NCBI GenBank assembly: GCA_963924555.1
Contig: OZ004592.1
Coordinates: 4,154,001-4,218,000 of the forward strand
DNA length: 64,000 nucleotides
Source of the DNA: Crambe crambe
Lineage: Eukaryota; Porifera; Demospongiae; Poecilosclerida; Crambeidae
Reading direction: 5' to 3'
Below, piece by piece: positions 1-64,000 of this stretch; the stretch's first letter is position 1, and every line of letters starts with the position of its first letter. The notes under the pieces were generated by a model, which was not told where the DNA came from, did no database searches, and worked only from the letters and a program-made list of their open reading frames with translations. The position numbers and the translations under genes were made by a program.

Positions 1-259
1 TATCTAGCCAGGAACATCCAACAAGTTTTTGATATTTCCCTTGGAATGTGCCCAACTACACCAATGCCAGTCTTCATCACTGCTACAGCATATTGATCCT
101 CAGGATTCCCATGCTCCCATGCACCTCACCTAAAAATTAACCATATCATTCTATAATAAACATATACCCATTTAAGTTACCTACAACAGGTGCCCAAAGT
201 GACATATAAACATGAAATCCACGGACCACACTCACAATACTTGCTTCAAAATCGCCCAT
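1..259 (-). CDS. HIRAN-like domain protein, 5' two exons (runs off the left edge)
   Basis: Two exons on the minus strand. Exon 1 is 181-259, starting at ATG 259-257 and ending phase 1 before GTAACT. Exon 2 is 124 to 1, after an acceptor ...GGTGAG. The joined frame reads MGDFEASIVSVVRGFHVY, then SLWAPVVG, then AWEHGNPEDQYAVAVMKTG and VVGHIPREISKTCWMF. The pattern W-x-P-x-x-G, then N-x-E-D-x-x-A-V-A-V, then V-G-H-I-P-R-x-I-S is that of HIRAN-like domains, which are small beta-barrel DNA-end-binding modules. The rest of the protein lies outside the window. The start codon lies only about 65 bp from the first visible exon of the helicase pseudogene on the opposite strand, so the two units may have been joined by truncation of the helicase transposon. 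The family call rests on motif memory and the function is inferred. Confidence 0.5.
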
Positions 260-324
260 TATTAGTAAGCGCCACTCTAATATGAGCGCCACGTGTGGTG
301 GAAATTTTTTTTTTTTACTTGTAG

Positions 325-1469
325 TTAGAGCTCCAAGGTCACAACTAATTAATTTTTCCTGGCGCTTTAAATCCATCGAGTACGGTATTATCTCATCTGG
401 TACAGCAATCGCGGAGAATTTACTAGCAACTGATTCAAGTCTCCTGAGTGACAGCCTCCTTTTTTGTGCCCCTGAATCTCTCATGAAGATCAGATGGAGA
501 GAGGCTCTTGAGAACCAATCTGTTTCATCAGGAATTGTGGCAGTAGTCGCAGATGAGGTTCATTGTGTCTCCAAGTGGTAAGTAGATATGCATACACAGA
601 TATAGATATAGCTAACTTCCCTAACATGAAAATAAGTTTGTATGTTGGTATATGTAGGAGCAAAGAATTTCGTCCTTCCTTTGGCCATATTGCTGAGATC
701 AGCGCTCTGGTGCCTCCTGGTACTCCATACATGGCACTCACAGCAACTGCTACCAAGAGCGTGCACAGCGAAGTGATGCAGTGTCTAGAGATGGAAAAGT
801 GTGTGCAGATCAGCTTGTCACCGGACAGGCCGAACATCTTTTATGAAGTCCGTGGTCGCACAACTATTGAGTTGGATTTGGCATGGCTGATACTTTCTCT
901 TCGAGAAAACCTGCAGAAGACCCCTCGAGTGATTGTGTACTGCCAATCATTAGACATGTGTTCATCTATATATGCTGACTTTCACTTGAGATGCATCATA
1001 CTATCCAGTTGGTGCTGCACATCTCAGTGAAAATCGCCTGTTTGGCATGTTCCACTCAAATACCCCTCAACACAATAAGGATATCATCCTTCAGAGCTTT
1101 TTGAAGCCTGATGGTATTGTGAGAGTAGTTTTTGCCACTATTGCTCTAGGGATGGGAGTTAACCTTCAGGATGTTAACTGTATTGTCCACTATGGTGCTC
1201 CACGGAGCATCGAGGATTAATTTCAGGAGAGTGGGAGGGGAGGAAGAAGTGGTGATAATGCACAGTCGATTATCTATTGGAAGCCTTCTGATTGTAAGGT
1301 TCGAAGTGAGCCATCTACTCCACAGCATCATGAAGCAATTGCTGTGAGAAGTTATCTGGAGAACACATCAACCTGCAGACGTCAGTGGCTACTGGAGTAC
1401 TTCCTTCCAGGGTGTGCACAACCAGAAGACAAAGATAGGTGTTGTGATGTGTGCTCTCTGAAAAGCTGA
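325..1469 (+). pseudogene. RecQ-like superfamily II helicase of a DNA transposon, 5'-truncated and broken
   Basis: Exons 325-577 and 658 onward join W-in-frame across a 80-bp GT/AG intron. Visible helicase motifs in order are motif II as DEVHC (about 556), motif III ALTATAT (about 735), VIVYCQS (about 930), motif V FATIALGMGVNLQDV (about 1135), motif VI QESGRGGR (about 1225), and a C-terminal RecQ-type zinc region with Cys pairs ending CCDVCSLKS. The N-terminal Walker A exon is absent, replaced by the HIRAN-like gene. Two lesions are seen. A frameshift lies near 985-997, where the frame moves to the one reading YYPVGAAHLSENRLFG. An in-frame TAA at 1218-1220 replaces the aromatic residue of the IEDYFQESGR type motif. 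It faces the DUF6589-like gene tail to tail, and I infer it is the helicase subunit of the same transposon. Confidence 0.75.
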
Positions 1470-1536
1470 ACATCCAGTGAGTATATATTTCCATTCTCCC
1501 TTTACATTTATGTGAATTATTTTATTTTCTCTTTGT

Positions 1537-4500
1537 TTAAACATCTATATCACTATCACTATCACTTCCATTCTCTTCACTGTCATCACTAATCATGTCA
1601 GCTCTAAATCTCCCTTTATATTTCAAGTAGGATTTCTTTTTCTCTTTAATCCAGGACTTCGTTTTTTTCATATCCCACTTGTGTAATGGGTTCAGTTGCA
1701 GGTTTGGGAAGGACCTGTGCTTCCTGGATTTGACTGGTGTGATGAGCCTGTGCTGAGATACTATCCTGAAAACTTTTTTGATGTCACTGGTGTCTGATTG
1801 AGTTGAGTGAGCACTGGTGATGCATGGAACATTGGATTCCTCATCAAACCTCTCACTGATAAGGCTGAGGCTGGATACACTGCGTGCTGCTCTCTGCAAG
1901 GAATCTTCTGTTAGGTTGGAACCCATGTTGATAATTATATTCTTAATCAGCTTATTCATGTGTTCATTGAATAGGTCGCATGGAATATTTCTTCCAATCC
2001 CTCCCTTGACATTTACGAACCTATTCCACCTGACCTGGTGGGCAAGATTCGGAGAGAGGACAATACTGGTCTGGAACTGAAGTCTGAGGGCTTCAAGTGC
2101 ATACTTGGAACTGCCAGATGTTTTAAAATGTGGCATGAACAGTTTCCAACAGCGCAACATCCTGTCACCATTTCCTTCAGCCCAGGCATCCCGAAACTCC
2201 ATCACCAGGCTACCATAGTGGCAGAGCACGCGGGCATAGTTGTAGACAGTGTCATCAGTCACCGTATCATCTTCACTGTTATCTCCGCCACTCACAAAAG
2301 CTGAGTCTACAAGAGTCATCCGTTCAACAACCTCCTCTGCTATTCCTTTGATAAACAAAAGCTGCTCTGCTGTGCCTGCCTTCTTCAAGCCAGGTGGTAC
2401 CTTGATGGTCTCATCAAGATTTGAAATCCCAAGAACCTCGCAAGCACAGACCAGCCAATGACCAATCACCACAGTGTTCAGGAAATCAACAGTGGCATCA
2501 ACTTGCTTCTTTGGTTCCTTGCCAATAGTGACACGGTTTAGCCTGGTCTTAAAGAAGGCAAGTGTGCCATAATCACCAGATGACCTGCGGTTAGTAAGAT
2601 TGTTATTTTATATTATTTTATTATTATTAATATTATATTTACTTTCAGCAGGCACACAAGAGCATGCCAATCCTCAACCACTGGCTCCAATAGCTCCATA
2701 CGTTCTCGTGGTGTATCCCCATCCATCAGATGCCTCTGTGCCCCAATCTGACACTCAACTGTGAGATGGTCCCCCCCACAAGCAACTACACGCTACCCTT
2801 CACCAAGGTAGCCCTGCATAGCACTCATGATATCGATCATGTCCGTATGTTTAGCTTCATTCTTCATTAGAACATCAAGCACAAACACTTCTGATTTTTT
2901 GGACATAACCTTGGAGTACTGATGCTGGATATGTTTGGGCACAGCCTTAGCAAAAGGCACCAGTCCAGGAATGTAGTGCGTGAGGATGCGACTGACAAGA
3001 ACTACCAGGTTCGTCTTCACACTCTGCACATCATCAGACGAAGGAAGGAAGAACTCTAAGGGGGTCTCATCAAGGGTTGATAGATGACCAATGTGAGGAA
3101 GCTCTGGAGCTGGTATCCGGCTTAGACCAACCATAATGCTGAACATGTGGATCATCTTGCCTCCATTCAGAGCGATAGTCACGAATTTTCTGCTTTTTGT
3201 CAACATTGTCACCCCAGTACTTAACCACAGCCCCATCCTTGATCCACTTCTCCAATGGCACCATATGCTTCTTGCTCAACTCATCAAGGTACTGGAGTAG
3301 CTAAGACAGATATTCAGGTGATTGAGTCGACTGTACATCTATATAGGTATATAAACAAAATTTTTTATTACGTATAGAATTGTATCAAGGAACAATGGTA
3401 ACCTGTTTCTCACAGTGGCAGGAGTACATCAACATAGAAACAAGTGACTGAAGTCGACAGTTCCTCTCCTTCAACAGGACTGCAGCTGCAGTGCCAATCC
3501 CTGGATGATGTGCTGGGCCAACCTTCTTCTTATTTCTATGGTCATTCCTCACAGCTATGGAAGTGAGAATCTTCAGTAATAGTGGGGACTTTGACTCAAG
3601 CTCATCTATCAACGTATTCCACTTGAAAATTTTAAGCTGATCCACAGGGATGTGTCTGAAGTGAGAAACAGTGGATGTTTGGCATAGCACTGAACACTCT
3701 ATTGATGGACTCTAAGAAGGATATGAAAATAGCCTCTTTCACTGCCTCCATTGCCAAAACTGCACTGGCAATAGAAGGGGCATGTCCTTCAAGTAAAGCC
3801 ATAGCAACTTTGCCTTCAGCATCACCAAGACTCTGAGAAAAGGATGTTTCTTGTGATGGATTGTTAACTGTCACCTGTATTATAATGTGTGTATTCAAGT
3901 GGTGATGATGTCCTTTCTCTATGTAAGTTATTCTTACAATTATGCTCTTCCTTGATGCCTGCATATTCTCACTAACACCTGTTGAAAAAGGTTATATAAC
4001 CTTTTTTTTTTTTCTTTTGGTCTTTCAGCAACTTACATGAAAGTGTGCAAGAAGAAAGGGGCACTGGTGAAGACACTGTTGATTGAACCACCTCACAAAG
4101 AATGCCGACCGACTCTCCTGCTATAAGTGTACTATGTTTATTCTTTCACTATTTTTTATTTATAATTTAACTTACATTGAAAGTCTAATCTCTTGCATGA
4201 CAGTTTGGAAGGAGGTCTCTCCCTAGAAGTGTCTGGAGACACTCCTACAGATCCGCTAGTCACTTTGTACCTCTTCACGGGACCTCTGATCTTCTCCTGC
4301 TTGGACAGTGATGACTTGGCCAAGACTCTGAAAGCTGTGAAATCTGCAAGGGATTTTTCCAGGGACACAATTCGGTTCTTGCAATTGTCGCAAAAATATT
4401 GAGAGAGTCTATCATTGCAGTCAATTGAAACTTCCAACAGACTTGAAATCCTTGAACTCCACTCGTGTTGGATACCAGAAGAGCTGAACAAGTTAATTGA

Positions 4501-4575
4501 TCTCTTGGTAGTTGTTTCAGTAGCTACAAACCCTCGCGGTGCGAAGCCATTGTTTATACATGTACGTACATACAC
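1537..4575 (-). pseudogene. ZAD-like + DUF6589-like putative transposase gene, decayed
   Basis: Minus-strand gene in pieces. The 5' part (4156-4575) carries a Cys pair and helix, CDNCKNRIVSLEKSLADF, like the ZAD-type domain found at the start of related sponge proteins. The middle part lies at about 3964-3632 and 3690-3385. Next come 3279-2640 with YWGDNVDKKQKIRDYRSE, HMFSIMVG and APELPHIG, and GGDHLTVECQIGAQRHLMDG. The last exon is 2584-1537 (acceptor CCGCAG), with PCDLFNEHMNKLIK and a Lys/Asp-rich tail. This order matches DUF6589 proteins. Lesions are a frame change near 3680, another near 3170 just before the HMFSIMVG segment, and an in-frame TAG at 2793-2795 (GEG*RVVACGGD). It converges on the helicase pseudogene with 67 bp between stop codons. 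DUF6589 as the transposase of this element is my inference. Confidence 0.65.
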
Positions 4576-4765
4576 GCGCGAGTGGTTTTTTTATGAGTAA
4601 TGTCGTCATTGTATAATTACTTAACGCGAGTATACGTCATAGGGTGTAAAATTATGTAATACCGCGTAGTAACCAACGTATAAATTAAGCGCATGCGCAT
4701 GCAATCTATACCAGGCCCTTTTCCTCCCCTCCCCCCGAAAAGGAAAAGGCCTGGGTACGAGGCTA
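4576..4765 (-). promoter_or_regulatory. Right terminal region and 5' leader of the DUF6589-like gene
   Basis: About 190 bp between the predicted start codon and the transposon end. It contains the palindromic gcgcatgcgcatgc (about 4690) and a hairpin-capable stretch in which ccaggccctttt (about 4711) faces aaaaggcctgg. The outer 18 bases match the end of the short derivative with two changes. Such a position would normally hold both the promoter and transposase-binding ends; that role is inferred. Confidence 0.4.
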
Positions 4766-5436
4766 CTCCTTACTATATGTAATATCTTATCCACACCTGC
4801 ATGAGAATGATGCTATACTGAAGGTAAGTGCATTACATCACCGAGAGCATCATTTGAGTGCACCATACATGGAGCTAGATCAGAGTGATCTAAGCAATTT
4901 AGTGCTGATCACATGACTTGGATCTAATCGGATTCCAGTTGGAGCATTCTTATGACTCACCATAATCTTTCTTTTATCGTATCTAGCAAGTTCTGAACTT
5001 CTGACACATGTTTGGTTTTTAAAGAATGCATGCAATTATCGATGAAGTTTAAAAAATAAATGAGGTAAATTCCTGAGGTTTTCCTTCTTGAAACCCAATG
5101 TAACTAGTGAAATGCTAAAGTATATAAAAGAAGATATTTAGCTCCTCACTTAGGCCAGACCAATTTGAATGTTGCTTCCAGAAAGTGACCTTGGTGGCAG
5201 GAATAAATTTATAAGAACCAAAAATAATTGTTATACATAAAGTGACTCGTGGAAGGAACAATTTTTAGTTCCAATGAATAATTATATTATACAAAGAAAG
5301 CATTGATTTCCTGTCAAGAAAAAATAAAATACTAGTCCAGAGTTTTTCAAATATTACTGACAGCTCATAATGTGGTCCATCTGTGCGGCACAGGAAACAT
5401 ATTGGTCTTACCAAGGTTTCATTTAGAAATTTGTCC
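4766..5436. other. Non-coding stretch at the start of copy 1
   Basis: No gene seen. It contains a repeat also found at 59740-60120, with shared strings such as gagaatgatgctata and attcctgaggttttcct, so it is an interspersed repeat rather than unique intron. Minus-strand reading frames here are shadows. Confidence 0.5.
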
Positions 5437-5460
5437 GGGGGGGGGGGGGGGGGGGGGGGG
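5437..5460 (+). repeat. Poly-G tract, 24 bases (25 in copy 2 at 50785-50809)
   Basis: An uninterrupted G run at the same place in both copies, differing by one base. It makes a false poly-proline reading frame on the minus strand. G runs of this length can form quadruplexes and are prone to sequencing error. Confidence 0.9.
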
Positions 5461-5512
5461 CAGATACAAGTATATGGAAGGGGGGAAATTATGAGGCCAT
5501 GTAGGGTAAACA

Positions 5513-5690
5513 CGTAGGGTGAACAAACATCAAAATTATGCTGCCTTCAATAATAATCCCTACATCACTCCCTAAACTAAGCAGAACACTTTTACACTGA
5601 CATGAACAATGAAAGCAGCTTGGTGGGAGGCGGTGATGTAGGGATTATTATTGAAAACAGCATAATTTTTATCACAGAAACTGCCATAGG
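5513..5690. mobile_element. MITE family A, copy 1 of 3
   Basis: About 178 bp with long inverted arms. The left arm contains attatgctgccttcaataa and the right arm its near reverse complement, with tgtagggattattattga between arms. The same element is at 50868-51039 and, in opposite orientation with better-matched arms, at 35051-35243. There is no coding capacity, so this is a non-autonomous DNA element. Confidence 0.7.
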
Positions 5691-7460
5691 TTAAAGTATT
5701 AGCATAATTTTTTTTTCCTTTCACTTGTTTGTTTACTTTTTATATGACCTTTGGATATTAATGTTTTAATAGCTCACTGGGCGCGCACGTGCATACGTAC
5801 GAGGGGGGATTTTCTTGGGTGGGGTCCCCCCTTCCTAATCCACAGGGAGGGCTAGAGTACAAGAAGGAAATGTACATACAGCCTGATACAGGTAGGTAAT
5901 TACTCTCAGTTGACACAGTAGGTGTTGCAGAAATTCCCTTCTGCCTCATGGCTCATCCATGCAGAACAGGTTGTGTATGAAAGCTCACTGTTGTAAATTT
6001 TCAAGGGGGGAGGGCAAAAAATTACCACTTCATCTTCCACTAGTGTTTGACCACCACAATGGAAAGTTTGCTGTACGAGTACTGTAATACTGAGGTTCAG
6101 CAGGATCTTGGCAAGTAAGAGAACGAGCTATAATGGTGGAGTGATTGGTGGAAATAATATACTTCCACTTCCTCAAGATCACACGGCATATTTTTCTCTT
6201 CTGGTTTAAGCTTCAGAGTACACACACCTATATGAACAAGAAAATTATATGGAAAGTACAAAGACATGGTTTGAAACGTTCTACTGTAGTATTTCTGCTA
6301 CTAGTCAACTATAAACTCAAATAGAGTGAAAACTTTTATCCAACTATAGATTCAACAACTGACAGAAAAATGATAACTTTGTGATTAAAAAGCATTATGT
6401 GCACATACAATATACCACAAACAAGATAACATGACCACACAAATACAATTACATAAATCAATCAAGACCAGTTAACTATAGCTAATAACCTGCATAGTTG
6501 GAGTACTCAATGGCACCATATGATTCTGACATCCATCCATCACTTATTTCAACCTCAGCTTCACCAGATATCAATGCTAATTCATTTATAAATAAAAAAG
6601 TGACATCATCATTTTAGTCACGTGATCAAAAGGAGTCCATGTGTGTGTGAAATTTGGAAAATGGCCGTTAATAGTTGCTGAGGCAAGAAGGGGTAACACA
6701 CTTTTGCTTCCCTCTACTGTAATAGTTGAAATGTTTGGATCTGTTTTAGAAAGAGCTATAATTATACCCAGTGGACTCATGAAGCAATATTTCAAGTTGG
6801 TCTGGCCTTACTGTAAGCTGAGGCTGGAAGGTCATAGTCCTAGTGGATCTTCCATTAGGCTCCTGCAGAATTGTTATATTAAGCTCGTAGCACAGAAGGG
6901 CAAGCGAAGCAACATAGCTTGCTATTAAAACTTTAAATGTTGCATTATGATATTTTGGAGTTGCATGCATGCCCTCTTCTCGTAGAGTCTATAAGCCCTT
7001 GATTCTACTAACCTAGCTTCTCTTTGTTCAGCACACTCTGAATCTTTTTTGTACAGCCTTATTTCCCTTCTCCTTTATTTCTTCTGTACTTGGCATCCGC
7101 AGACTCTGCTTGTCGTTTTCTTCTTTCTCTATCCCTTTCTCAGAGCTTCTTCTGGCTCTATCCTTCGCATTCCTTCGGTCTAACCTTGCTCTTTTTTGCT
7201 GCTCATTTTTGCAGTGTTCATTCAACATGCATCGTTGGCTAAAAGTTTTGCAATCATTTCTATAGCTATTTTGCGCATGTGCAGTATTTTACACTCAGGG
7301 GTTGACGTACGTACACTCACAAATATATATCGCCACTATTCACATTGCACACCATAGAAAGGGGCTCGCTTTGCTCACCATTGAAAAATTTTACGCACAT
7401 GCGCATTGGAGATGAATTTTCCCCCACCCAGTTTCTGCAGAATTAGAAGCAATGGACTAT

Positions 7461-7462
<2 letters not shown>
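5691..7462. other. Intronic DNA with a strand-flipped segment
   Basis: No gene supported. The piece 6579-6755 is present in reverse orientation in copy 2 (51960-52131), with flanking bases tcaatgct and ctataatt unchanged. Short reading frames here have no recognisable motif and are not conserved in frame between the copies. Confidence 0.6.

Positions 7463-7519
<57 letters not shown>
7463..7519 (+). repeat. (GA)n microsatellite
   Basis: About 57 bases of GA dinucleotide. The same locus in copy 2 (about 52852-52876) is shorter and interrupted, so the array has changed length since the copies split. Confidence 0.9.
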
Positions 7520-7522
<3 letters not shown>

Positions 7523-7582
7523 GTGTACGTGGCTATCATGAGTAGAGAGCTATTTGGGCTGCTGAGGAGCTGGAGTATAGGC

Positions 7583-7934
7583 GAGAACCAGGTGCGTAGC
7601 CAGGATTTTTCATAGGGGGTGCTAGCAAGAAAAGAAATATCCGCTCGGAAATTTTTTATCCAGCCACGCCCACTTTCCCACTAAACTGCGCCCACTTGAT
7701 GCGACCTTTGAACTAATAGTAGCTAGCTATAGCGTTAGCAGAAGTAGTTAGCTATAAAACAAAGAGTAGTTTTTACAGTTTAGCTTAATTTGAGCTTGGT
7801 GGATCTGGGAGAAAATTATTAAGTAAGTAAGTAGATCGTCTGTTAATAATTAGGTAGCTATTACACATCCGGTGCAGTTTAAAGGGGGTGCTCGAGCCCC
7901 CTGAGCCCCTCCCTGGCTACGCGCCTGAGAACCA
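7583..7934. mobile_element. hAT-like non-autonomous element, present only in copy 1
   Basis: The body 7591-7926 (336 bp) starts ggtgcgtagccagg and ends cctggctacgcgcct, which is a near-perfect inverted pair of about 14 bp. It is flanked by the direct repeat gagaacca (7583-7590 and 7927-7934). Copy 2 shows the uninterrupted site ggtgagaaccaacac near 52939, so this is an insertion. An 8-bp target duplication and the GCGTAGCCAGG-type ends fit hAT elements. Shared bases make the exact edge uncertain by one or two positions. Confidence 0.8.
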
Positions 7935-8204
7935 ACACTTTTGATCCATACACTGTCGCTGTTCTTATATGGTGGTTGGACATCTACCACAAAAGGAATC
8001 ACGAGCCTATTGACTTTTTATGAGGAGAGGAGGGCAGATAAAGAGCCTTATAAATGGACTCAAGATTCCTTACACTATAATATACAGGGGAAACCCAAAG
8101 GAGTGCAGAAACTACTAACACTTAAAAATTGAGGCAATCATAATCGTGAATCATGTTTAACTAGCTACAATTATTATGAGTGAATGCCAGCCTTGATGGA
8201 ACAA

Positions 8205-8480
8205 TTTGTAACAAGTACGGGGAAAAATGAAAAAAAATGTAGGGATGACCATTGCTCGAAAAAGTAAGGAAACAAGGGTAGGGATGAAGGATGGAAATGG
8301 GTTGTTCTGTATATCAAGCCAACAATCCCTACATGTACGTTGGGTAGCTTCAGATTATAGTGCAAGGATTGTTGGCTGGATATACAGAACAAAGATTTAT
8401 CCATCCCTACCCTTGTTTCCTTACTTTTTCAAGCAATGTTCTTTTTTTTTTCATTTCGCGGAAATATTTTTCCTTTACAT
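8205..8480. mobile_element. MITE family B, palindromic, copy in segment 1
   Basis: The arms share cctacccttgtttccttact and its reverse complement around a centre with aacaatccctacatgtacg. Relatives are at 53245-53545 (copy 2) and 26945-27115 (inside a KDZ-gene intron). The 26945 copy keeps an arm plus neighbouring sequence in reverse orientation. Non-coding. Confidence 0.65.
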
Positions 8481-9000
8481 GTTCCTGGTCTTTTTCTCTC
8501 TTTATGGTTTTATGTATGTACAGATGCAAGAGTTCATTTTCTATGTGTATGCAGGGACAGAAGTTTCTTGAGATGTATAGTTCTCTAATAGCATAGCAGC
8601 CTAATGATTATTTATCAGCGAGTCAAGGCTTAAAGTGTTGAGTTATACTTGGTAGAGTTTACTGGTAGATGGATCTCTGAGTCGTTTATGATCTAGCACG
8701 CACATAGCTATCTACAGCTAGAGCGTAATATTGGAGAGTACAATAGTACTCTCTAAGTAGGGATGGCACGGATTGCCCCATTGGACTAATACTTAGTATT
8801 TTCTTTCATAACTCCAGGATACTTCCCTCCTACAGTCAGCAACTCCTAACTTCAAGACTTCAATGTGCTAGGACTGAAGTATATACCAGTAGCAATTAGA
8901 GGACTTCAATTTCTGCCTTAACACAAATTGTGGTGATATTGCCCATCTCTACTCAGCATATATTAGCTAACTACAGCAGAACTCAAAGTTCACATGCTGA
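8481..9000. other. Intronic DNA with no gene seen
   Basis: Contains the small motif tactctctaagtagggatgg (about 8745), also present at 53850 and, diverged, at 26190. It looks like an interspersed repeat. No coding signal. Confidence 0.4.
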
Positions 9001-10020
9001 TCCAACATCTTCAACTCCTTGAAGCTTTTATCACTTTCCATTCTGCTTCAAAATTCCTTTGCTGGTTTATTGACAGCAATGTCCATTGGTTGAACTGTTG
9101 GCTGGAAGTAGATGTAGTTGTTGTTGATAGTGGTCATCACTTGGACTAATGCAGCCTTGTTTGTATGTTTGTATCACCTTCATACTCTCTCTGCACTTCC
9201 ACATATGGAATGATGACATTGTCGATGTACTGGATCATCATTTCTTCTGTTGACGAACGTTTAGATGAGTGTCACAATACAGTCAGGTGGGAAATTAAAA
9301 TTAGATTGTCTTGCCTTATAAATAGGCAAGAAATCACCAGTAAGTGAACCACAGAAGTAATGTTTGTCATTCATGCCAGTGATTTCCACTTTCTTAGAAC
9401 CTTCACGGTCCATTGGCCAAGCAGATGCCAAGTACCGGTTTGGTAAAAATGAGCTCCAGAGAAATCTCTTCCATTGTTATCTAGAAAACTCTCCTTCAAA
9501 CTTCTGCTAGTTGTGCTTGCCCTTTGATGTGCTCGCCTGATGTAGTTGCCTTCCTCTTCGTCAAGTTGATTCTATGATAAGTTCAGTTCCTACTCAAGCT
9601 ACAATAATGTGACCCCCAAATTCAACTGATTCTTGCAACATTAGGATGCCATGGGAAGAAACAGATGCTGTGATCACACCTTATTGTTCTCTAAATAAAA
9701 TGCTCTATATATCCTCAAAGAAGACAATGTCCAGATTTCTTTGGTTGTATGGCAGTCACTTCGACATCTGAATCAACCTTTCTCTTCATGTAACTATTTA
9801 CCAAGCTTGTGTGAAAAAATAGATCTATAGCTGCTGAGATGCCATGCTGACTAGCATATTTCCTAATAGCTACTAGTAACTTAGTCTGTTGGAAATACCT
9901 AGAAATAATAATATACAATGTGTATAGCGCTTCTTTAAAACTGTCAGAGGCATCTATTGCTTTCACTTCATGCTGCCAGAAAATGATCTGGGAGTCCATC
10001 TCTTGGTTTAAAATATCCAC
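9000..10020 (-). pseudogene. Pogo/Tigger-type (DDE_1) transposase fossil, copy 1
   Basis: Read on the minus strand, the right part gives an N-terminal segment (ASQHGISAAIDLFFHTS, then VTAIQPKKSGHCLL). It resembles the region before the DDE domain that usually ends in a K-x-R-G-R-P-L-L type motif. The left part reads SLTGDFLPIY, then NFNFPPDCIVTH, EEMMIQYIDNVIIPYV and PMDIAVNKPAKEF, matching the order of DDE_1 nuclease blocks. Several stops and frame shifts separate the blocks, and the segment around the second catalytic Asp (after ALV) appears deleted. The fossil is in the intron before the Roc-COR exon and was there before the segment duplicated, because copy 2 has it too. Confidence 0.65.
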
Positions 10021-10029
10021 AAAGTGACA

Positions 10030-10720
10030 TGGTAAAATATGGGGATATAGCTACCATATCTTCATTTTTTTTAATTTTCCGTCCATACTTCCATGATGCT
10101 AACACTAACAACAACTTGATTTTGGTCTTGAAAGAAAATTCTCTCAGAGCTTTTCAATGGTGTATTTTACCTACTCTACAAAAAAAAAATGAAATAAAAT
10201 ATGGGTACGATACAAGACCTCAGTGGTTAAAAATATTCATAAGTGACCACAGACCCCTAGTAGACCTTCGATATTGCTAGTATTTCTATTAACCCAATTG
10301 CTTCATTGGAGTGATGGATTTTCACTAGGGAGGTATGGTTTCAAAATTATGAATCAGAGTACCATAATGATCTGGGAGTCCATCTCTTGATTTAAAATAC
10401 CCACAAAGTGACATGGTGAGAAAAAAAATACTTAAGTGAGTTACAAAGCCAAGTGCCCATTGCAATGCTGAATACGTGTTTAATATTCTTCTGAATATTT
10501 CAGTGTGAAATATTCCAGAAACACAAAAACAAAAATTACAAGAACTCCTAAGAATGTCAATGAGGAGAATTAATGCTCTAACAAACTGTAAAATTCTTCT
10601 CACTGAATGAATCTATATACTGGTATAATGTACACTATCTAGCTAGCTCTGTCAAATCAAATTTAGCTATTTTTAGCACTGATAGTAATTAATCAATATA
10701 CATTGTACTTTGACCTGTAG
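10030..10720. other. Intronic DNA before the Roc-COR exon of copy 1
   Basis: AT-rich and nearly identical in copy 2. The phrase atgatctgggagtccatctc occurs at 10369 and, as a related string, near 9987, so there is a local repeat. No coding evidence. Confidence 0.4.
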
Positions 10721-13203
10721 GTTCCTCTGAGTCACGTCGACTGTATAACGAGGCCATGAAGCAGGGACATGTCAAGTCACAGATTAACAAAGTCCTCCTC
10801 TATGGGGCTCCAGGAACTGGTAAATCCAGCTCCATGGACCTCTTCATTGGCAACCCTCCACGCAAAGTGAGAATAAGCACCCCCGTAGCAGCTCGTCCCA
10901 TCACGATGTTTCAGGTGGGAGTTACTGCTGAGGAGTGGAAAAGGCTTCCTCCAAAAGAACGGAAAAAAATATTCGCTAGGGCCATTTATGCTCAGCTTCA
11001 TGCCAACGACTCAGACTCAGGAGGGGATTCTGTCTCTGGTGAGGCATCAGGTGATGATTCTGATTCTGGTGAACTGTTAATTGAAAAAGAAACCGGTACG
11101 ACTCCTCAGCACGCTAATTCATCGACACGTGACGAAAATCCACAAGTACACTCAGCATCTCCTTCCAGTTCAAAACCTACTAGAAAAGCGAAAAAAGGTT
11201 CTGTACCAGAGGAAAAGTTCTCACTGCCATCCATTAGCACACATGAGGAACTAATGGAACTATTGGACGAGATCTCTGATTTAGATGAACCTTCACCTGT
11301 CTTCCGTAAGGTCAATTTGATTGACTCTGGGGGACAACCACAATTTCATGAGGTGCTACCTGTATTTCTTCGTCGCATGTCCCTCTACATATTTGTCTTC
11401 AAGCTGTCAGAAGAGCTTGCCACCAAGCCCATGGTGGAGTATTTCGGTGAGGATGGGGAACGAGTGGGAACCCCTTACCAATCAGCTCAGTCCAACGAGC
11501 AGCTGTTGAAGCACTGCCTTCGCACTTTGCACACCCACAGATCATCTCCCGATACTAAAGGTGAGTGCTCCAAAATCATGATTGTGGGGACCCATAGGGA
11601 CGAAGAACACCTGTGCACCACCGAAACACGAGAGTTGAAGAACAAGAAGTTAGCAGAGCTGTTGCTTCCGATGTTCCAAGAGGAAGTCATCTATTACAAC
11701 CTGCCAGAAAATGAGCTGATCTTTCCAGTCAATGCCAAAAATCCTAATGAGTTCGATAAGGGTACAGCTAGAGATATCCAAAGTGTAGTCCTAACACAGT
11801 GTATGCCTGATCCCATTGATGTGCCTCTTCAGTACTTCTCTTTGGAAATTGTCCTTGAAGAAGTGAGCCTTTCTCTCGGTAGAGGTATACTGAGCAAACA
11901 AGAATGCCTTAAAGCAGCAGATAAGCTTTACTTTGATGAGCATACACTTGGTGCAGCTCTTCAGTTTCTTGACGAAATTTCAGCAGTCTTCTATTTCCCT
12001 GAGGTTCTGGAGGGTGTTGTATTCACTAACCCTCAAGTCCTCTTGGACAAGGTAACTGAGTTAGTAGAGAAGATCTACTGCTTGAGACAAAAGGTTGGTG
12101 GTAAAAAAATTCATGCACTTTCTGGACGCTGGCAGAAGTTTAAAGATCATGGCATTGTTAGCTTAGAGCTTCTTCAAGAGAAAGAGTTCGAAAAGCATTA
12201 TGTGCCTTATATCTTTACTCCTGTTGATCTTGTCAAGCTCTTCAGAAAGTTGCTCATCATAGCTGACTTTAGTGCTTCTGAGTACATCATGCCTGCCCTC
12301 CTTCCTGTCCTCGAGGCTGAGAAAGTTCATGAGTATCGTGTGACCAGTAGCTCCCCTTGCTCTGGCCTTCCCTCTTGGAGCTCCTCGTCTCGGTACTTAC
12401 TGCAGTCTCACAAGCTTCCTAGTCTCTCCTGACAACCAGTTTCCTTGTCCTTGGAAGATAATGTTGCTTCCTCGTTCCAACACTCCAGCATGCCTCAATC
12501 GAAACTGCGTCCTATTTTCGGTACCTGGCCACCCTGGGTCTGTTTCGCTGATTGACACGTTCACTCACTTCGAAGTGCATGTGGATACAGCCCAGACCAG
12601 CTGTAGCAAGCTGTGTTCTTTAGTCTCCCAAGCCATATTGTCAGGTCTGAAGAAAGCGACGGTGGTCCTTGGCTACAACAACTCCATCCCGTCGAAAGCA
12701 GTGCTCTGTCCATGTGGGGGTGAAGATCCGCACATTGCCACTTTTGGAGATGAAGTCTGGATCTGCAGTCGGAATAGCAAGGTGTTTGGAGAGCTGACTC
12801 CCAAACACAGGCTTTGGTGTGATCAAGTGGATCATTCTTCAGCTAAAGGTAATTGTACCAATGGATCCATTACATTCCTCTTTTGTGACATACAAAAATG
12901 ATTTGTTGTACAGTTACAACATCACTGGATTTGAAGAGTGTGCGCAGAGCTCTGTGGGATGCCAGATGCAAGTGGTATGATATCGGTGTGGAGCTGGACT
13001 TGGACACAGCAACTCTGGACACGATCGATGCTAACTTCCATGGAAAGGTTGAAGACTGCTTCCGAGAAGTTCTCTCAAAGTGGCTGAATGTTGCTTCACC
13101 TGATCCCTCGTGGGAACCACTGGTGGAGGCCCTCAGGTCTCCTGCAGTGGAACACCCTGAAATTGCTGCCAAGATCGAAAGCAAGTACATTGTAGAAAAC
13201 TAG
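10721..13203 (+). pseudogene. ROCO-Death gene, copy 1: Roc-COR exon frameshifted by an 11-bp deletion
   Basis: The first visible exon is 10721-12848 (acceptor tgacctgtag), and the last exon is 12914-13203 after a 65-bp intron. Roc motifs are G1 GAPGTGKS (about 10808), G3 DSGGQ (about 11320) and G4 GTHRD (about 11588), followed by a COR region. After VTSSS the frame is lost because 11 bases present in copy 2 are missing between 12350 and 12351. Translation then stops at 12430-12432, losing the end of the COR-side region and the Death domain. The original frame resumes and stays open to the Death exon, which is identical in protein to copy 2. About 15 residues differ from copy 2. Upstream exons would lie left of the window, beyond the transposon. 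It may be a recent pseudogene, a truncated Roc-COR allele, or a sequencing deletion. Confidence 0.8.
12914..13203 (+). CDS. Death-domain terminal exon, ROCO gene copy 1
   Basis: The exon begins after TTGTACAG and in phase with GCTAAAG (G+TT = Val). It reads VTTSLDLKSVRRALWD, then KWYDIGVELDLD, WLNVASPDPSWEPLVEAL and IAAKIESKY. The pattern W-x-x-I-G-x-x-L, a central acidic helix, W-L, then P-x-W-x-x-L-V-x-A-L is typical of sponge and cnidarian Death domains. It ends TAG at 13201. It can only be translated with the Roc-COR part if the upstream frameshift is absent or corrected. Confidence 0.75.
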
Positions 13204-14973
13204 GAACTGATTTTGAGTTTTACCAGTCATACATATATTTTTTTAAAGAATTGTTTTACACGCTCATGCGCAGATGAAAACGCACAATCACACGCGCGCG
13301 CAGAAAGATCAGTCGACTATCTACCCTTTACCTTATTCGATCTAGCTGGTAGCCATCATCATCATCCAACGACTGAGATCAGAATGTGAAGCCCCCTTCT
13401 CTAAGAAGGCCTTAGACAAGAGGTAGTTCAAGATCAAAGGTAAGGGTACTTATTCTTTCTGGGAAAGAAAGGGATTGGTGTTTATATGAAGTGAAGAATA
13501 ATCTTACATGTGTTACTTTCCAGTCGATTTTTTAATTAATTAAAGGGATGGGAGTGGAGACTATACAACATATTTCCTACAGTATTGGACATTTCAACTC
13601 CATAACTTTGTTTGGTCAACAGTCTAAATAGGACATTTCGACTCCATAACTGAGAATATTTGCTCTGTGAGGTATATGAAGAGAGTGATGGTCTATATTC
13701 ATTTTCTTTTTCAGGAATATGTGTCAAATTGACTAAGCTCAATATGGACCTGTAGTTTGCTTTATGCTAAGACATGGTAAGTTCCTCTGTGGCGTAAAAT
13801 CTTGATACATGATCATGTCTTGTTGCCAGTGTTGGTGCTCACTGTACTTATCCAGGTTTAATATGAGAAAATAGGTTTGGATCAAAGCTTAAAACTAGCT
13901 GTTTTCTCAACCACATCTGATACTTTGATAACTCTTTACCATATTGGGTGCACATCAATCCTTGTGGCCTACCTATTAGTTGTAATGCTGAAAGGTGGGT
14001 GTGTGGTGGGTGAGAATTATGGATACAGAAAATGTGGTAATTTTCAGAGCATGCGATGCAGCTGTTGCTAAGGTGGTATCAGATTCAACCATCCCAGGTT
14101 GGTCTATCATTTCAAATCTGAAAATAAGCAAGACCGATCAAAATCATCACATGAAAGGAACTGTCTAATGAGTTAGAAGCATGTTATACCCCAGGCAGTA
14201 TTTTCAGGCTTATGTAATTCATAGTTTCAGGCAGGCTGAGACTATAGGCTAAGCTAGCACTGAGCATGTAGGGTGTGACTGCTTCATGCACCTGCATAAG
14301 TGGAGATAAAGTGTATTTGGGGGAGGGTTGGGGGTGTGTGGTATAATCATGGTGTGAAAAATTTTGGAGGACCCTTTAGTAAGTGGTAGGGTGAGACTTG
14401 CTTCATGCACCTGCATAAGTGGCGTGTGCTGCATTACTCAATCTCCGAGAGGCACTGAGTTATCTAATGTGTGACCTTGAAAGTGCAAGCCAAAATTTGG
14501 TGATATGTCATGTATACATAGACTATTTTCTATTCACAGCACTTTGACGTAGGTAGCCTTAGATGATTGTTATAACCACGTTGTAAGTTAGTCCACATTA
14601 GTTATGATGTCTAATGATGTTCCTCTAAATAATTATACCATAAGCCATTCCATATTAGAGAGAAGCACAAATTGTGAAGTAAAAAGAGCTAAGTAGGCAT
14701 GGTCAAGATTTCTGGGACACTACAGAGCTACAAGCCTAGCTTGGGGGGAGGGGGGTGGTGTAGCATCATGTTATGGTGCTATTGGTATCCCATTGGTTTC
14801 ATCCCATTACATTGAGTGTAATTAAATTGCATCCATGAATATATCCTTTAGAGTATAGTCACTCATATTTGTCCTCTATGGAACATGTAAGTGTATTGAA
14901 TTACTCTCCCTCTTCAACTAGTGAATCAATTACGGGTTTGCATGGTGAATTTGAATATACTTATTGCATCCAG
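13204..14973. other. Intergenic DNA after ROCO copy 1
   Basis: No gene supported. Around 13330-13440 an exon-like piece ends AAAG before gtaagg, which could be an untranslated first exon. It contains 13956-14247, deleted from copy 2, and a duplicated phrase tgcttcatgcacctgcataa at 14279 and 14399. The minus-strand open stretch at 13536-13742 has no recognisable motif. Confidence 0.4.
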
Positions 14974-15056
14974 GTCACAGAATCAGTATTCTTTGCAAGT
15001 TTACTTCACTGACCTCTTCGATATACCTCCCCCTGACAACACTGGTGGATGGAATG
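14974..15056 (+). pseudogene. PP2A-catalytic-like fossil exon, copy at 15.0 kb
   Basis: Bounded by an acceptor (tgcatccag) and a donor (gtgagt). It reads SQNQYSLQVYFTDLFDIPPP, ending TGGWNG. YFTDLFD followed by a frame-shifted LVDG-type end corresponds to the block YFTDLFDYLPLTALVDG of the PP2A catalytic subunit, and other copies of this exon keep RITIL before it. No open gene surrounds it. It is one of a serial family in this window. Confidence 0.6.
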
Positions 15057-15298
15057 GTGAGTCCCAGGGCTCACAATAGCATCACAGGACACTAACTGCC
15101 CTTGTGTGACCAAAAACTACTATTGGATAATCATGTCTACATGGACAACGATAGTGTTATTGCATGCCCTGAAGTCCCTGTACTCACATGACTATCACTT
15201 GTATCAATCCTTAATTGTCCCTTTCTATTTTCAAAGTCATGGCGGGTAATATGAAGGAGCTATGAACCAAAATGTCCGGTCACCTAAAACTAATATAG

Positions 15299-15327
15299 GC
15301 CCCCCCCCCCCCCCCCCCCCCCCCCCC
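15299..15327 (+). repeat. Poly-C tract, 29 bases, absent from copy 2
   Basis: An uninterrupted C run in copy 1. In copy 2 the sequence passes from cctaaaact directly to acttcattacttg (about 60690) with the tract and neighbouring bases missing. Confidence 0.9.
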
Positions 15328-15930
15328 GCCATAATCACACTTCATTACTTGACTTCATGACCACAGTTTTATAGTCTAACCTCTAGATACTGTATACTTC
15401 TGACTAACCAAACAATCCACACAAAAGCAGTACTACTATAGGACCCAACCATATAAGGTTACTGCTGATTGATTAAGTCAGACATGGCCAACAAGAATAA
15501 TTCATAGCTCACCACATATTTGTGGTAGCTTCTATGGGCCTACATGAATGTTGGGGGTACAGTTCAAAAGACTTTTCTGTCTCAACATGTAATGAAAATT
15601 TCTTTTGAACTGAACCGCCTAAAAAAAGGACCACTGAGACTGGCTAGATCAAGATTTGTATTAGCTGGAAATTTTATGTGGTGTATCTTTAGTGGATGTT
15701 GTGACATTGAAAAATATTCACAACAAGATAAGGGCATTTATTTGACTCACACTTCTATTTTGTGCAAACCACAAAAATTTTTTGAGCTATACGGTATCAA
15801 GCATTGAGCAGTTGTTGCACTATTCGACGTACTAGAAATTCAAAGAGTGACGACTGAATCATTTAAACTCGCATCCAATCTTGAACCAATAGGATTGGTT
15901 ATTCAGTATTCTTTATGTTCTCTTCTACAG

Positions 15931-16000
15931 ACCACTCCCTCACTCTCAGAAGGACATGGAGGAAAGGAATCTAGCCAGTGCTGATCTTGACATCCCATGA
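15931..16000 (+). pseudogene. Death-exon fossil, short (copy 1)
   Basis: It begins after the acceptor tcttctacag with accactccctcactctc, close to the start of genuine Death exons in the intact gene (acagacccctcccttaacc at 49584). The frame fails within about 20 codons. The counterpart is at 61298. Confidence 0.4.
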
Positions 16001-17144
16001 TAATATTCAGGAACAACACTCTAGTGAGTTACTAACACAAGGAGGCTTATTTGGAATTGTACTGGTAATAGGGGAAGTGGTATTTGTTGATGGTGCCTCC
16101 TTGTGCATGAAGTATTTTGTGTTATACTAACTCAATGGTTCTTCCTGGATGAAGTCTAATGTGGGCACACCACCTAGTGGATTTGACTTCATCCTTGCAT
16201 AATCAGCCCTTGTCCAACTCTTTCTTGACCAGTTTACCAGCCATCCCTAGTTTTTTTTTCTTTCCATTTTTGAAATTTAAATTTGATTGCATTATGATTA
16301 AGAACATAAAGAATAATGATAAAGTATGCTTTTATTGTTCTTCTGCATTGAGTCTTTCTCCTGCATGATAAGAATGTGCTTAAAATACAGGGTAAGCAGA
16401 CCTAACAGCTAGAACTTACTCAATTCTAAGAAAAGCTTCGTATGGAGGGTCATAGGTCATCCCTGTATAGAGAGTGCTAATTATTATTAAGGTTTTACAA
16501 AATTTCAAAAGTGAACTCTGTACCCTAGCCATATAGCAGTAAGCCTTGATCCAAATTGAACACAGTTGTATCTATAGTACATCTGAGACTTTGATGACCC
16601 TTTACCATATTAGGTGCTCATTAATTGCAATCCTATTGAATTAGGAGGTGAAGTATACATACCCATTAGATTTGATTTGATAGTTGTATGGCTAAGAAAT
16701 TATGTAAATTTGATGGATTAATGGCTACAAAAGATGGGATGTGGTAATCGTAAGAGAGATGTCTGACGACTATACATGCATGCTCCATTGTTATCTCAAC
16801 CGTCCCAGCTATGTTGGTCTATCATTCAGTCGTTCCCAAATCTGGAAATAAGCAAGGCCAATCGACATGAAAAGAGCTGTCTAATGAGTTAGATGTCCCC
16901 ACAGGCAGTATTTTCAGACAGGCTGAGCTGGACTATATGGCTAAGCTAGTATCTCCTGTAAAAGAATGTGATTAACTAGATCAGAGATTTCGAATTTTGT
17001 TTTATCCTCTGTTATGCATAGCAGATATTGAGTAGCACTGAGCATTGTGTGGCTGTTGACAGACTAGAAATTCAAAGTGTGACAACTGAAATTAATGTAT
17101 CCTCTTGTACAAGATTACTCACTCATTTGTGTTCTCTCTTACAG

Positions 17145-17260
17145 ATCCCTCTCGACTGAGTCACCCTCACTAATCTCACCCAGCTGCTGGGATTTTTAGT
17201 GGGTGCTGATCTTGACATCCACTACTTTTGGTGTGTGATAGCATCTGGAAACGACACGTA
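17145..17260 (+). pseudogene. Death-exon fossil (copy 1)
   Basis: After the acceptor ctctcttacag the sequence keeps the opening of a Death exon (ctcactaatctcacccagct = TNLTQL in the exon's frame). It then loses frame, and later bases (gtgtgtgatagcatctgga) match the VxDSVxDI region of the live exon at 49584. Stops in all frames make it non-functional. The corresponding fossils are at 36114 and 62424. Confidence 0.6.
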
Positions 17261-17329
17261 CCATTCCAGTAAGCCTTGACACTACATTCCAACTGTATTC
17301 CATATGGATTTGGATGTGGATATATGCAA

Positions 17330-17349
17330 AAAAAAAAAAAAAAAAAAAA
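17330..17349 (+). repeat. Poly-A tract
   Basis: About 20 A residues. Copy 2 (62607) has a shorter, interrupted run. No evidence links it to a retrocopy. Confidence 0.7.
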
Positions 17350-18196
17350 TTATGCTAAACCACCAAAATAAGTGACTAGTAGTGTTCCACACACGTGACT
17401 CTGACCCAAATCCTCAAAATGCCTGAGAACCCATGCCGGTATCCCCTGGACCTATAGTGTGTACATTAAACCCTGACTTTACTGCAAGACAATAAAGATC
17501 ACTCAAAGTAAAGCTTTAATGGATACATTGTGCTCAAAGAGAATTGAAGGCAGCCTAGGATACTAATGATATCTTGTAGCACTGTGAGATATATGAAGAG
17601 AGTGATGATTCATATTCATTTTCTTTTCGAGGAATCTCTAACTGATTGACTTGCTAGAATATCTGGACCTGTAGTTAGCTCAGAATCTGCTAGGACATGA
17701 TAAGTTCCTCTGTGAGGTCTAAAATCTTGAAACATAATCATGTCTTGTTGCCAGTGTTGGTGCTTGCTGTGTTTAATGTGAGGAAATAGGTTTGGATTTG
17801 AACTCTGTACCCTTAATCCTAGCAATGTGTCATGATCACAGCCGGCCTGTTTCTCAACCCCATATACACCTGAGACTTTGGCGACCCTTTACCACACTAA
17901 ATGTTAATCCAATCAAAATCCACACGAAAAGAACTGTCTAAGCATGGTTATATCCAGTCAGTATTTCAGGCTAATGTGATATATTGTCTATATAATGCAC
18001 CATCTTAACTGCAGGCCTGGCTTAGAGGGGGGTGGTATATATGGTGCTATTGGTATCCCATTAGTTTCCTGTAATTACATTGAGTATACATATCCATGAA
18101 TATACTTTAGAGTTTAGTCACTCATATTTCTCTTCTATGGAGCATGTAAGAATGTGAATTTCAGTGCTGAATCAGTCACAAGTTTTGTGCATCCAG

Positions 18197-18488
18197 GTCA
18201 CAGAATCACTATTCTTTGCAAAGTGTACTTCACTGACCTCTTCGATTATACCTCCCCTTGACAACACTGGTGTAGCTACCCTTGTGTGACCAAAAACTGT
18301 TATCGGATAATCATGTCTCCATGGACGATAGTGTAATTACATGCCCTGAAGTCCCTGTACTCACATGGTTATCATTTGTATTAATCCTTAATTGTCCTGC
18401 TTTTGTGTAGATTGTGGTTTGTCATTCTCCATACATATATTCTGTGCAATATCAGGACACTGGATGGTTTCAAGAAGAACCTTGTGAA
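18197..18488 (+). pseudogene. Two PP2A-like fossil exons, copy at 18.2-18.5 kb
   Basis: The first exon remnant is 18197-18274 (after gcatccag). It has one extra T in ttcgattatacc and has lost its donor end. The second is 18411-18488 (after tttgtgtag, donor gtaagt), which in one frame reads CGLSFSI. That resembles the GGLSPSI block that follows LVDGQIFC in PP2A catalytic subunits. The same pair is at 37860/38111 and 63471/63685. Confidence 0.55.
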
Positions 18489-18889
18489 GTAAGTACTGTA
18501 CTTGGTGTGTGTGACTTTGAAAGCCTCACTTTCTGGTGGAAATAAGGAGGAAAACATTTTTGTTAGAATCAATGTATTATCATGTGCATTATTTGGAGTT
18601 ATCATAACTTGCTGTAAACATGAGGTACCAGCTCATAAGCCTGCATGCCAACTATAATGCAATTCATGATGCAGATTGAGAAATCTTTGGTTAGTCAGAA
18701 GTATAGTATCTAGGGATAAGATAGCCTCGTTCCCAGGCTCTCAGTGAAACGGGAAATGTGGGGGCGGAAAGGAGAGCCTGGTTTCTACTGCACGCACGGG
18801 CATGTAAATTTTGACCACATAATTATATTCATAACACTCGCTTGTGTGAGCAGAGTGCAGCTATTGCCTTGTTTAGCAGTTCTGGATTA

Positions 18890-19085
18890 TCATAGAAGTA
18901 GGATCAACAAACTCCTGGATGTCCCTGAGCTAGCTCCAGATGACCCCTTCCCATCACACGTCTGTCAAGCTTGCAAGAGGAGAATAGTTTCCTTGGAGAA
19001 GGCAACTGCAAACATTACTAGCTTCAAAGAGCTGGCCAGATCTTCTTTGCGGAGATCCCTTGAGAGCAGGGGCACGAACACGAAC
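18890..19085 (+). pseudogene. ZAD-like N-terminal fragment in the 709-bp element
   Basis: Reads LDVPELAPDDPFPSHVCQAC, then KRRIVSLEKATANITSFKEL and ARSSLRRSL. The C-x-x-C followed by a basic helix matches the fragment at 4575-4156 (CDNCKNRIVSLEKSLADF). After RRSL the frame passes into the reversed helicase segment, so the protein is chimeric and truncated. Confidence 0.65.
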
Positions 19086-19261
19086 ATATCCTTGCCATCA
19101 AATACAGTTCGGATAGCCAGCTTCTGCTCTTCCTTCAGCAACAGTTCGGGTAAACCAAGCATTGACAGGGCATGAGAAAGCGCTTGCGGATAGTGGGAAC
19201 TTGAATCGCTTGAAGAAACGCTAGAAGAAACACTCTCAGAAACGAACTCGCCATCTTGCAC
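19070..19261 (-). pseudogene. RecQ-like helicase N-terminal fragment in the 709-bp element
   Basis: Starts MQDGEFVSES about 100 bp inside the right terminal repeat. It runs through a Ser-rich linker to LKEEQKLAIRTVFDGKDMFV, the conserved lead-in to helicase motif I. Directly after FVP the reading enters the reverse complement of the ZAD-like segment, so no Walker A remains. It supplies the N-terminus missing from the copy at 325. Confidence 0.65.
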
Positions 19262-19439
19262 AAAAAACGCTGATTAGACAAAAATTATAATTATGATGAA
19301 ATCAAAAACGGGAAAGTACGGAGGGAATCCAAATCCCCCGGAATGTGAGGGATCCGGTCTGCAGTAGAAACCAGGCTCTCCTTTCCGCCCCCACATTTCC
19401 CGTTTCACTGAGAGCCTGGGAACGAGGCTAGGGATAAGA

Positions 19440-20191
19440 ATAATAAAGGTTAGACTATAAAACTGTGGTTATCCTCAAGTGTGCATTACATGTATGTGGA
19501 ATGTAGATCATGTCATCCTGTATGTGCTATTTAGTGTACCCATGTAGTGATACTTGATATTGGTGGGAGGAGCATGACCTGCTGGAAGTGCTCTGAAGTG
19601 GTTAGATATAGAACCACAATTATTTACAGTATCCTACAATAGATTATAAGTCTCAGTGTGCATGAGAAGCTTACAGTAGTCAGTTTGTCTGTCTGTCTCT
19701 ATCAGCTATACAGTTGGCATGCAAATGGTTCAACAGGATAGCAAATCATACTTTGATTCCCACTCTCACTGGTATAGTCTCTTGTGGCTTCGTACAGCTC
19801 TCTAGCTCTGCCATGCTTCTAGAGCCAGCTAGCTGGCTTTCGCTCTCTTGATGTCAACCATAGCTAGCACTTTACAATTCTAAGCTACCTGCTTCATTAC
19901 TAAACACTGACATCTCTCCAAAGAGTTCCAGAGTCATTCCCCTCACTCCCCTCAACACAATACGTACACATAATGTGTTGCTGCAATCACTAGCAGTTTT
20001 TTTGTTGTTGTTTTTTAACACACCCCCACCCCACCCCAACCATTCACGCAGTGTTGTGTATGCAATTACAGAATGAGATGATGAAGTCCTCAAGGAAGAG
20101 GAGCATTCATAATCGTCCCTCTAAGAGACCAAACCCTTTGAGGTAACCATCAATCCTTTTCACCTTATACTTGTACTGTGTAATAGTTTCT
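19440..20191. other. Intergenic, remainder of a serial repeat unit plus unique DNA
   Basis: 19440-19650 continues the repeat seen at 38411-38690. Beyond it no coding motif is seen. There is a short A-rich and CCCCACC-rich stretch near 20010-20040. Confidence 0.4.
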
Positions 20192-20739
20192 TTAAGGGTG
20201 GTCAGACATACCACCCACACATGGTTGCTAAGGAAGCCAATCTCCAAAGCTACTAATGCTAAGGACTTGAAACTCCACATGACTAAGACACACTACAACA
20301 CTACCACACATACCAAACATGAAGGAGAAAGGACAATTCTTACCCAAGATATGAAGCTTCATCACTCTCAAAGTATAAAAAACTATTTCTCACCAAATAC
20401 TTGAGTTCAGTGGCCGAATTTTGGTCAGCCATTTCTTATTACTATCCTTTACAGATTTACGTGAGCTTTTGTTGATTTATTCCTATGGCAACATTAGTGG
20501 TGACTACATGGCTTGCTAATTGAAGTTCTAGAATAGGTATCGATAAATCCAAATGTAAATTTGTTCACCTATTCAGATAATAGCTGTATGCAAATTTTAG
20601 GCCCAGTGCTATACTTCATTCCAGAGAAACAATGCATTTCATATAGTCCCATTGAAATTCTATGTATCACACTGGAAATTTATGGTTAGTAATTACATTC
20701 TTTTGTGACCACATGGTTACTATGCCTGACCACCCTTAA
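20192..20739. mobile_element. 540-bp MITE with TTAA target site
   Basis: The body 20196-20735 begins gggtggtcagacata and ends tatgcctgaccaccc, inverted with one mismatch over 15 bp. TTAA flanks it at 20192-20195 and 20736-20739. TTAA duplication is the hallmark of piggyBac and Kolobok elements. There is no transposase inside. Confidence 0.75.
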
Positions 20740-22200
20740 GGTCAATTGGATCCTATAAAGGTGTGCATGTATGGAGAAATGTCGTGTGACAGCTGGCAGC
20801 AAGCGACCCTTACTTGGTTATCACACGTGATTTCCTTTTGATATGTATTTCAATCACCTTCCCCCTCCTTGAGTCTCTTTGTGGTCGTATATATACTACC
20901 ATGTGGAATTGTACTCTTATCCTGCTTCACCTTTAGTACATTATGTTTTCCATGGCTTAAAAGATATACCACCCCTTTCCTCCATGCTGTCCTTTATATT
21001 CAGCCTCAATACATTTCCTACTAACTCCTTCATATCCACCAACATCCTGTTGTCACATAATTATCCATGCAGGAGAATTGCTACTGTAGGAAATGTGTCT
21101 GTCCTTATAATAACACCAACCACTTCACAGTAAAGCTTTTCCACTGAGTGTGCACAAGTACACCACAACTATACAATCACTTCACCAACCAAAGTGAAAA
21201 AACACAATTTGTAGAATATCAGTGAGTTCTGTACTGATGTTCAATTTGAAGTACTGTCCTGGTTCTGTTCCTCTGACATAATGTAATTGGTCTATTCAGA
21301 ACTGGTGAGATTACCTTTCCACAGCTGACCTCAACATATTAATGGGGAGATCCCCTAAATTAGTGGTTATATTGTGTTTCTGTACGTTACTAACCTTATT
21401 TCCTTTGGATACCACATGCACATCCACTGGTTTGTGTGTGATTATGTTGTGGTGAATTAATGCTTTATTCCTCTGGCCGGTTGCTCTAAACTAAATAGCT
21501 GCATTATATGTGAGAGTATCAGGTAGAAATCCAGCATTGGATTAGTCATTCCTCAAATCAAATTTCAATCTACCCCTGGCACTAATGGGTTGGAGACCAT
21601 CAATCCTTCTCACCTTTGTCTGTTGGATCCAAGCAACCCTTACTTGGTCGCTTTCCTTCCTCATGTGATTAGCTTTTCATGAATATTGAATTTAACTCTT
21701 CCCCCCTCCAATTAGTGGTAAGTGTTAATGTGCCACCTATGTCATAGGTATGTATAATCAGTACTGATTGCCCCTTCGGTGTCCTAGAAGTGAAGTAGGA
21801 ATAGTATTTTGTTATAGTGGTTCTTGAGTTTGGTGATGGGTGGTTACTTGACTCACTTGTTGTTGTTGAAGGGGGAGTGAAGTAGGGATTTAAGTTGGAT
21901 ATAGGTGTGGTTACTGAAATTAGGAGGGCTGAGAGTGATAGGAATAGTAATTATTAATGCAGCTATATTATGGCTGTCCCTACTTTACTTTTTATTTAGA
22001 AGAAATTTTTTGTGCTCATGATTAATTAGCACTCTCATGTGTACCATAATGTACTTACTGTGCATTATTTAGAAGTTGAGTATTGTGATGTTAACAGCCC
22101 CAGACAGAAATACATTCCTTTTAGACATACTTCAGTTCCCCCATTGGAGGTATTGGTGTAGAGGTGTACAACCAATGCAACATTCAATCATTCATTAAGT
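20740..22200. other. Intergenic DNA with a diverged local duplication
   Basis: The phrases caagcgacccttacttggt (20799) and caagcaacccttacttggtc (about 21631), each followed by a similar 60-bp tract ending in ccccctcc, show an old internal duplication. No gene supported. Confidence 0.45.
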
Positions 22201-22204
22201 ACCC

Positions 22205-22345
22205 ATGTATGTACTCTATGTACAATGGAACCCCATAAAGGTCACCTCATGCATGTACTCTATGTACAATGGAACCCCATAAAGGTCACCTCATGCATGT
22301 ACTCTATGTACAATGGAACCCTTCATAAAGGTCACCTCTGAAATA
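22205..22345 (+). repeat. Three-copy tandem repeat of about 46 bp
   Basis: The unit contains catgtactctatgtacaatg and cccataaaggtcacctcat; the third copy has an altered end (cttcataaagg). Function unknown. Confidence 0.8.
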
Positions 22346-23415
22346 GAGACACCCTCTCTAATAAGGACACTTTGTTACATCCAAAATGTACTCTTTTAGT
22401 ACAAATAAATAAGGCCACCCCTCTATAAAGGCCGTAGAGTTTGGCAAGCAAGGGGTTAAGTACATGTACCACCCATATGCAACCAAGACATCACAACATC
22501 TAATGTTGTCCTAAACTTATGCTTCAAGTATTCTGTATTCTGATTTGCTGCCTATTATGTCTGATTATGTATTCATAATTGCTGATAAGGAGATAATGCT
22601 GAGCATAACCCTTCCTCCTGTCTCTGATTGCTCCTCTCCTTCCCCCTATATATTGTACCATCTCACTTTGACCCTAGCATGGATAATGTTGAGAATTCGT
22701 AGACATGGCCCACCTCTGACAGTTGACATCGACTGTTCTGTACTCAATGTTGAGACCCTTTACCCACTTTACCTTACTTGATGTGTATAGAGTGGTAAAA
22801 TGTTGAGGTGTGTATCCAGAGAGGTTGTCATTATGATTGTTTATTTTCTGTTTCACTATGGTCCCTTTTATTATGTATGGGTAGACCGTTGGAAAGCTAA
22901 AATTTTGGTGGTAAAAAGGTTCTACCAGCAAGTCTATAGAAGATGAATGATTTCAGATTTTAAAAAATTTTTTATTTTGGTGGTTATCAACCCTTAAAGG
23001 TGAAGGTATCATGTCTGAGTCAGAATTGAGGATGAATAGTCCATAGTCATGCACTACTACTGGCACTACTTCCACTGCAGACTTCACTATAGTCTTGTAG
23101 TGGTCCCTTGAGGTGGATCATTGCTTCCATCAGTGACAAATGGTAATGGAAGCAATTTCCTCTTAGAATAGATGATACAACTACTGTGACTTCCCATAAC
23201 TATCACATCTTACATCCTATAAAAGTAGCACTCTACACATACATCCCATTCATGTCACTGTGAACAAAAATAACACTCAGTTTTATTCTTCAGCTTCTAA
23301 GGTATACTGATGGGTACATTCAAACCTAATCACATGACCAAATCACATGACCACTTCCAATGGGTTGCCAAACTCATTCATTACTCCTTACAAATGCAGA
23401 ATTCCTTGCAATCCA
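22346..23415. other. Intergenic DNA left of the KDZ element
   Basis: No gene or repeat recognised apart from short AT-rich tracts. Open frames at 22545-22781 and 22674-22931 overlap each other on opposite strands and show no motif. Confidence 0.4.
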
Positions 23416-23460
23416 ATGTCCTATGAGAGTGATGTCCAGTAGTGCCACAACTAATCCCAG

Positions 23461-25215
23461 TACCTCCTGGACAATATATAGTATCCCAGGTATACTGGGA
23501 TAGTCCTGGGATATCCTAGAGGTAACAAAAGAGGGCCCCATGTCCTAAAATACTAAGTATACCAGGTATTGGAAAGTCTTGGGGTGTCCTAGAGATAACA
23601 GGAGGACCCCATGTCCCAAAATACTAGGTATACCAGGTATACTGGGAGAGTCCTGGGATATCCTAGAGGTAACAGGAGGACTCCTGATCCCAAGTATACT
23701 AGGAGAGTCCTGGAATGTCCTAGAGGTAACAGGAGGACCACAGGTCCTGAAATACCATATCCCAGGTATACCAGGAGAGTCCTGGGATATCCTAGGGTAA
23801 CAGGAGGACAGGTCCCAAAATACTAAGTATCCCAGGTAGTCCTGGGATATCCTAGGGTAACAGGAGGACCGCAGGTCCCAAAATACTAAGTATCCCAGGT
23901 AGTCCTGGGATATCATAGAGATAACAGGAGGACCCCAGGTCCCGAAATGCTAAGTATCCCAGGTATACTGGGAGAGTCCTGGGATATCCTAGAGGTAACA
24001 GGAGGACCCCAGGTCCCGAAATACTAAGTATCCCAGGTAGTCCTGGGATATCATAGAGATAACAGGAGGACCCCAGGTCCCGAAATGCTAAGTATCCCAG
24101 GTATACTGGGAGAGTCCTGGGATATCCTAGAGGTAACAGGAGGACCCCAGGTCCCGAAATACTAAGTATCCCAGGTAGTCCTGGGATATCATAGAGATAA
24201 CAGGAGGACCCCAGGTCCCGAAATGCTAAGTATCCCAGGTATACTGGGAGAGTCCTGGGATATCCTAGAGGTAACAGGAGGACCCCAGGTCCCGAAATAC
24301 TAAGTATCCCAGGTAGTCCTGGGATATCATAGAGATAACAGGAGGACCCCAGGTCCCGAAATGCTAAGTATCCCAGGTATACTGGGAGAGTCCTGGGATA
24401 TCCTAGAGGTAACAGGAGGACCCCAGGTCCCGAAATACTAAGTATCCCAGGTAGTCCTGGGATATCATAGAGATAACAGGAGGACCCCAGGTCCCGAAAT
24501 GCTAAGTATCCCAGGTATACTGGGAGAGTCCTGGGATATCCTAGAGGTAACAGGAGGACCCCAGGTCCCGAAATACTAAGTATCGCAGGTAGTCCTGGGA
24601 TATCATAGAGGTAACAGAAGGACCTCAGGTCCCAAAATACTAAGTATCCCAGGTATACTGGGAGAGTCCTGGGATATCCTAGAGGTAACAGGAGGACCCC
24701 AGGTCCCGAAATACTAAGTATCCCAGGTAGTCCTGGGATGTCCTAGAGATAACAGGAGGACCCAAGGTCCCGAAATACTAAGCATCCCAGGTATACTGGG
24801 AGAGTCCTGGGATATCCTAGAGGTAACAGGAGGACCCCAGGTCCCGAAATACTAAGTATCCCAGGTAGTCCTGGGATATCATAGAGGTAACAGAAGGACC
24901 TCAGGTCCCGAAATACTAAGTATCCCAGGTATACTGGGAGAGTCCTGGGTTATCATAGAGGTAACAAGAGGACCCCAGGTTCCAAAATACTAAGCATCCC
25001 AGGTATACTGGGAGAGTCCTGGGATATCCTAGAGGTAACAGGAGGACCGCAGGTCCCAAAATACTAAGTATCCCAGGTAGTCCTGGGATGTCCTAGAGAT
25101 AACAGGAGGACCCAAGGTCCCGAAATACTAAGCATCCCAGGTATACTGGGAGAGTCCTGAGATATCCTAGAGGTAACAAGAAGACCCCAGGTCCCAAAAT
25201 ACTAGGTATCCCAAG
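23461..25215 (+). repeat. Left subterminal minisatellite, 138-bp higher-order repeat
   Basis: Two related units alternate. One of 74 bp contains ggtatactgggagagtcctg, and one of 64 bp goes straight from ggtagtcctggg. The 138-bp period is exact between starts at 23954, 24092, 24230, 24368 and 24506, and looser outside. Both units share aacaggaggacc and caggtcccgaaat. The reverse complement of this array forms the right array. Reading frames across it are artefacts of the repeat. Confidence 0.95.
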
Positions 25216-25334
25216 TACACTGAGGGATATAGCTGGCCTAGTCCCCAGGCCCTCCTTTTTAATATAGCTAGTCTTTGCACTGTGGTTAAAGAATCATGCA
25301 GTAGAGGCACACATGGCTGAAAATTAAATTTAGT

Positions 25335-28300
25335 TTAGAGTGATTGTGAATTCTTCCTTCTATTATGTAGATCACAGAGGTATAGTATGTAAAACATGAA
25401 ATGTTGCTTGTTCATGTGCCGGGTTATGCGAGCATATCGTGACAACCAAGAGAATGTCTGTTCACATATCTCTGTATCAACCTACAAACATGTAGAAAAA
25501 TTAGTTTACAATTTCTATTCCTCAGGATGCTGTTATATCACTAGCTATACCTTTTCTAATTCGATGAAATCATTCGGGTTACAGTGAGCTCTGCACCATG
25601 GATCTATGTGCCCCTTAAAGTGCATTTTGTCCACGACTATATGCATTTGTGCTATCCTTTCAGCTGTGGCAGTTTGTTCTCTCCTTTTACGACTGGAAGC
25701 AAATTTTCTTAAATGGCATCCATCATCATATACCAAAAAATCTTAAAATAATAATAGTGAAACAGATGAACTTGAGTATACTTTCAACCTACTGATATCA
25801 GATGTTGATGTTTGATTCATCTCCATAAAGCTATGTATACTGCCATACACCTGAGATTTTGATTCAGCCAAGAAAAGCTCTTCAGCCAATGTAATTATCC
25901 CACATGGCCATATACCCGCTAAAATTCCTGTGATTATAACCATACAAATAATTTATAGCTATGACTACGTACTTTGTGCTCAGAACTTTGATCATAATTA
26001 TTATTGTTCTGTATACATCATTGTGTGCTAATCTAAGAACTTGTGGTAATCAAAGCAAACCTAGCATATGGCACACATGGACCATATGCGCATATCCATA
26101 TTTTAAGTGGCATAATAACTAAGTTTGGAGCTAGGTACCTACATTCATAACCAAAGATTATTAGTATCAGAGAGTGCGGTAGCACTCTCTATGTAGGGAT
26201 GACTCGGACGGCCGCGCGCGCCGCCTATAGACTAATACAAAAGTGAAATTCCAGTTCCCCCACTTAGACCTAACAAAAGCTACTGTGAATGATTATCCAG
26301 CCTACTAGAGCCTACTACAATGTGCAGACCAAGTTTCAGGACCAGGGAGCTTACCGTTTCAGAAATACGGCAAGCAGGTAAACCGCTATATTCTTCTTCT
26401 TCTCTATTATTATTATTATTATTATTCTTCTTATTATTATTCTTCTTAGACAACCATATCTCTCGAACCACTCAAGCTACAGCTATGATTTCTGGACAAA
26501 TCCACTCCAAATTCTACGAACTACGATCTTTTCTACTCGTTGATCCTCGAAAGAGTCGATGAAAAAGGAGACACTAAGGAGCACAGCACTCGACTAATTC
26601 AATTAGGAAGCCATCTTTTCTATAATACGCATGCGCATGTATTTGATATCCAATTATTCGAAATTATAATATTATTCAGCTGCCTCTAGCTAGCTAGCTA
26701 GGTATAGGTAGCTAGAATAGTGCTAGTGATGATGATGATAGACTACTGTATCGACTCGGGGATTTAGATTCAACAAGGTAGACTCTATTTCAGCATCTTC
26801 TACCTCCACCTTGACTCGTTGATAGTGATTGGGCTGGTATGCTATTGGAGAACTATTCTTCTTTCATCTGTCCCTGCATACACATAGAAGAATGAACTCT
26901 ATACATAGCTAAAACCATAAAAGAGAGGAAAAAAAGACCAGGAACAAGTAAGGGAAAAAGCATTTCGTGAAAGCTACCCGACGTATATGTAGGGATTGTT
27001 GGCTGGATATACAGAACAAAGATTCCATCCTTCTTGTTTCCTTACTTTTTTGTGCAGTGGTCATCCCTACATCTTTTTTCATTTCACGAAATGCTTTTTC
27101 CCTTACTTGTTAGCAATTTCATAATACCCACAAAATGACCCACATAGAGACCTAAGGGGTAGGAGATCAAGTAGGGAATTAGGCATCATGTCACTTGAAT
27201 ATTGGGTTCCTAGCCCCCTTCAAAAATATTGGTGTGCTGTAATTAGGAATTTAGTGCAAGTGCATGTACCTGCTGTGCGATGATGCAGTTTTTCTTTGTC
27301 CTTTTCTGTGTTACACTGCACATTTGTGGACTCATCCAGTTCAGGAGTAAACACTCTATAATTATTATAATAATCTAAGACTACCATTATATGTACAAGT
27401 TAAATTTGATAATTTGGCAGTCTGTCTTGGGGCTCGAGTGTATCTCGCGCATGCAGCGAGCAATGAGCTGTGCACGCAAGATCAGATTAGCTAGCAAGCT
27501 CCGTTACTAGCTATTTTGCGATCATGATGGCTCTTTGAAAGTTCCTGAAGAAGGAAAGGGAGTGTTTCCTTGACAGAAGCTCAGTTAAAAGATAGATCGT
27601 GAAGTGAAGAGGACTGCTGCTTCCCTCGGCTAGTTAGCTCAATGCACAAATGCGCGATAACATACTGCTGCCAATAATAATGTCTGCCAAAAGCCTCCTT
27701 GGTACAAATGCCAAATAAAACTCCCGCCAAAATTAACTCGTATACGGTATATATTTAGATACTAGCTGCACACACTGGAGTAATGAAGTGACAAGTAGAA
27801 TAAACAGTTCGAAACAGTTCAAGTGAATGCTGTACGGCTGCTCTTTGAAACAGATGTAGTGGTAAACATACTACATCTGCATACATAGCTACTGAAATAT
27901 ACTTCACTAACCCGTCACTCTCTTTTACAACAGTTCGAGATTGCTGCAAAGTAGAAGTATGGCTGTTATTCACATCAAAAGTGAGAGTGTGGATTTTTTG
28001 TCCCACGCCTGTTAATTCAATGGATTCCTTGACTGTAGACATAGCATTCCTCTCAAACTCTTCAATGATGGCTGATGGAACATTTTCTGCTGGTTCCCAA
28101 GTTACATCACATCTTTCCTTTCCCAACCACAATACCTGTGGGGGGAATAAAGATGATACTTTTATTTTTTCCACACTTAGAATCTGACCAGGGTTTCTTT
28201 CATTATTATACCCAAGGGGGAAGGTTATGTAAAATATGGGGAGTAGGCATATCCACATGCTTGTGCATGGAAAATTTTTGGCCTGACCATGCCCACTTTT

Positions 28301-30136
28301 GCCTAACCACCCCTTTGGATAAACTGCTCGCTTGAAATGACTTTATATATTGAGATGCTTAATTTACTGAAATCCCAATGACACCCCCTGAAAGAAACCC
28401 TGCCAACTAATGAAAACATTTTCTGTGCTAAGACCAAGGGATCTCTATGAATATGAAAACCATGAGCTTAAATAACTGCTTCTTAAGACCATAAATAAAA
28501 AGGAATGAACAGAATTTGGACAGCTAGCTATTATTCTCACCTCATAAAAAGTGTTGTTTCTAGTGATTTTCTTATTGAGTAATATTTCTATTACCCCTCG
28601 GTTTCCACGTGGGTCAAGAGAAGAAAGCTGCTTCATATGGCGAGGCTTGTGTGATGTACAAAATAAACTTTGTTGTTCAGGTGTTTCCATACATCCAGTT
28701 TTCACACTTCCTGGTAGGCCTTCATATTCTATGAACCCAGCATCTTCTGCTCCACACACAGGACGATTATTCTTTTGGTTACCATCCAAAACAAGGACTT
28801 TCCCACAGCCTTCTTTCTGGCAATGATGAGCTGTATATTATAGAGATCATTGTGAGTGTAATATTGCAGTTTGTCAACCAGTCATCACAGCGCACATCAT
28901 TTTGCATACTCTAGCTACAGGCTCCATACAATTGAATAATCTTGCATTATAATGTTTGTTGGTTTTTTTGTTTTTGTTTAATCTGTGGCCATGACCTGTT
29001 AGACTGCTCTATTCTATCATCACACTATCTTAGAGTGCATTTAGCCCCCAACCTTCTTTGAAGTGAATATTACTAGCTTATTTACTGATTACCTGAGTAT
29101 TTCACATGGAATGCACGTTGGTAAACTGGGAAGAATTGCAAAAGTGTCTCTTTTAGATCAGAGGAGAAAGTAATTCTTTTGATAGTGTCTGGGTACCAAG
29201 AAAGGACATTCAATATGGCATATCTGAAATGAGCGGCTTCAAGCCTCCTTCTGTCCAATTTGCAGCGGTGAACCTCACTGTAAATGTACCCCATTGATAA
29301 ACTTTTTTTTTTTAAATTTATCTCTAACAACTTATATTTTTGATAAGAAACTTGCCAACAATTTTTTTCTTTGAAGACCAAATAAAAAAGTTGGCTGTTT
29401 CTTGTAAAAAATAGAAATTGTTTGAGATTAAAAATTAATAACTGAAAAAGAGAGCTTAAAATAATAAAGGTATTGTAACCTACCTCTTCTCCTCCAAATA
29501 TCCATGGATGTCATTATATAGCTCAGCTCTCTGTTTGTAGCTGATTTGTCCTATCAATACTTCTTTATCGAGACGACGAAGCATGTCCAAACAGAAAGCT
29601 GTCTCACGAGATGACATGAAATACAGTTCTTTCTGCCAGTCATTATCGTACTTCACTTCACTACAGTCGCCTTGGGTATAGTATCCGTAATGCTGCTGGA
29701 ATGAGCACCCTTTTCTACGGCAATACCTGGTATAGTGGGTAGCAGGCAGTGTCCCCAACCTATCATCGTAGAGAGTGACATTAGATGTCCGGCCACCTCT
29801 TGTGTACAGTTTTGATCCACAGGTTATGCACTTTGTCTTACTTGAAATTAATATAATCCCAAGAGATGCATCACTTCCTACTCTCTTCATCATCACAATT
29901 TCTTCAATCAGTTCTCTATCTGAAGCGAGTGCTCCATTATCCATACATTGAATGTTTTCAATTAACTGAAGGGCCTGTTCAGGATCCAAAGAATTTCTAT
30001 CTTCCTTTCCCTTCAAAGCAAATGCCGCAACATTCTCTGAATAATTGGGCATATCTTGTGGGAAGTATGTAGCTGCAAATTCCAATCTCCTCAGCACTGA
30101 AGCATCCTTTATTGACTTAGTAGCTAGGGAAAGCAT
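25335..30136 (-). CDS. KDZ-family transposase, eight exons, 636 aa, apparently intact
   Basis: Exons (minus): 30136-29484, 29277-29093, 28830-28541, 28135-27912, 27355-27270, 25927-25793, 25741-25551 and 25481-25335, all GT/AG with matching phases. Residues 103-144 hold a CxC-type zinc cluster (CITCGSKL, then YCRRKGC). Around 281-288 is a second Cys/His group (HHCQKEGC). Residues 372-405 form a chromodomain-like strand and helix (YEVLWLGKERCDVTWEPAEN, then VPSAIIEEFE). The C-terminal KDZ core shows CNTEKDK, then RTAGILAGIWPCGII, SKSQVYGSIHSF, VYDDGCHLRKF, DKMHFKGHIDPWC and VDTEICEQTFSWLSRYARI. The acidic residues of YDDGC and EQTFSW are plausible catalytic positions. Family knowledge: KDZ transposases have an RNase H fold and cut and paste large elements. 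An acceptor-like ctttccctag just after the chosen ATG leaves room for an upstream exon. Confidence 0.8.
25928..27269. other. Intron 5 of the KDZ gene, with nested repeats
   Basis: Holds a small repeat near 26165-26260 related to the one at 8745, a TTA/TTC microsatellite at about 26395-26450, and a family B MITE remnant at 26945-27115. Reading frames at 26280-26562 come from the microsatellite. Confidence 0.55.
27356..27911. other. Intron 4 of the KDZ gene
   Basis: More GC-rich than its surroundings, with gcgcatgcagcgagcaatga at about 27449. No coding motif found on either strand. Confidence 0.4.
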
Positions 30137-30323
30137 ACTATTAGTTAGCTAGTACAAGATTTCACAATGAAAAAGCACAATGTGGTGCACATGCTTTTAT
30201 GCACATGTGCAGAAAGCATGTGTATGTGATAATTTCATGCACATGTGCAGAAAGCACATGGTTGTGCCAGGTTGATATTTTCTGTCACAGAGTATAGCAG
30301 CAAGTTAGAACTGTGCATATATT
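30137..30323. promoter_or_regulatory. Divergent 187-bp promoter between the KDZ and DUF3987-like genes
   Basis: The two start codons face away from each other across 187 bp. It contains two near-identical blocks, atgcacatgtgcagaaagc at about 30200 and 30238, each with the palindrome gcacatgtgc, plus further CATGTG/CACATG hexamers. Paired symmetric sites midway between two divergent genes fit a shared regulator, possibly an element-encoded one. No TATA box is obvious. The role is inferred. Confidence 0.55.
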
Positions 30324-32374
30324 ATGGCTTCTCCTGGTCGAGGTGATAGAAGGGCTAAGCTTATGGATCTGAAAGAAAGACTTGAAAAGTGCTGGAAGTT
30401 GTCATTGAATTGGAGTCTTTATCCTCTGCATATTGAAAAGGTGATTAGCTACAGGCTAATTCTACAATATTAATCCTGTGCTAAATTTCCAGGGTTGTGC
30501 TCAGATTGGGAGAGCTATTGATATGCCACCAGATGCTGTCCTGAGTGGGATATTACTTTTGCTCAGTTTTTGTATGTCTCACTGCACAGTGACTGTGCCG
30601 GGAACAGTGTGGGTGGAGCCAGCAATCTTATGGATTGCCATCTCAATGCCCACAGGGAGTGGAAAAACACCTCTTTTCATGTTCCTAACTAGCATTCTTA
30701 GGAAGGTGCGCTCCAAATTGCAGTTAACTAAGTCCCACCCCCCATGGCTTCTGGATGAAGCCAGCTTCGAAAAAATGGGTGAACTCATGTCAAGCAATAA
30801 TTCGAAGCTGCTAGGCATGTATGACGAATTATCTACCTTCCTAGCCCAAATAAATGTCTATAGGGGTAAAGGTCTTTGTGAATCACATGACCTTTCAACT
30901 TTCCTGTCATTGTACACAGGAAAATCATGGACACGTGCCACAGGTAAAATGTCTTAAACTCTTTAGTTACACATGAATTATATAATAGTGGGTTCTATTT
31001 TTAGTATCTGGGGATGCCAATTTTAGCATGGAACGAACAGCATTGACTGTGGGGGGATTCACACAACCCACTGTTGCCCGGGCCCTTATTGAGCTTCCAG
31101 CAAGCATTGAAAAGGGCCTAACACAGCGCTTCCTCTGGATATTTCCAAAACCTTCCTTCGCAAAATTTGATTCTCTAGAACTTATTGAAGAAGAGTTTTC
31201 TACATACCTTGGTGAGCTCCTTGCATGGTATGCTAGTAGTATAAGGATATTAATGCCCACAATGTATCATTATGCATTAATCATTTATAATGTTCTCTAT
31301 AGTTGAAAGACTTGTCTCCATATGGCAAAAAGGAAAAAAGGTCCTAAATTTTGAAATCCCCTCAAGCCCAGAGTTTGCAACATTCTATAACTCAGCCCAA
31401 CAAAAAATCAGTTGTCTTTCTGTGGTGGATGAACTGCTGGCTGGTATGTCTGAATTTACCATCAAATTTACATTTTATCAAAAAGTAGAGAGGCAGCCAC
31501 ACTAGTTATCCATATACCAATAATGTATAATCCAATTTTTAACTACACATAGGCATGCTAAGCAAAGCAAAAGGCCAGGTCCTTCGAGTGGCAGCTTCAC
31601 TACACATCCTAATGAGCGATCATCATCATGAGGTTGATGGAACAATAATAGTGTCAGAGGTTCCTAATGTGATATCAAAGGAGGCAATAATAGCTGCCCA
31701 AAATTTTGTTAACACTTGCTGTCAGCATGCTGCATACATTTCTGGCAGAGGTAAAATAGAGGATGAAATTGAAAAGATATCAACAGCTGCAGGTATGTAC
31801 AACTACTTTTAAATTTCTCTGGTGTGCCTCTAATGGACAATGGTAAAGTAGCTAGCTCTATATAGACGTAGGCCTGATTAGACACACAACCTTCACTAAC
31901 TATACTTTTTTAGATGAGGTTGTAGAGGAAGGATCAGTTGCAACTACCACTTCAGTTGCAGCTTATTGCTTGGGGCTGCCTGGGAAGAATCTGTACCTTA
32001 GTGCTTTATTGGCAGCAAAAAAGTTTCGTGGCCGTGGCAACAAAAAAAAGGCTTTGGAAGCATTTGAAATGCTGGAGAAAGAGGGCATTGGAAGGCTGGA
32101 TTCTAAAGAGAGCCGCAGAGGAGCATCGGCTGTAAGTATAATAGTAGTTGCAATCAAGAACAAGAGTATTATATGGTAATCTCTCAGGTATATGTATTCA
32201 TAAAGGAGACAATTGACAAGAACAATATGGAAACCATGGCAGAGAAATTATCCAAATTTGGCATATCACTGTCAGTATACCAAAGAGCAATGCGAATGGA
32301 GGAAATCAGGTCTGTCGATATTACGCATGCCCTAAGTAGTTATAATAATATTAATTTCCATTTAATATAACGCG

Positions 32375-32405
<31 letters not shown>

Positions 32406-32656
32406 TCTTTTAATACCTGGGACTACTAATACAGATCTCATGAAGATAAACGTCCCCGAGATTACACACCATCCCCCAAGAAGAATGGCAATAGTAAAGG
32501 AAGATCCCCATTCAGAAAGCGTTTATGTATGGAAGGCAGGTAAGCAGTGGATATACAATTACAAATATTCCTTAAGTAGTTACAAATGGATACAGAGAAA
32601 CTGCCAACTCAGGAAATGAGAAGAACATGGAAGAAAACTGCCAGGATGTCAAGTAA
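30324..32656 (+). CDS. DUF3987-like P-loop ATPase, nine exons, 553 aa, apparently intact
   Basis: Exons: 30324-30440, 30493-30943, 31005-31211, 31303-31443, 31553-31792, 31914-32131, 32188-32309, 32435-32539 and 32596-32656. All phases join and the frame closes at TAA 32654-32656. Walker A is PTGSGKTP (about residues 92-99), a Walker B-like YDEL follows (about 150), and LDEASFEKMGELM lies between. The third exon reads TVGGFTQPTVARALIEL and GLTQRFLWIFPKP, the Q-x-x-x-G-L-x-Q-R-F pattern of DUF3987 proteins. These resemble the ATPase part of primase-helicases of mobile elements. The C-terminus is basic (RDYTPSPKKNGNSKGRSPFR). It starts 187 bp from the KDZ gene and lies inside the same inverted ends. 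A role in element replication or repair is inferred. Confidence 0.75.
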
Positions 32657-33715
32657 GAAAATAATAATGTACTTTTAATCGTTAATTCCCATTAAGGTGA
32701 TGCATCCAGGCATCTTAATGATTAGTTAAGGTTCCAGTATACTGTTGAATGCAATCTTTACTATTATAAAACTTTCTAAATAATGCACACTGAGTAACAT
32801 GGCTTATTGTAGTAAGGGTAGTATTTACACAGCTAGTATTCTTGCTGTTCAATGCTTTCGAACTGCTGTTTTGAATGGTTATTTTCACACATAGCTTGAT
32901 TGAAGTATGTGTATACATTGTTTGGAAGCCTTCATCATGGCTCTCTCTTTGGCACTTCAAACAATCACTAGTTCGTGTACACTGCAATCTCTGTTGTTTT
33001 TGTTCACTGCTCAGTTCTCTGCATGTCATAATGCGCTTGATTTGTTGGCAAAGACGACCAAGAAGCATCATCTTCAAGGTGTAGAGTTACCATGTAGTGA
33101 CTGCAAGCCTGAGCCTGTCTGTTTATCCTTAGTACTGTAGTGAAGCTTGTGTCTAGAGCTAATGCACATATTCAAGGTGCCGAGGCAAAAAGGCTACTCA
33201 CTTTTTCCCTAGCCAAGAATCTGTCTTTGGATGCTGCTTTAAGCTTGACTCTATATTGCCCAATAAAGGAAGTATGGCCCAATAAAGGAAGTATGGCCTT
33301 TTGAATTAACATAATCCAGCTTTTCAATGAATTTTGGCAAATAAAGCAGTATCTTCATTTGATAAGACCTAGACATAATAGGAATTTTAACTTAAGATTT
33401 AATAAGTTTGATATGCCATAACAGTTTTCACATGTAGCTATAATTTTTTGGTATAGCCTGGGCCAGTACAATATTGTTGTGATCACCTTCTATTTGAAAA
33501 TTAATTTTCATGTATACTGGAACCTTAAAATACTATTGAGCTCATAATATATATTTTTGTTGTTTTGTTTTGAACAGAGAAAGTGACTAAGGAAGTGTTA
33601 TATTCTCCTCCATTGTGACTCATCAATTTATACCCTACTCACTACTCATCAATTCATTATCCTATTCATTATCATCTACTCATCATTATTGTAATACAAC
33701 TCTTCCATGATATGA
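32657..33715. other. Non-coding DNA right of the DUF3987-like gene
   Basis: Contains a repeat at 32757-33140 whose reverse complement is at 48905-49275 in intron 3 of the ROCO gene. Open frames in that stretch are carried by both copies in different states and show no family motif. The rest is AT-rich with short taaaggaagtatggccca duplicates at about 33263. Confidence 0.5.
32757..33140. repeat. 380-bp interspersed repeat, nested in the KDZ element
   Basis: Shares long strings in reverse orientation with 48905-49275, for example gtgtacactgcaatctctg against cagagattgcagtgtacat. It has been inserted or copied at two unrelated places. No terminal repeats were identified. Confidence 0.7.
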
Positions 33716-33726
33716 GTGCTTCACCA

Positions 33727-34940
33727 GATATATCCCAGGACTCTCCCAGTATACCTGGTATTAGGACCTGGAGTCCTCCTGTTAACCTCTAGGCTATTCC
33801 AGAATACCTGGGATCCTCCTGTTACAACCCAGAACTACTTTAAGACCTGGGGTCCTCCTGTTACCTATAGGATATCCCAGGACTACTCCGAGGATACCTG
33901 TGATGCTTCGTATTTCGGGACCTGTTACCTATAGGATATCCCAGGGATACCTGGCATCTCCATGATTATCCCAGGATACCGTAAGACTCTTTCAGGCACA
34001 AAAACCTGGAATATCCCAGGACTATCCTCTTCCAGTTTGCATGGACCTTGGGGTTCTCCTGTTACCTCTAGGATATCCCAGGACTATCCCGGTATACCTG
34101 GGTTACTTAGTAGTTTGGGACCTGTTACCTATAGGATATTCCAGGGATATCTGGGATACTTAGCATCTCCAGGACTATCCCAGGATACCATAAGACTCTT
34201 TCAGGATACCTGGAACATGCTGGACTATCCCAGGATACCTGGGATACTTAGTACCTATAGGATATCCCAGGGATACCTCCATAAGACTCCTTCAGGGTAC
34301 CTGGAATATGCCGGACTATCCCAGGAAACCTGGGATACTTAGTATTTCGGGACCTGTTACCTGTAGGATATCCCACTTAGCATCTCCAGGACTATCCCAG
34401 GAGACTCTTTCAAGATACCTGGGATATCTGGGATACTTAGCATCTCCAGGACTATCCCAGGATACCTGGGATACTTAGTACCTATAGGATATCCCAGGGA
34501 TACCTCCATAAGACTCTTTCAGGGTACCTGGAATATGCCAGACTATCCCAGGAAACCTGGGATACTTAGTATTTCGGGACCTGTTACCTGTAGGATATCC
34601 CACTTAGCATCTCCAGGACTATCCCAGGAGATTCTTTCAAGATACCTGGAATATCCCAGGACCAGTTTACATGGACCTGGGGTTCTCCTGTTACCTCTAG
34701 GGCATCCCAGGACTATACCTGGGATACTTAGTATTTTGGGACCTGGGATCCTCCTGTTACTTCTAGGACATCCCAGGATTATCTCTGGGATACTTGTAGC
34801 TATCTCTGGTTCTGGGGTATACATTTACTACAGGACTATCCCAGTATAATATCTCGGAATGATTATTACTGTGAGATATTATGTACTGCTGGTGCTCCAA
34901 TGGGACATCTGGGACAATCCCAGAGGTAACAAGATTCCTG
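33727..34940 (-). repeat. Right subterminal minisatellite, inverted relative to the left array
   Basis: Units such as cccaggactatcccaggata and tcctcctgttacctctagga are the reverse complement of the left array's units. This array is less regular, with deletions and block shuffles, for example a roughly 260-bp block beginning ctatcccaggaaacctggga repeated near 34316 and 34545. Its orientation relative to the element end is the same as on the left, so the arrays act as part of the inverted termini. Confidence 0.9.
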
Positions 34941-35050
34941 GTATTAGTCCTGTTACATCCTAGGATGAGTTGTGGCACTACTGGACATATATGTCCTATG
35001 AAAGGAAAAGAATTATGCTATATAAAAAGGCCATGTAGGGTTACTTTTAC

Positions 35051-35243
35051 CTATAGGAGTTTTAGTGAACAGACATCAAAATTATGCTGCCTTCAATAAT
35101 AATCCCTACATCACTGCCTCCCACCAAGCTGCTTTAATTATTCATGTCAGTGTAAAAGTGTTCTGCTTGGTTTAGGCAGTGATGTAGGGATTATTATTGA
35201 AGGCAGCATAATTTTGATATTTGTTCACCAAAACTGCTATGGC
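35051..35243. mobile_element. MITE family A, best-preserved copy
   Basis: Inverted arms of about 60 bp: agttttagtgaac with attatgctgccttcaataa on the left, and the reverse complement ending gttcaccaaaact on the right. A roughly 60-bp spacer contains gtgtaaaagtgttctgc. It sits about 50 bp outside the right end of the KDZ element. Confidence 0.8.
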
Positions 35244-35270
35244 TGACATAGTATCATTTATAATGCTATA

Positions 35271-35350
35271 GGGTTACGCCATGAATATAATGTAGTGATC
35301 ATATGGAAACCAGGCAGCTATGGACAATAGACTGAAATAGTATCATTTTG
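35271..35350 (+). pseudogene. PP2A C-terminal fossil exon
   Basis: After atgctatag the sequence ggttacgccatgaatataat aligns with ggttacaactggtgccatga at 41722. In one frame ggaaaccaggcagct reads GNQAA, the block found near the C-terminus of PP2A catalytic subunits. Two stops precede it. Confidence 0.55.
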
Positions 35351-36113
35351 GTTATTGTTCTTCAGCATTGAGTCTTTCTGCCTCCAACATTCTCCTGCAT
35401 GATAAGAATGTGCTTAAAATACAGGGTAAGCAGACATAACAGCTACAACTTACTCAATTCTGAGAAAAGCTTCGTATGGAGGGGCAAGGTTGTACAAAAT
35501 TTCAAAAGTGAACTCTGTACCCTAGCCCTATAGCAGTATGCCATGATCCAAATTGAACACAGTTAGTTGTATCTATAGTACATCTGAGGCTTTGATGACC
35601 CTTTACCATATTAGATGCTCATTAATTGCAATCCTATTGCATACCCACCTAGCTGGAGTAGTTGAGACAATAATGGAGCATGCATGTATAGTCGTCAGAC
35701 ATCATGTGCACTCTCTGACATCCACATCTTTTGTAGCCATCAATCCATCACATACCCAAATTTTCATACTTCCTCAGCCATAGAGCTAATCAATCTAATA
35801 TTGGTCTATCATTCAGTCATTCCCAAATCTGGAAATAAGCAAGGCCATCGACATGAGTTAGATGTCCCCACAGGCAGTATTTTCAGACAGGCTGAGCTAG
35901 ACTATATGGCTAAGCCACTATCTCCTGTAAAAAATGTGATTAACTGGATCAGAGATTCTAATTTTGTTTTATCTTCTGTTATGCATAGCAGATATTGAGT
36001 AGCGCTGAGCATTGTGTGGCTCTTGACAGACTAGAAATTCAAAGTGTGACAACTGAAATTAATGTATCCTCTTTTGTACAAGATTACTCACTCATTTGTG
36101 TTCTCTCTTACAG

Positions 36114-36230
36114 ACCCCTCTCAGATTGAGTCACCTCCACTAATCTCACCCAGCTACTGAAAGAATGAGGTGCTTATCTTGATATACGCTACTTGGTGTG
36201 TGATAGCATCTGGAAACGACACATACCATT
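36114..36230 (+). pseudogene. Death-exon fossil (third copy)
   Basis: After ctctcttacag it keeps TNLTQLLKE in one frame, then after a frame slip GAYLDIRYLVCDSIWK. These align with NLTKLLED and VGEYLVPDSVRDI of the live exon at 49584. This is the clearest of the Death fossils. Confidence 0.65.
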
Positions 36231-36355
36231 CCAGTAAGCCTTGCCACTACATTCCAACTGTATTCCATATGGATTTGGATGTGGGTAAAAATGTTAAACC
36301 ACCAAAATTAGTGACTAGTGGTGCTCCACACATGTGACTCTGACCCAAAGTGTCT

Positions 36356-36600
36356 GAGAACCCATGGAGGTATCCCCTGGACCTATAGTATGTACATTAA
36401 ACCCTGAGAACCCATGGAGGTATCCCCTGGACCTATAGTATGTACATTAACCTTGAGAACCCATGGAGGTATCCCCTGGACCTATAGTATGTACGTTAAC
36501 CCTGAGAACCCATGGAGGTATCCCCTGGACCTATAGTATGTACATTAAACCCTGAGAACCCATGGAGGTATCCCCTGGACCTATAGTATGTACCTGACTT
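36356..36600 (+). repeat. Five-copy tandem repeat of about 50 bp
   Basis: Unit gagaacccatggaggtatcc followed by cctggacctatagtatgtac. The corresponding places in copies 1 and 2 (about 17427 and 62698) have a single unit, so the expansion is local to this copy. Confidence 0.9.
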
Positions 36601-37859
36601 TACTGCAAGACAATAAAGATCACTCAAAGTAAAGCTTTAATGGATACATTGTGCTCAAGAATGACAAGTGTAGAATTGAAGGCAAGGATACCAATGATAT
36701 CTAATCATATCTTGTAGCACTGTGAGGTATATGAAGAGAGTGATCCATATTCCTTTTCTTTTTTTGGAATCTCTAACTGATTGACTTGCTAGAATATCTG
36801 TACCTGTAGTTTGCTTAGAATCTGCTAGGACATGTTAAGTTCCTCTGTGGTCTAACATAATCATGTCTTGTTGCCAGTGTCGGTTCTCGCTGTGAGAAAA
36901 TGGGTTTGAATTTGAACTCTGTACCCTTACCCCTAGCAATATGCCATGATCCAAATTGAACACAACCGGCTGGTTTCTCAACCCTAAATAAATCAGAAAC
37001 TTTGAAGATCCTTTACCATACATGATGCACAATCAATGCACAGCCCAATTCAAATCCACATGAAAAGAACTGTCTGATGAGTTAAAAGCATGGTTCTATC
37101 TCAGGGAGTATTACAGGCTAATGCGATCTAAATAATGTTGAACTTTTGTGTTATGCAGCAGATATTGAGTAGCACTAAGCGCCTGCGTAAGTGGAGCCAA
37201 AAGGTTGCTTGGGGGAGGGGCCTGGTCTCCTTCACTGGCAGGTCTGTCATAAGTGGTAGGACTTGTAAGTGTGACTTGCTTCATGAAAGTGGAGGCATGG
37301 TCACAGGTGTGATTGTTGTTAAAGGAAATAGCAGTTAGTATGCACTGAGTTATCTAATGTGTGACCTTGAAAGTGAAAGCCAAGTTTGGTGCAATGTGAT
37401 GTGTCATGTATACATAGACTATTTTCTATTCACAGCACTTTGACTAGGTAGCCTTAGATGATTGTTCTAACCACGTTGTAAGTTAGTCCACATTAGTTAT
37501 GATGTCTAATGATGTTCCTCTAAATAATTATACCATAAGGCATTCCATATTAGAGCAGAGAAGCACAAATTGTGAAATAAAAGAGCAAAGTAGGCATGGT
37601 CAAGATTTCATACCACTTTAGCTGCAGGCCTAGCTTGGTGCTATTGGTATCCCATTGGTTTCTTGTAATTACATTGAGCATAAGTATCCATGAATATATC
37701 CTTTAGAGTATAGTCACTCATATTTCTCTTCTATGGAACATGTAAGAATGAGAATTTCAGTGCTATTACAAAAAAGTGTATTGAATTACCCTCCTTCCTC
37801 AAATAGTGAATCAGTCACGGGTTTGCATGGTGTGTTCTATATATACTTATTGCATCCAG

Positions 37860-38191
37860 GTCACAGAATCACTATTCTTTACAAAGTGTGCTTCACTGAC
37901 CTCTTCGATATACCTCCCCCTGACAACACTGGTGGATGGAATGGTAAGTCCCAGGGCTCACAATAGCATCACAGGACACTAACTGCCCTTGTGTGACCAA
38001 AAACTACTATTGGATAATCATGCAACGATAGTGTAATTACATGCCCTGAAGTCCCTGTACTCACATGGTTATCATTTGTATTAATCCTTAATTGTCCTGC
38101 TTTTGTGTAGATTGTGGTTTGTCATTCTCCATACATATTATATTCTGTACAATATCAGGACACTGGATGGTTTCAAGAAGAACCTTGTGAA
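37860..38191 (+). pseudogene. Two PP2A-like fossil exons, copy at 37.9-38.2 kb
   Basis: Exon 37860-37943 reads GHRITILYKVCFTDLFDIPP, ending TGGWNG before gtaagt. RITIL and FTDLFD are PP2A blocks brought together by a deletion of the intervening GNHESRQ-type region. Exon 38111-38191 carries the CGLSFSI remnant. Splice sites look intact although the frame has diverged. Confidence 0.6.
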
Positions 38192-39180
38192 GTAAGTACT
38201 GTACTTAATTGGTGTGTGTTACTTTGAAAGTCTAGGAAAACATTTTTGTTAGAATCAGTGTTATTATCATGTGCATTATTTGGAGTTATCCTTCTTTCCT
38301 ATAACTTACATGAGGTACCAGTTCATAAGTCTGCATGCCCACTATAATACAATTCATGATGCAGATTGAGAAAACTTTGGTTAGTCAGAAGTATAATATC
38401 TAGGGATAAGAATAATAATAAAGGTTAGACTATAAAACTGTGGTCATGAAGTCAAGTAATGAAGTGTGACTAGAATTGTGTGGTATTCCTCCATCCTGTC
38501 CCTCAAGTGTGCATTACATGTATGTGGAATGTAGATCATGTCATCCTAGCCTGTATGTGCTATTTAGTGTACCCATGTAGTGATACTTGATATTGGTGGG
38601 AGGAGCATGACTAGCTGGAAGTGCTCTGTGCATGATAAGTTGTAATGTAAGTGGTTAGATATAGAACCACAATTATTTACAGTATAGCCTGTACAGATCA
38701 ACTGATCCATATTGGAACTGTATACTAGTGATTGTAATCTGTTGTCCCACACCATGCAAGAGTGTGAATACTTTAAAGCACCACTTTACATGACTCTTGT
38801 CTCTGACAGCAATATCTAACACTGGAGCCTATCAGCTACTTCAATTGCTCACTGTCAAATGCTGCACATTGCTATAGTAGTAGTTGTAGAGGCTCTAGGC
38901 TTATCTAAGTCCTTAGGTACATATAAACTCAACAGCAAAAGAATTGAAGCACTCAAGAATACTTGCTTGCTTGCTCGCTGTCAAATGTTGCACATTGCCC
39001 TAGTTGTATCCACGAGTAGTATAGTCACTCTTACTTCTCCTCAATGGAGCATGTAAGAATGGGAGGCATGCTATTACAGAAAAAAGTGTATTGAATTACC
39101 CTCTTTCCTCAAATAGTGAATCAGTCACGGGTTTGCATGGTGTGTTCTATTAATTCCTTCAATATACTTTTTTCATCCAG

Positions 39181-39265
39181 GTCACAGAATCACTATTCTT
39201 TGCAAAGTGTACTTCACTGACCTCTTCGATTATACCTCCCCTTGACAACACTGGTGGATGGAATG
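39181..39265 (+). pseudogene. PP2A-like fossil exon, copy at 39.2 kb
   Basis: Preceded by tttcatccag and followed by gtaagt. It has the extra T of the 18197 copy but keeps the ggtggatggaatg end. No partner second exon is visible nearby. Confidence 0.5.
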
Positions 39266-40896
39266 GTAAGTCCCATGGCTCACAATAACATCACAGGACA
39301 ATTTTTCGGTCTATTTCTTCACTTGTCCTGTCACTTTCTGCTTGTGTCTGACTCTCTCCTATAACTTAAGAGAAGGGCTACTGCACTCACAATCCTGTAT
39401 GTAAAGCTTGATCCACTATAATATTATTAGCTAATCATACTTTAGGTCATAACTAAAACAACTGTGGTTATACTCCTGGCCACTTGAAGTCAGAGTTATA
39501 TAATGTGGAATGCAAGGGAGAGTGTAGATCTGTCATCCTGTGCCATTGGAATTTTTTGTGTGTCCCCTTCCCAGACACCAATATTGTCCCTGTTAGCCCC
39601 CTAAAGTAACAAATTCCAAGTAAAGGGGCATCAAACTTTAGACATTGCTCTGACTCAACTAATGGATAATTGCTCATTTTAAATGTGAACTTTGACCCCA
39701 ACTCTAGCAATATGCCATGATCACAGCTGTATCCATCATTTTCTCAACCCAGGTACTAGCTAGCTCTAGCAGTATATCTGAGACTTTGATGACCTTTTAC
39801 CATACTAGGTGCACATTAATTCCAATCCTACATGGAATGATTAGGTGGTGAAGTATACCCTACCCATTAGATTTGATAGTTGTATGGCTGAAAGGTGGGT
39901 GTGTGGTGATGGGTCTGTGAGAGTGTGATCTAGCTGATGACATAGCTAGCATGTTGGTGTCTCGACCATCCCAACTAGGTTGGTCTATCATTCAGTCATT
40001 TCCAAACAGCTCTCTAATGAGTTAGAACCAATGCTAAAAGATTAGTCATTCAGCATTCTTTATGTTCTCTTACACATTCCTTTCTGGGTGGGTGGGTTCT
40101 CAGGCATTTTAGTCCTTTGGATCATGTCAGGAGTCATGATTGGACTGGAGCTGAACTATTTTGGTGGTTTGTGGATGCATAGACTTCTGTTCCATAATTA
40201 TGGCTTCTGCATTATACCCACATCCACAAATTCCAATTGAATGTACAGATTAGATTGTATAAGGCTTTATTAAATGCAGTGGTTAGTGGTCACTGGAGCA
40301 GAACTAATTACTATGCATGACTAACTTCAAAACATGATATGCTTGCAGAGGTGGCTCCAGCTGATTATAGGTGGTCAGGTCAAGGGACATACTCGTAATA
40401 GCATAACAGAAGACATTATCCCATTCTCCTTCACTTACAAATTCATTAGCAGGAATTTTTAACATGTCACAATTGTTCCAAAAGTGAGCACTCACTGAAC
40501 TACATGCATAACTAAATGGTCATATTAAAGCACTTAGACCAACCCAACCACCAGTTTGTGAATGTAATCCATTGTTCCACACCATGCACACTATATGGTA
40601 TGTACATCATGGGAAAATGATCATGTCATGTAGCATCATGTTATGGTGCTAGATATATCAGTGGTATTCCTTTGGTTTCATGCCTTTGATTCCAATTCAC
40701 TCATAATGTGTCCATTAAGTACTTTTAGAGTATAGTCAATACCATTCTCCTCTATGAGGTATAGGGTACCATAAGAGGATTTCAGTGGAATATGCTATTT
40801 TAGAGAAGTGTGTTGAATGAATTAAATGCCTCAAATAATCACTATTTATGGGTTTGCATGGTGTGTTCTACTTCCTTCAATACTTTTTACATCCAG

Positions 40897-41083
40897 GTTA
40901 CACAGTCACTACTCTTCATGAAGTATACTTCACTGACCTCTTTACCCCTCCCCCCAGCACTGGTGGATGGAAGGGTAAGTCCCTGTACTCATTATGAACC
41001 ATTGTGAGTAGATCCCCTCCATAGATACTCTGTAGAATACATCAGGATGCTGGATAGTTTCAAGAGGTACCTCATGAAGTTTA
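40897..41083 (+). pseudogene. PP2A-like fossil exons, copy at 40.9-41.1 kb
   Basis: 40897-40974 reads YFTDLF in one frame and PPALVDGR in the next, which is the YFTDLFDYLPLTALVDGQ block split by a frameshift. At 41030-41083 the frames give YIRMLDSFK and QEVPHE, matching DHIRALDRLQEVPHEG of PP2A. This is the least rearranged copy and settles the origin of the family. Confidence 0.65.
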
Positions 41084-41543
41084 GTGTGTGATTTTGAAAG
41101 TCCCACATTCTTGTTGAAAGGAGGCTAGGGAGTCAAATGAGAAGGCACTGTTATATATTATATTGTCCTGTTCAATACAGTGATGTGATTGGCTTACTGA
41201 GCATGTGTGCTCACCCCACAATGCTTTGCATTTCCCTAGTTAATTCTCAATGCATTATTAAAGGTTACTATGGCTACATGAACTGGCCACTTAAAGTTAA
41301 GTAATGAAGTGTATGTGGTATTTGTCCATCCTGTCCAGTAATGAAGTGTGCAATACATGTGTCAGAGCTCAGTTATGTGGGAGTGTTTGGAAAATGTAGT
41401 CCCTGGTCTTGTCATTCTGTGTCCCACTTTGACTTGACAGTATACTTACTGCAAGTTTCAATTAGGTGGCTATACAGTAGCATGTAGGGAGAGTGTCATA
41501 CCTTATAGAAATGCAGAGTGAGTGATTTAATATTTTCATTTAG

Positions 41544-41790
41544 ATACCCTGATGACAGAGTAGGTTGGGGGATCTCTCCATGAGGTGCTGGTTACAGGGT
41601 GTCTCTGAAAACTTCATCCACAACAAGGGACTCACCCTCATTAGTAGAGCCCATCAACAGGTTTGTTATTCCATATGATTATAAATAATAAATGTATACC
41701 TCTTTGTCTAAAATGTTATAGGGTTACAACTGGTGCCATGAGTGTAATGTAGTGACCAGGCAGCTATGGACAATGGACTGAAGTACACAA
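41544..41790 (+). pseudogene. PP2A catalytic-subunit fossil, GWGISP and GYNWCH exons
   Basis: Exon 41544-41660 reads YPDDRVGWGISP, a stop (TGA where CGA codes Arg in the family), GAGY, then after a short deletion and frame change VSENFIHNKGLTLISRAHQQ. Exon 41722-41790 reads GYNWCHECNVVT and then degenerates. These match consecutive PP2A catalytic blocks (DDRGGWGISPRGAGY, GLTLVSRAHQL, GYNWCHDRNVVT). The introns are retained, so this is a decayed gene copy and not a retrocopy. Confidence 0.75.
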
Positions 41791-42059
41791 TAGTATCATT
41801 TTATGTATTGTTTACTATTTTCTGTATACATGTGCACTTAGTTTCGCTTTTAATTTATGCAAATAATTTATGCATGGGCAGGCACTGTATAAAATGGCAA
41901 GGTAGGGTTATCCTAGTTAGCTAATCAAGTATCAAAGAATCTCGTCCCTGTCCCTTGGACTGGAACTTGCATGTGCTATCATAAGATGGAAAGTTGTTGC
42001 TAGATATACCCCGGTAGTGGTAGAAGCTGCTTGTTGGACACACCTCCTATGATACATTA

Positions 42060-42243
42060 GGGGGCCTTGCTGACGACACAATTCAAACTGTTCGCTCCAT
42101 TGGCAAGGCCATCGCAGACAGAGTGGGTACTACAGATTCCTCCAACTCTTCCAAGCACCTCTTTGGTCGACTAGCCATCGCCCTGTGGCGTGGCAGCGCC
42201 TGTTTATGGCTACATCGCCTCCCAACTCTCCCCCCTCTCTAGA
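42060..42243 (+). pseudogene. Open coding-like fragment, probable mobile-element remnant
   Basis: Reads GGLADDTIQTVRSIGKAIAD, then RVGTTDSSNSSKHLFGRLAI and ALWRGSACLWLH, to a stop at about 42241. It is GC-richer than its surroundings and begins without a start codon. The L-F-x-R-L-x-I-A-L-x-R-G-x-A pattern recalls a segment seen in retroelement polyproteins, but I cannot name the family. Confidence 0.3.
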
Positions 42244-42299
42244 CGGAGTGCCATGACTTGGACTTGTTTGTTTGTCTGTGTATAATCGAATTCCATTAT

Positions 42300-42444
42300 T
42301 AAAAATTCATGATACATCATTATGCGCATGCGTAGTTTAGAATATAGGGAGTGGCATTATACAGCAGATAAACAAATGCAGCGGTGAACCATTGAAATAA
42401 ACGAATGATCATACTAAAGCTTCGGTTCGGGCTTAGTGTGAATC
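42300..42444 (+). promoter_or_regulatory. Upstream region of the ROCO gene
   Basis: Contains the palindromic tatgcgcatgcgtag (about 42321) and a cttcggttcgggcttagtg leader just before the ATG at 42445. No TATA box is obvious. Promoter status is inferred from position. Confidence 0.35.
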
Positions 42445-43285
42445 ATGGGGAACAAGTCCAACAAGGAGAAACGACCCGATCTTGATCCCTCTATGTCCTC
42501 AGGGGGTGTTCCTTCTTCTTCAAGTACGAGACCAAATGATCATCCTTCTCCTAAAGCTGGGCTTTGCAATTCTTCTTCAAAGTCTGATAATGAGTCCAGT
42601 AATTCTTCTCCACAAAAAACTGACTCTTCTTCTAACCCTCCCCCTCCAAACGCTGTGCTGAATGTTCCTGCCCCAAGGACTCTGTCAAGTGAGCCTCCCC
42701 CTCCAAGCGCTGTGGCGAGCATTCCTGCCCCAAGGACTCTGTCAAGTGAGCCTCCCCCTCCAAGCGCTGTGGCGAGCGTTCCTGCCCCAAGGACTCTGTC
42801 AAGTGAGCCTCCCCCTCCAAGCGCTGTGGCGAGCGTTCCTGCCCCAAGGACTCTGTCAAGTGAGCCTCCCCCTCCAAGCGCTGTGGCGAGCGTTCCTGCC
42901 CCAAGGACTCTGTCAAGTGAGCCTCCCCCTCCAAGCGCTGTGGCGAGCGTTCCTGCCCCAAGGACTCTGTCAAGTGAGCCTCCCCCTCCAAGCGCTGTGG
43001 CGAGCGTTCCTGCCCCAAGGACTCTGTCAAGTGAGCCTCCCCCTCCAAGCGCTGTGGCGAGCGTTCCTGCCCCAACGACTCTGCCAAGTGAGTCTGCCCC
43101 TCCAAACGCTGTGCCGATTGTTCCTGCACCAAGGACTCTGCCACCCCCTCCAAACATTAAGCCTAGTAACCGTCATTCTCCAAAGTCCGAGGTCAGAAAT
43201 GCAGGGCCTCCTTCATCATGGACTGGACGAAAAGTCTCTCGACAAGAGAGACGAAGAATTGAAAGAATTAAGCGCAAGTGCAAAG
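42445..43285 (+). CDS. ROCO gene exon 1: N-myristoylation motif and Pro-rich repeats
   Basis: MGNKSN fits the consensus G-x-x-x-[STAGCN], suggesting myristoylation and membrane anchoring. Seven nearly identical 19-residue units (VPAPRTLSSEPPPPSAVAS) and degenerate ends follow. PPPP flanked by acidic residues could bind EVH1, SH3 or WW domains. A basic stretch, RKVSRQERRRIERIKRKCK, ends the exon. Donor AAAG/GTAGCT is in phase 1. Reading on past the donor would stop at 43395, so an unspliced 316-residue form is possible. Confidence 0.7.
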
Positions 43286-46200
43286 GTAGCTACATAACGT
43301 TCATGCCTTACCCCATTGGTCTTACTGACCTTTTATCAAGTTTAAGGAAAAAAAGGGGTGATGAGTTTGGTTGTCATCTTTTAGTTCCCAAGTAGAGAAA
43401 TGTGTTTTACCTGTCCCATTTTCTCAAACACGATTAAAACTAAATTTTAATCTGTAGTGTATATGGATTTTTGGGATGATGGGAAGTAGTCCAATCACGA
43501 TATCCTTACATCATGTGGTAACATGGATGGTCCCTTATGCATCCCTTTTTGTATGCCTGCACAAGCATAAGGCTAGCTATGGCTAAAAATTATATGGATT
43601 TCTTATTAATGGTGAACCCACTAAGTTCTGCCCTAGAATTATCATCATAAAACAACAACAACAATAACAACAAAAAATAAGCAACAACAAAACCCACCAA
43701 AAAACCACAACATGATAACCTTGAAGAACAGTGGGCAAAATTAACACTCTCATAATACTTCTACGATCGAGTGGATTGACTTGAGATAACAACTGTTCAT
43801 AAATAATTATCATAAAAGTGAAAATAGTGCATGTAGTAGTAGATTTGTTCCATAGGTCCCTGTAGCTCAAATATTTGCGTTGAAGAATAAATTTGAAATA
43901 AACGTCTAAACAGCAAGTGGCATGGTATCTCCAACCCTTGAATCTTCTGTGTCCATTCAATATCATACCCACTCTTCTTAAAATAGAGGATATTTTCATT
44001 GACAAATTTAATTATCCTGCTTTTCTTGCTACTGGATTTTGAGGTTCTTCCTCACGTATCAACATTTAACTGACTGCTGCTGCTCAGATTTCAATATAAT
44101 CTATGATAGATTTTTTGCACTCTTTCTCTCTACTTGTGGAGCTAAGTTATTGCACTGATACTAAGACTATAGTTGATTCAAATGGAGTGATCTGATTGGT
44201 CAGTCGCAGGGCTCTTATTTCACTTAGTGCCCATCGTCATTGGCAGCGGGCACTATGTAGCTCAGTCTCAGGCCCTTACCTTGCTGCACTCAGTCACTAC
44301 AGCCCAGGGCCTTCAGGTCTCTTAAATGTATGTCCATCGGTCTCAGTGTCTAACTATTATTTAGCCAGCAAAGACACTACCTCTATGGTATTGTGTGTGT
44401 GTTTTGGGAGATAGAAATCAGTTGGGGGAGCATATTATATGAATAATGGGGAGGGGAATTTATGCCCCCCCCCCCCCCCAAATTGATAACAAAGAGAAAG
44501 GTGTTGTCAAAATTGGTCTTACTTGATGGAGACTTAGAGGAATAAACATTTAGGAGGTACATTATGGAAAGTACAGAACCATGTACCTAGGTCCATTATT
44601 GCACCTATGGTAAATAAATCATCAGACCATTATAGCATCCTTATAATAAGAGTATTGGGGAACATTAAAATTTTCATAATAGTCTAATTTATTCATGTGT
44701 CCTGTAATACTAGACCAGATACAAATGGAGTTTTTTCCTGTTAATTAAGTGGGTATAATTTTTATTAGTAGCACTGCCTCAGTTACTCCCCACTTAATCT
44801 CATACCATGCAGAATAACTTTCCCTCTGTAGCATGATGTGGTGTTACAGGGTTCTGTTCAAGTGTCCTGAGTTAGAGAATTATGACTTTCAGTGTTGAGT
44901 GTCAGTACCACTATGTGCAGACCAGTGTGGTGATACTGTACTTTTAATGTTTTATTTATTTATTTCCAGCTCCTCCCCTCAGTGTGGACAATATCATGAC
45001 AGTCCTAGAAACCCTTCCATGGAGGGAGGTTGGTGACATGCTGTCTGTCCCTGACTCCAAGCTTGATGCAATAGATGCTGACCACACAACAGACGAGGGG
45101 AAAAAAGGAGCAGTGATAAGATATTGGCTGTTGAGGGATCCGTACGCCTCCTGGAGGATGCTTATATCTAGGCTTGACGCTAATGATAAGCTTGACATCG
45201 CAGACCGGATACGGAACTATTCAGAGAAGCAAACAGGTCAGTAACCACATCAAATAGTTGGTCCCCCCAATTAATGTACTGCATATAGCTTGAATGAAAG
45301 CATAGTGGGTGAGAAAGAATGACTTTACTATGATCACCTTCTCCTTGTTTGTGTGAGTGAGTAACTGTTGAAGTCACATAGTTGTACTGTCTACTTTGGA
45401 CTGTAGGAACATAATATTATGTTATAGGCATGGGTATGGTGAAAGTTTGTCCAGTTGTGTCCCCGGAGTCCCAGGGATGGGATTATAGTAGGTCACTTGA
45501 GTGTACAATTTAAAATTAGGACTGACTCTCCAAGGTTGTCCCTTAGTGTCAGTCTATGGACATTAGTGAATTAGCATAGCAACCTCAACCTGTAGTTCCA
45601 ATAGTAACTACTAGCCCTGATGAAACAAATTTTTTCCCAAATATAAACATACTTATTCGAGTGCACTGGGTTTAATGTGGTATGAGCAAGACTCTACGTA
45701 CATCCAGATGTCAAGACATTTCAGTTAGAGTATAATAATGATATATGTGTAGTACGTTGGAAAAAGGATTTTTTCTATCTACCACAAGCTACCATAAAAA
45801 CTGTAGAATTATATTTTAATCACATCCCCTAGCCCTCGCTATATACACCAGTACAGTACAGTTGATTCTTTTTTTATCCGGAGAGAAATCTAGCTAGCTG
45901 CTACCAGTAGCCACTGTATCTCTGCCATCACAATCAATGGCTGAAACTTACACAAAAGGATCAATGAATGAAGCCAAACCATGAATAGAAGAGCTGCATT
46001 GCATGAGTGGACTGTCTAACTCTCAAGATCCTTTTATGTAGCAGTGATAAAAGATGACAGTAGTTGGACATATATCTTTTGACTGCTCTCCAATTAGAAT
46101 TATGTCTCTAGAAATGGCCCACTGTTATGTTATTTTAAAGGACCTGTTAATCTGAAGAGCCTATAAATATTATCAAGAGCATTAATTTGTTATAGCATTA

Positions 46201-49200
46201 CATTACACAAAAAAATTACAAAAAATAATAATAAAGAAAAAGCATTTGCCTTTGCATTTTATGAAACTATAGCATACTAGTTGTATAGTCTGAACTATGG
46301 TTTTGATCCTTGGGCCTGTAGCTGTTCACTCCAGCTGCAAACCCACAAATATATTATACATTAGGATGTCAGTCTTCAGTTGTATTGCAAACTATAGAAG
46401 AGCGGACAGTATCCAAGAAGATGCTGACTCCAAAGAACATTCTCTTGAAGAAAAAGTTTAACTTCTTCCTTGAGGCAGACACCATGACCCCACTTTACCT
46501 CTATGCAAAAACTGTAGAGTGATCAGATGCTTGGACATGTTTCATAGTTCTTTGATGTTGACTAGAAACTGGTATTCATAATGGCTGCTGGCTTCTAAAA
46601 CAGCAACGGGACCAAGGATTAGAAGTATAGTCCAGACTATTATAGAGGTAGGCAGCTTTATAAAAATAATGGATAACTACTAAAAAAATATTAATGAGCA
46701 AACATGACTTATTTATGGGTGACCAAATAGGCCTAACATTCATCCTCTTATTTATATGCACATCATCACAGAATGTAGTACTTCTCCTATGACTCAACTG
46801 CAATGTACGTGTTGTAGATCCAAAGAATAATCACATGCGATTTTATATACTTGAAGGCCAGAAAATTTGCTGAGAATTTAATTTAACTCTCCAGTTAATA
46901 ACTGTATTTATTATTATAAAGGTTATGAAAGTTGTAGTTGATGCTAGCGGTATCAGCAGTGGTCAGAATTATTGTGATACTGAACGTCTTTCTTCCAAAA
47001 TTTCATTTTCATTCTTTGAAACTGTGAAAGCATTTCTTTAGATGATTGTTCTCTCTGAATGCTATGGTACATACTTGAAAAATGAATATGATTGAAATTT
47101 ACTTCATGGAAGTGCATGTACAATAATTATATTTCCTGCCGGCTTCAGCCCTGCTTGCATATTTTTATTACAGACTTTTAACGGGGAAAGAGATTCTAGT
47201 CCCAACTATCTACTTGGTTATAATATTATTTGGATTCAGTATAATCTTGTCCCCTAGACCCCAGCCTCACTTGTCACAGTTTGTTGACTGCTTTGGACAC
47301 TGTGAAGAATGCAAAGGACAGTGATGAGATTGATAACAGTGGTGATGGTATTTTGGAGGATATACTTTCTATCCCACCACCCAAGAGTAAGGAGATGAGG
47401 TCATATTATGCAGATGAGGAAGATTATAGAAAGAAACTTGTGGAATACTTCATAACAATATCTCCATGGGCTAGTTGGAATCATGTCGCAGGGCTACTTC
47501 TCGGCTATGAACATCATGGAGCTCTTGAAAAAGTCAAGGGGAATGTTAAAGTTGATAAAGGTGGGTGTGTGGTAGATGAGGAGGAGAGATATGGGATATG
47601 CTAATCCTCAGAGTGAGTGTAAACTCTCTCTATTTAGTGATCAAACAACATGCTCCATAGAGAAAATACAAAATTGGATTCAGTATGTAATTGCTGCTCT
47701 AAATGTTTCTCCCTGTTATATCACACATGTCCAAGATTACCTATGAATGTCTCCTGTGACAATAGAATCTCTCATGCTTAGTAATATGCCAGTCCATCCC
47801 TACTTGTACTCCTTAGTCAAGGACCAACCCAGCTAGTCTGTCTTGCAAGCCTGACCCTTTACTGATCACATTTTGTAAAGGGTCGGGCTTGCGAGACTAG
47901 TCCATTCCAATGTGTCACATATTACACTCTCAATTCTAAGCCAAAAATAAATGTCCTGGTTGATCCCAAATTAAATCAGGGAGTTGGTAGTAGTAATAAA
48001 CAATTCAATGTGACATATGGAAGACAATGTTCAATGAGCTGGAATGGGGTGGATAATTTTGGTAAGGGGTCATCACTCACATAAAATGGTGTCTACTCAC
48101 AACAGTGTGTAATCCAACCTCTTGATTGCTTGATGGCAAAGAATTGTTGATTTCCGCTCTGATAAGACCAAAGTAAATGTAGCCATCATATATATGATGT
48201 GGAGAAGCAGTTAATGTTGTACTTGGTATGTAATTAACATTATTACATATGATCTTGTACATATGACTGGTCTGCTGTAACAGTTGAACCTCTCTTAATT
48301 GTTGGGCTTGTTGAGGTCAAGGTCTCAATAATGATGATCTAGCTATTAAAACTCTCCCTCCCCTGTTTGTAGTTTAATAGTTAGCTAGTGGAGGAGTCAC
48401 TTTTCCCAAGTAAGTATTCGGAGTTTTCCTGATACCGAAATTATGTGTAGCTTGTAAGAAAGTCTCAGCCTTGGAGGTGTTGTATTTTATAAACTCAAGT
48501 GCTGTGAATATATTGACCTCTGACCCTATATCTTCCATTATGGACTAAGCTGACCCCATATACCAGGTTGGTCTATTAATTAATTAGAGTCATTTCCAAA
48601 TCAGAAAGGCCAATCAAAATCATGCAGAGTGATTAAGATTATCCTCTGTTAAGCATAGAGTACCACTGAGCAATTATTCTATTGTATAGCTATTGGACAA
48701 ATTAGAAATCCAAAGCTTAACACTGAGTTTAACCAAATTGAATATATCTAACACCAATAGGATTTTTGGTGCCGAGGTACTGTGCTGGAAGCGACTATGA
48801 TCGGCGATGGTGGTACGTTTCATGCGCACGTGCGATGATGCGTATTGAGCACGTACATTAATTTAGCTCTGCGCTTAGTAGCTAGCTAGACATACAGTAC
48901 TAAGGACAAACAGACAGGCTCAGACTCGCAGTCAACTTAGTGCTGATGCTCTTTTACCAACAAATCAAGCCCATTATCACATGCAGAGAACTGACTAAAA
49001 GACAGCAGTGAACAAAAACAACAGAGATTGCAGTGTACATGAACTAGTGATCGTTTGAAGTGTCAAAGAGAGAGCCATGGTGAAGGAGAATCTCAGAACT
49101 AAGACTTTGAGGCTTCCAAAGAATGAGAGAATCCAGTACACATACTTCAATCAAGCTATGCTTGAGAATAACCATTAAACAGCAGTTCCAAATCGTTGAA

Positions 49201-52200
49201 CAGCAAAAATACTAGCTGTGTAAATACTAATCTTACTACAATATAAACCATGTTGCTCAGTGTGCACTCTCCACAGAAAAGAAGCTATTTTGGCAACATT
49301 TTGTAGAAACATTTGACCCCACAAACCCCTGCACTTTTCATATGCCCATGCAGCAAGTGTTCAGCAATTCCAAACATAATCATCCTTGTAGGACTCTGGC
49401 TTCAAGCCGGTGATCCTTCAGTGTATCTTTATTGTCTCTTATATACCACTGTCACGTCATATTCACTGTAAAGCATTTAAAATAAATAAACATAGAAAGG
49501 TTGCACTTAAGTGCCGAGGCATTCCTAGTCTTTTTAAAAGACTATTTATTCAATGTTGTTATTGTTCATGTTCTCTCTTACAGACCCCTCCCTTAACCTC
49601 ACTAATCTCACTAAGCTGTTGGAGGATGTGGAGGATTGGGATCATGTGGGTGAATATCTTGTCCCTGACTCAGTGCGTGATATCAGCAACCAACACTCCA
49701 GTATGTCCCAACGTAAGGAAGCTTGCTGGGAATGGTACCTGAACAACCACCCATCCCCATCGTGGCGTTACATAGCATATGCTCTATATATGAATGAGGA
49801 GCATGAAGTGCTGGAAGTGTTGAAGAGTCAGTACCTCAAAGGTGGGTTGCATATTGTAAGTGGTATGACATGATCAGTGGTACTATAAGTGTATATACTA
49901 TAGAGCCATGCATGTGATTAACCTCAGTGCATGTGCAAGTGTGTATCTGTGTATCTGTGACATCCACCACACTGCCAGTAGTGATTAGAGCGCTTCAATT
50001 TCAGCCTTAACGATGTCCAGACGATACTCTCCAGTGTTTAAATTGAGCTGATTTCGGAAAAGGCTTTATTCCGGCAAGAAGGGCAGCTCCTTACTATATG
50101 TAATATCTTATCTAACTCTAACACACCTGCACGAGAATGATGCTATACTGAAGGTAAGTGCATTACATCACCGAGAGCATTATAGCATCATTTGAGTGCA
50201 CCATGCATTAAAACACATGGAGCTAGATCAGAGTGATCTAAGCAATTTAGTGCTGATCACATGACTTGGATCTAATCAGATTCCAGTTGGAACATTCTTA
50301 TGACTCACCATAATCTTTCTTTTATCGTATCTAGCAAGTTCTGAATTTCTGACACATGTTTGGTTTTTAAAGAATGCATGCAATTATCGATGAAGTTTAA
50401 AAAATAAATTAGGCAAATTCCTGAGGTTTTCCTTCTTGAAACCCAATGTAACTAGTGAAATGCTAAAGTATATAAAAGAAGATATTTAGCTCCTCACTTA
50501 GGCCAGACCAATTTGAATGTTGCTTCCAGAAAGTGACCTTGGTGGCAGGAATAAATTTATAAGAACCAAAAATAATTGTTATACATAAAGTGACTCGTGG
50601 AAGGAACAATTTTCAGTTCCAATGAATAATTATATTATACAGAGAAAGCATTGATTTCCTGTCAAGAAAAAACAAAATACTAGTCCAGAGTTTTTCAAAT
50701 ATTACTGACAGCTCATAATGTGGTCCATCTGTGCGGCACAGGAAACATATTGGTCTTACCAAGGTTTCATTTAGAAATTTGTCCGGGGGGGGGGGGGGGG
50801 GGGGGGGGGCAGATACAAGTATATGGAAGGGGGAAAAATTATGAGGCCATGTAGGGTAAACACGTAGGGTGAACAAACACAAAATTATGCTGCCTTCAAT
50901 AATAATCCCTACATCACTCCCTAAACTAAGCAGAACACTTTTACACTGACATGAACAATTAAAGCAGCTTGGTGGGAGGCAGTGATGTGTGGATTATTAT
51001 TGAAAACAGCATAATTTTTATTACAGAAACTGCCATAGGTTAAAGTACTAGCATAATTTTTTTTTCCTTTCACTTGTTTGTTTACTTTTTATATGACCTT
51101 TGGATATTAATGTTTTAATAGCTCACTGGGCGCGCACGTGCATACGTACGAGGGGGGATTTTGGATTTTTTCTTGGGTGGGGTCCCCCCTTCCTAATCCA
51201 CAGGGAGGGTTAGAGTACAAGAAGGAAATGTACATACAGCCTGATACAGGTAGGTAATTACTCTCAGTTGACACAGTAGGTGTTGCAGAAATTCCCTTCT
51301 GCCTCATGGCTCACCCATGCAGAACAGGTTGTGTATGAAAGCTCAGTACATGATTATTATCTGTTGTAAATTTTCAAGGGGGGAGGGCAAAAAATTACCA
51401 CTTCATCTTCCACTAGTGTTTGACCACCACAATGGAAAGTTTGCTGTACGAGTACTGTAATACTGAGGTTCAGCAGGATCTTGGCAAGTAAGAGAACGAG
51501 CTATAATGGTGGAGTGATTGGTGGAAATAATATACTTCCACTTCCTCAAGATCACACAGCATATTTTTCTCTTCTGGTTTAAGCTTCAGAGTACACACAC
51601 CTATATGAACAAGAAAATTATATGGAAAGTACAAAGACATGGTTTGAAACGTTCTACTGTAGTATTTCTGCTACTAGTCAACTATAAACTCAAATAGAGT
51701 GAAAACTTTTATCCAACTATGATTCAACGACTGACAGAAAAAAGATAACTTTGTGATTAAAAAACATTAAGTGCACATACAGGAAATACAATATACCACA
51801 AACAAGATAACATGACCACACAAATACAATTACATAAATCAATCAAGACCAGTTAACTATAGCTAATAACCTGCATAGTTGGAGTACTCAATGGCACCAT
51901 ATGATTCTGACATCCATCCATCACTTATTTCAACCTCAGCTTCACCAGATATCAATGCTCTTTCTAAAACAGATCCAAACATTTCAACTATTACAGTAGA
52001 GGGAAGCAAAAGTGTGTTACCCCTTCTTGCCTCAGCAACTATTAACGGCCATTTTCCAAATTTCACACATGGACTCCTTTTGATTACGTGACTAAACTGA
52101 TGATGTCATTTTTAAATTTATAAATGAAATTAGCTATAATTATACCCAGTGGACTCATGAAGCAACATTTCAAGTTGGTCTGGCCTTACTGTAAGCTGAG

Positions 52201-55200
52201 GCTGGAAGGTCATGGTCCTAGTGGATCTTCCATTAGGCTCCTGCAGAATTGTTATATTAACTAGTTATGTGCTCGTAGCACAGAAGGGCAAGCGAAGCAA
52301 CACAGCTTGCTATTAAAACTTTAAATGTTGCATTATGATATTTTGGAGTTGCATGCATGCCCTCTTCTCGTAGAGTCTATAAGCCCTTGATTCTACTAAC
52401 CTAGCTTCTCTTTGTTAAGCACACTCTGAATCTTTTTTGTCCAGCCTTATTTCCCTTCTCCTTCATTTCTTCTGTACTTGGCATCCTCAGACTCTGCTTG
52501 TCATTTTCTTCTTTCTCTATCCCTTTCTCAGAGCTTCTTCTGGCTCTATCCTTCGCATTCCTTCGATCTAACCTTGCTCTTTTTTGCTACTCATTTTTGC
52601 AGTGTTCATTCAACATGCATCGTTGGCTAAAAGTTTTGCAATCGTTTCTATAGCTATTTTGCGCATGTGCAGTATTTTACACTCAGGGGTTGACGTACGT
52701 ACACTCACAAATATATATCACCACTATTCACATTGCACACCATAGAAAGGGGCTCGCTTTGCTCACCATTGAAAAATTTTACGCACATGCGCATTGGAGA
52801 TGAATTTTCCCCCACCCAGTTTCTGCAGAATTAGAAGCGATGGACTATTTAGAGAGAGAGAGATAGAGAGAGAGACTTGTGTACGTGGCAATCACGAGTA
52901 GAGAGCTATTTGGGCTGCTGAGGAGCTGGAGTGTAGGTGAGAACCAACACTTTTGATCCATACACTGTCGCTGTTCTGATATGGTGGTTGGACGTCTACC
53001 ACAAAAGGAATCACGAGCCTATTGACTTTTATAAGGAGAGGAGGGCAGATAAAAAGCCTTATAAATGGACTTGAGATCCCTTGCACTATAATATGCAGGG
53101 GAAACTCAAAGGAGTGCAGAAACTACTAACACTTAAAAATCGAGGCAATCATACATGTTTAACTAGCTACAATTATTATGAGTGTCAATCAATTGCTGTT
53201 ATGGAGCTTGAGGAATGCCAGCCTTGATGGAACCATTTGTAATAAGTACGGGGGGAAACATTTCCATGAAATGAAAAAAATGTAGGGATGACCATTGCTC
53301 GAAAAAGTAAGGAAACAAGGGTAGGGATGAAAGATGGAAATGGGATCAATCTTTGTTCTGTATATCAAGCCAACAATCCCTACATATGTACGTTGGGTAG
53401 CTTCAGATTATAGTGCGGTAATGTGTGGATTGTTGGCTGGATATAAAGAACAAAGATTGATCCCATTTCCATCCTTCATCCCTACCCTTGTTTCCTTACT
53501 TTTTCAAGCAATGTTCTTTTTTTTTTCATTTCACAGAAATGTTTTTCCATTACATGTTCCTGGTCTTTTTCTCTCTTTATGGTTTTATGTATGTACAGAT
53601 GCAAGAGTTCATTTTCTATGTGTATGCAGGGACAGAAGTTTCTTGAGATGTATAGTTCTCTAATAGCATAGCAGCCTAATGATTATTTATCAGCGAGTGA
53701 AGACTTAAAGTGTTGAGCTATACTTGGGAGGTCAAGGATGCTGAAATAGAGTTTACTGGTAGATGGATCCCTGAGTTGTTTATGATCTAGCACGCACATA
53801 TCTACAGCTAGAGCTTAGCTAGTTGAGTAATATCAGAGTACAATAGTACTCTCTAAGTAGGGATGGCACCAATAGCCCCATTGGACTAATGCTTAGTATT
53901 TTCTTTCATAACTCCAGGATACTTCCCTCCTACAGTCAGCAACTCCTAACTTCAAGACTTCAATGTGCTAGGACTGAAGTATATACCAGTAGCAATTGAG
54001 CGCTTCAATTTCTGCCTTAACACAAATTGTGGTGATATTGCCCATCTGTACTCAGCACATATTAGCTAACTACAGCAGAACTCAAGGTTTACATGCTAAT
54101 CCAACATCTTCAACTCCTTGAAGCTTCTTATCACTTTCCATTCTGCTTCAAAATTCCTTGGCTGGTTTATTGACAGCAATGTCCATTGGTTGAACTGTTG
54201 GTTGGAAGTAGATGTAGTTGTTGTTGATAGTGGTCATCACTTGGACTAGTGCAGCCTTGTTTGTATCACCTTCATACTCTCTCTGCACTTCCACATATGG
54301 AATGATGACATTGTCGATGTACTGGATCATCATTTCTTCTGTTGACGAATGTTTGGATGAGTGTGTCACAATACAGTCAGGTGGGAAATTAAAATTAGAT
54401 TATCTTGCCTTATAAATAGGCAAGAAATCACCAGTAAGTGAAGCACAGAAAAGTAATGTTTGTAGTGATTTCCACTTTCTTAGAACCTTCACGGTCCATT
54501 GGCCAAGCAGATGCCAAGTACCGGTTTGGTAAAAATGAGCTCCAGAGAAATCTCTTCCATTGTTATCTAGAAAACTCTCCTTCAAACTTCTGCTAGTTGT
54601 GCTTGCCCTTCGATGTGCTTGCCCTTTGATGTAGTTGCCTTCCTCTTCGTCAAGTTGATTCTATGATAAGTTCAGTTCCTACTCAAGGTACAATAATGTG
54701 ACCCCCAAATTCAACTGATTCTTGTGACATCAGGATCCCATGGGAAGAAACAGATGCTGTGATTACACCTTAATATCCTCAAAAAAGACAATGTCCACAT
54801 TTCTTTGGTTGTATGGCAGTCACTTCGACATCTGAATCAACCTTTCTCTTCATGTAACTCTTTACCAAGCTTGTGTGAGAAAATAGATCTATAGCTGCTG
54901 AGATGCCATGCTGACTAGCATATTTGCTAATAGCTACTAGTAATTTAGTCTGTTGGAAATACCTAGAAATAATAATATACAATGTGTATAGCTATGGACC
55001 ACGCTTCTTTAAAACTGTCAGAGGCATCTATTGCTTTCACTTCATGCTGCCAGAAAATGATCTGGGAGTCCATCTCTTGGTTTAAAATATCCACAAAGTG
55101 ACATGGTAAAATATGGGGATATACCATATCTTCATTTTTTAAATTTTCCGTCCATACTTCAAACACTAACAACAACTTGATTTTGGTCTTGAAAGAAAAT

Positions 55201-58200
55201 TCTCTCAGAGCTTTTCAATGGTGTATTTTACCTACTCTACAAAAAAAAAAAATTAATAATGAAATAAAATATGGGATGATACAAGACCTCAGTGGTTAAA
55301 AATATTCATAAGTGACCACAGACCCCTAGTAGACCTTCGATATTGCTAGTATTTCTATTAACCCAATTGCTTCATTTGAGTGATGGATTTTCACTAGGGA
55401 GGTATGGTTTCAAAATTATGAGTCAGAGTACCATAATGATCTGGGAGTCCATCTCTTGTTTAAAATACCCACAAAGTGACATGGTGAGAAAAAAAAAATA
55501 CTTAAGTGAGTTACAAAGCCAAGTGCCCATTGCAATGCTGAACACGTGTTTAATATTCTTCTGAATATTTCAGTGTGAAATATTCCAGAAACACAAAAAC
55601 AAAAATTACAAGAACTCCTAAGAATGTCAATGAGGAGAATTAATGCTCTAACAAACTGTAAAATTCTTCTCACTGAATGAATCTATATACTGGTATAATG
55701 TACACTATCTAGCTAGCTCTTTCAAATCAAATGAGCTATTTTTAGCACTGATAGTAATTAATCAATATACATTGTACTTTGACCTGTAGGTTCCTCTGAG
55801 TCACGTCGACTGTATAACGAGGCCATGAAGCAGGGACATGTCAAGTCACAGATTAACAAAGTCCTCCTCTATGGGGCTCCAGGAACTGGTAAATCCAGCT
55901 CCATGGACCTCTTCGTTGGCAACCCTCCACGCAAAGTGAGAATAAGCACCCCCGTAGCAGCTCGTCCCATCACGATGTTTCAGGTGGGAGTCACTGCTGA
56001 GGAGTGGAAAAGGCTTCTTCCAAAAGAACGGAAAAAAATATTCGCTAGGGCCATTTATGCTCAGCTTCATGCCAACGACTCAGACTCAGGAGGGGATTCT
56101 GTCTCTGGTGAAGCATCAGGTGATGATTCAGATTCTGGTGAACTGTTAATTGAAAAAGAAACCGGTACGACTCCTCAGCACGCTAATTCATCGACACGTG
56201 ACGAAAATCCACAAGTACACTCAGCATCTCCTTCCAGTTCAAAACCTACTAGAAAAGCGAAAAAAGGTTCTGTACCAGAGGAAAAGTTCTCACTGCCATC
56301 CATTAGCACACATGAGGAACTAATGGAACTATTGGACGAGATCTCTGATTTAGATGAACCTTCACCTGTCTTCCGTAAGGTCAAATTGATTGACTCTGGG
56401 GGACAACCACAATTTCATGAGGTGCTACCTGTATTTCTTCGTCGCATGTCCCTCTACATATTTGTCTTCAAGCTGTCAGAAGAGCTCGCCACCAAGCCAA
56501 TGGTGGAGTATTTCGGTGAGGATGGGAAACGAGTGGGAACCCCTTACCAATCAGCTGAGTCCAACGAGCAGCTGTTGAAGCACTGCCTTCGCACTTTGCA
56601 CACCCACAGATCATCTCCCGATACTAAAGGTGAGGGCTCCAAAATCATGATTGTGGGGACCCACAGGGACGAAGAACACCTGTGCACCACCGAAACACGA
56701 GAGGAGAAGAACAAGAAGTTAGCAGAGCTGTTGCTTCCAATGTTCCAAGAGGAAGTCATCTATTACAACCTGCCAGAAAATGAGCTGATCTTTCCAGTCA
56801 ATGCCAAAAATCCTAATGAGTTCGATAAGGGTACAGCTAGAGATATCCAAAGTGTAGTCCTAACAAAGTGTATGCCTGATCCCATTGATGTGCCTCTTCA
56901 GTACTTCTCTTTGGAAATTGTCCTTGAAGAAGTGAGCCTTTCTCTCGGTAGAGGTATACTGAGCAAAGAAGAATGCCTTAGAGCAGCAGATAAGCTTTAC
57001 TTTGATGAGCATACACTTGGTGCAGCTCTCCAGTTCCTTGACGAAATTTCAGCAGTCTTCTATTTCCCTGAGGTTCTGGAGGGTGTTGTATTCACTAACC
57101 CTCAAGTCCTCTTGGACAAGGTAACCGAGTTAGTAGAGAAGATCTACTGCTTGAGACAAAAGATTGGTGGCAAAAAACTTCATGCACTTTCTGGAGAATG
57201 GCAGAAGTTTAAAGACCATGGCATTGTCAGTTTAGAGCTTCTGCAAGAGAAAGAATTCGAAAAGCATTATGTGCCTGATATCTTTACTCCTGTTGATCTT
57301 GTCAAGCTCTTCAGAAAGTTGCTCATCATAGCTGACTTTAGTGCTTCTGAGTACATCATGCCTGCCCTCCTTCCTGTCCTCGAGGCTGAGAAAGTTCACG
57401 AGTATCGTGTGACCAGTAGTTCTCCTGTAGCTCCCCTTGCTCTGGCCTTCCCTCTTGGAGCTCCTCGTCTCGGTACTTACTGCAGTCTCACAAGCTTCCT
57501 AGTCTCTCCTGACAACCAGTTTCCTTGTCCTTGGAAGATAATGTTGCTTCCTCGTTCCAACACTCCAGCATGCCTCAATCGAAACTGCGTCCTATTTTCG
57601 GTACCTGGCCACCCTGGGTCTGTTTCGCTGATTGACACGTTCACTCACTTCGAAGTGCATGTGGACACAGCCCAGACCAGCTGTAGCAAGCTGTGTTCTT
57701 TAGTCTCCCAAGCCATATTGTCAGGTCTGAAGAAAGCGACGGTGGTCCTTGGCTACAACAACTCCATCCCGTCGAAAGCAGTGCTCTGTCCATGTGGGGG
57801 TGAAGATCCGCACATTGCCACTTTTGGAGATGGAGTCTGGATCTGCAGTCGGAATAGCAAGGTGTTTGGAGAGCTGACTCCCAAACACAGGCTTTGGTGT
57901 GATCAAGTGGATCATTCTTCAGCTAAAGGTAATTGTACCAATGGATCCATTACATTCCTCTTTTATGACATACAAAAATGATTTGTTGTACAGTTACAAC
58001 ATCACTGGATTTGAAGAGTGTGCGTAGAGCTCTGTGGGATGCCAGATGCAAGTGGTATGATATCGGTGTGGAGCTGGACTTGGACACAGCAACTCTGGAC
58101 ACGATCGATGCTAACTTCCATGGAAAGGTTGAAGACTGCTTCCGAGAAGTTCTCTCAAAGTGGCTGAATGTTGCTTCACCTGATCCCTCGTGGGAACCAC

Positions 58201-58283
58201 TGGTGGAGGCCCTCAGGTCTCCTGCAGTGGAACACCCTGAAATTGCTGCCAAGATCGAAAGCAAGTACATTGTAGAAAACTAG
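42445..58283 (+). CDS. Multi-Death-domain ROCO (Roc-COR) protein, six exons, 1365 aa
   Basis: Exons 42445-43285, 44970-45236, 47258-47560, 49584-49841, 55790-57928 and 57994-58283 join with every intron in phase 1 (4098 nt including the stop). Order of parts: myristoylation-type MGNKSNK; Pro-rich 19-residue repeats (about 73-235); basic tail of exon 1; Death-like domains at about 281-369, 370-470 and 471-556; Roc GTPase with G1 GAPGTGKS (585-592), G3 DSGGQ (758-762) and G4 GTHRD (846-850); COR from about 925; C-terminal Death domain 1270-1365. Roc-COR plus Death recalls DAPK-type ROCO proteins, but no kinase, ankyrin or LRR part is visible. It is likely a GTP-switched scaffold for Death-fold signalling (inferred). 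The chain of exons is a prediction; the separate exons could belong to two transcripts because the Death 3 to Roc intron is 5.9 kb. Confidence 0.7.
42661..43140 (+). repeat. 57-bp coding tandem repeat
   Basis: Units of 57 bp begin with gttcctgccccaaggactct. Seven are almost identical at nucleotide level, with single changes, then a diverged copy. Near-identity including third positions points to recent expansion or gene conversion. It leaves several other frames free of stops on both strands. Confidence 0.95.
43286..44969. other. ROCO gene intron 1
   Basis: 1.7 kb with no gene seen. An A/C-rich caacaacaataac tract lies near 43656, and a poly-C run near 44466-44479. Confidence 0.5.
44970..45236 (+). 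CDS. ROCO gene exon 2: Death-like domain 1
   Basis: Acceptor tatttccag, donor gtcagt, 267 bp, phase 1 at both ends. It reads APPLSVDNIMTVLETLPWRE, then VGDMLSVPDSKLDAID and DPYASWRMLISRLDANDK. W-x-x-V-G-x-x-L, I-D, and P-x-x-S-W-x-x-L-x-x-x-L mark a Death-superfamily helical bundle. Confidence 0.75.
45237..47257. other. ROCO gene intron 2
   Basis: 2.0 kb, AT-rich. No coding motif or clear element ends were recognised on either strand. Confidence 0.4.
47258..47560 (+). CDS. ROCO gene exon 3: divergent Death-like domain 2
   Basis: Acceptor cccctag, donor gtgggt, 303 bp, phase 1 both ends. It opens DPSLTCHSLLTALDTVKN and ends SPWASWNHVAGLLLGYEHHG. The PSL opening and the W-A-S-W-x-x-V-A-G-L-L-L end match its neighbours. 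The central region is longer, acidic, and lacks the W-x-x-V-G helix signature, so this domain may have lost or changed its partner. Confidence 0.65.
47833..47900. repeat. 68-bp perfect-ended hairpin
   Basis: Left arm ctagtctgtcttgcaagcct, right arm its near reverse complement ending gcttgcgagactag, with a loop around tgatcacatttt. It has the size of a miniature inverted-repeat element; host role unknown. Confidence 0.75.
48905..49275. repeat. 380-bp interspersed repeat, second copy
   Basis: Reverse complement of 32757-33140 with scattered changes. It lies in intron 3 of the ROCO gene. Confidence 0.7.
49584..49841 (+). CDS. ROCO gene exon 4: Death-like domain 3
   Basis: Acceptor ctctcttacag, donor gtgggt, 258 bp, phase 1 both ends. 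It reads DPSLNLTNLTKLLEDVEDWD, then HVGEYLVPDSVRDISNQHSS, CWEWYLNNHPSPSWRYIAY and EVLEVLKSQY. It has a full Death-domain pattern including W-D-H-V-G and P-S-W-R-Y-I-A-x-A-L. It is the live relative of the fossils at 17145, 36114 and 62424. The large duplication starts 245 bp downstream. Confidence 0.75.
50868..51039. mobile_element. MITE family A, copy 2
   Basis: Counterpart of 5513-5690. Small differences such as ttattacagaaac are seen in its right arm. Confidence 0.7.
51960..52131. other. Segment inverted relative to copy 1
   Basis: Reads ctttctaaaacagatccaaa to ataaatgaaatt, the reverse complement of 6579-6755, while flanks on both sides keep the same orientation. This breaks the otherwise collinear duplication. 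Confidence 0.85.
53245..53545. mobile_element. MITE family B, copy in segment 2
   Basis: More complete than the 8205 copy. Its arms include gattgatcccatttcc and its reverse complement, absent in part from copy 1. Confidence 0.65.
54100..55110 (-). pseudogene. Pogo/Tigger-type (DDE_1) transposase fossil, copy 2
   Basis: Counterpart of 9000-10020 with the same order of blocks. A stretch at 54585-54400 reads HLLGQWTVKVLRKW and SLTGDFLPIYKAR. A stretch at 54369-54148 reads SSTEEMMIQYIDNVIIPYVE and QPMDIAVNKPAKEF. The deletion of the DDE centre is shared with copy 1, so the gene was dead before duplication. Confidence 0.7.
55790..57928 (+). CDS. ROCO gene exon 5: Roc GTPase and COR domains
   Basis: Starts SSESRRLYNEAMKQGHVKSQ. 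Roc motifs are KVLLYGAPGTGKSS, VKLIDSGGQPQFHEVLP and IMIVGTHRDEE, with FPVNAKNP as a possible G5. Between G1 and G3 is an unusual stretch of about 75 residues, acidic then basic (DSDSGGDSVSGE to RKAKKGSVPEEK), probably a disordered loop. COR follows (YFSLEIVLEEVSLSLGRGIL, then VFYFPEVLEGVVFTNPQVLL). The last third (PLALAFPLGAPRLGTYCSLT to HRLWCDQVDHSSAK) is Cys-rich and resembles the part missing in frame from copy 1. Donor CTAAAG/GTAATT, intron 65 bp. Confidence 0.8.
57994..58283 (+). CDS. ROCO gene exon 6: C-terminal Death domain
   Basis: Acceptor TTGTACAG, stop TAG at 58281-58283. The protein is identical to the exon at 12914, although introns and flanks differ. That suggests purifying selection or very recent exchange over this exon. 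It has W-Y-D-I-G-V-E-L and DPSWEPLVEAL signatures. A position at the extreme C-terminus after COR matches the layout of DAPK-type ROCO proteins. Confidence 0.8.
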
Positions 58284-60379
58284 GAACTGATTTTGAGTTT
58301 TACCATAGATACTGTACATACATGAGTACAATATCTATGGTTTTACCAGTCATACATATATTTTTTTAAAGAATTGTTTTACACGCTCATGCGCAGATGA
58401 AAACGCACAATCACACGCGCGCGCAGAAAGATCAGTCGACTATCTACCCTTTACCTTATTCGACCTAGCTGGTAGCCATCATCATCATCCAACGACTGAG
58501 ATCAGAATGTGAAGCCCCCTTCTCTAAGAAGGCCTTAGACAAGAGGTAGTTCAAGATCAAAGGTAAGGGTACTTATTCTTTCTGACAAAGAAAGGGATTG
58601 GTGTTTATATGAAGTGAAGAATAATCTTACATGTGTTACTTTCCAGTCGATTTTTAAATTAATTAAAGGGATGGGAGTGGAGACTATACAACATATTTCC
58701 TACAGTATTGGACATTTCAACTCCATAACTTTGTTTGGTCAACAGTCTAAATAGGACATTTCGACTCCATAACTGAGAATATTTGCTCTGTGAGGTATAT
58801 GAAGAGAGTGATGGTCTATATTCATTTTCTTTTTCAGGAATATGTGTCAAATTTACTAAGCTCAATATGGACCTGTAGTTTGCTTTATGCTAAGACATGG
58901 TAAGTTCCTCTGTGGCGTAAAATCTTGATACATGATCATGTCTTGTTGCCAGTGTTGGTGCTCACTGTACTTATCCAGGTTTAATATGAGAAAATAGGTT
59001 TGGATCAAAGCTTAAAACTAGCTGTTTTCTCAACCACATCTGATACTTTGATAACCCTTTACCATATTGGGTGCACATGCTAAGCTAGCACTGAGCATGT
59101 AGGGTGTGACTGCTTCATGCACCTGCATAAGTGGAGATAAAGTGTATTTGGGGGAGGGTTGGGGGTGTGTGGTATAATCATGGTGTGAAAAATTTTGGTG
59201 GACCCTTTAGTAAGTGGTAGGGTGAGACTTGCTTCATGCACCTGCATAAGTGGCGTGTGCTGCATTACTCAATCTCCGAGAGGCACTGAGTTATCTAATG
59301 TGTGACCTTGAAAGTGCAAGCCAAAGTTCGGTAATATGTCATGTATACATAGACTATTTTCTATTCACAGTACTTTGACGTAGGTAGCCTTAGATGATTG
59401 TTATAACCACGTTGTAAGTTAGTTATGATGTCTAATGATGTTCCTCTAAATAATTATACCATAAGGCATTCCATATTAGAGCAGAGAAGCACAAATCGTG
59501 AAGTAAAAGAGCTAAGTAGGCATGGTCAAGATTTCTGGGACACTACAGTACAACATTTTAGCTACAAGAGGGGGGTGGTGTAGCATCATGTTATGGTGCT
59601 ATTGGTATCCCATTGGTTTCATCCCATTACATTGAGTGTAATTAAATTGCATCCATGAATATATCCTTTAGAGTATAGTCACTCATATTTGTCCTCTATG
59701 TAATATTTAGTTCACTCTTTTCTAGCTCTAAGTGTTTTAATGCACCTGCACGAGAATGATGCTATAATGCTCGAGGTGAATGTAATGCACGAGCCGAATC
59801 ATTCGAGTGCACCATGCATTAAAACACATGGAGCTAGAAAAGAGTGATCTAAACATTTTAGTGCTGGTCACATGACTTGTGACCAATCAAATTCCAGTTG
59901 GTCCTTACAGAACCCTAGCCCTAGCCTAACCCTAGCTAGCCCTGGTACCTAGCAAGCTCTGACACACTTTGGTTCAGTAAGAATGCTCTAATTTAATGAT
60001 ATTCAAAAAAATAAATGAGGTAAATTCCTGAGGTTTTCCTGTTTGAAACCCAATGTAAAAAGTGAAATGCTAAAGTCTATAAAAGAAAACATTAAGACAT
60101 GTACTTACTGTAAGCACTAGGGACTGAGGCTGGAAGGTCATAGTCCTAGTGGATCTTCCACTAGGCTCCTATGTACCTTCAGCACAGTTTCTCAAGTGTG
60201 CACTAAATATTTAGTGCACATGAAAGTGTGCTTTATGAGATTTAAAGCACACTTTTCAGAGAATCTGATTGGTCACAAGTCATGTGACCAGCACTAAGGA
60301 ACAAGTAAGTGTATTGAATTACTCTCCCTCTTCAATTACGGGTTTGCATGGTGAATTTGAATATACTTGTTGCATCCAG
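58284..60379. other. Intergenic DNA after the intact ROCO gene
   Basis: Counterpart of 13204-14973. It carries a roughly 36-bp local palindrome just after the stop (accatagatactgtac against gagtacaatatctatggt) that copy 1 lacks. 59711-60297 is extra relative to copy 1. Confidence 0.5.
59711..60297. mobile_element. Copy-2-specific insertion with inverted arms
   Basis: Contains ttagtgctggtcacatgact (about 59869) and, about 390 bp on, its inverse agtcatgtgaccagcactaa, so the right half is a miniature inverted-repeat element. The left half repeats sequence from the start of the duplicated segment (4790-5130). At the matching point in copy 1 (about 14880) there is no insert. Confidence 0.65.
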
Positions 60380-60462
60380 GTCACAGAATCAGTATTCTTT
60401 GCAAGTTTACTTCACTGACCTCTTCGATATACCTCCCCCTGACAACACTGGTGGATGGAATG
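60380..60462 (+). pseudogene. PP2A-like fossil exon, counterpart of 14974
   Basis: Same sequence and splice borders as the copy-1 exon; not open in a larger frame. Confidence 0.6.
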
Positions 60463-62423
60463 GTGAGTCCCAGGGCTCACAATAGCATCACAGGACACTA
60501 ACTGCCCTTGTGTGACCAAAAACTACTATTGGATAATCATGTCTCCATGGACAACGATAGTGTTATTGCATGCCCTGAAGTCCCTGTACTCACATGACTA
60601 TCACTTGTATCAATCCTTAATTGTCCCTTTCTATTTTCAAAGTCATGGCGGGTAATATGAAGGAGCTATGAACCAAAATGTCCGGTCACCTAAAACTACT
60701 TCATTACTTGACTTCATGACCACAGTTTTATAGTCTAACCTCTAGATACTGTATACTTCTGACTAACCAAACAATCCACACAAAAGCAGTACTACTATAG
60801 GACCCAACCATATAAGGTTACTGCTGATTGATTAAGTCAGACATGGCCAACAAGAATAATTCATAGCTCACCACATATTTGTGGTAGCTTCTATGGGCCT
60901 ACATGAATGTTGGGGGTACAGTTCAAAAGATTTTTCTGTCTCAACATGTAATGAAAATTTCTTTTGAACTGAACCGCCTAAAAAAAGGATCACTGAGACT
61001 GGCTAGATCAAGATTTGTATTAGCTGGAAATTTTATGTGGTGTATCTTTAGTGGATGTTGTGACATTGAAAAATATTCACAACAAGATAAGGGCATTTAT
61101 TTGACTCACACTTCTATTTTGTGCAAACCACAAAAATTTTGAGCTATACGGTATCAAGCATTGAGCAGTTGTTGCTCACTGCATCACTATTCGACATACT
61201 AGAAATTCAAGGAGTGACGACTGAATCATTTAAACTCGCATCCAATCTTGCACCAATAGGATTGGTTATTCAGTATTCTTTATGTTCTCTTCTATAGACC
61301 ACTCCCTCACTCTCAGAAGGACATGGAGGAAGGGATCTAGCCAGTGCTGATCTCAGGAATAACACTCTAGTGAGTTACTAACACAAGGAGGCTTGTTTGG
61401 AATTGTACTGGTAATAGGGGAAGTGGTATTTGTTGATGGTGCCTCCTTGTGCATGAAGTATTTTGTGTTATACTAACTCAATGGTTCTTCCTGGATGAAG
61501 TCTAATGTGGGCACACCACCTAGTGGATTTGACTTCATCCTTGCATAATCAGCCCTTGTCCAACTCTTTCTTGACCAGTTTACCAGCCATCCCTAGTTTT
61601 TTTTCTTTCCATTTTTGAAATTGAAATTTGATTGCATTATGATTAAGAACATAAAGAATAATGATAAAGTATGCTTTTATTGTTCTTCTGCATTGAGTCT
61701 TTCAGCCTCCAACATTCTCCTGCATGATAAGAATGTGCTTAAAATACAGGGTAAGCAGACATAACAGCTAGAACTTACTCAATTCTAAGAAAAGCTTCGT
61801 ATGGAGGGTCATAGGTCATCCCTATATAGAGAGTGCTAATTATTAAGGTTGTACAAAATTTCAAAAGTGAATAGCCATAGTTTTGATCCAAATTGAACAC
61901 AGTTGTATCTATAGTACATCTGAGACTTTGATGACCCTCTACCATATTAGGTGCTCATTAATTGCAATCCTATTGAATTAGGAGGTGAAGTATACATACC
62001 CATTAGATTTAAGTTATATGGCTGAGGAATTATGTAAATTTGATGGATTAATGGCTACAAAAGATGGGATGTGGTAATCGTAAGAGAGATGTCTGACGAC
62101 TATACATGCATGCTCCATTGTTGTCTCAACCGTCCCAGCTAGGTTGGTCTATCATTCAGTCGTTCCCAAATCTGGAAATAAGCAAGGCCAATCGACATGA
62201 AAAGAGCTGTCTAATGAGTTAGATGTCCCCACAGGCAGTATTTTCAGACAGGCTGAGCTGGATTATATGGCTAAGCTAGTATCTCCTATGAAAAAATGTA
62301 ATTAACTAGATCAGAGATTCGTTTATCCTCTGTTATGCATGGCAGATATTGAGTAGCACTGAGCATTATGTGGCTGTTGACAGACTAGAAATTCAAAGTG
62401 TGACAATGTGTTCTCTCTTTCAG
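60463..62423. other. Intergenic counterpart of 15057-17144
   Basis: Includes the short Death fossil at 61298 and a roughly 80-residue open stretch (60903-61142). That stretch ends at a different point in copy 1 (15544-15807) and has no motif, so I do not call it a gene. Confidence 0.45.
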
Positions 62424-62540
62424 ACCCCTCTCGACTGAGTCACCCTCACTAATCTCACCCAGCTGCTGGGATTTTTAGTGGGTGCTGATCTTGATATCCA
62501 CTACTTTTGGTGTGTGATAACATCTGGAAACAACACGTAC
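62424..62540 (+). pseudogene. Death-exon fossil (copy 2)
   Basis: Counterpart of 17145, after tctctctttcag. It carries the same lesions. Confidence 0.55.
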
Positions 62541-63470
62541 CATTCCAGTAAGCCTTGACACTACATTCCAACTGTATTCCATATGGATTTGGATGTGGAT
62601 ATATGCAAAAAAAAAAGAAGTAATTATGCTAAACCACCAAAATAAGTGACTAGTAGTGTTCCACACATGTGACTCTGACCCAAATCCTCAAAATGCCTGA
62701 GAACCCATGCCGGTATCCCCTGGACCTATAGTGTGTACATTAAGCCCTGACTTTACTGCAAGACAATAAAGATCACTCAAAGTAAAGCTTTGATGGATAC
62801 ATTGTGCTCAAAGAGAATTGAAGGCAGCCTAGGATACTAATGATATCTTGTAGCACTGTGAGATATATGAAGAGAGTGATGATTCATATTCATTTTCTTT
62901 TCGAGGAATCTCTAACTGATTGACTTGCTAGAATATCTGGACCTGTAGTTAGCTCAGAATCTGCTAGGACATGATAAGTTCCTCTGTGAGGTCTAAAATC
63001 TTGAAACATAATCATGTCTTGTTGCCAGTGTTGGTGCTTGCTGTGTTTAATGTGAGGAAATAGGTTTGGATTGAACTCTGTACCCTTAATCCTAGCAATG
63101 TGCCATGATCCAAATTGAACACAGCCGGCTGGTTTCTCAACCCCAAGTACATCTGACACTTTGAAGACCCTTTACCATACTAGACGTTAATCCAATCAAA
63201 ATCCACATGAAAAGAACTGTCTAACGAGTTAGAAGCATGGTTATATCCAGTCAGTATTTCAGGCTAATGTGATATATTGTCTATATAATGCACCATGTGG
63301 TGTAGCGTCATGTTATGGTGCTATTGGTATCCCATTAGTTTCCTGTAATTACATTGAGTATACATATCCATGAATATACTTTAGAGTTTAGTCACTCATA
63401 TTTCTCTTCTATGGAGCATGTAAGAATGTGAATTTCAGTGCTGAATCAGTCACAAGTTTTGTGCATCCAG

Positions 63471-63762
63471 GTCACAGAATCACTATTCTTTGCAAAGTGT
63501 ACTTCACTGACCTCTTCGATTATACCTCCCCTTGACAACACTGGTGTAGCTGCCCTTGTGTGACCAAAAACTGTTATCGGATAATCATGTCTCCATGGAC
63601 GATAGTGTAATTACATGCCCTGAAGTCCCTGTACTCACATGGTTATCATTTGTATTAATCCTTAATTGTCCTGCTTTTGTGTAGATTGTGGTTTGTCATT
63701 CTCCATACATATATTCTGTGCAATATCAAGACACTGGATGGTTTCAAAGAGAACCTTGTGAA
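63471..63762 (+). pseudogene. Two PP2A-like fossil exons, copy 2
   Basis: 63471-63549 and 63685-63762, counterparts of 18197-18488 with the same extra T and lost donor. Confidence 0.55.
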
Positions 63763-64000
63763 GTAAGTACTGTACTTGGTGTGTGTGACTTTGAAAGTCT
63801 CACTTTCTGGTGGAAATAAGGAGGAAAACATTTTTGTTAGAATCAGTGTTATTATCATGTGCATTATTTGGAGTTATCCTTCTTTCCCATAACTTACATG
63901 AGGTACCAGTTCATAAGTCTGCATGCCCACTATAATACAATTCATGATGCAGATTGAGAAATCTTTGGTTAGTCAGAAGTATAATATCTAGGGATAAGGT

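Follow-up and report, generated by a model that had tools for sequence, protein, structure and literature searches.

The analysed window, a stretch of 64,000 nucleotides from the genome of the sponge Crambe crambe, contains a transposon that carries two divergently oriented genes, one for a transposase of the KDZ group and one for an ATPase with a DUF3987 domain. Both genes lie between inverted terminal repeats, subterminal arrays and the two copies of a duplicated target site, as listed in Table 1.

Table 1. Features of the transposon, with positions counted from the first nucleotide of the window
Feature	Position	Strand	Remarks
Whole transposon	23427..34993	.	11,567 bp; limits from the empty site and both ends
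Left target-site duplication	23419..23426	.	TCCTATGA, 8 bp; single copy at the empty site G000:C15:4063816-4064315
Left terminal inverted repeat	23432..23452	+	21-bp exact run ATGTCCAGTAGTGCCACAACT; terminus GAGTGATGTCC at 23427
Left subterminal array	23501..25222	+	TRF periods 138, 276 and 414; shorter sub-units within
KDZ transposase gene	25335..30136	-	8 exons, 636 aa
KDZ exons	30136-29484, 29277-29093, 28830-28541, 28135-27912, 27355-27270, 25927-25793, 25741-25551, 25481-25335	-	
Gap between the two start codons	30137..30323	.	187 bp; presumed bidirectional promoter
DUF3987 ATPase gene	30324..33590	+	10 exons, 556 aa
DUF3987 exons	30324-30440, 30493-30943, 31005-31211, 31303-31443, 31553-31792, 31914-32131, 32188-32309, 32435-32539, 32596-32652, 33578-33590 (to stop)	+	
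Right subterminal array	33728..34790	-	Limits by eye; TRF rows 34137-34655; units inverted relative to left array
Right terminal inverted repeat	34968..34988	-	21-bp exact run; terminus CTGGACATATATG, last base 34993
Right target-site duplication	34994..35001	.	TCCTATGA, 8 bp; from the empty site

The name KDZ stands for Kyakuja, Dileera and Zisupton (Pfam PF18758), and Zisupton elements have terminal inverted repeats and duplicate 8 bp of their target. Both traits are found in the window. The inverted ends agree at 25 of 30 terminal positions, including the exact run of 21 bp, whereas random pairs of 30 bp drawn from the window had at most 15 equal positions and none of 5000 reached 20. Genome-wide, the end sequence occurs 41 times with at most 3 mismatches, versus 9 occurrences for its reversed control. 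The first-pass annotation, which had proposed matching inverted ends, was thus right on this point; its flanking direct repeat of 11 bp had to be shortened to a target duplication of 8 bp, the other three bases (ATG) being the end of the element. They are assigned to the element because a second copy on contig C14 also terminates in ...CTGGACATATATG, followed by GAGT and by an 8-bp repeat of its own, CACTAAGC (read in window orientation), and the empty site places the limit at the same position.

This empty site was found with a query of 500 bases, in which 250 bases from each side of the element were joined with one TCCTATGA and searched against the genome. All 500 bases aligned, at a reported identity of 100%, to a site that lies on the contig of the window at a distance of 113 kb (coordinates in Table 1). 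In the 201 bases inspected, the left flank and TCCTATGA were identical and the right flank had one substitution. Two further empty sites on the same contig matched the joined flanks at 97%. The search for empty sites that had been proposed earlier was thus successful: the element, including its two genes, was inserted in a single piece into a site that is duplicated in the genome, which confirms that it is one transposon.

The arrays just inside the ends are built from one and the same unit, which runs in opposite directions on the two sides; 76-nt stretches of the two arrays are up to 93% complementary. More specifically, TAACAGGAGGAC was counted 20 times on the left and its complement twice in the right array, and both are absent from the central part of the element and from the window outside the element. 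Together with the repeat periods reported by TRF, these counts agree with the inverted minisatellite arrays noticed in the first pass. Moreover, two other loci with a related end (L015 and L019) retain array stretches at 77-79% identity. The number and the symmetry of the units suggest that they are putative binding sites of the transposase.

Both genes, as had been claimed from the open frames, splice into full reading frames with GT-AG introns throughout. The spliced KDZ protein has a CxC5-like cluster, a DGN motif, a chromodomain and an RTAG...YDD...VVD...EICEQ core, and its residues 489-625 match the KDZ profile at 41.6 bits (cut-off 26.6), a partial match over profile positions 85-214 of 217. 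The chromodomain scores 26.3 bits against a cut-off of 25.1, and the CxC5 match, at 24.3 bits, stays below its cut-off of 26.9; the genome has six other CxC5 matches, two of which (C6:7961482 and C13:1201358) lie in loci paired with DUF3987. Within the core, the VD and TE..EQ motifs are common to the KDZ protein of the window and its distant relatives L092 and L093, and the YD motif is shared with L093; we take these motifs to be the catalytic residues (triad). The KDZ match comes from the spliced protein, the unspliced genome-wide Pfam search not listing the window. An initial view, that the gene lacks a catalytic domain, derived from an exon-wise Pfam scan that covered only the four N-terminal exons of the eight, and was rejected because the spliced protein has the KDZ domain.

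The second protein matches the DUF3987 profile (PF13148) at 107.6 bits, far above the cut-off of 27, and a PHROG 'DNA helicase' group with an E-value of 4.6e-13. It has a Walker A motif (MPTGSGKT), a Walker B-like motif (GMYDEL) and the motif GLTQRFLW. All five relatives aligned at Walker A (L054, L089, L048, L050 and L040) retain its lysine, but L050 and L040 differ at the second glycine of the motif. Of the five aligned at the Walker B-like motif, four retain DE, E being replaced by K in L052, so that not all copies resemble a standard ATPase. Pfam found neither a primase domain nor a DNA- or histone-modifying domain in this protein. NCBIfam gave no match; a sequence search of the PDB yielded a single hit (E 0.88), to an unrelated protein, no phage relatives were found at 1e-5, and among viral contigs 11 and 600 pattern matches were obtained, none of which was confirmed. 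The predicted fold of one C-terminal exon piece has a mean pLDDT of 59 and was set aside.

The surroundings of the element are rich in repeats. A multicopy palindromic repeat (35002 to about 35245), for which some 35 copies at 86-92% were found among the best 40 of 866 candidates, directly adjoins the right end. The contig that holds the empty paralogs of the insertion site also holds a tandem segmental duplication, the blocks of which (4766-18720 and 50087-63998) are 94-99% identical at an offset of about 45 kb. It carries a long open frame of 572 aa in one copy and 732 aa in the other; the former matches Pfam Roc at 20.8 bits, below the cut-off of 27, and the latter matches no family at 0.001. 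In addition, 1537-3275 on the minus strand, with 557-1030 on the plus strand, shows DUF6589 matches of 121.9 and 28.9 bits (cut-off 27) next to an open frame that by eye resembles RecQ but has no Pfam match at 0.001. The two may possibly constitute another two-gene mobile element. Finally, a proline-rich open frame of 317 aa (42442-43395) contains a 57-bp (19-codon) repeat in 8.8 copies with 96% matches, and also lacks a Pfam match at 0.001.

To follow the two genes through the genome (143 Mb in 119 contigs), each spliced protein was searched against the whole assembly and the matches were clustered, which yielded at least 35 KDZ and at least 29 DUF3987 clusters. As only the best candidates were scored (69 of 122 for the KDZ protein and 78 of 105 for the DUF3987 protein), these copy numbers are lower bounds. 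Among the clusters from those 78 best candidates, 17 of the 29 DUF3987 clusters, including the one in the window, have a divergent KDZ cluster with the 5' ends at most 2.1 kb apart, whereas random placement of the DUF3987 clusters, repeated 2000 times, gave 0.35 pairs on average and never more than 3; in these trials, clusters in the first 4 Mb of contig C3 were shuffled only within 0.2-4.0 Mb. Two pairs on C5 are counted twice, since they lie in a duplicated block whose locus pairs are identical over 3.1 kb, and the pairs at C3:0.597 Mb and C3:3.273 Mb have equal scores and may stem from one duplication; we therefore count about 14 independent pairs among the 17. An additional, more distant divergent pair is present on C13. 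Seen from the other gene, 10 of the 11 KDZ clusters that retain the N-terminus have a DUF3987 partner, four of the ten being the two C5 pairs in the duplicated block, and the eleventh (C3:1438225) has no DUF3987 match nearby. For the other 12 DUF3987 clusters, in the same set of best candidates, no KDZ cluster in divergent orientation lies closer than 5 kb.

The first-pass annotation had asked whether the divergent pair recurs inside the same ends. The pair does recur, and common ends were found in part. Ends were examined for the window, for one C5 pair (in the duplicated block) and for one C3 pair. A DUF3987-side end of the window type lies beside the C5 pair, in both copies of the block, and beside the C3 pair; their KDZ-side ends were not found with at most 3 mismatches, and both ends together were seen at the window.

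The pairing is a property of one lineage of KDZ transposases. Of the 27 KDZ loci detected with the Pfam profile, 26 have no DUF3987 match within 10 kb. Among the 21 of these 27 loci that were read in part (L056-L085 and L093), only the paired L093 matches the transposase of the window by tblastn (searched at E 1e-4, and at E 1 for the core region). Taken together, this implies that pairing marks one divergent KDZ lineage, and that KDZ transposases in general do not need the ATPase. What the first-pass annotation had named as its refutation, KDZ genes alone and a DUF3987 gene in single copy, is not the situation in this lineage, yet KDZ without DUF3987 is what nearly all Pfam-detected loci show. 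Within the lineage, pairing is retained across ATPase relatives that range from 87% to less than 30% identity, and the identities of the two proteins over seven pairs have a Spearman correlation of 0.69, which is not significant at this number (p 0.086, n=7).

Several observations on the distribution of the two families stand beside this result. Among the best candidates scored, the first 4 Mb of C3 holds 19 of the 29 DUF3987 clusters, and likewise 26 of the 35 KDZ clusters, of the window lineage. Transposons may be concentrated in this region, or the way in which candidates are chosen may account for part of the excess. A second DUF3987 family has three copies with tandem arrays of their own (L043 at C1:6059500, L044 at C3:5281117 and L045 at C17:6435419); L043 is 97.8% identical to L044 over 2.7 kb and 99.4% identical to L045 over 3.0 kb. 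Among the matches listed, no KDZ locus was found near these copies and no TNP-like locus within 30 kb, and the family is possibly another mobile element. A DUF3987 locus at C3:1539426 (L047) adjoins a TNP-like RNaseH_C exon and has a TNP-like RNaseH_N match on the opposite strand at a distance of 2.1 kb. We therefore considered whether DUF3987 is also associated with TNP-like transposases (which we take to be of the P-element/THAP9 type). This is not supported, because TNP-like loci are very common (150 among the matches listed) and none of those listed is closer than 30 kb to the three-copy family of C1, C3 and C17.

Deletion derivatives, which keep one or both ends together with pieces of one or both genes, link the ATPase gene to the ends. 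On C14, a derivative of 3.1 kb retains the two ends along with the 3' portion of the DUF3987 gene; it covers window positions 32079-32884 and 33327-34993 at 99.4-99.9% over 2.5 kb, with a left end at 97%. Another, at C3:2051480, joins 28597-29154 (KDZ) to 31171-31243 (DUF3987), the right-end arrays and the right end, the right end being the one observed. It follows that the DUF3987 gene belongs to the mobile unit. Moreover, the gene is under purifying selection. A comparison with a relative on C5 over 411 codons gave pN 0.19, pS 0.73, dN 0.23 and dS 2.8, and the KDZ gene compared with a C6 relative over 395 codons gave pN 0.30, pS 0.84 and a saturated dS; the synonymous sites are near or at saturation, so that the ratios are bounds only. 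As a control, the KDZ piece in the C3:2051480 derivative, compared over 107 codons, gave dN 0.11 and dS 0.10, values that a dead copy should show.

We interpret the locus as a complete-looking DNA transposon of the KDZ class with two divergent genes, the DUF3987 protein being an accessory ATPase that is most likely helicase-like, and we assign a probability of roughly 0.7 to this reading. The KDZ protein would bind the terminal repeats and the many units of the subterminal arrays, would pair both ends, and would cut and paste the element with its DDE-type RNase H core. The DUF3987 protein, supplied by the element itself, would most likely work as a helicase-like motor, either at the ends or on the gaps and forks that transposition leaves behind. 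We prefer a helicase-like role because DUF3987 domains replace known helicases in primases of prokaryotic mobile elements, according to the passages of PMC5862659 cited here. A bolder proposal, which we put forward tentatively and do not favour, is that an ATPase of the replicative helicase type is the obligatory partner of the transposase, such that end opening or the processing of gaps and forks is driven by the element itself. If true, this would amount to a two-protein transposition machine, for which no KDZ counterpart was found described.

The main rival holds that the ATPase is a regulator of the transposase or a factor for target choice, like TnsC, MuB and IstB, and not a helicase. Tn7 (TnsB/TnsC), Mu (A/B) and IS21 (IstA/IstB) combine a DDE transposase with a separate ATPase, and by analogy the element in the window follows the same logic, although these systems are bacterial and their ATPase families differ. 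The retention of the Walker A lysine in all five and of the Walker B-like DE in four of five aligned relatives would suit such a regulator. Against this, the family affinity of the DUF3987 protein is with predicted helicases, and a regulatory role seems rather unlikely to us.

A second alternative is that the ATPase gene was captured once as a passenger and has no role in movement. The 26 unpaired KDZ loci and the 12 DUF3987 clusters without a divergent KDZ neighbour are in line with this view. However, the pairing recurs, persisting down to less than 30% ATPase identity, and selection acts on the DUF3987 gene, whereas a passenger on a transposon should decay; a pure passenger is therefore quite unlikely. 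It is also conceivable that the ATPase aids the element in another way, for instance in evading silencing by the host, by analogy with the TET/JBP genes of fungal KDZ elements, which have been suggested to counter methylation-based silencing (PMC12730594, in the parts cited here). The match to a helicase group (PHROG) and a Pfam scan without any DNA- or histone-modifying domain make this very unlikely. That unrelated pieces became nested by chance to give the 11.6-kb unit, as the repeat-rich surroundings and the multicopy repeat at its right end might suggest, is contradicted by the empty site, which spans the whole unit, and by the same ends and recurrent divergent pairs elsewhere, and is extremely improbable.

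With the recurrent pair, a family of helicase-like proteins that is known from mobile elements of prokaryotes is found within a eukaryotic element. KDZ elements have been little studied and, to our knowledge, no more than a few DDE lineages have an added motor protein. The combination of KDZ and DUF3987 makes the role of a dedicated ATPase in eukaryotic transposition directly testable, as one and the same genome supplies a copy that looks complete, a clean empty site, derivatives with deletions and numerous diverged pairs. The pairing was not found described in the literature searched, the founding KDZ papers and Repbase lying outside this search; among papers that name DUF3987 no title or opening of an abstract concerned a eukaryotic transposon, and the word DUF3987 is absent from PMC12062965.

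Compared with known KDZ transposons, the element in the window has a KDZ domain above the cut-off and an 8-bp target duplication like that described in fungi for the Dileera element Zisupton-1_PGr (PMC12730594, section 3.1.1), and differs in its additional, divergent DUF3987 ATPase gene. Kyakuja-1_LB and -2_LB, as described in section 3.2.1 of that source, have duplications of 7 bp and lack inverted repeats. The fungal KDZ elements that carry TET/JBP (PMC12730594, in the parts cited) likewise have a second gene, theirs encoding a dioxygenase and that of the window an ATPase. A combination of a DDE transposase with a motor protein is also seen in eukaryotic Kolobok transposons (KolobokH and others), which have a RecQ helicase, encoded in one instance by the opposite strand (passages of PMC9587614); these belong to another transposase superfamily and have RecQ instead of DUF3987. 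The ATPase itself is related to prokaryotic primase-helicases of mobile elements (the PrimQH and All3500 families), in which DUF3987 is a predicted helicase (PMC5862659, as far as cited). The domain family is the same, but the gene in the window is stand-alone, eukaryotic and interrupted by introns, and Pfam finds no primase domain in it. Overall, the transposon is well supported and of a known class, its DUF3987 accessory gene appears to be new, and the pair has been kept through a long divergence.
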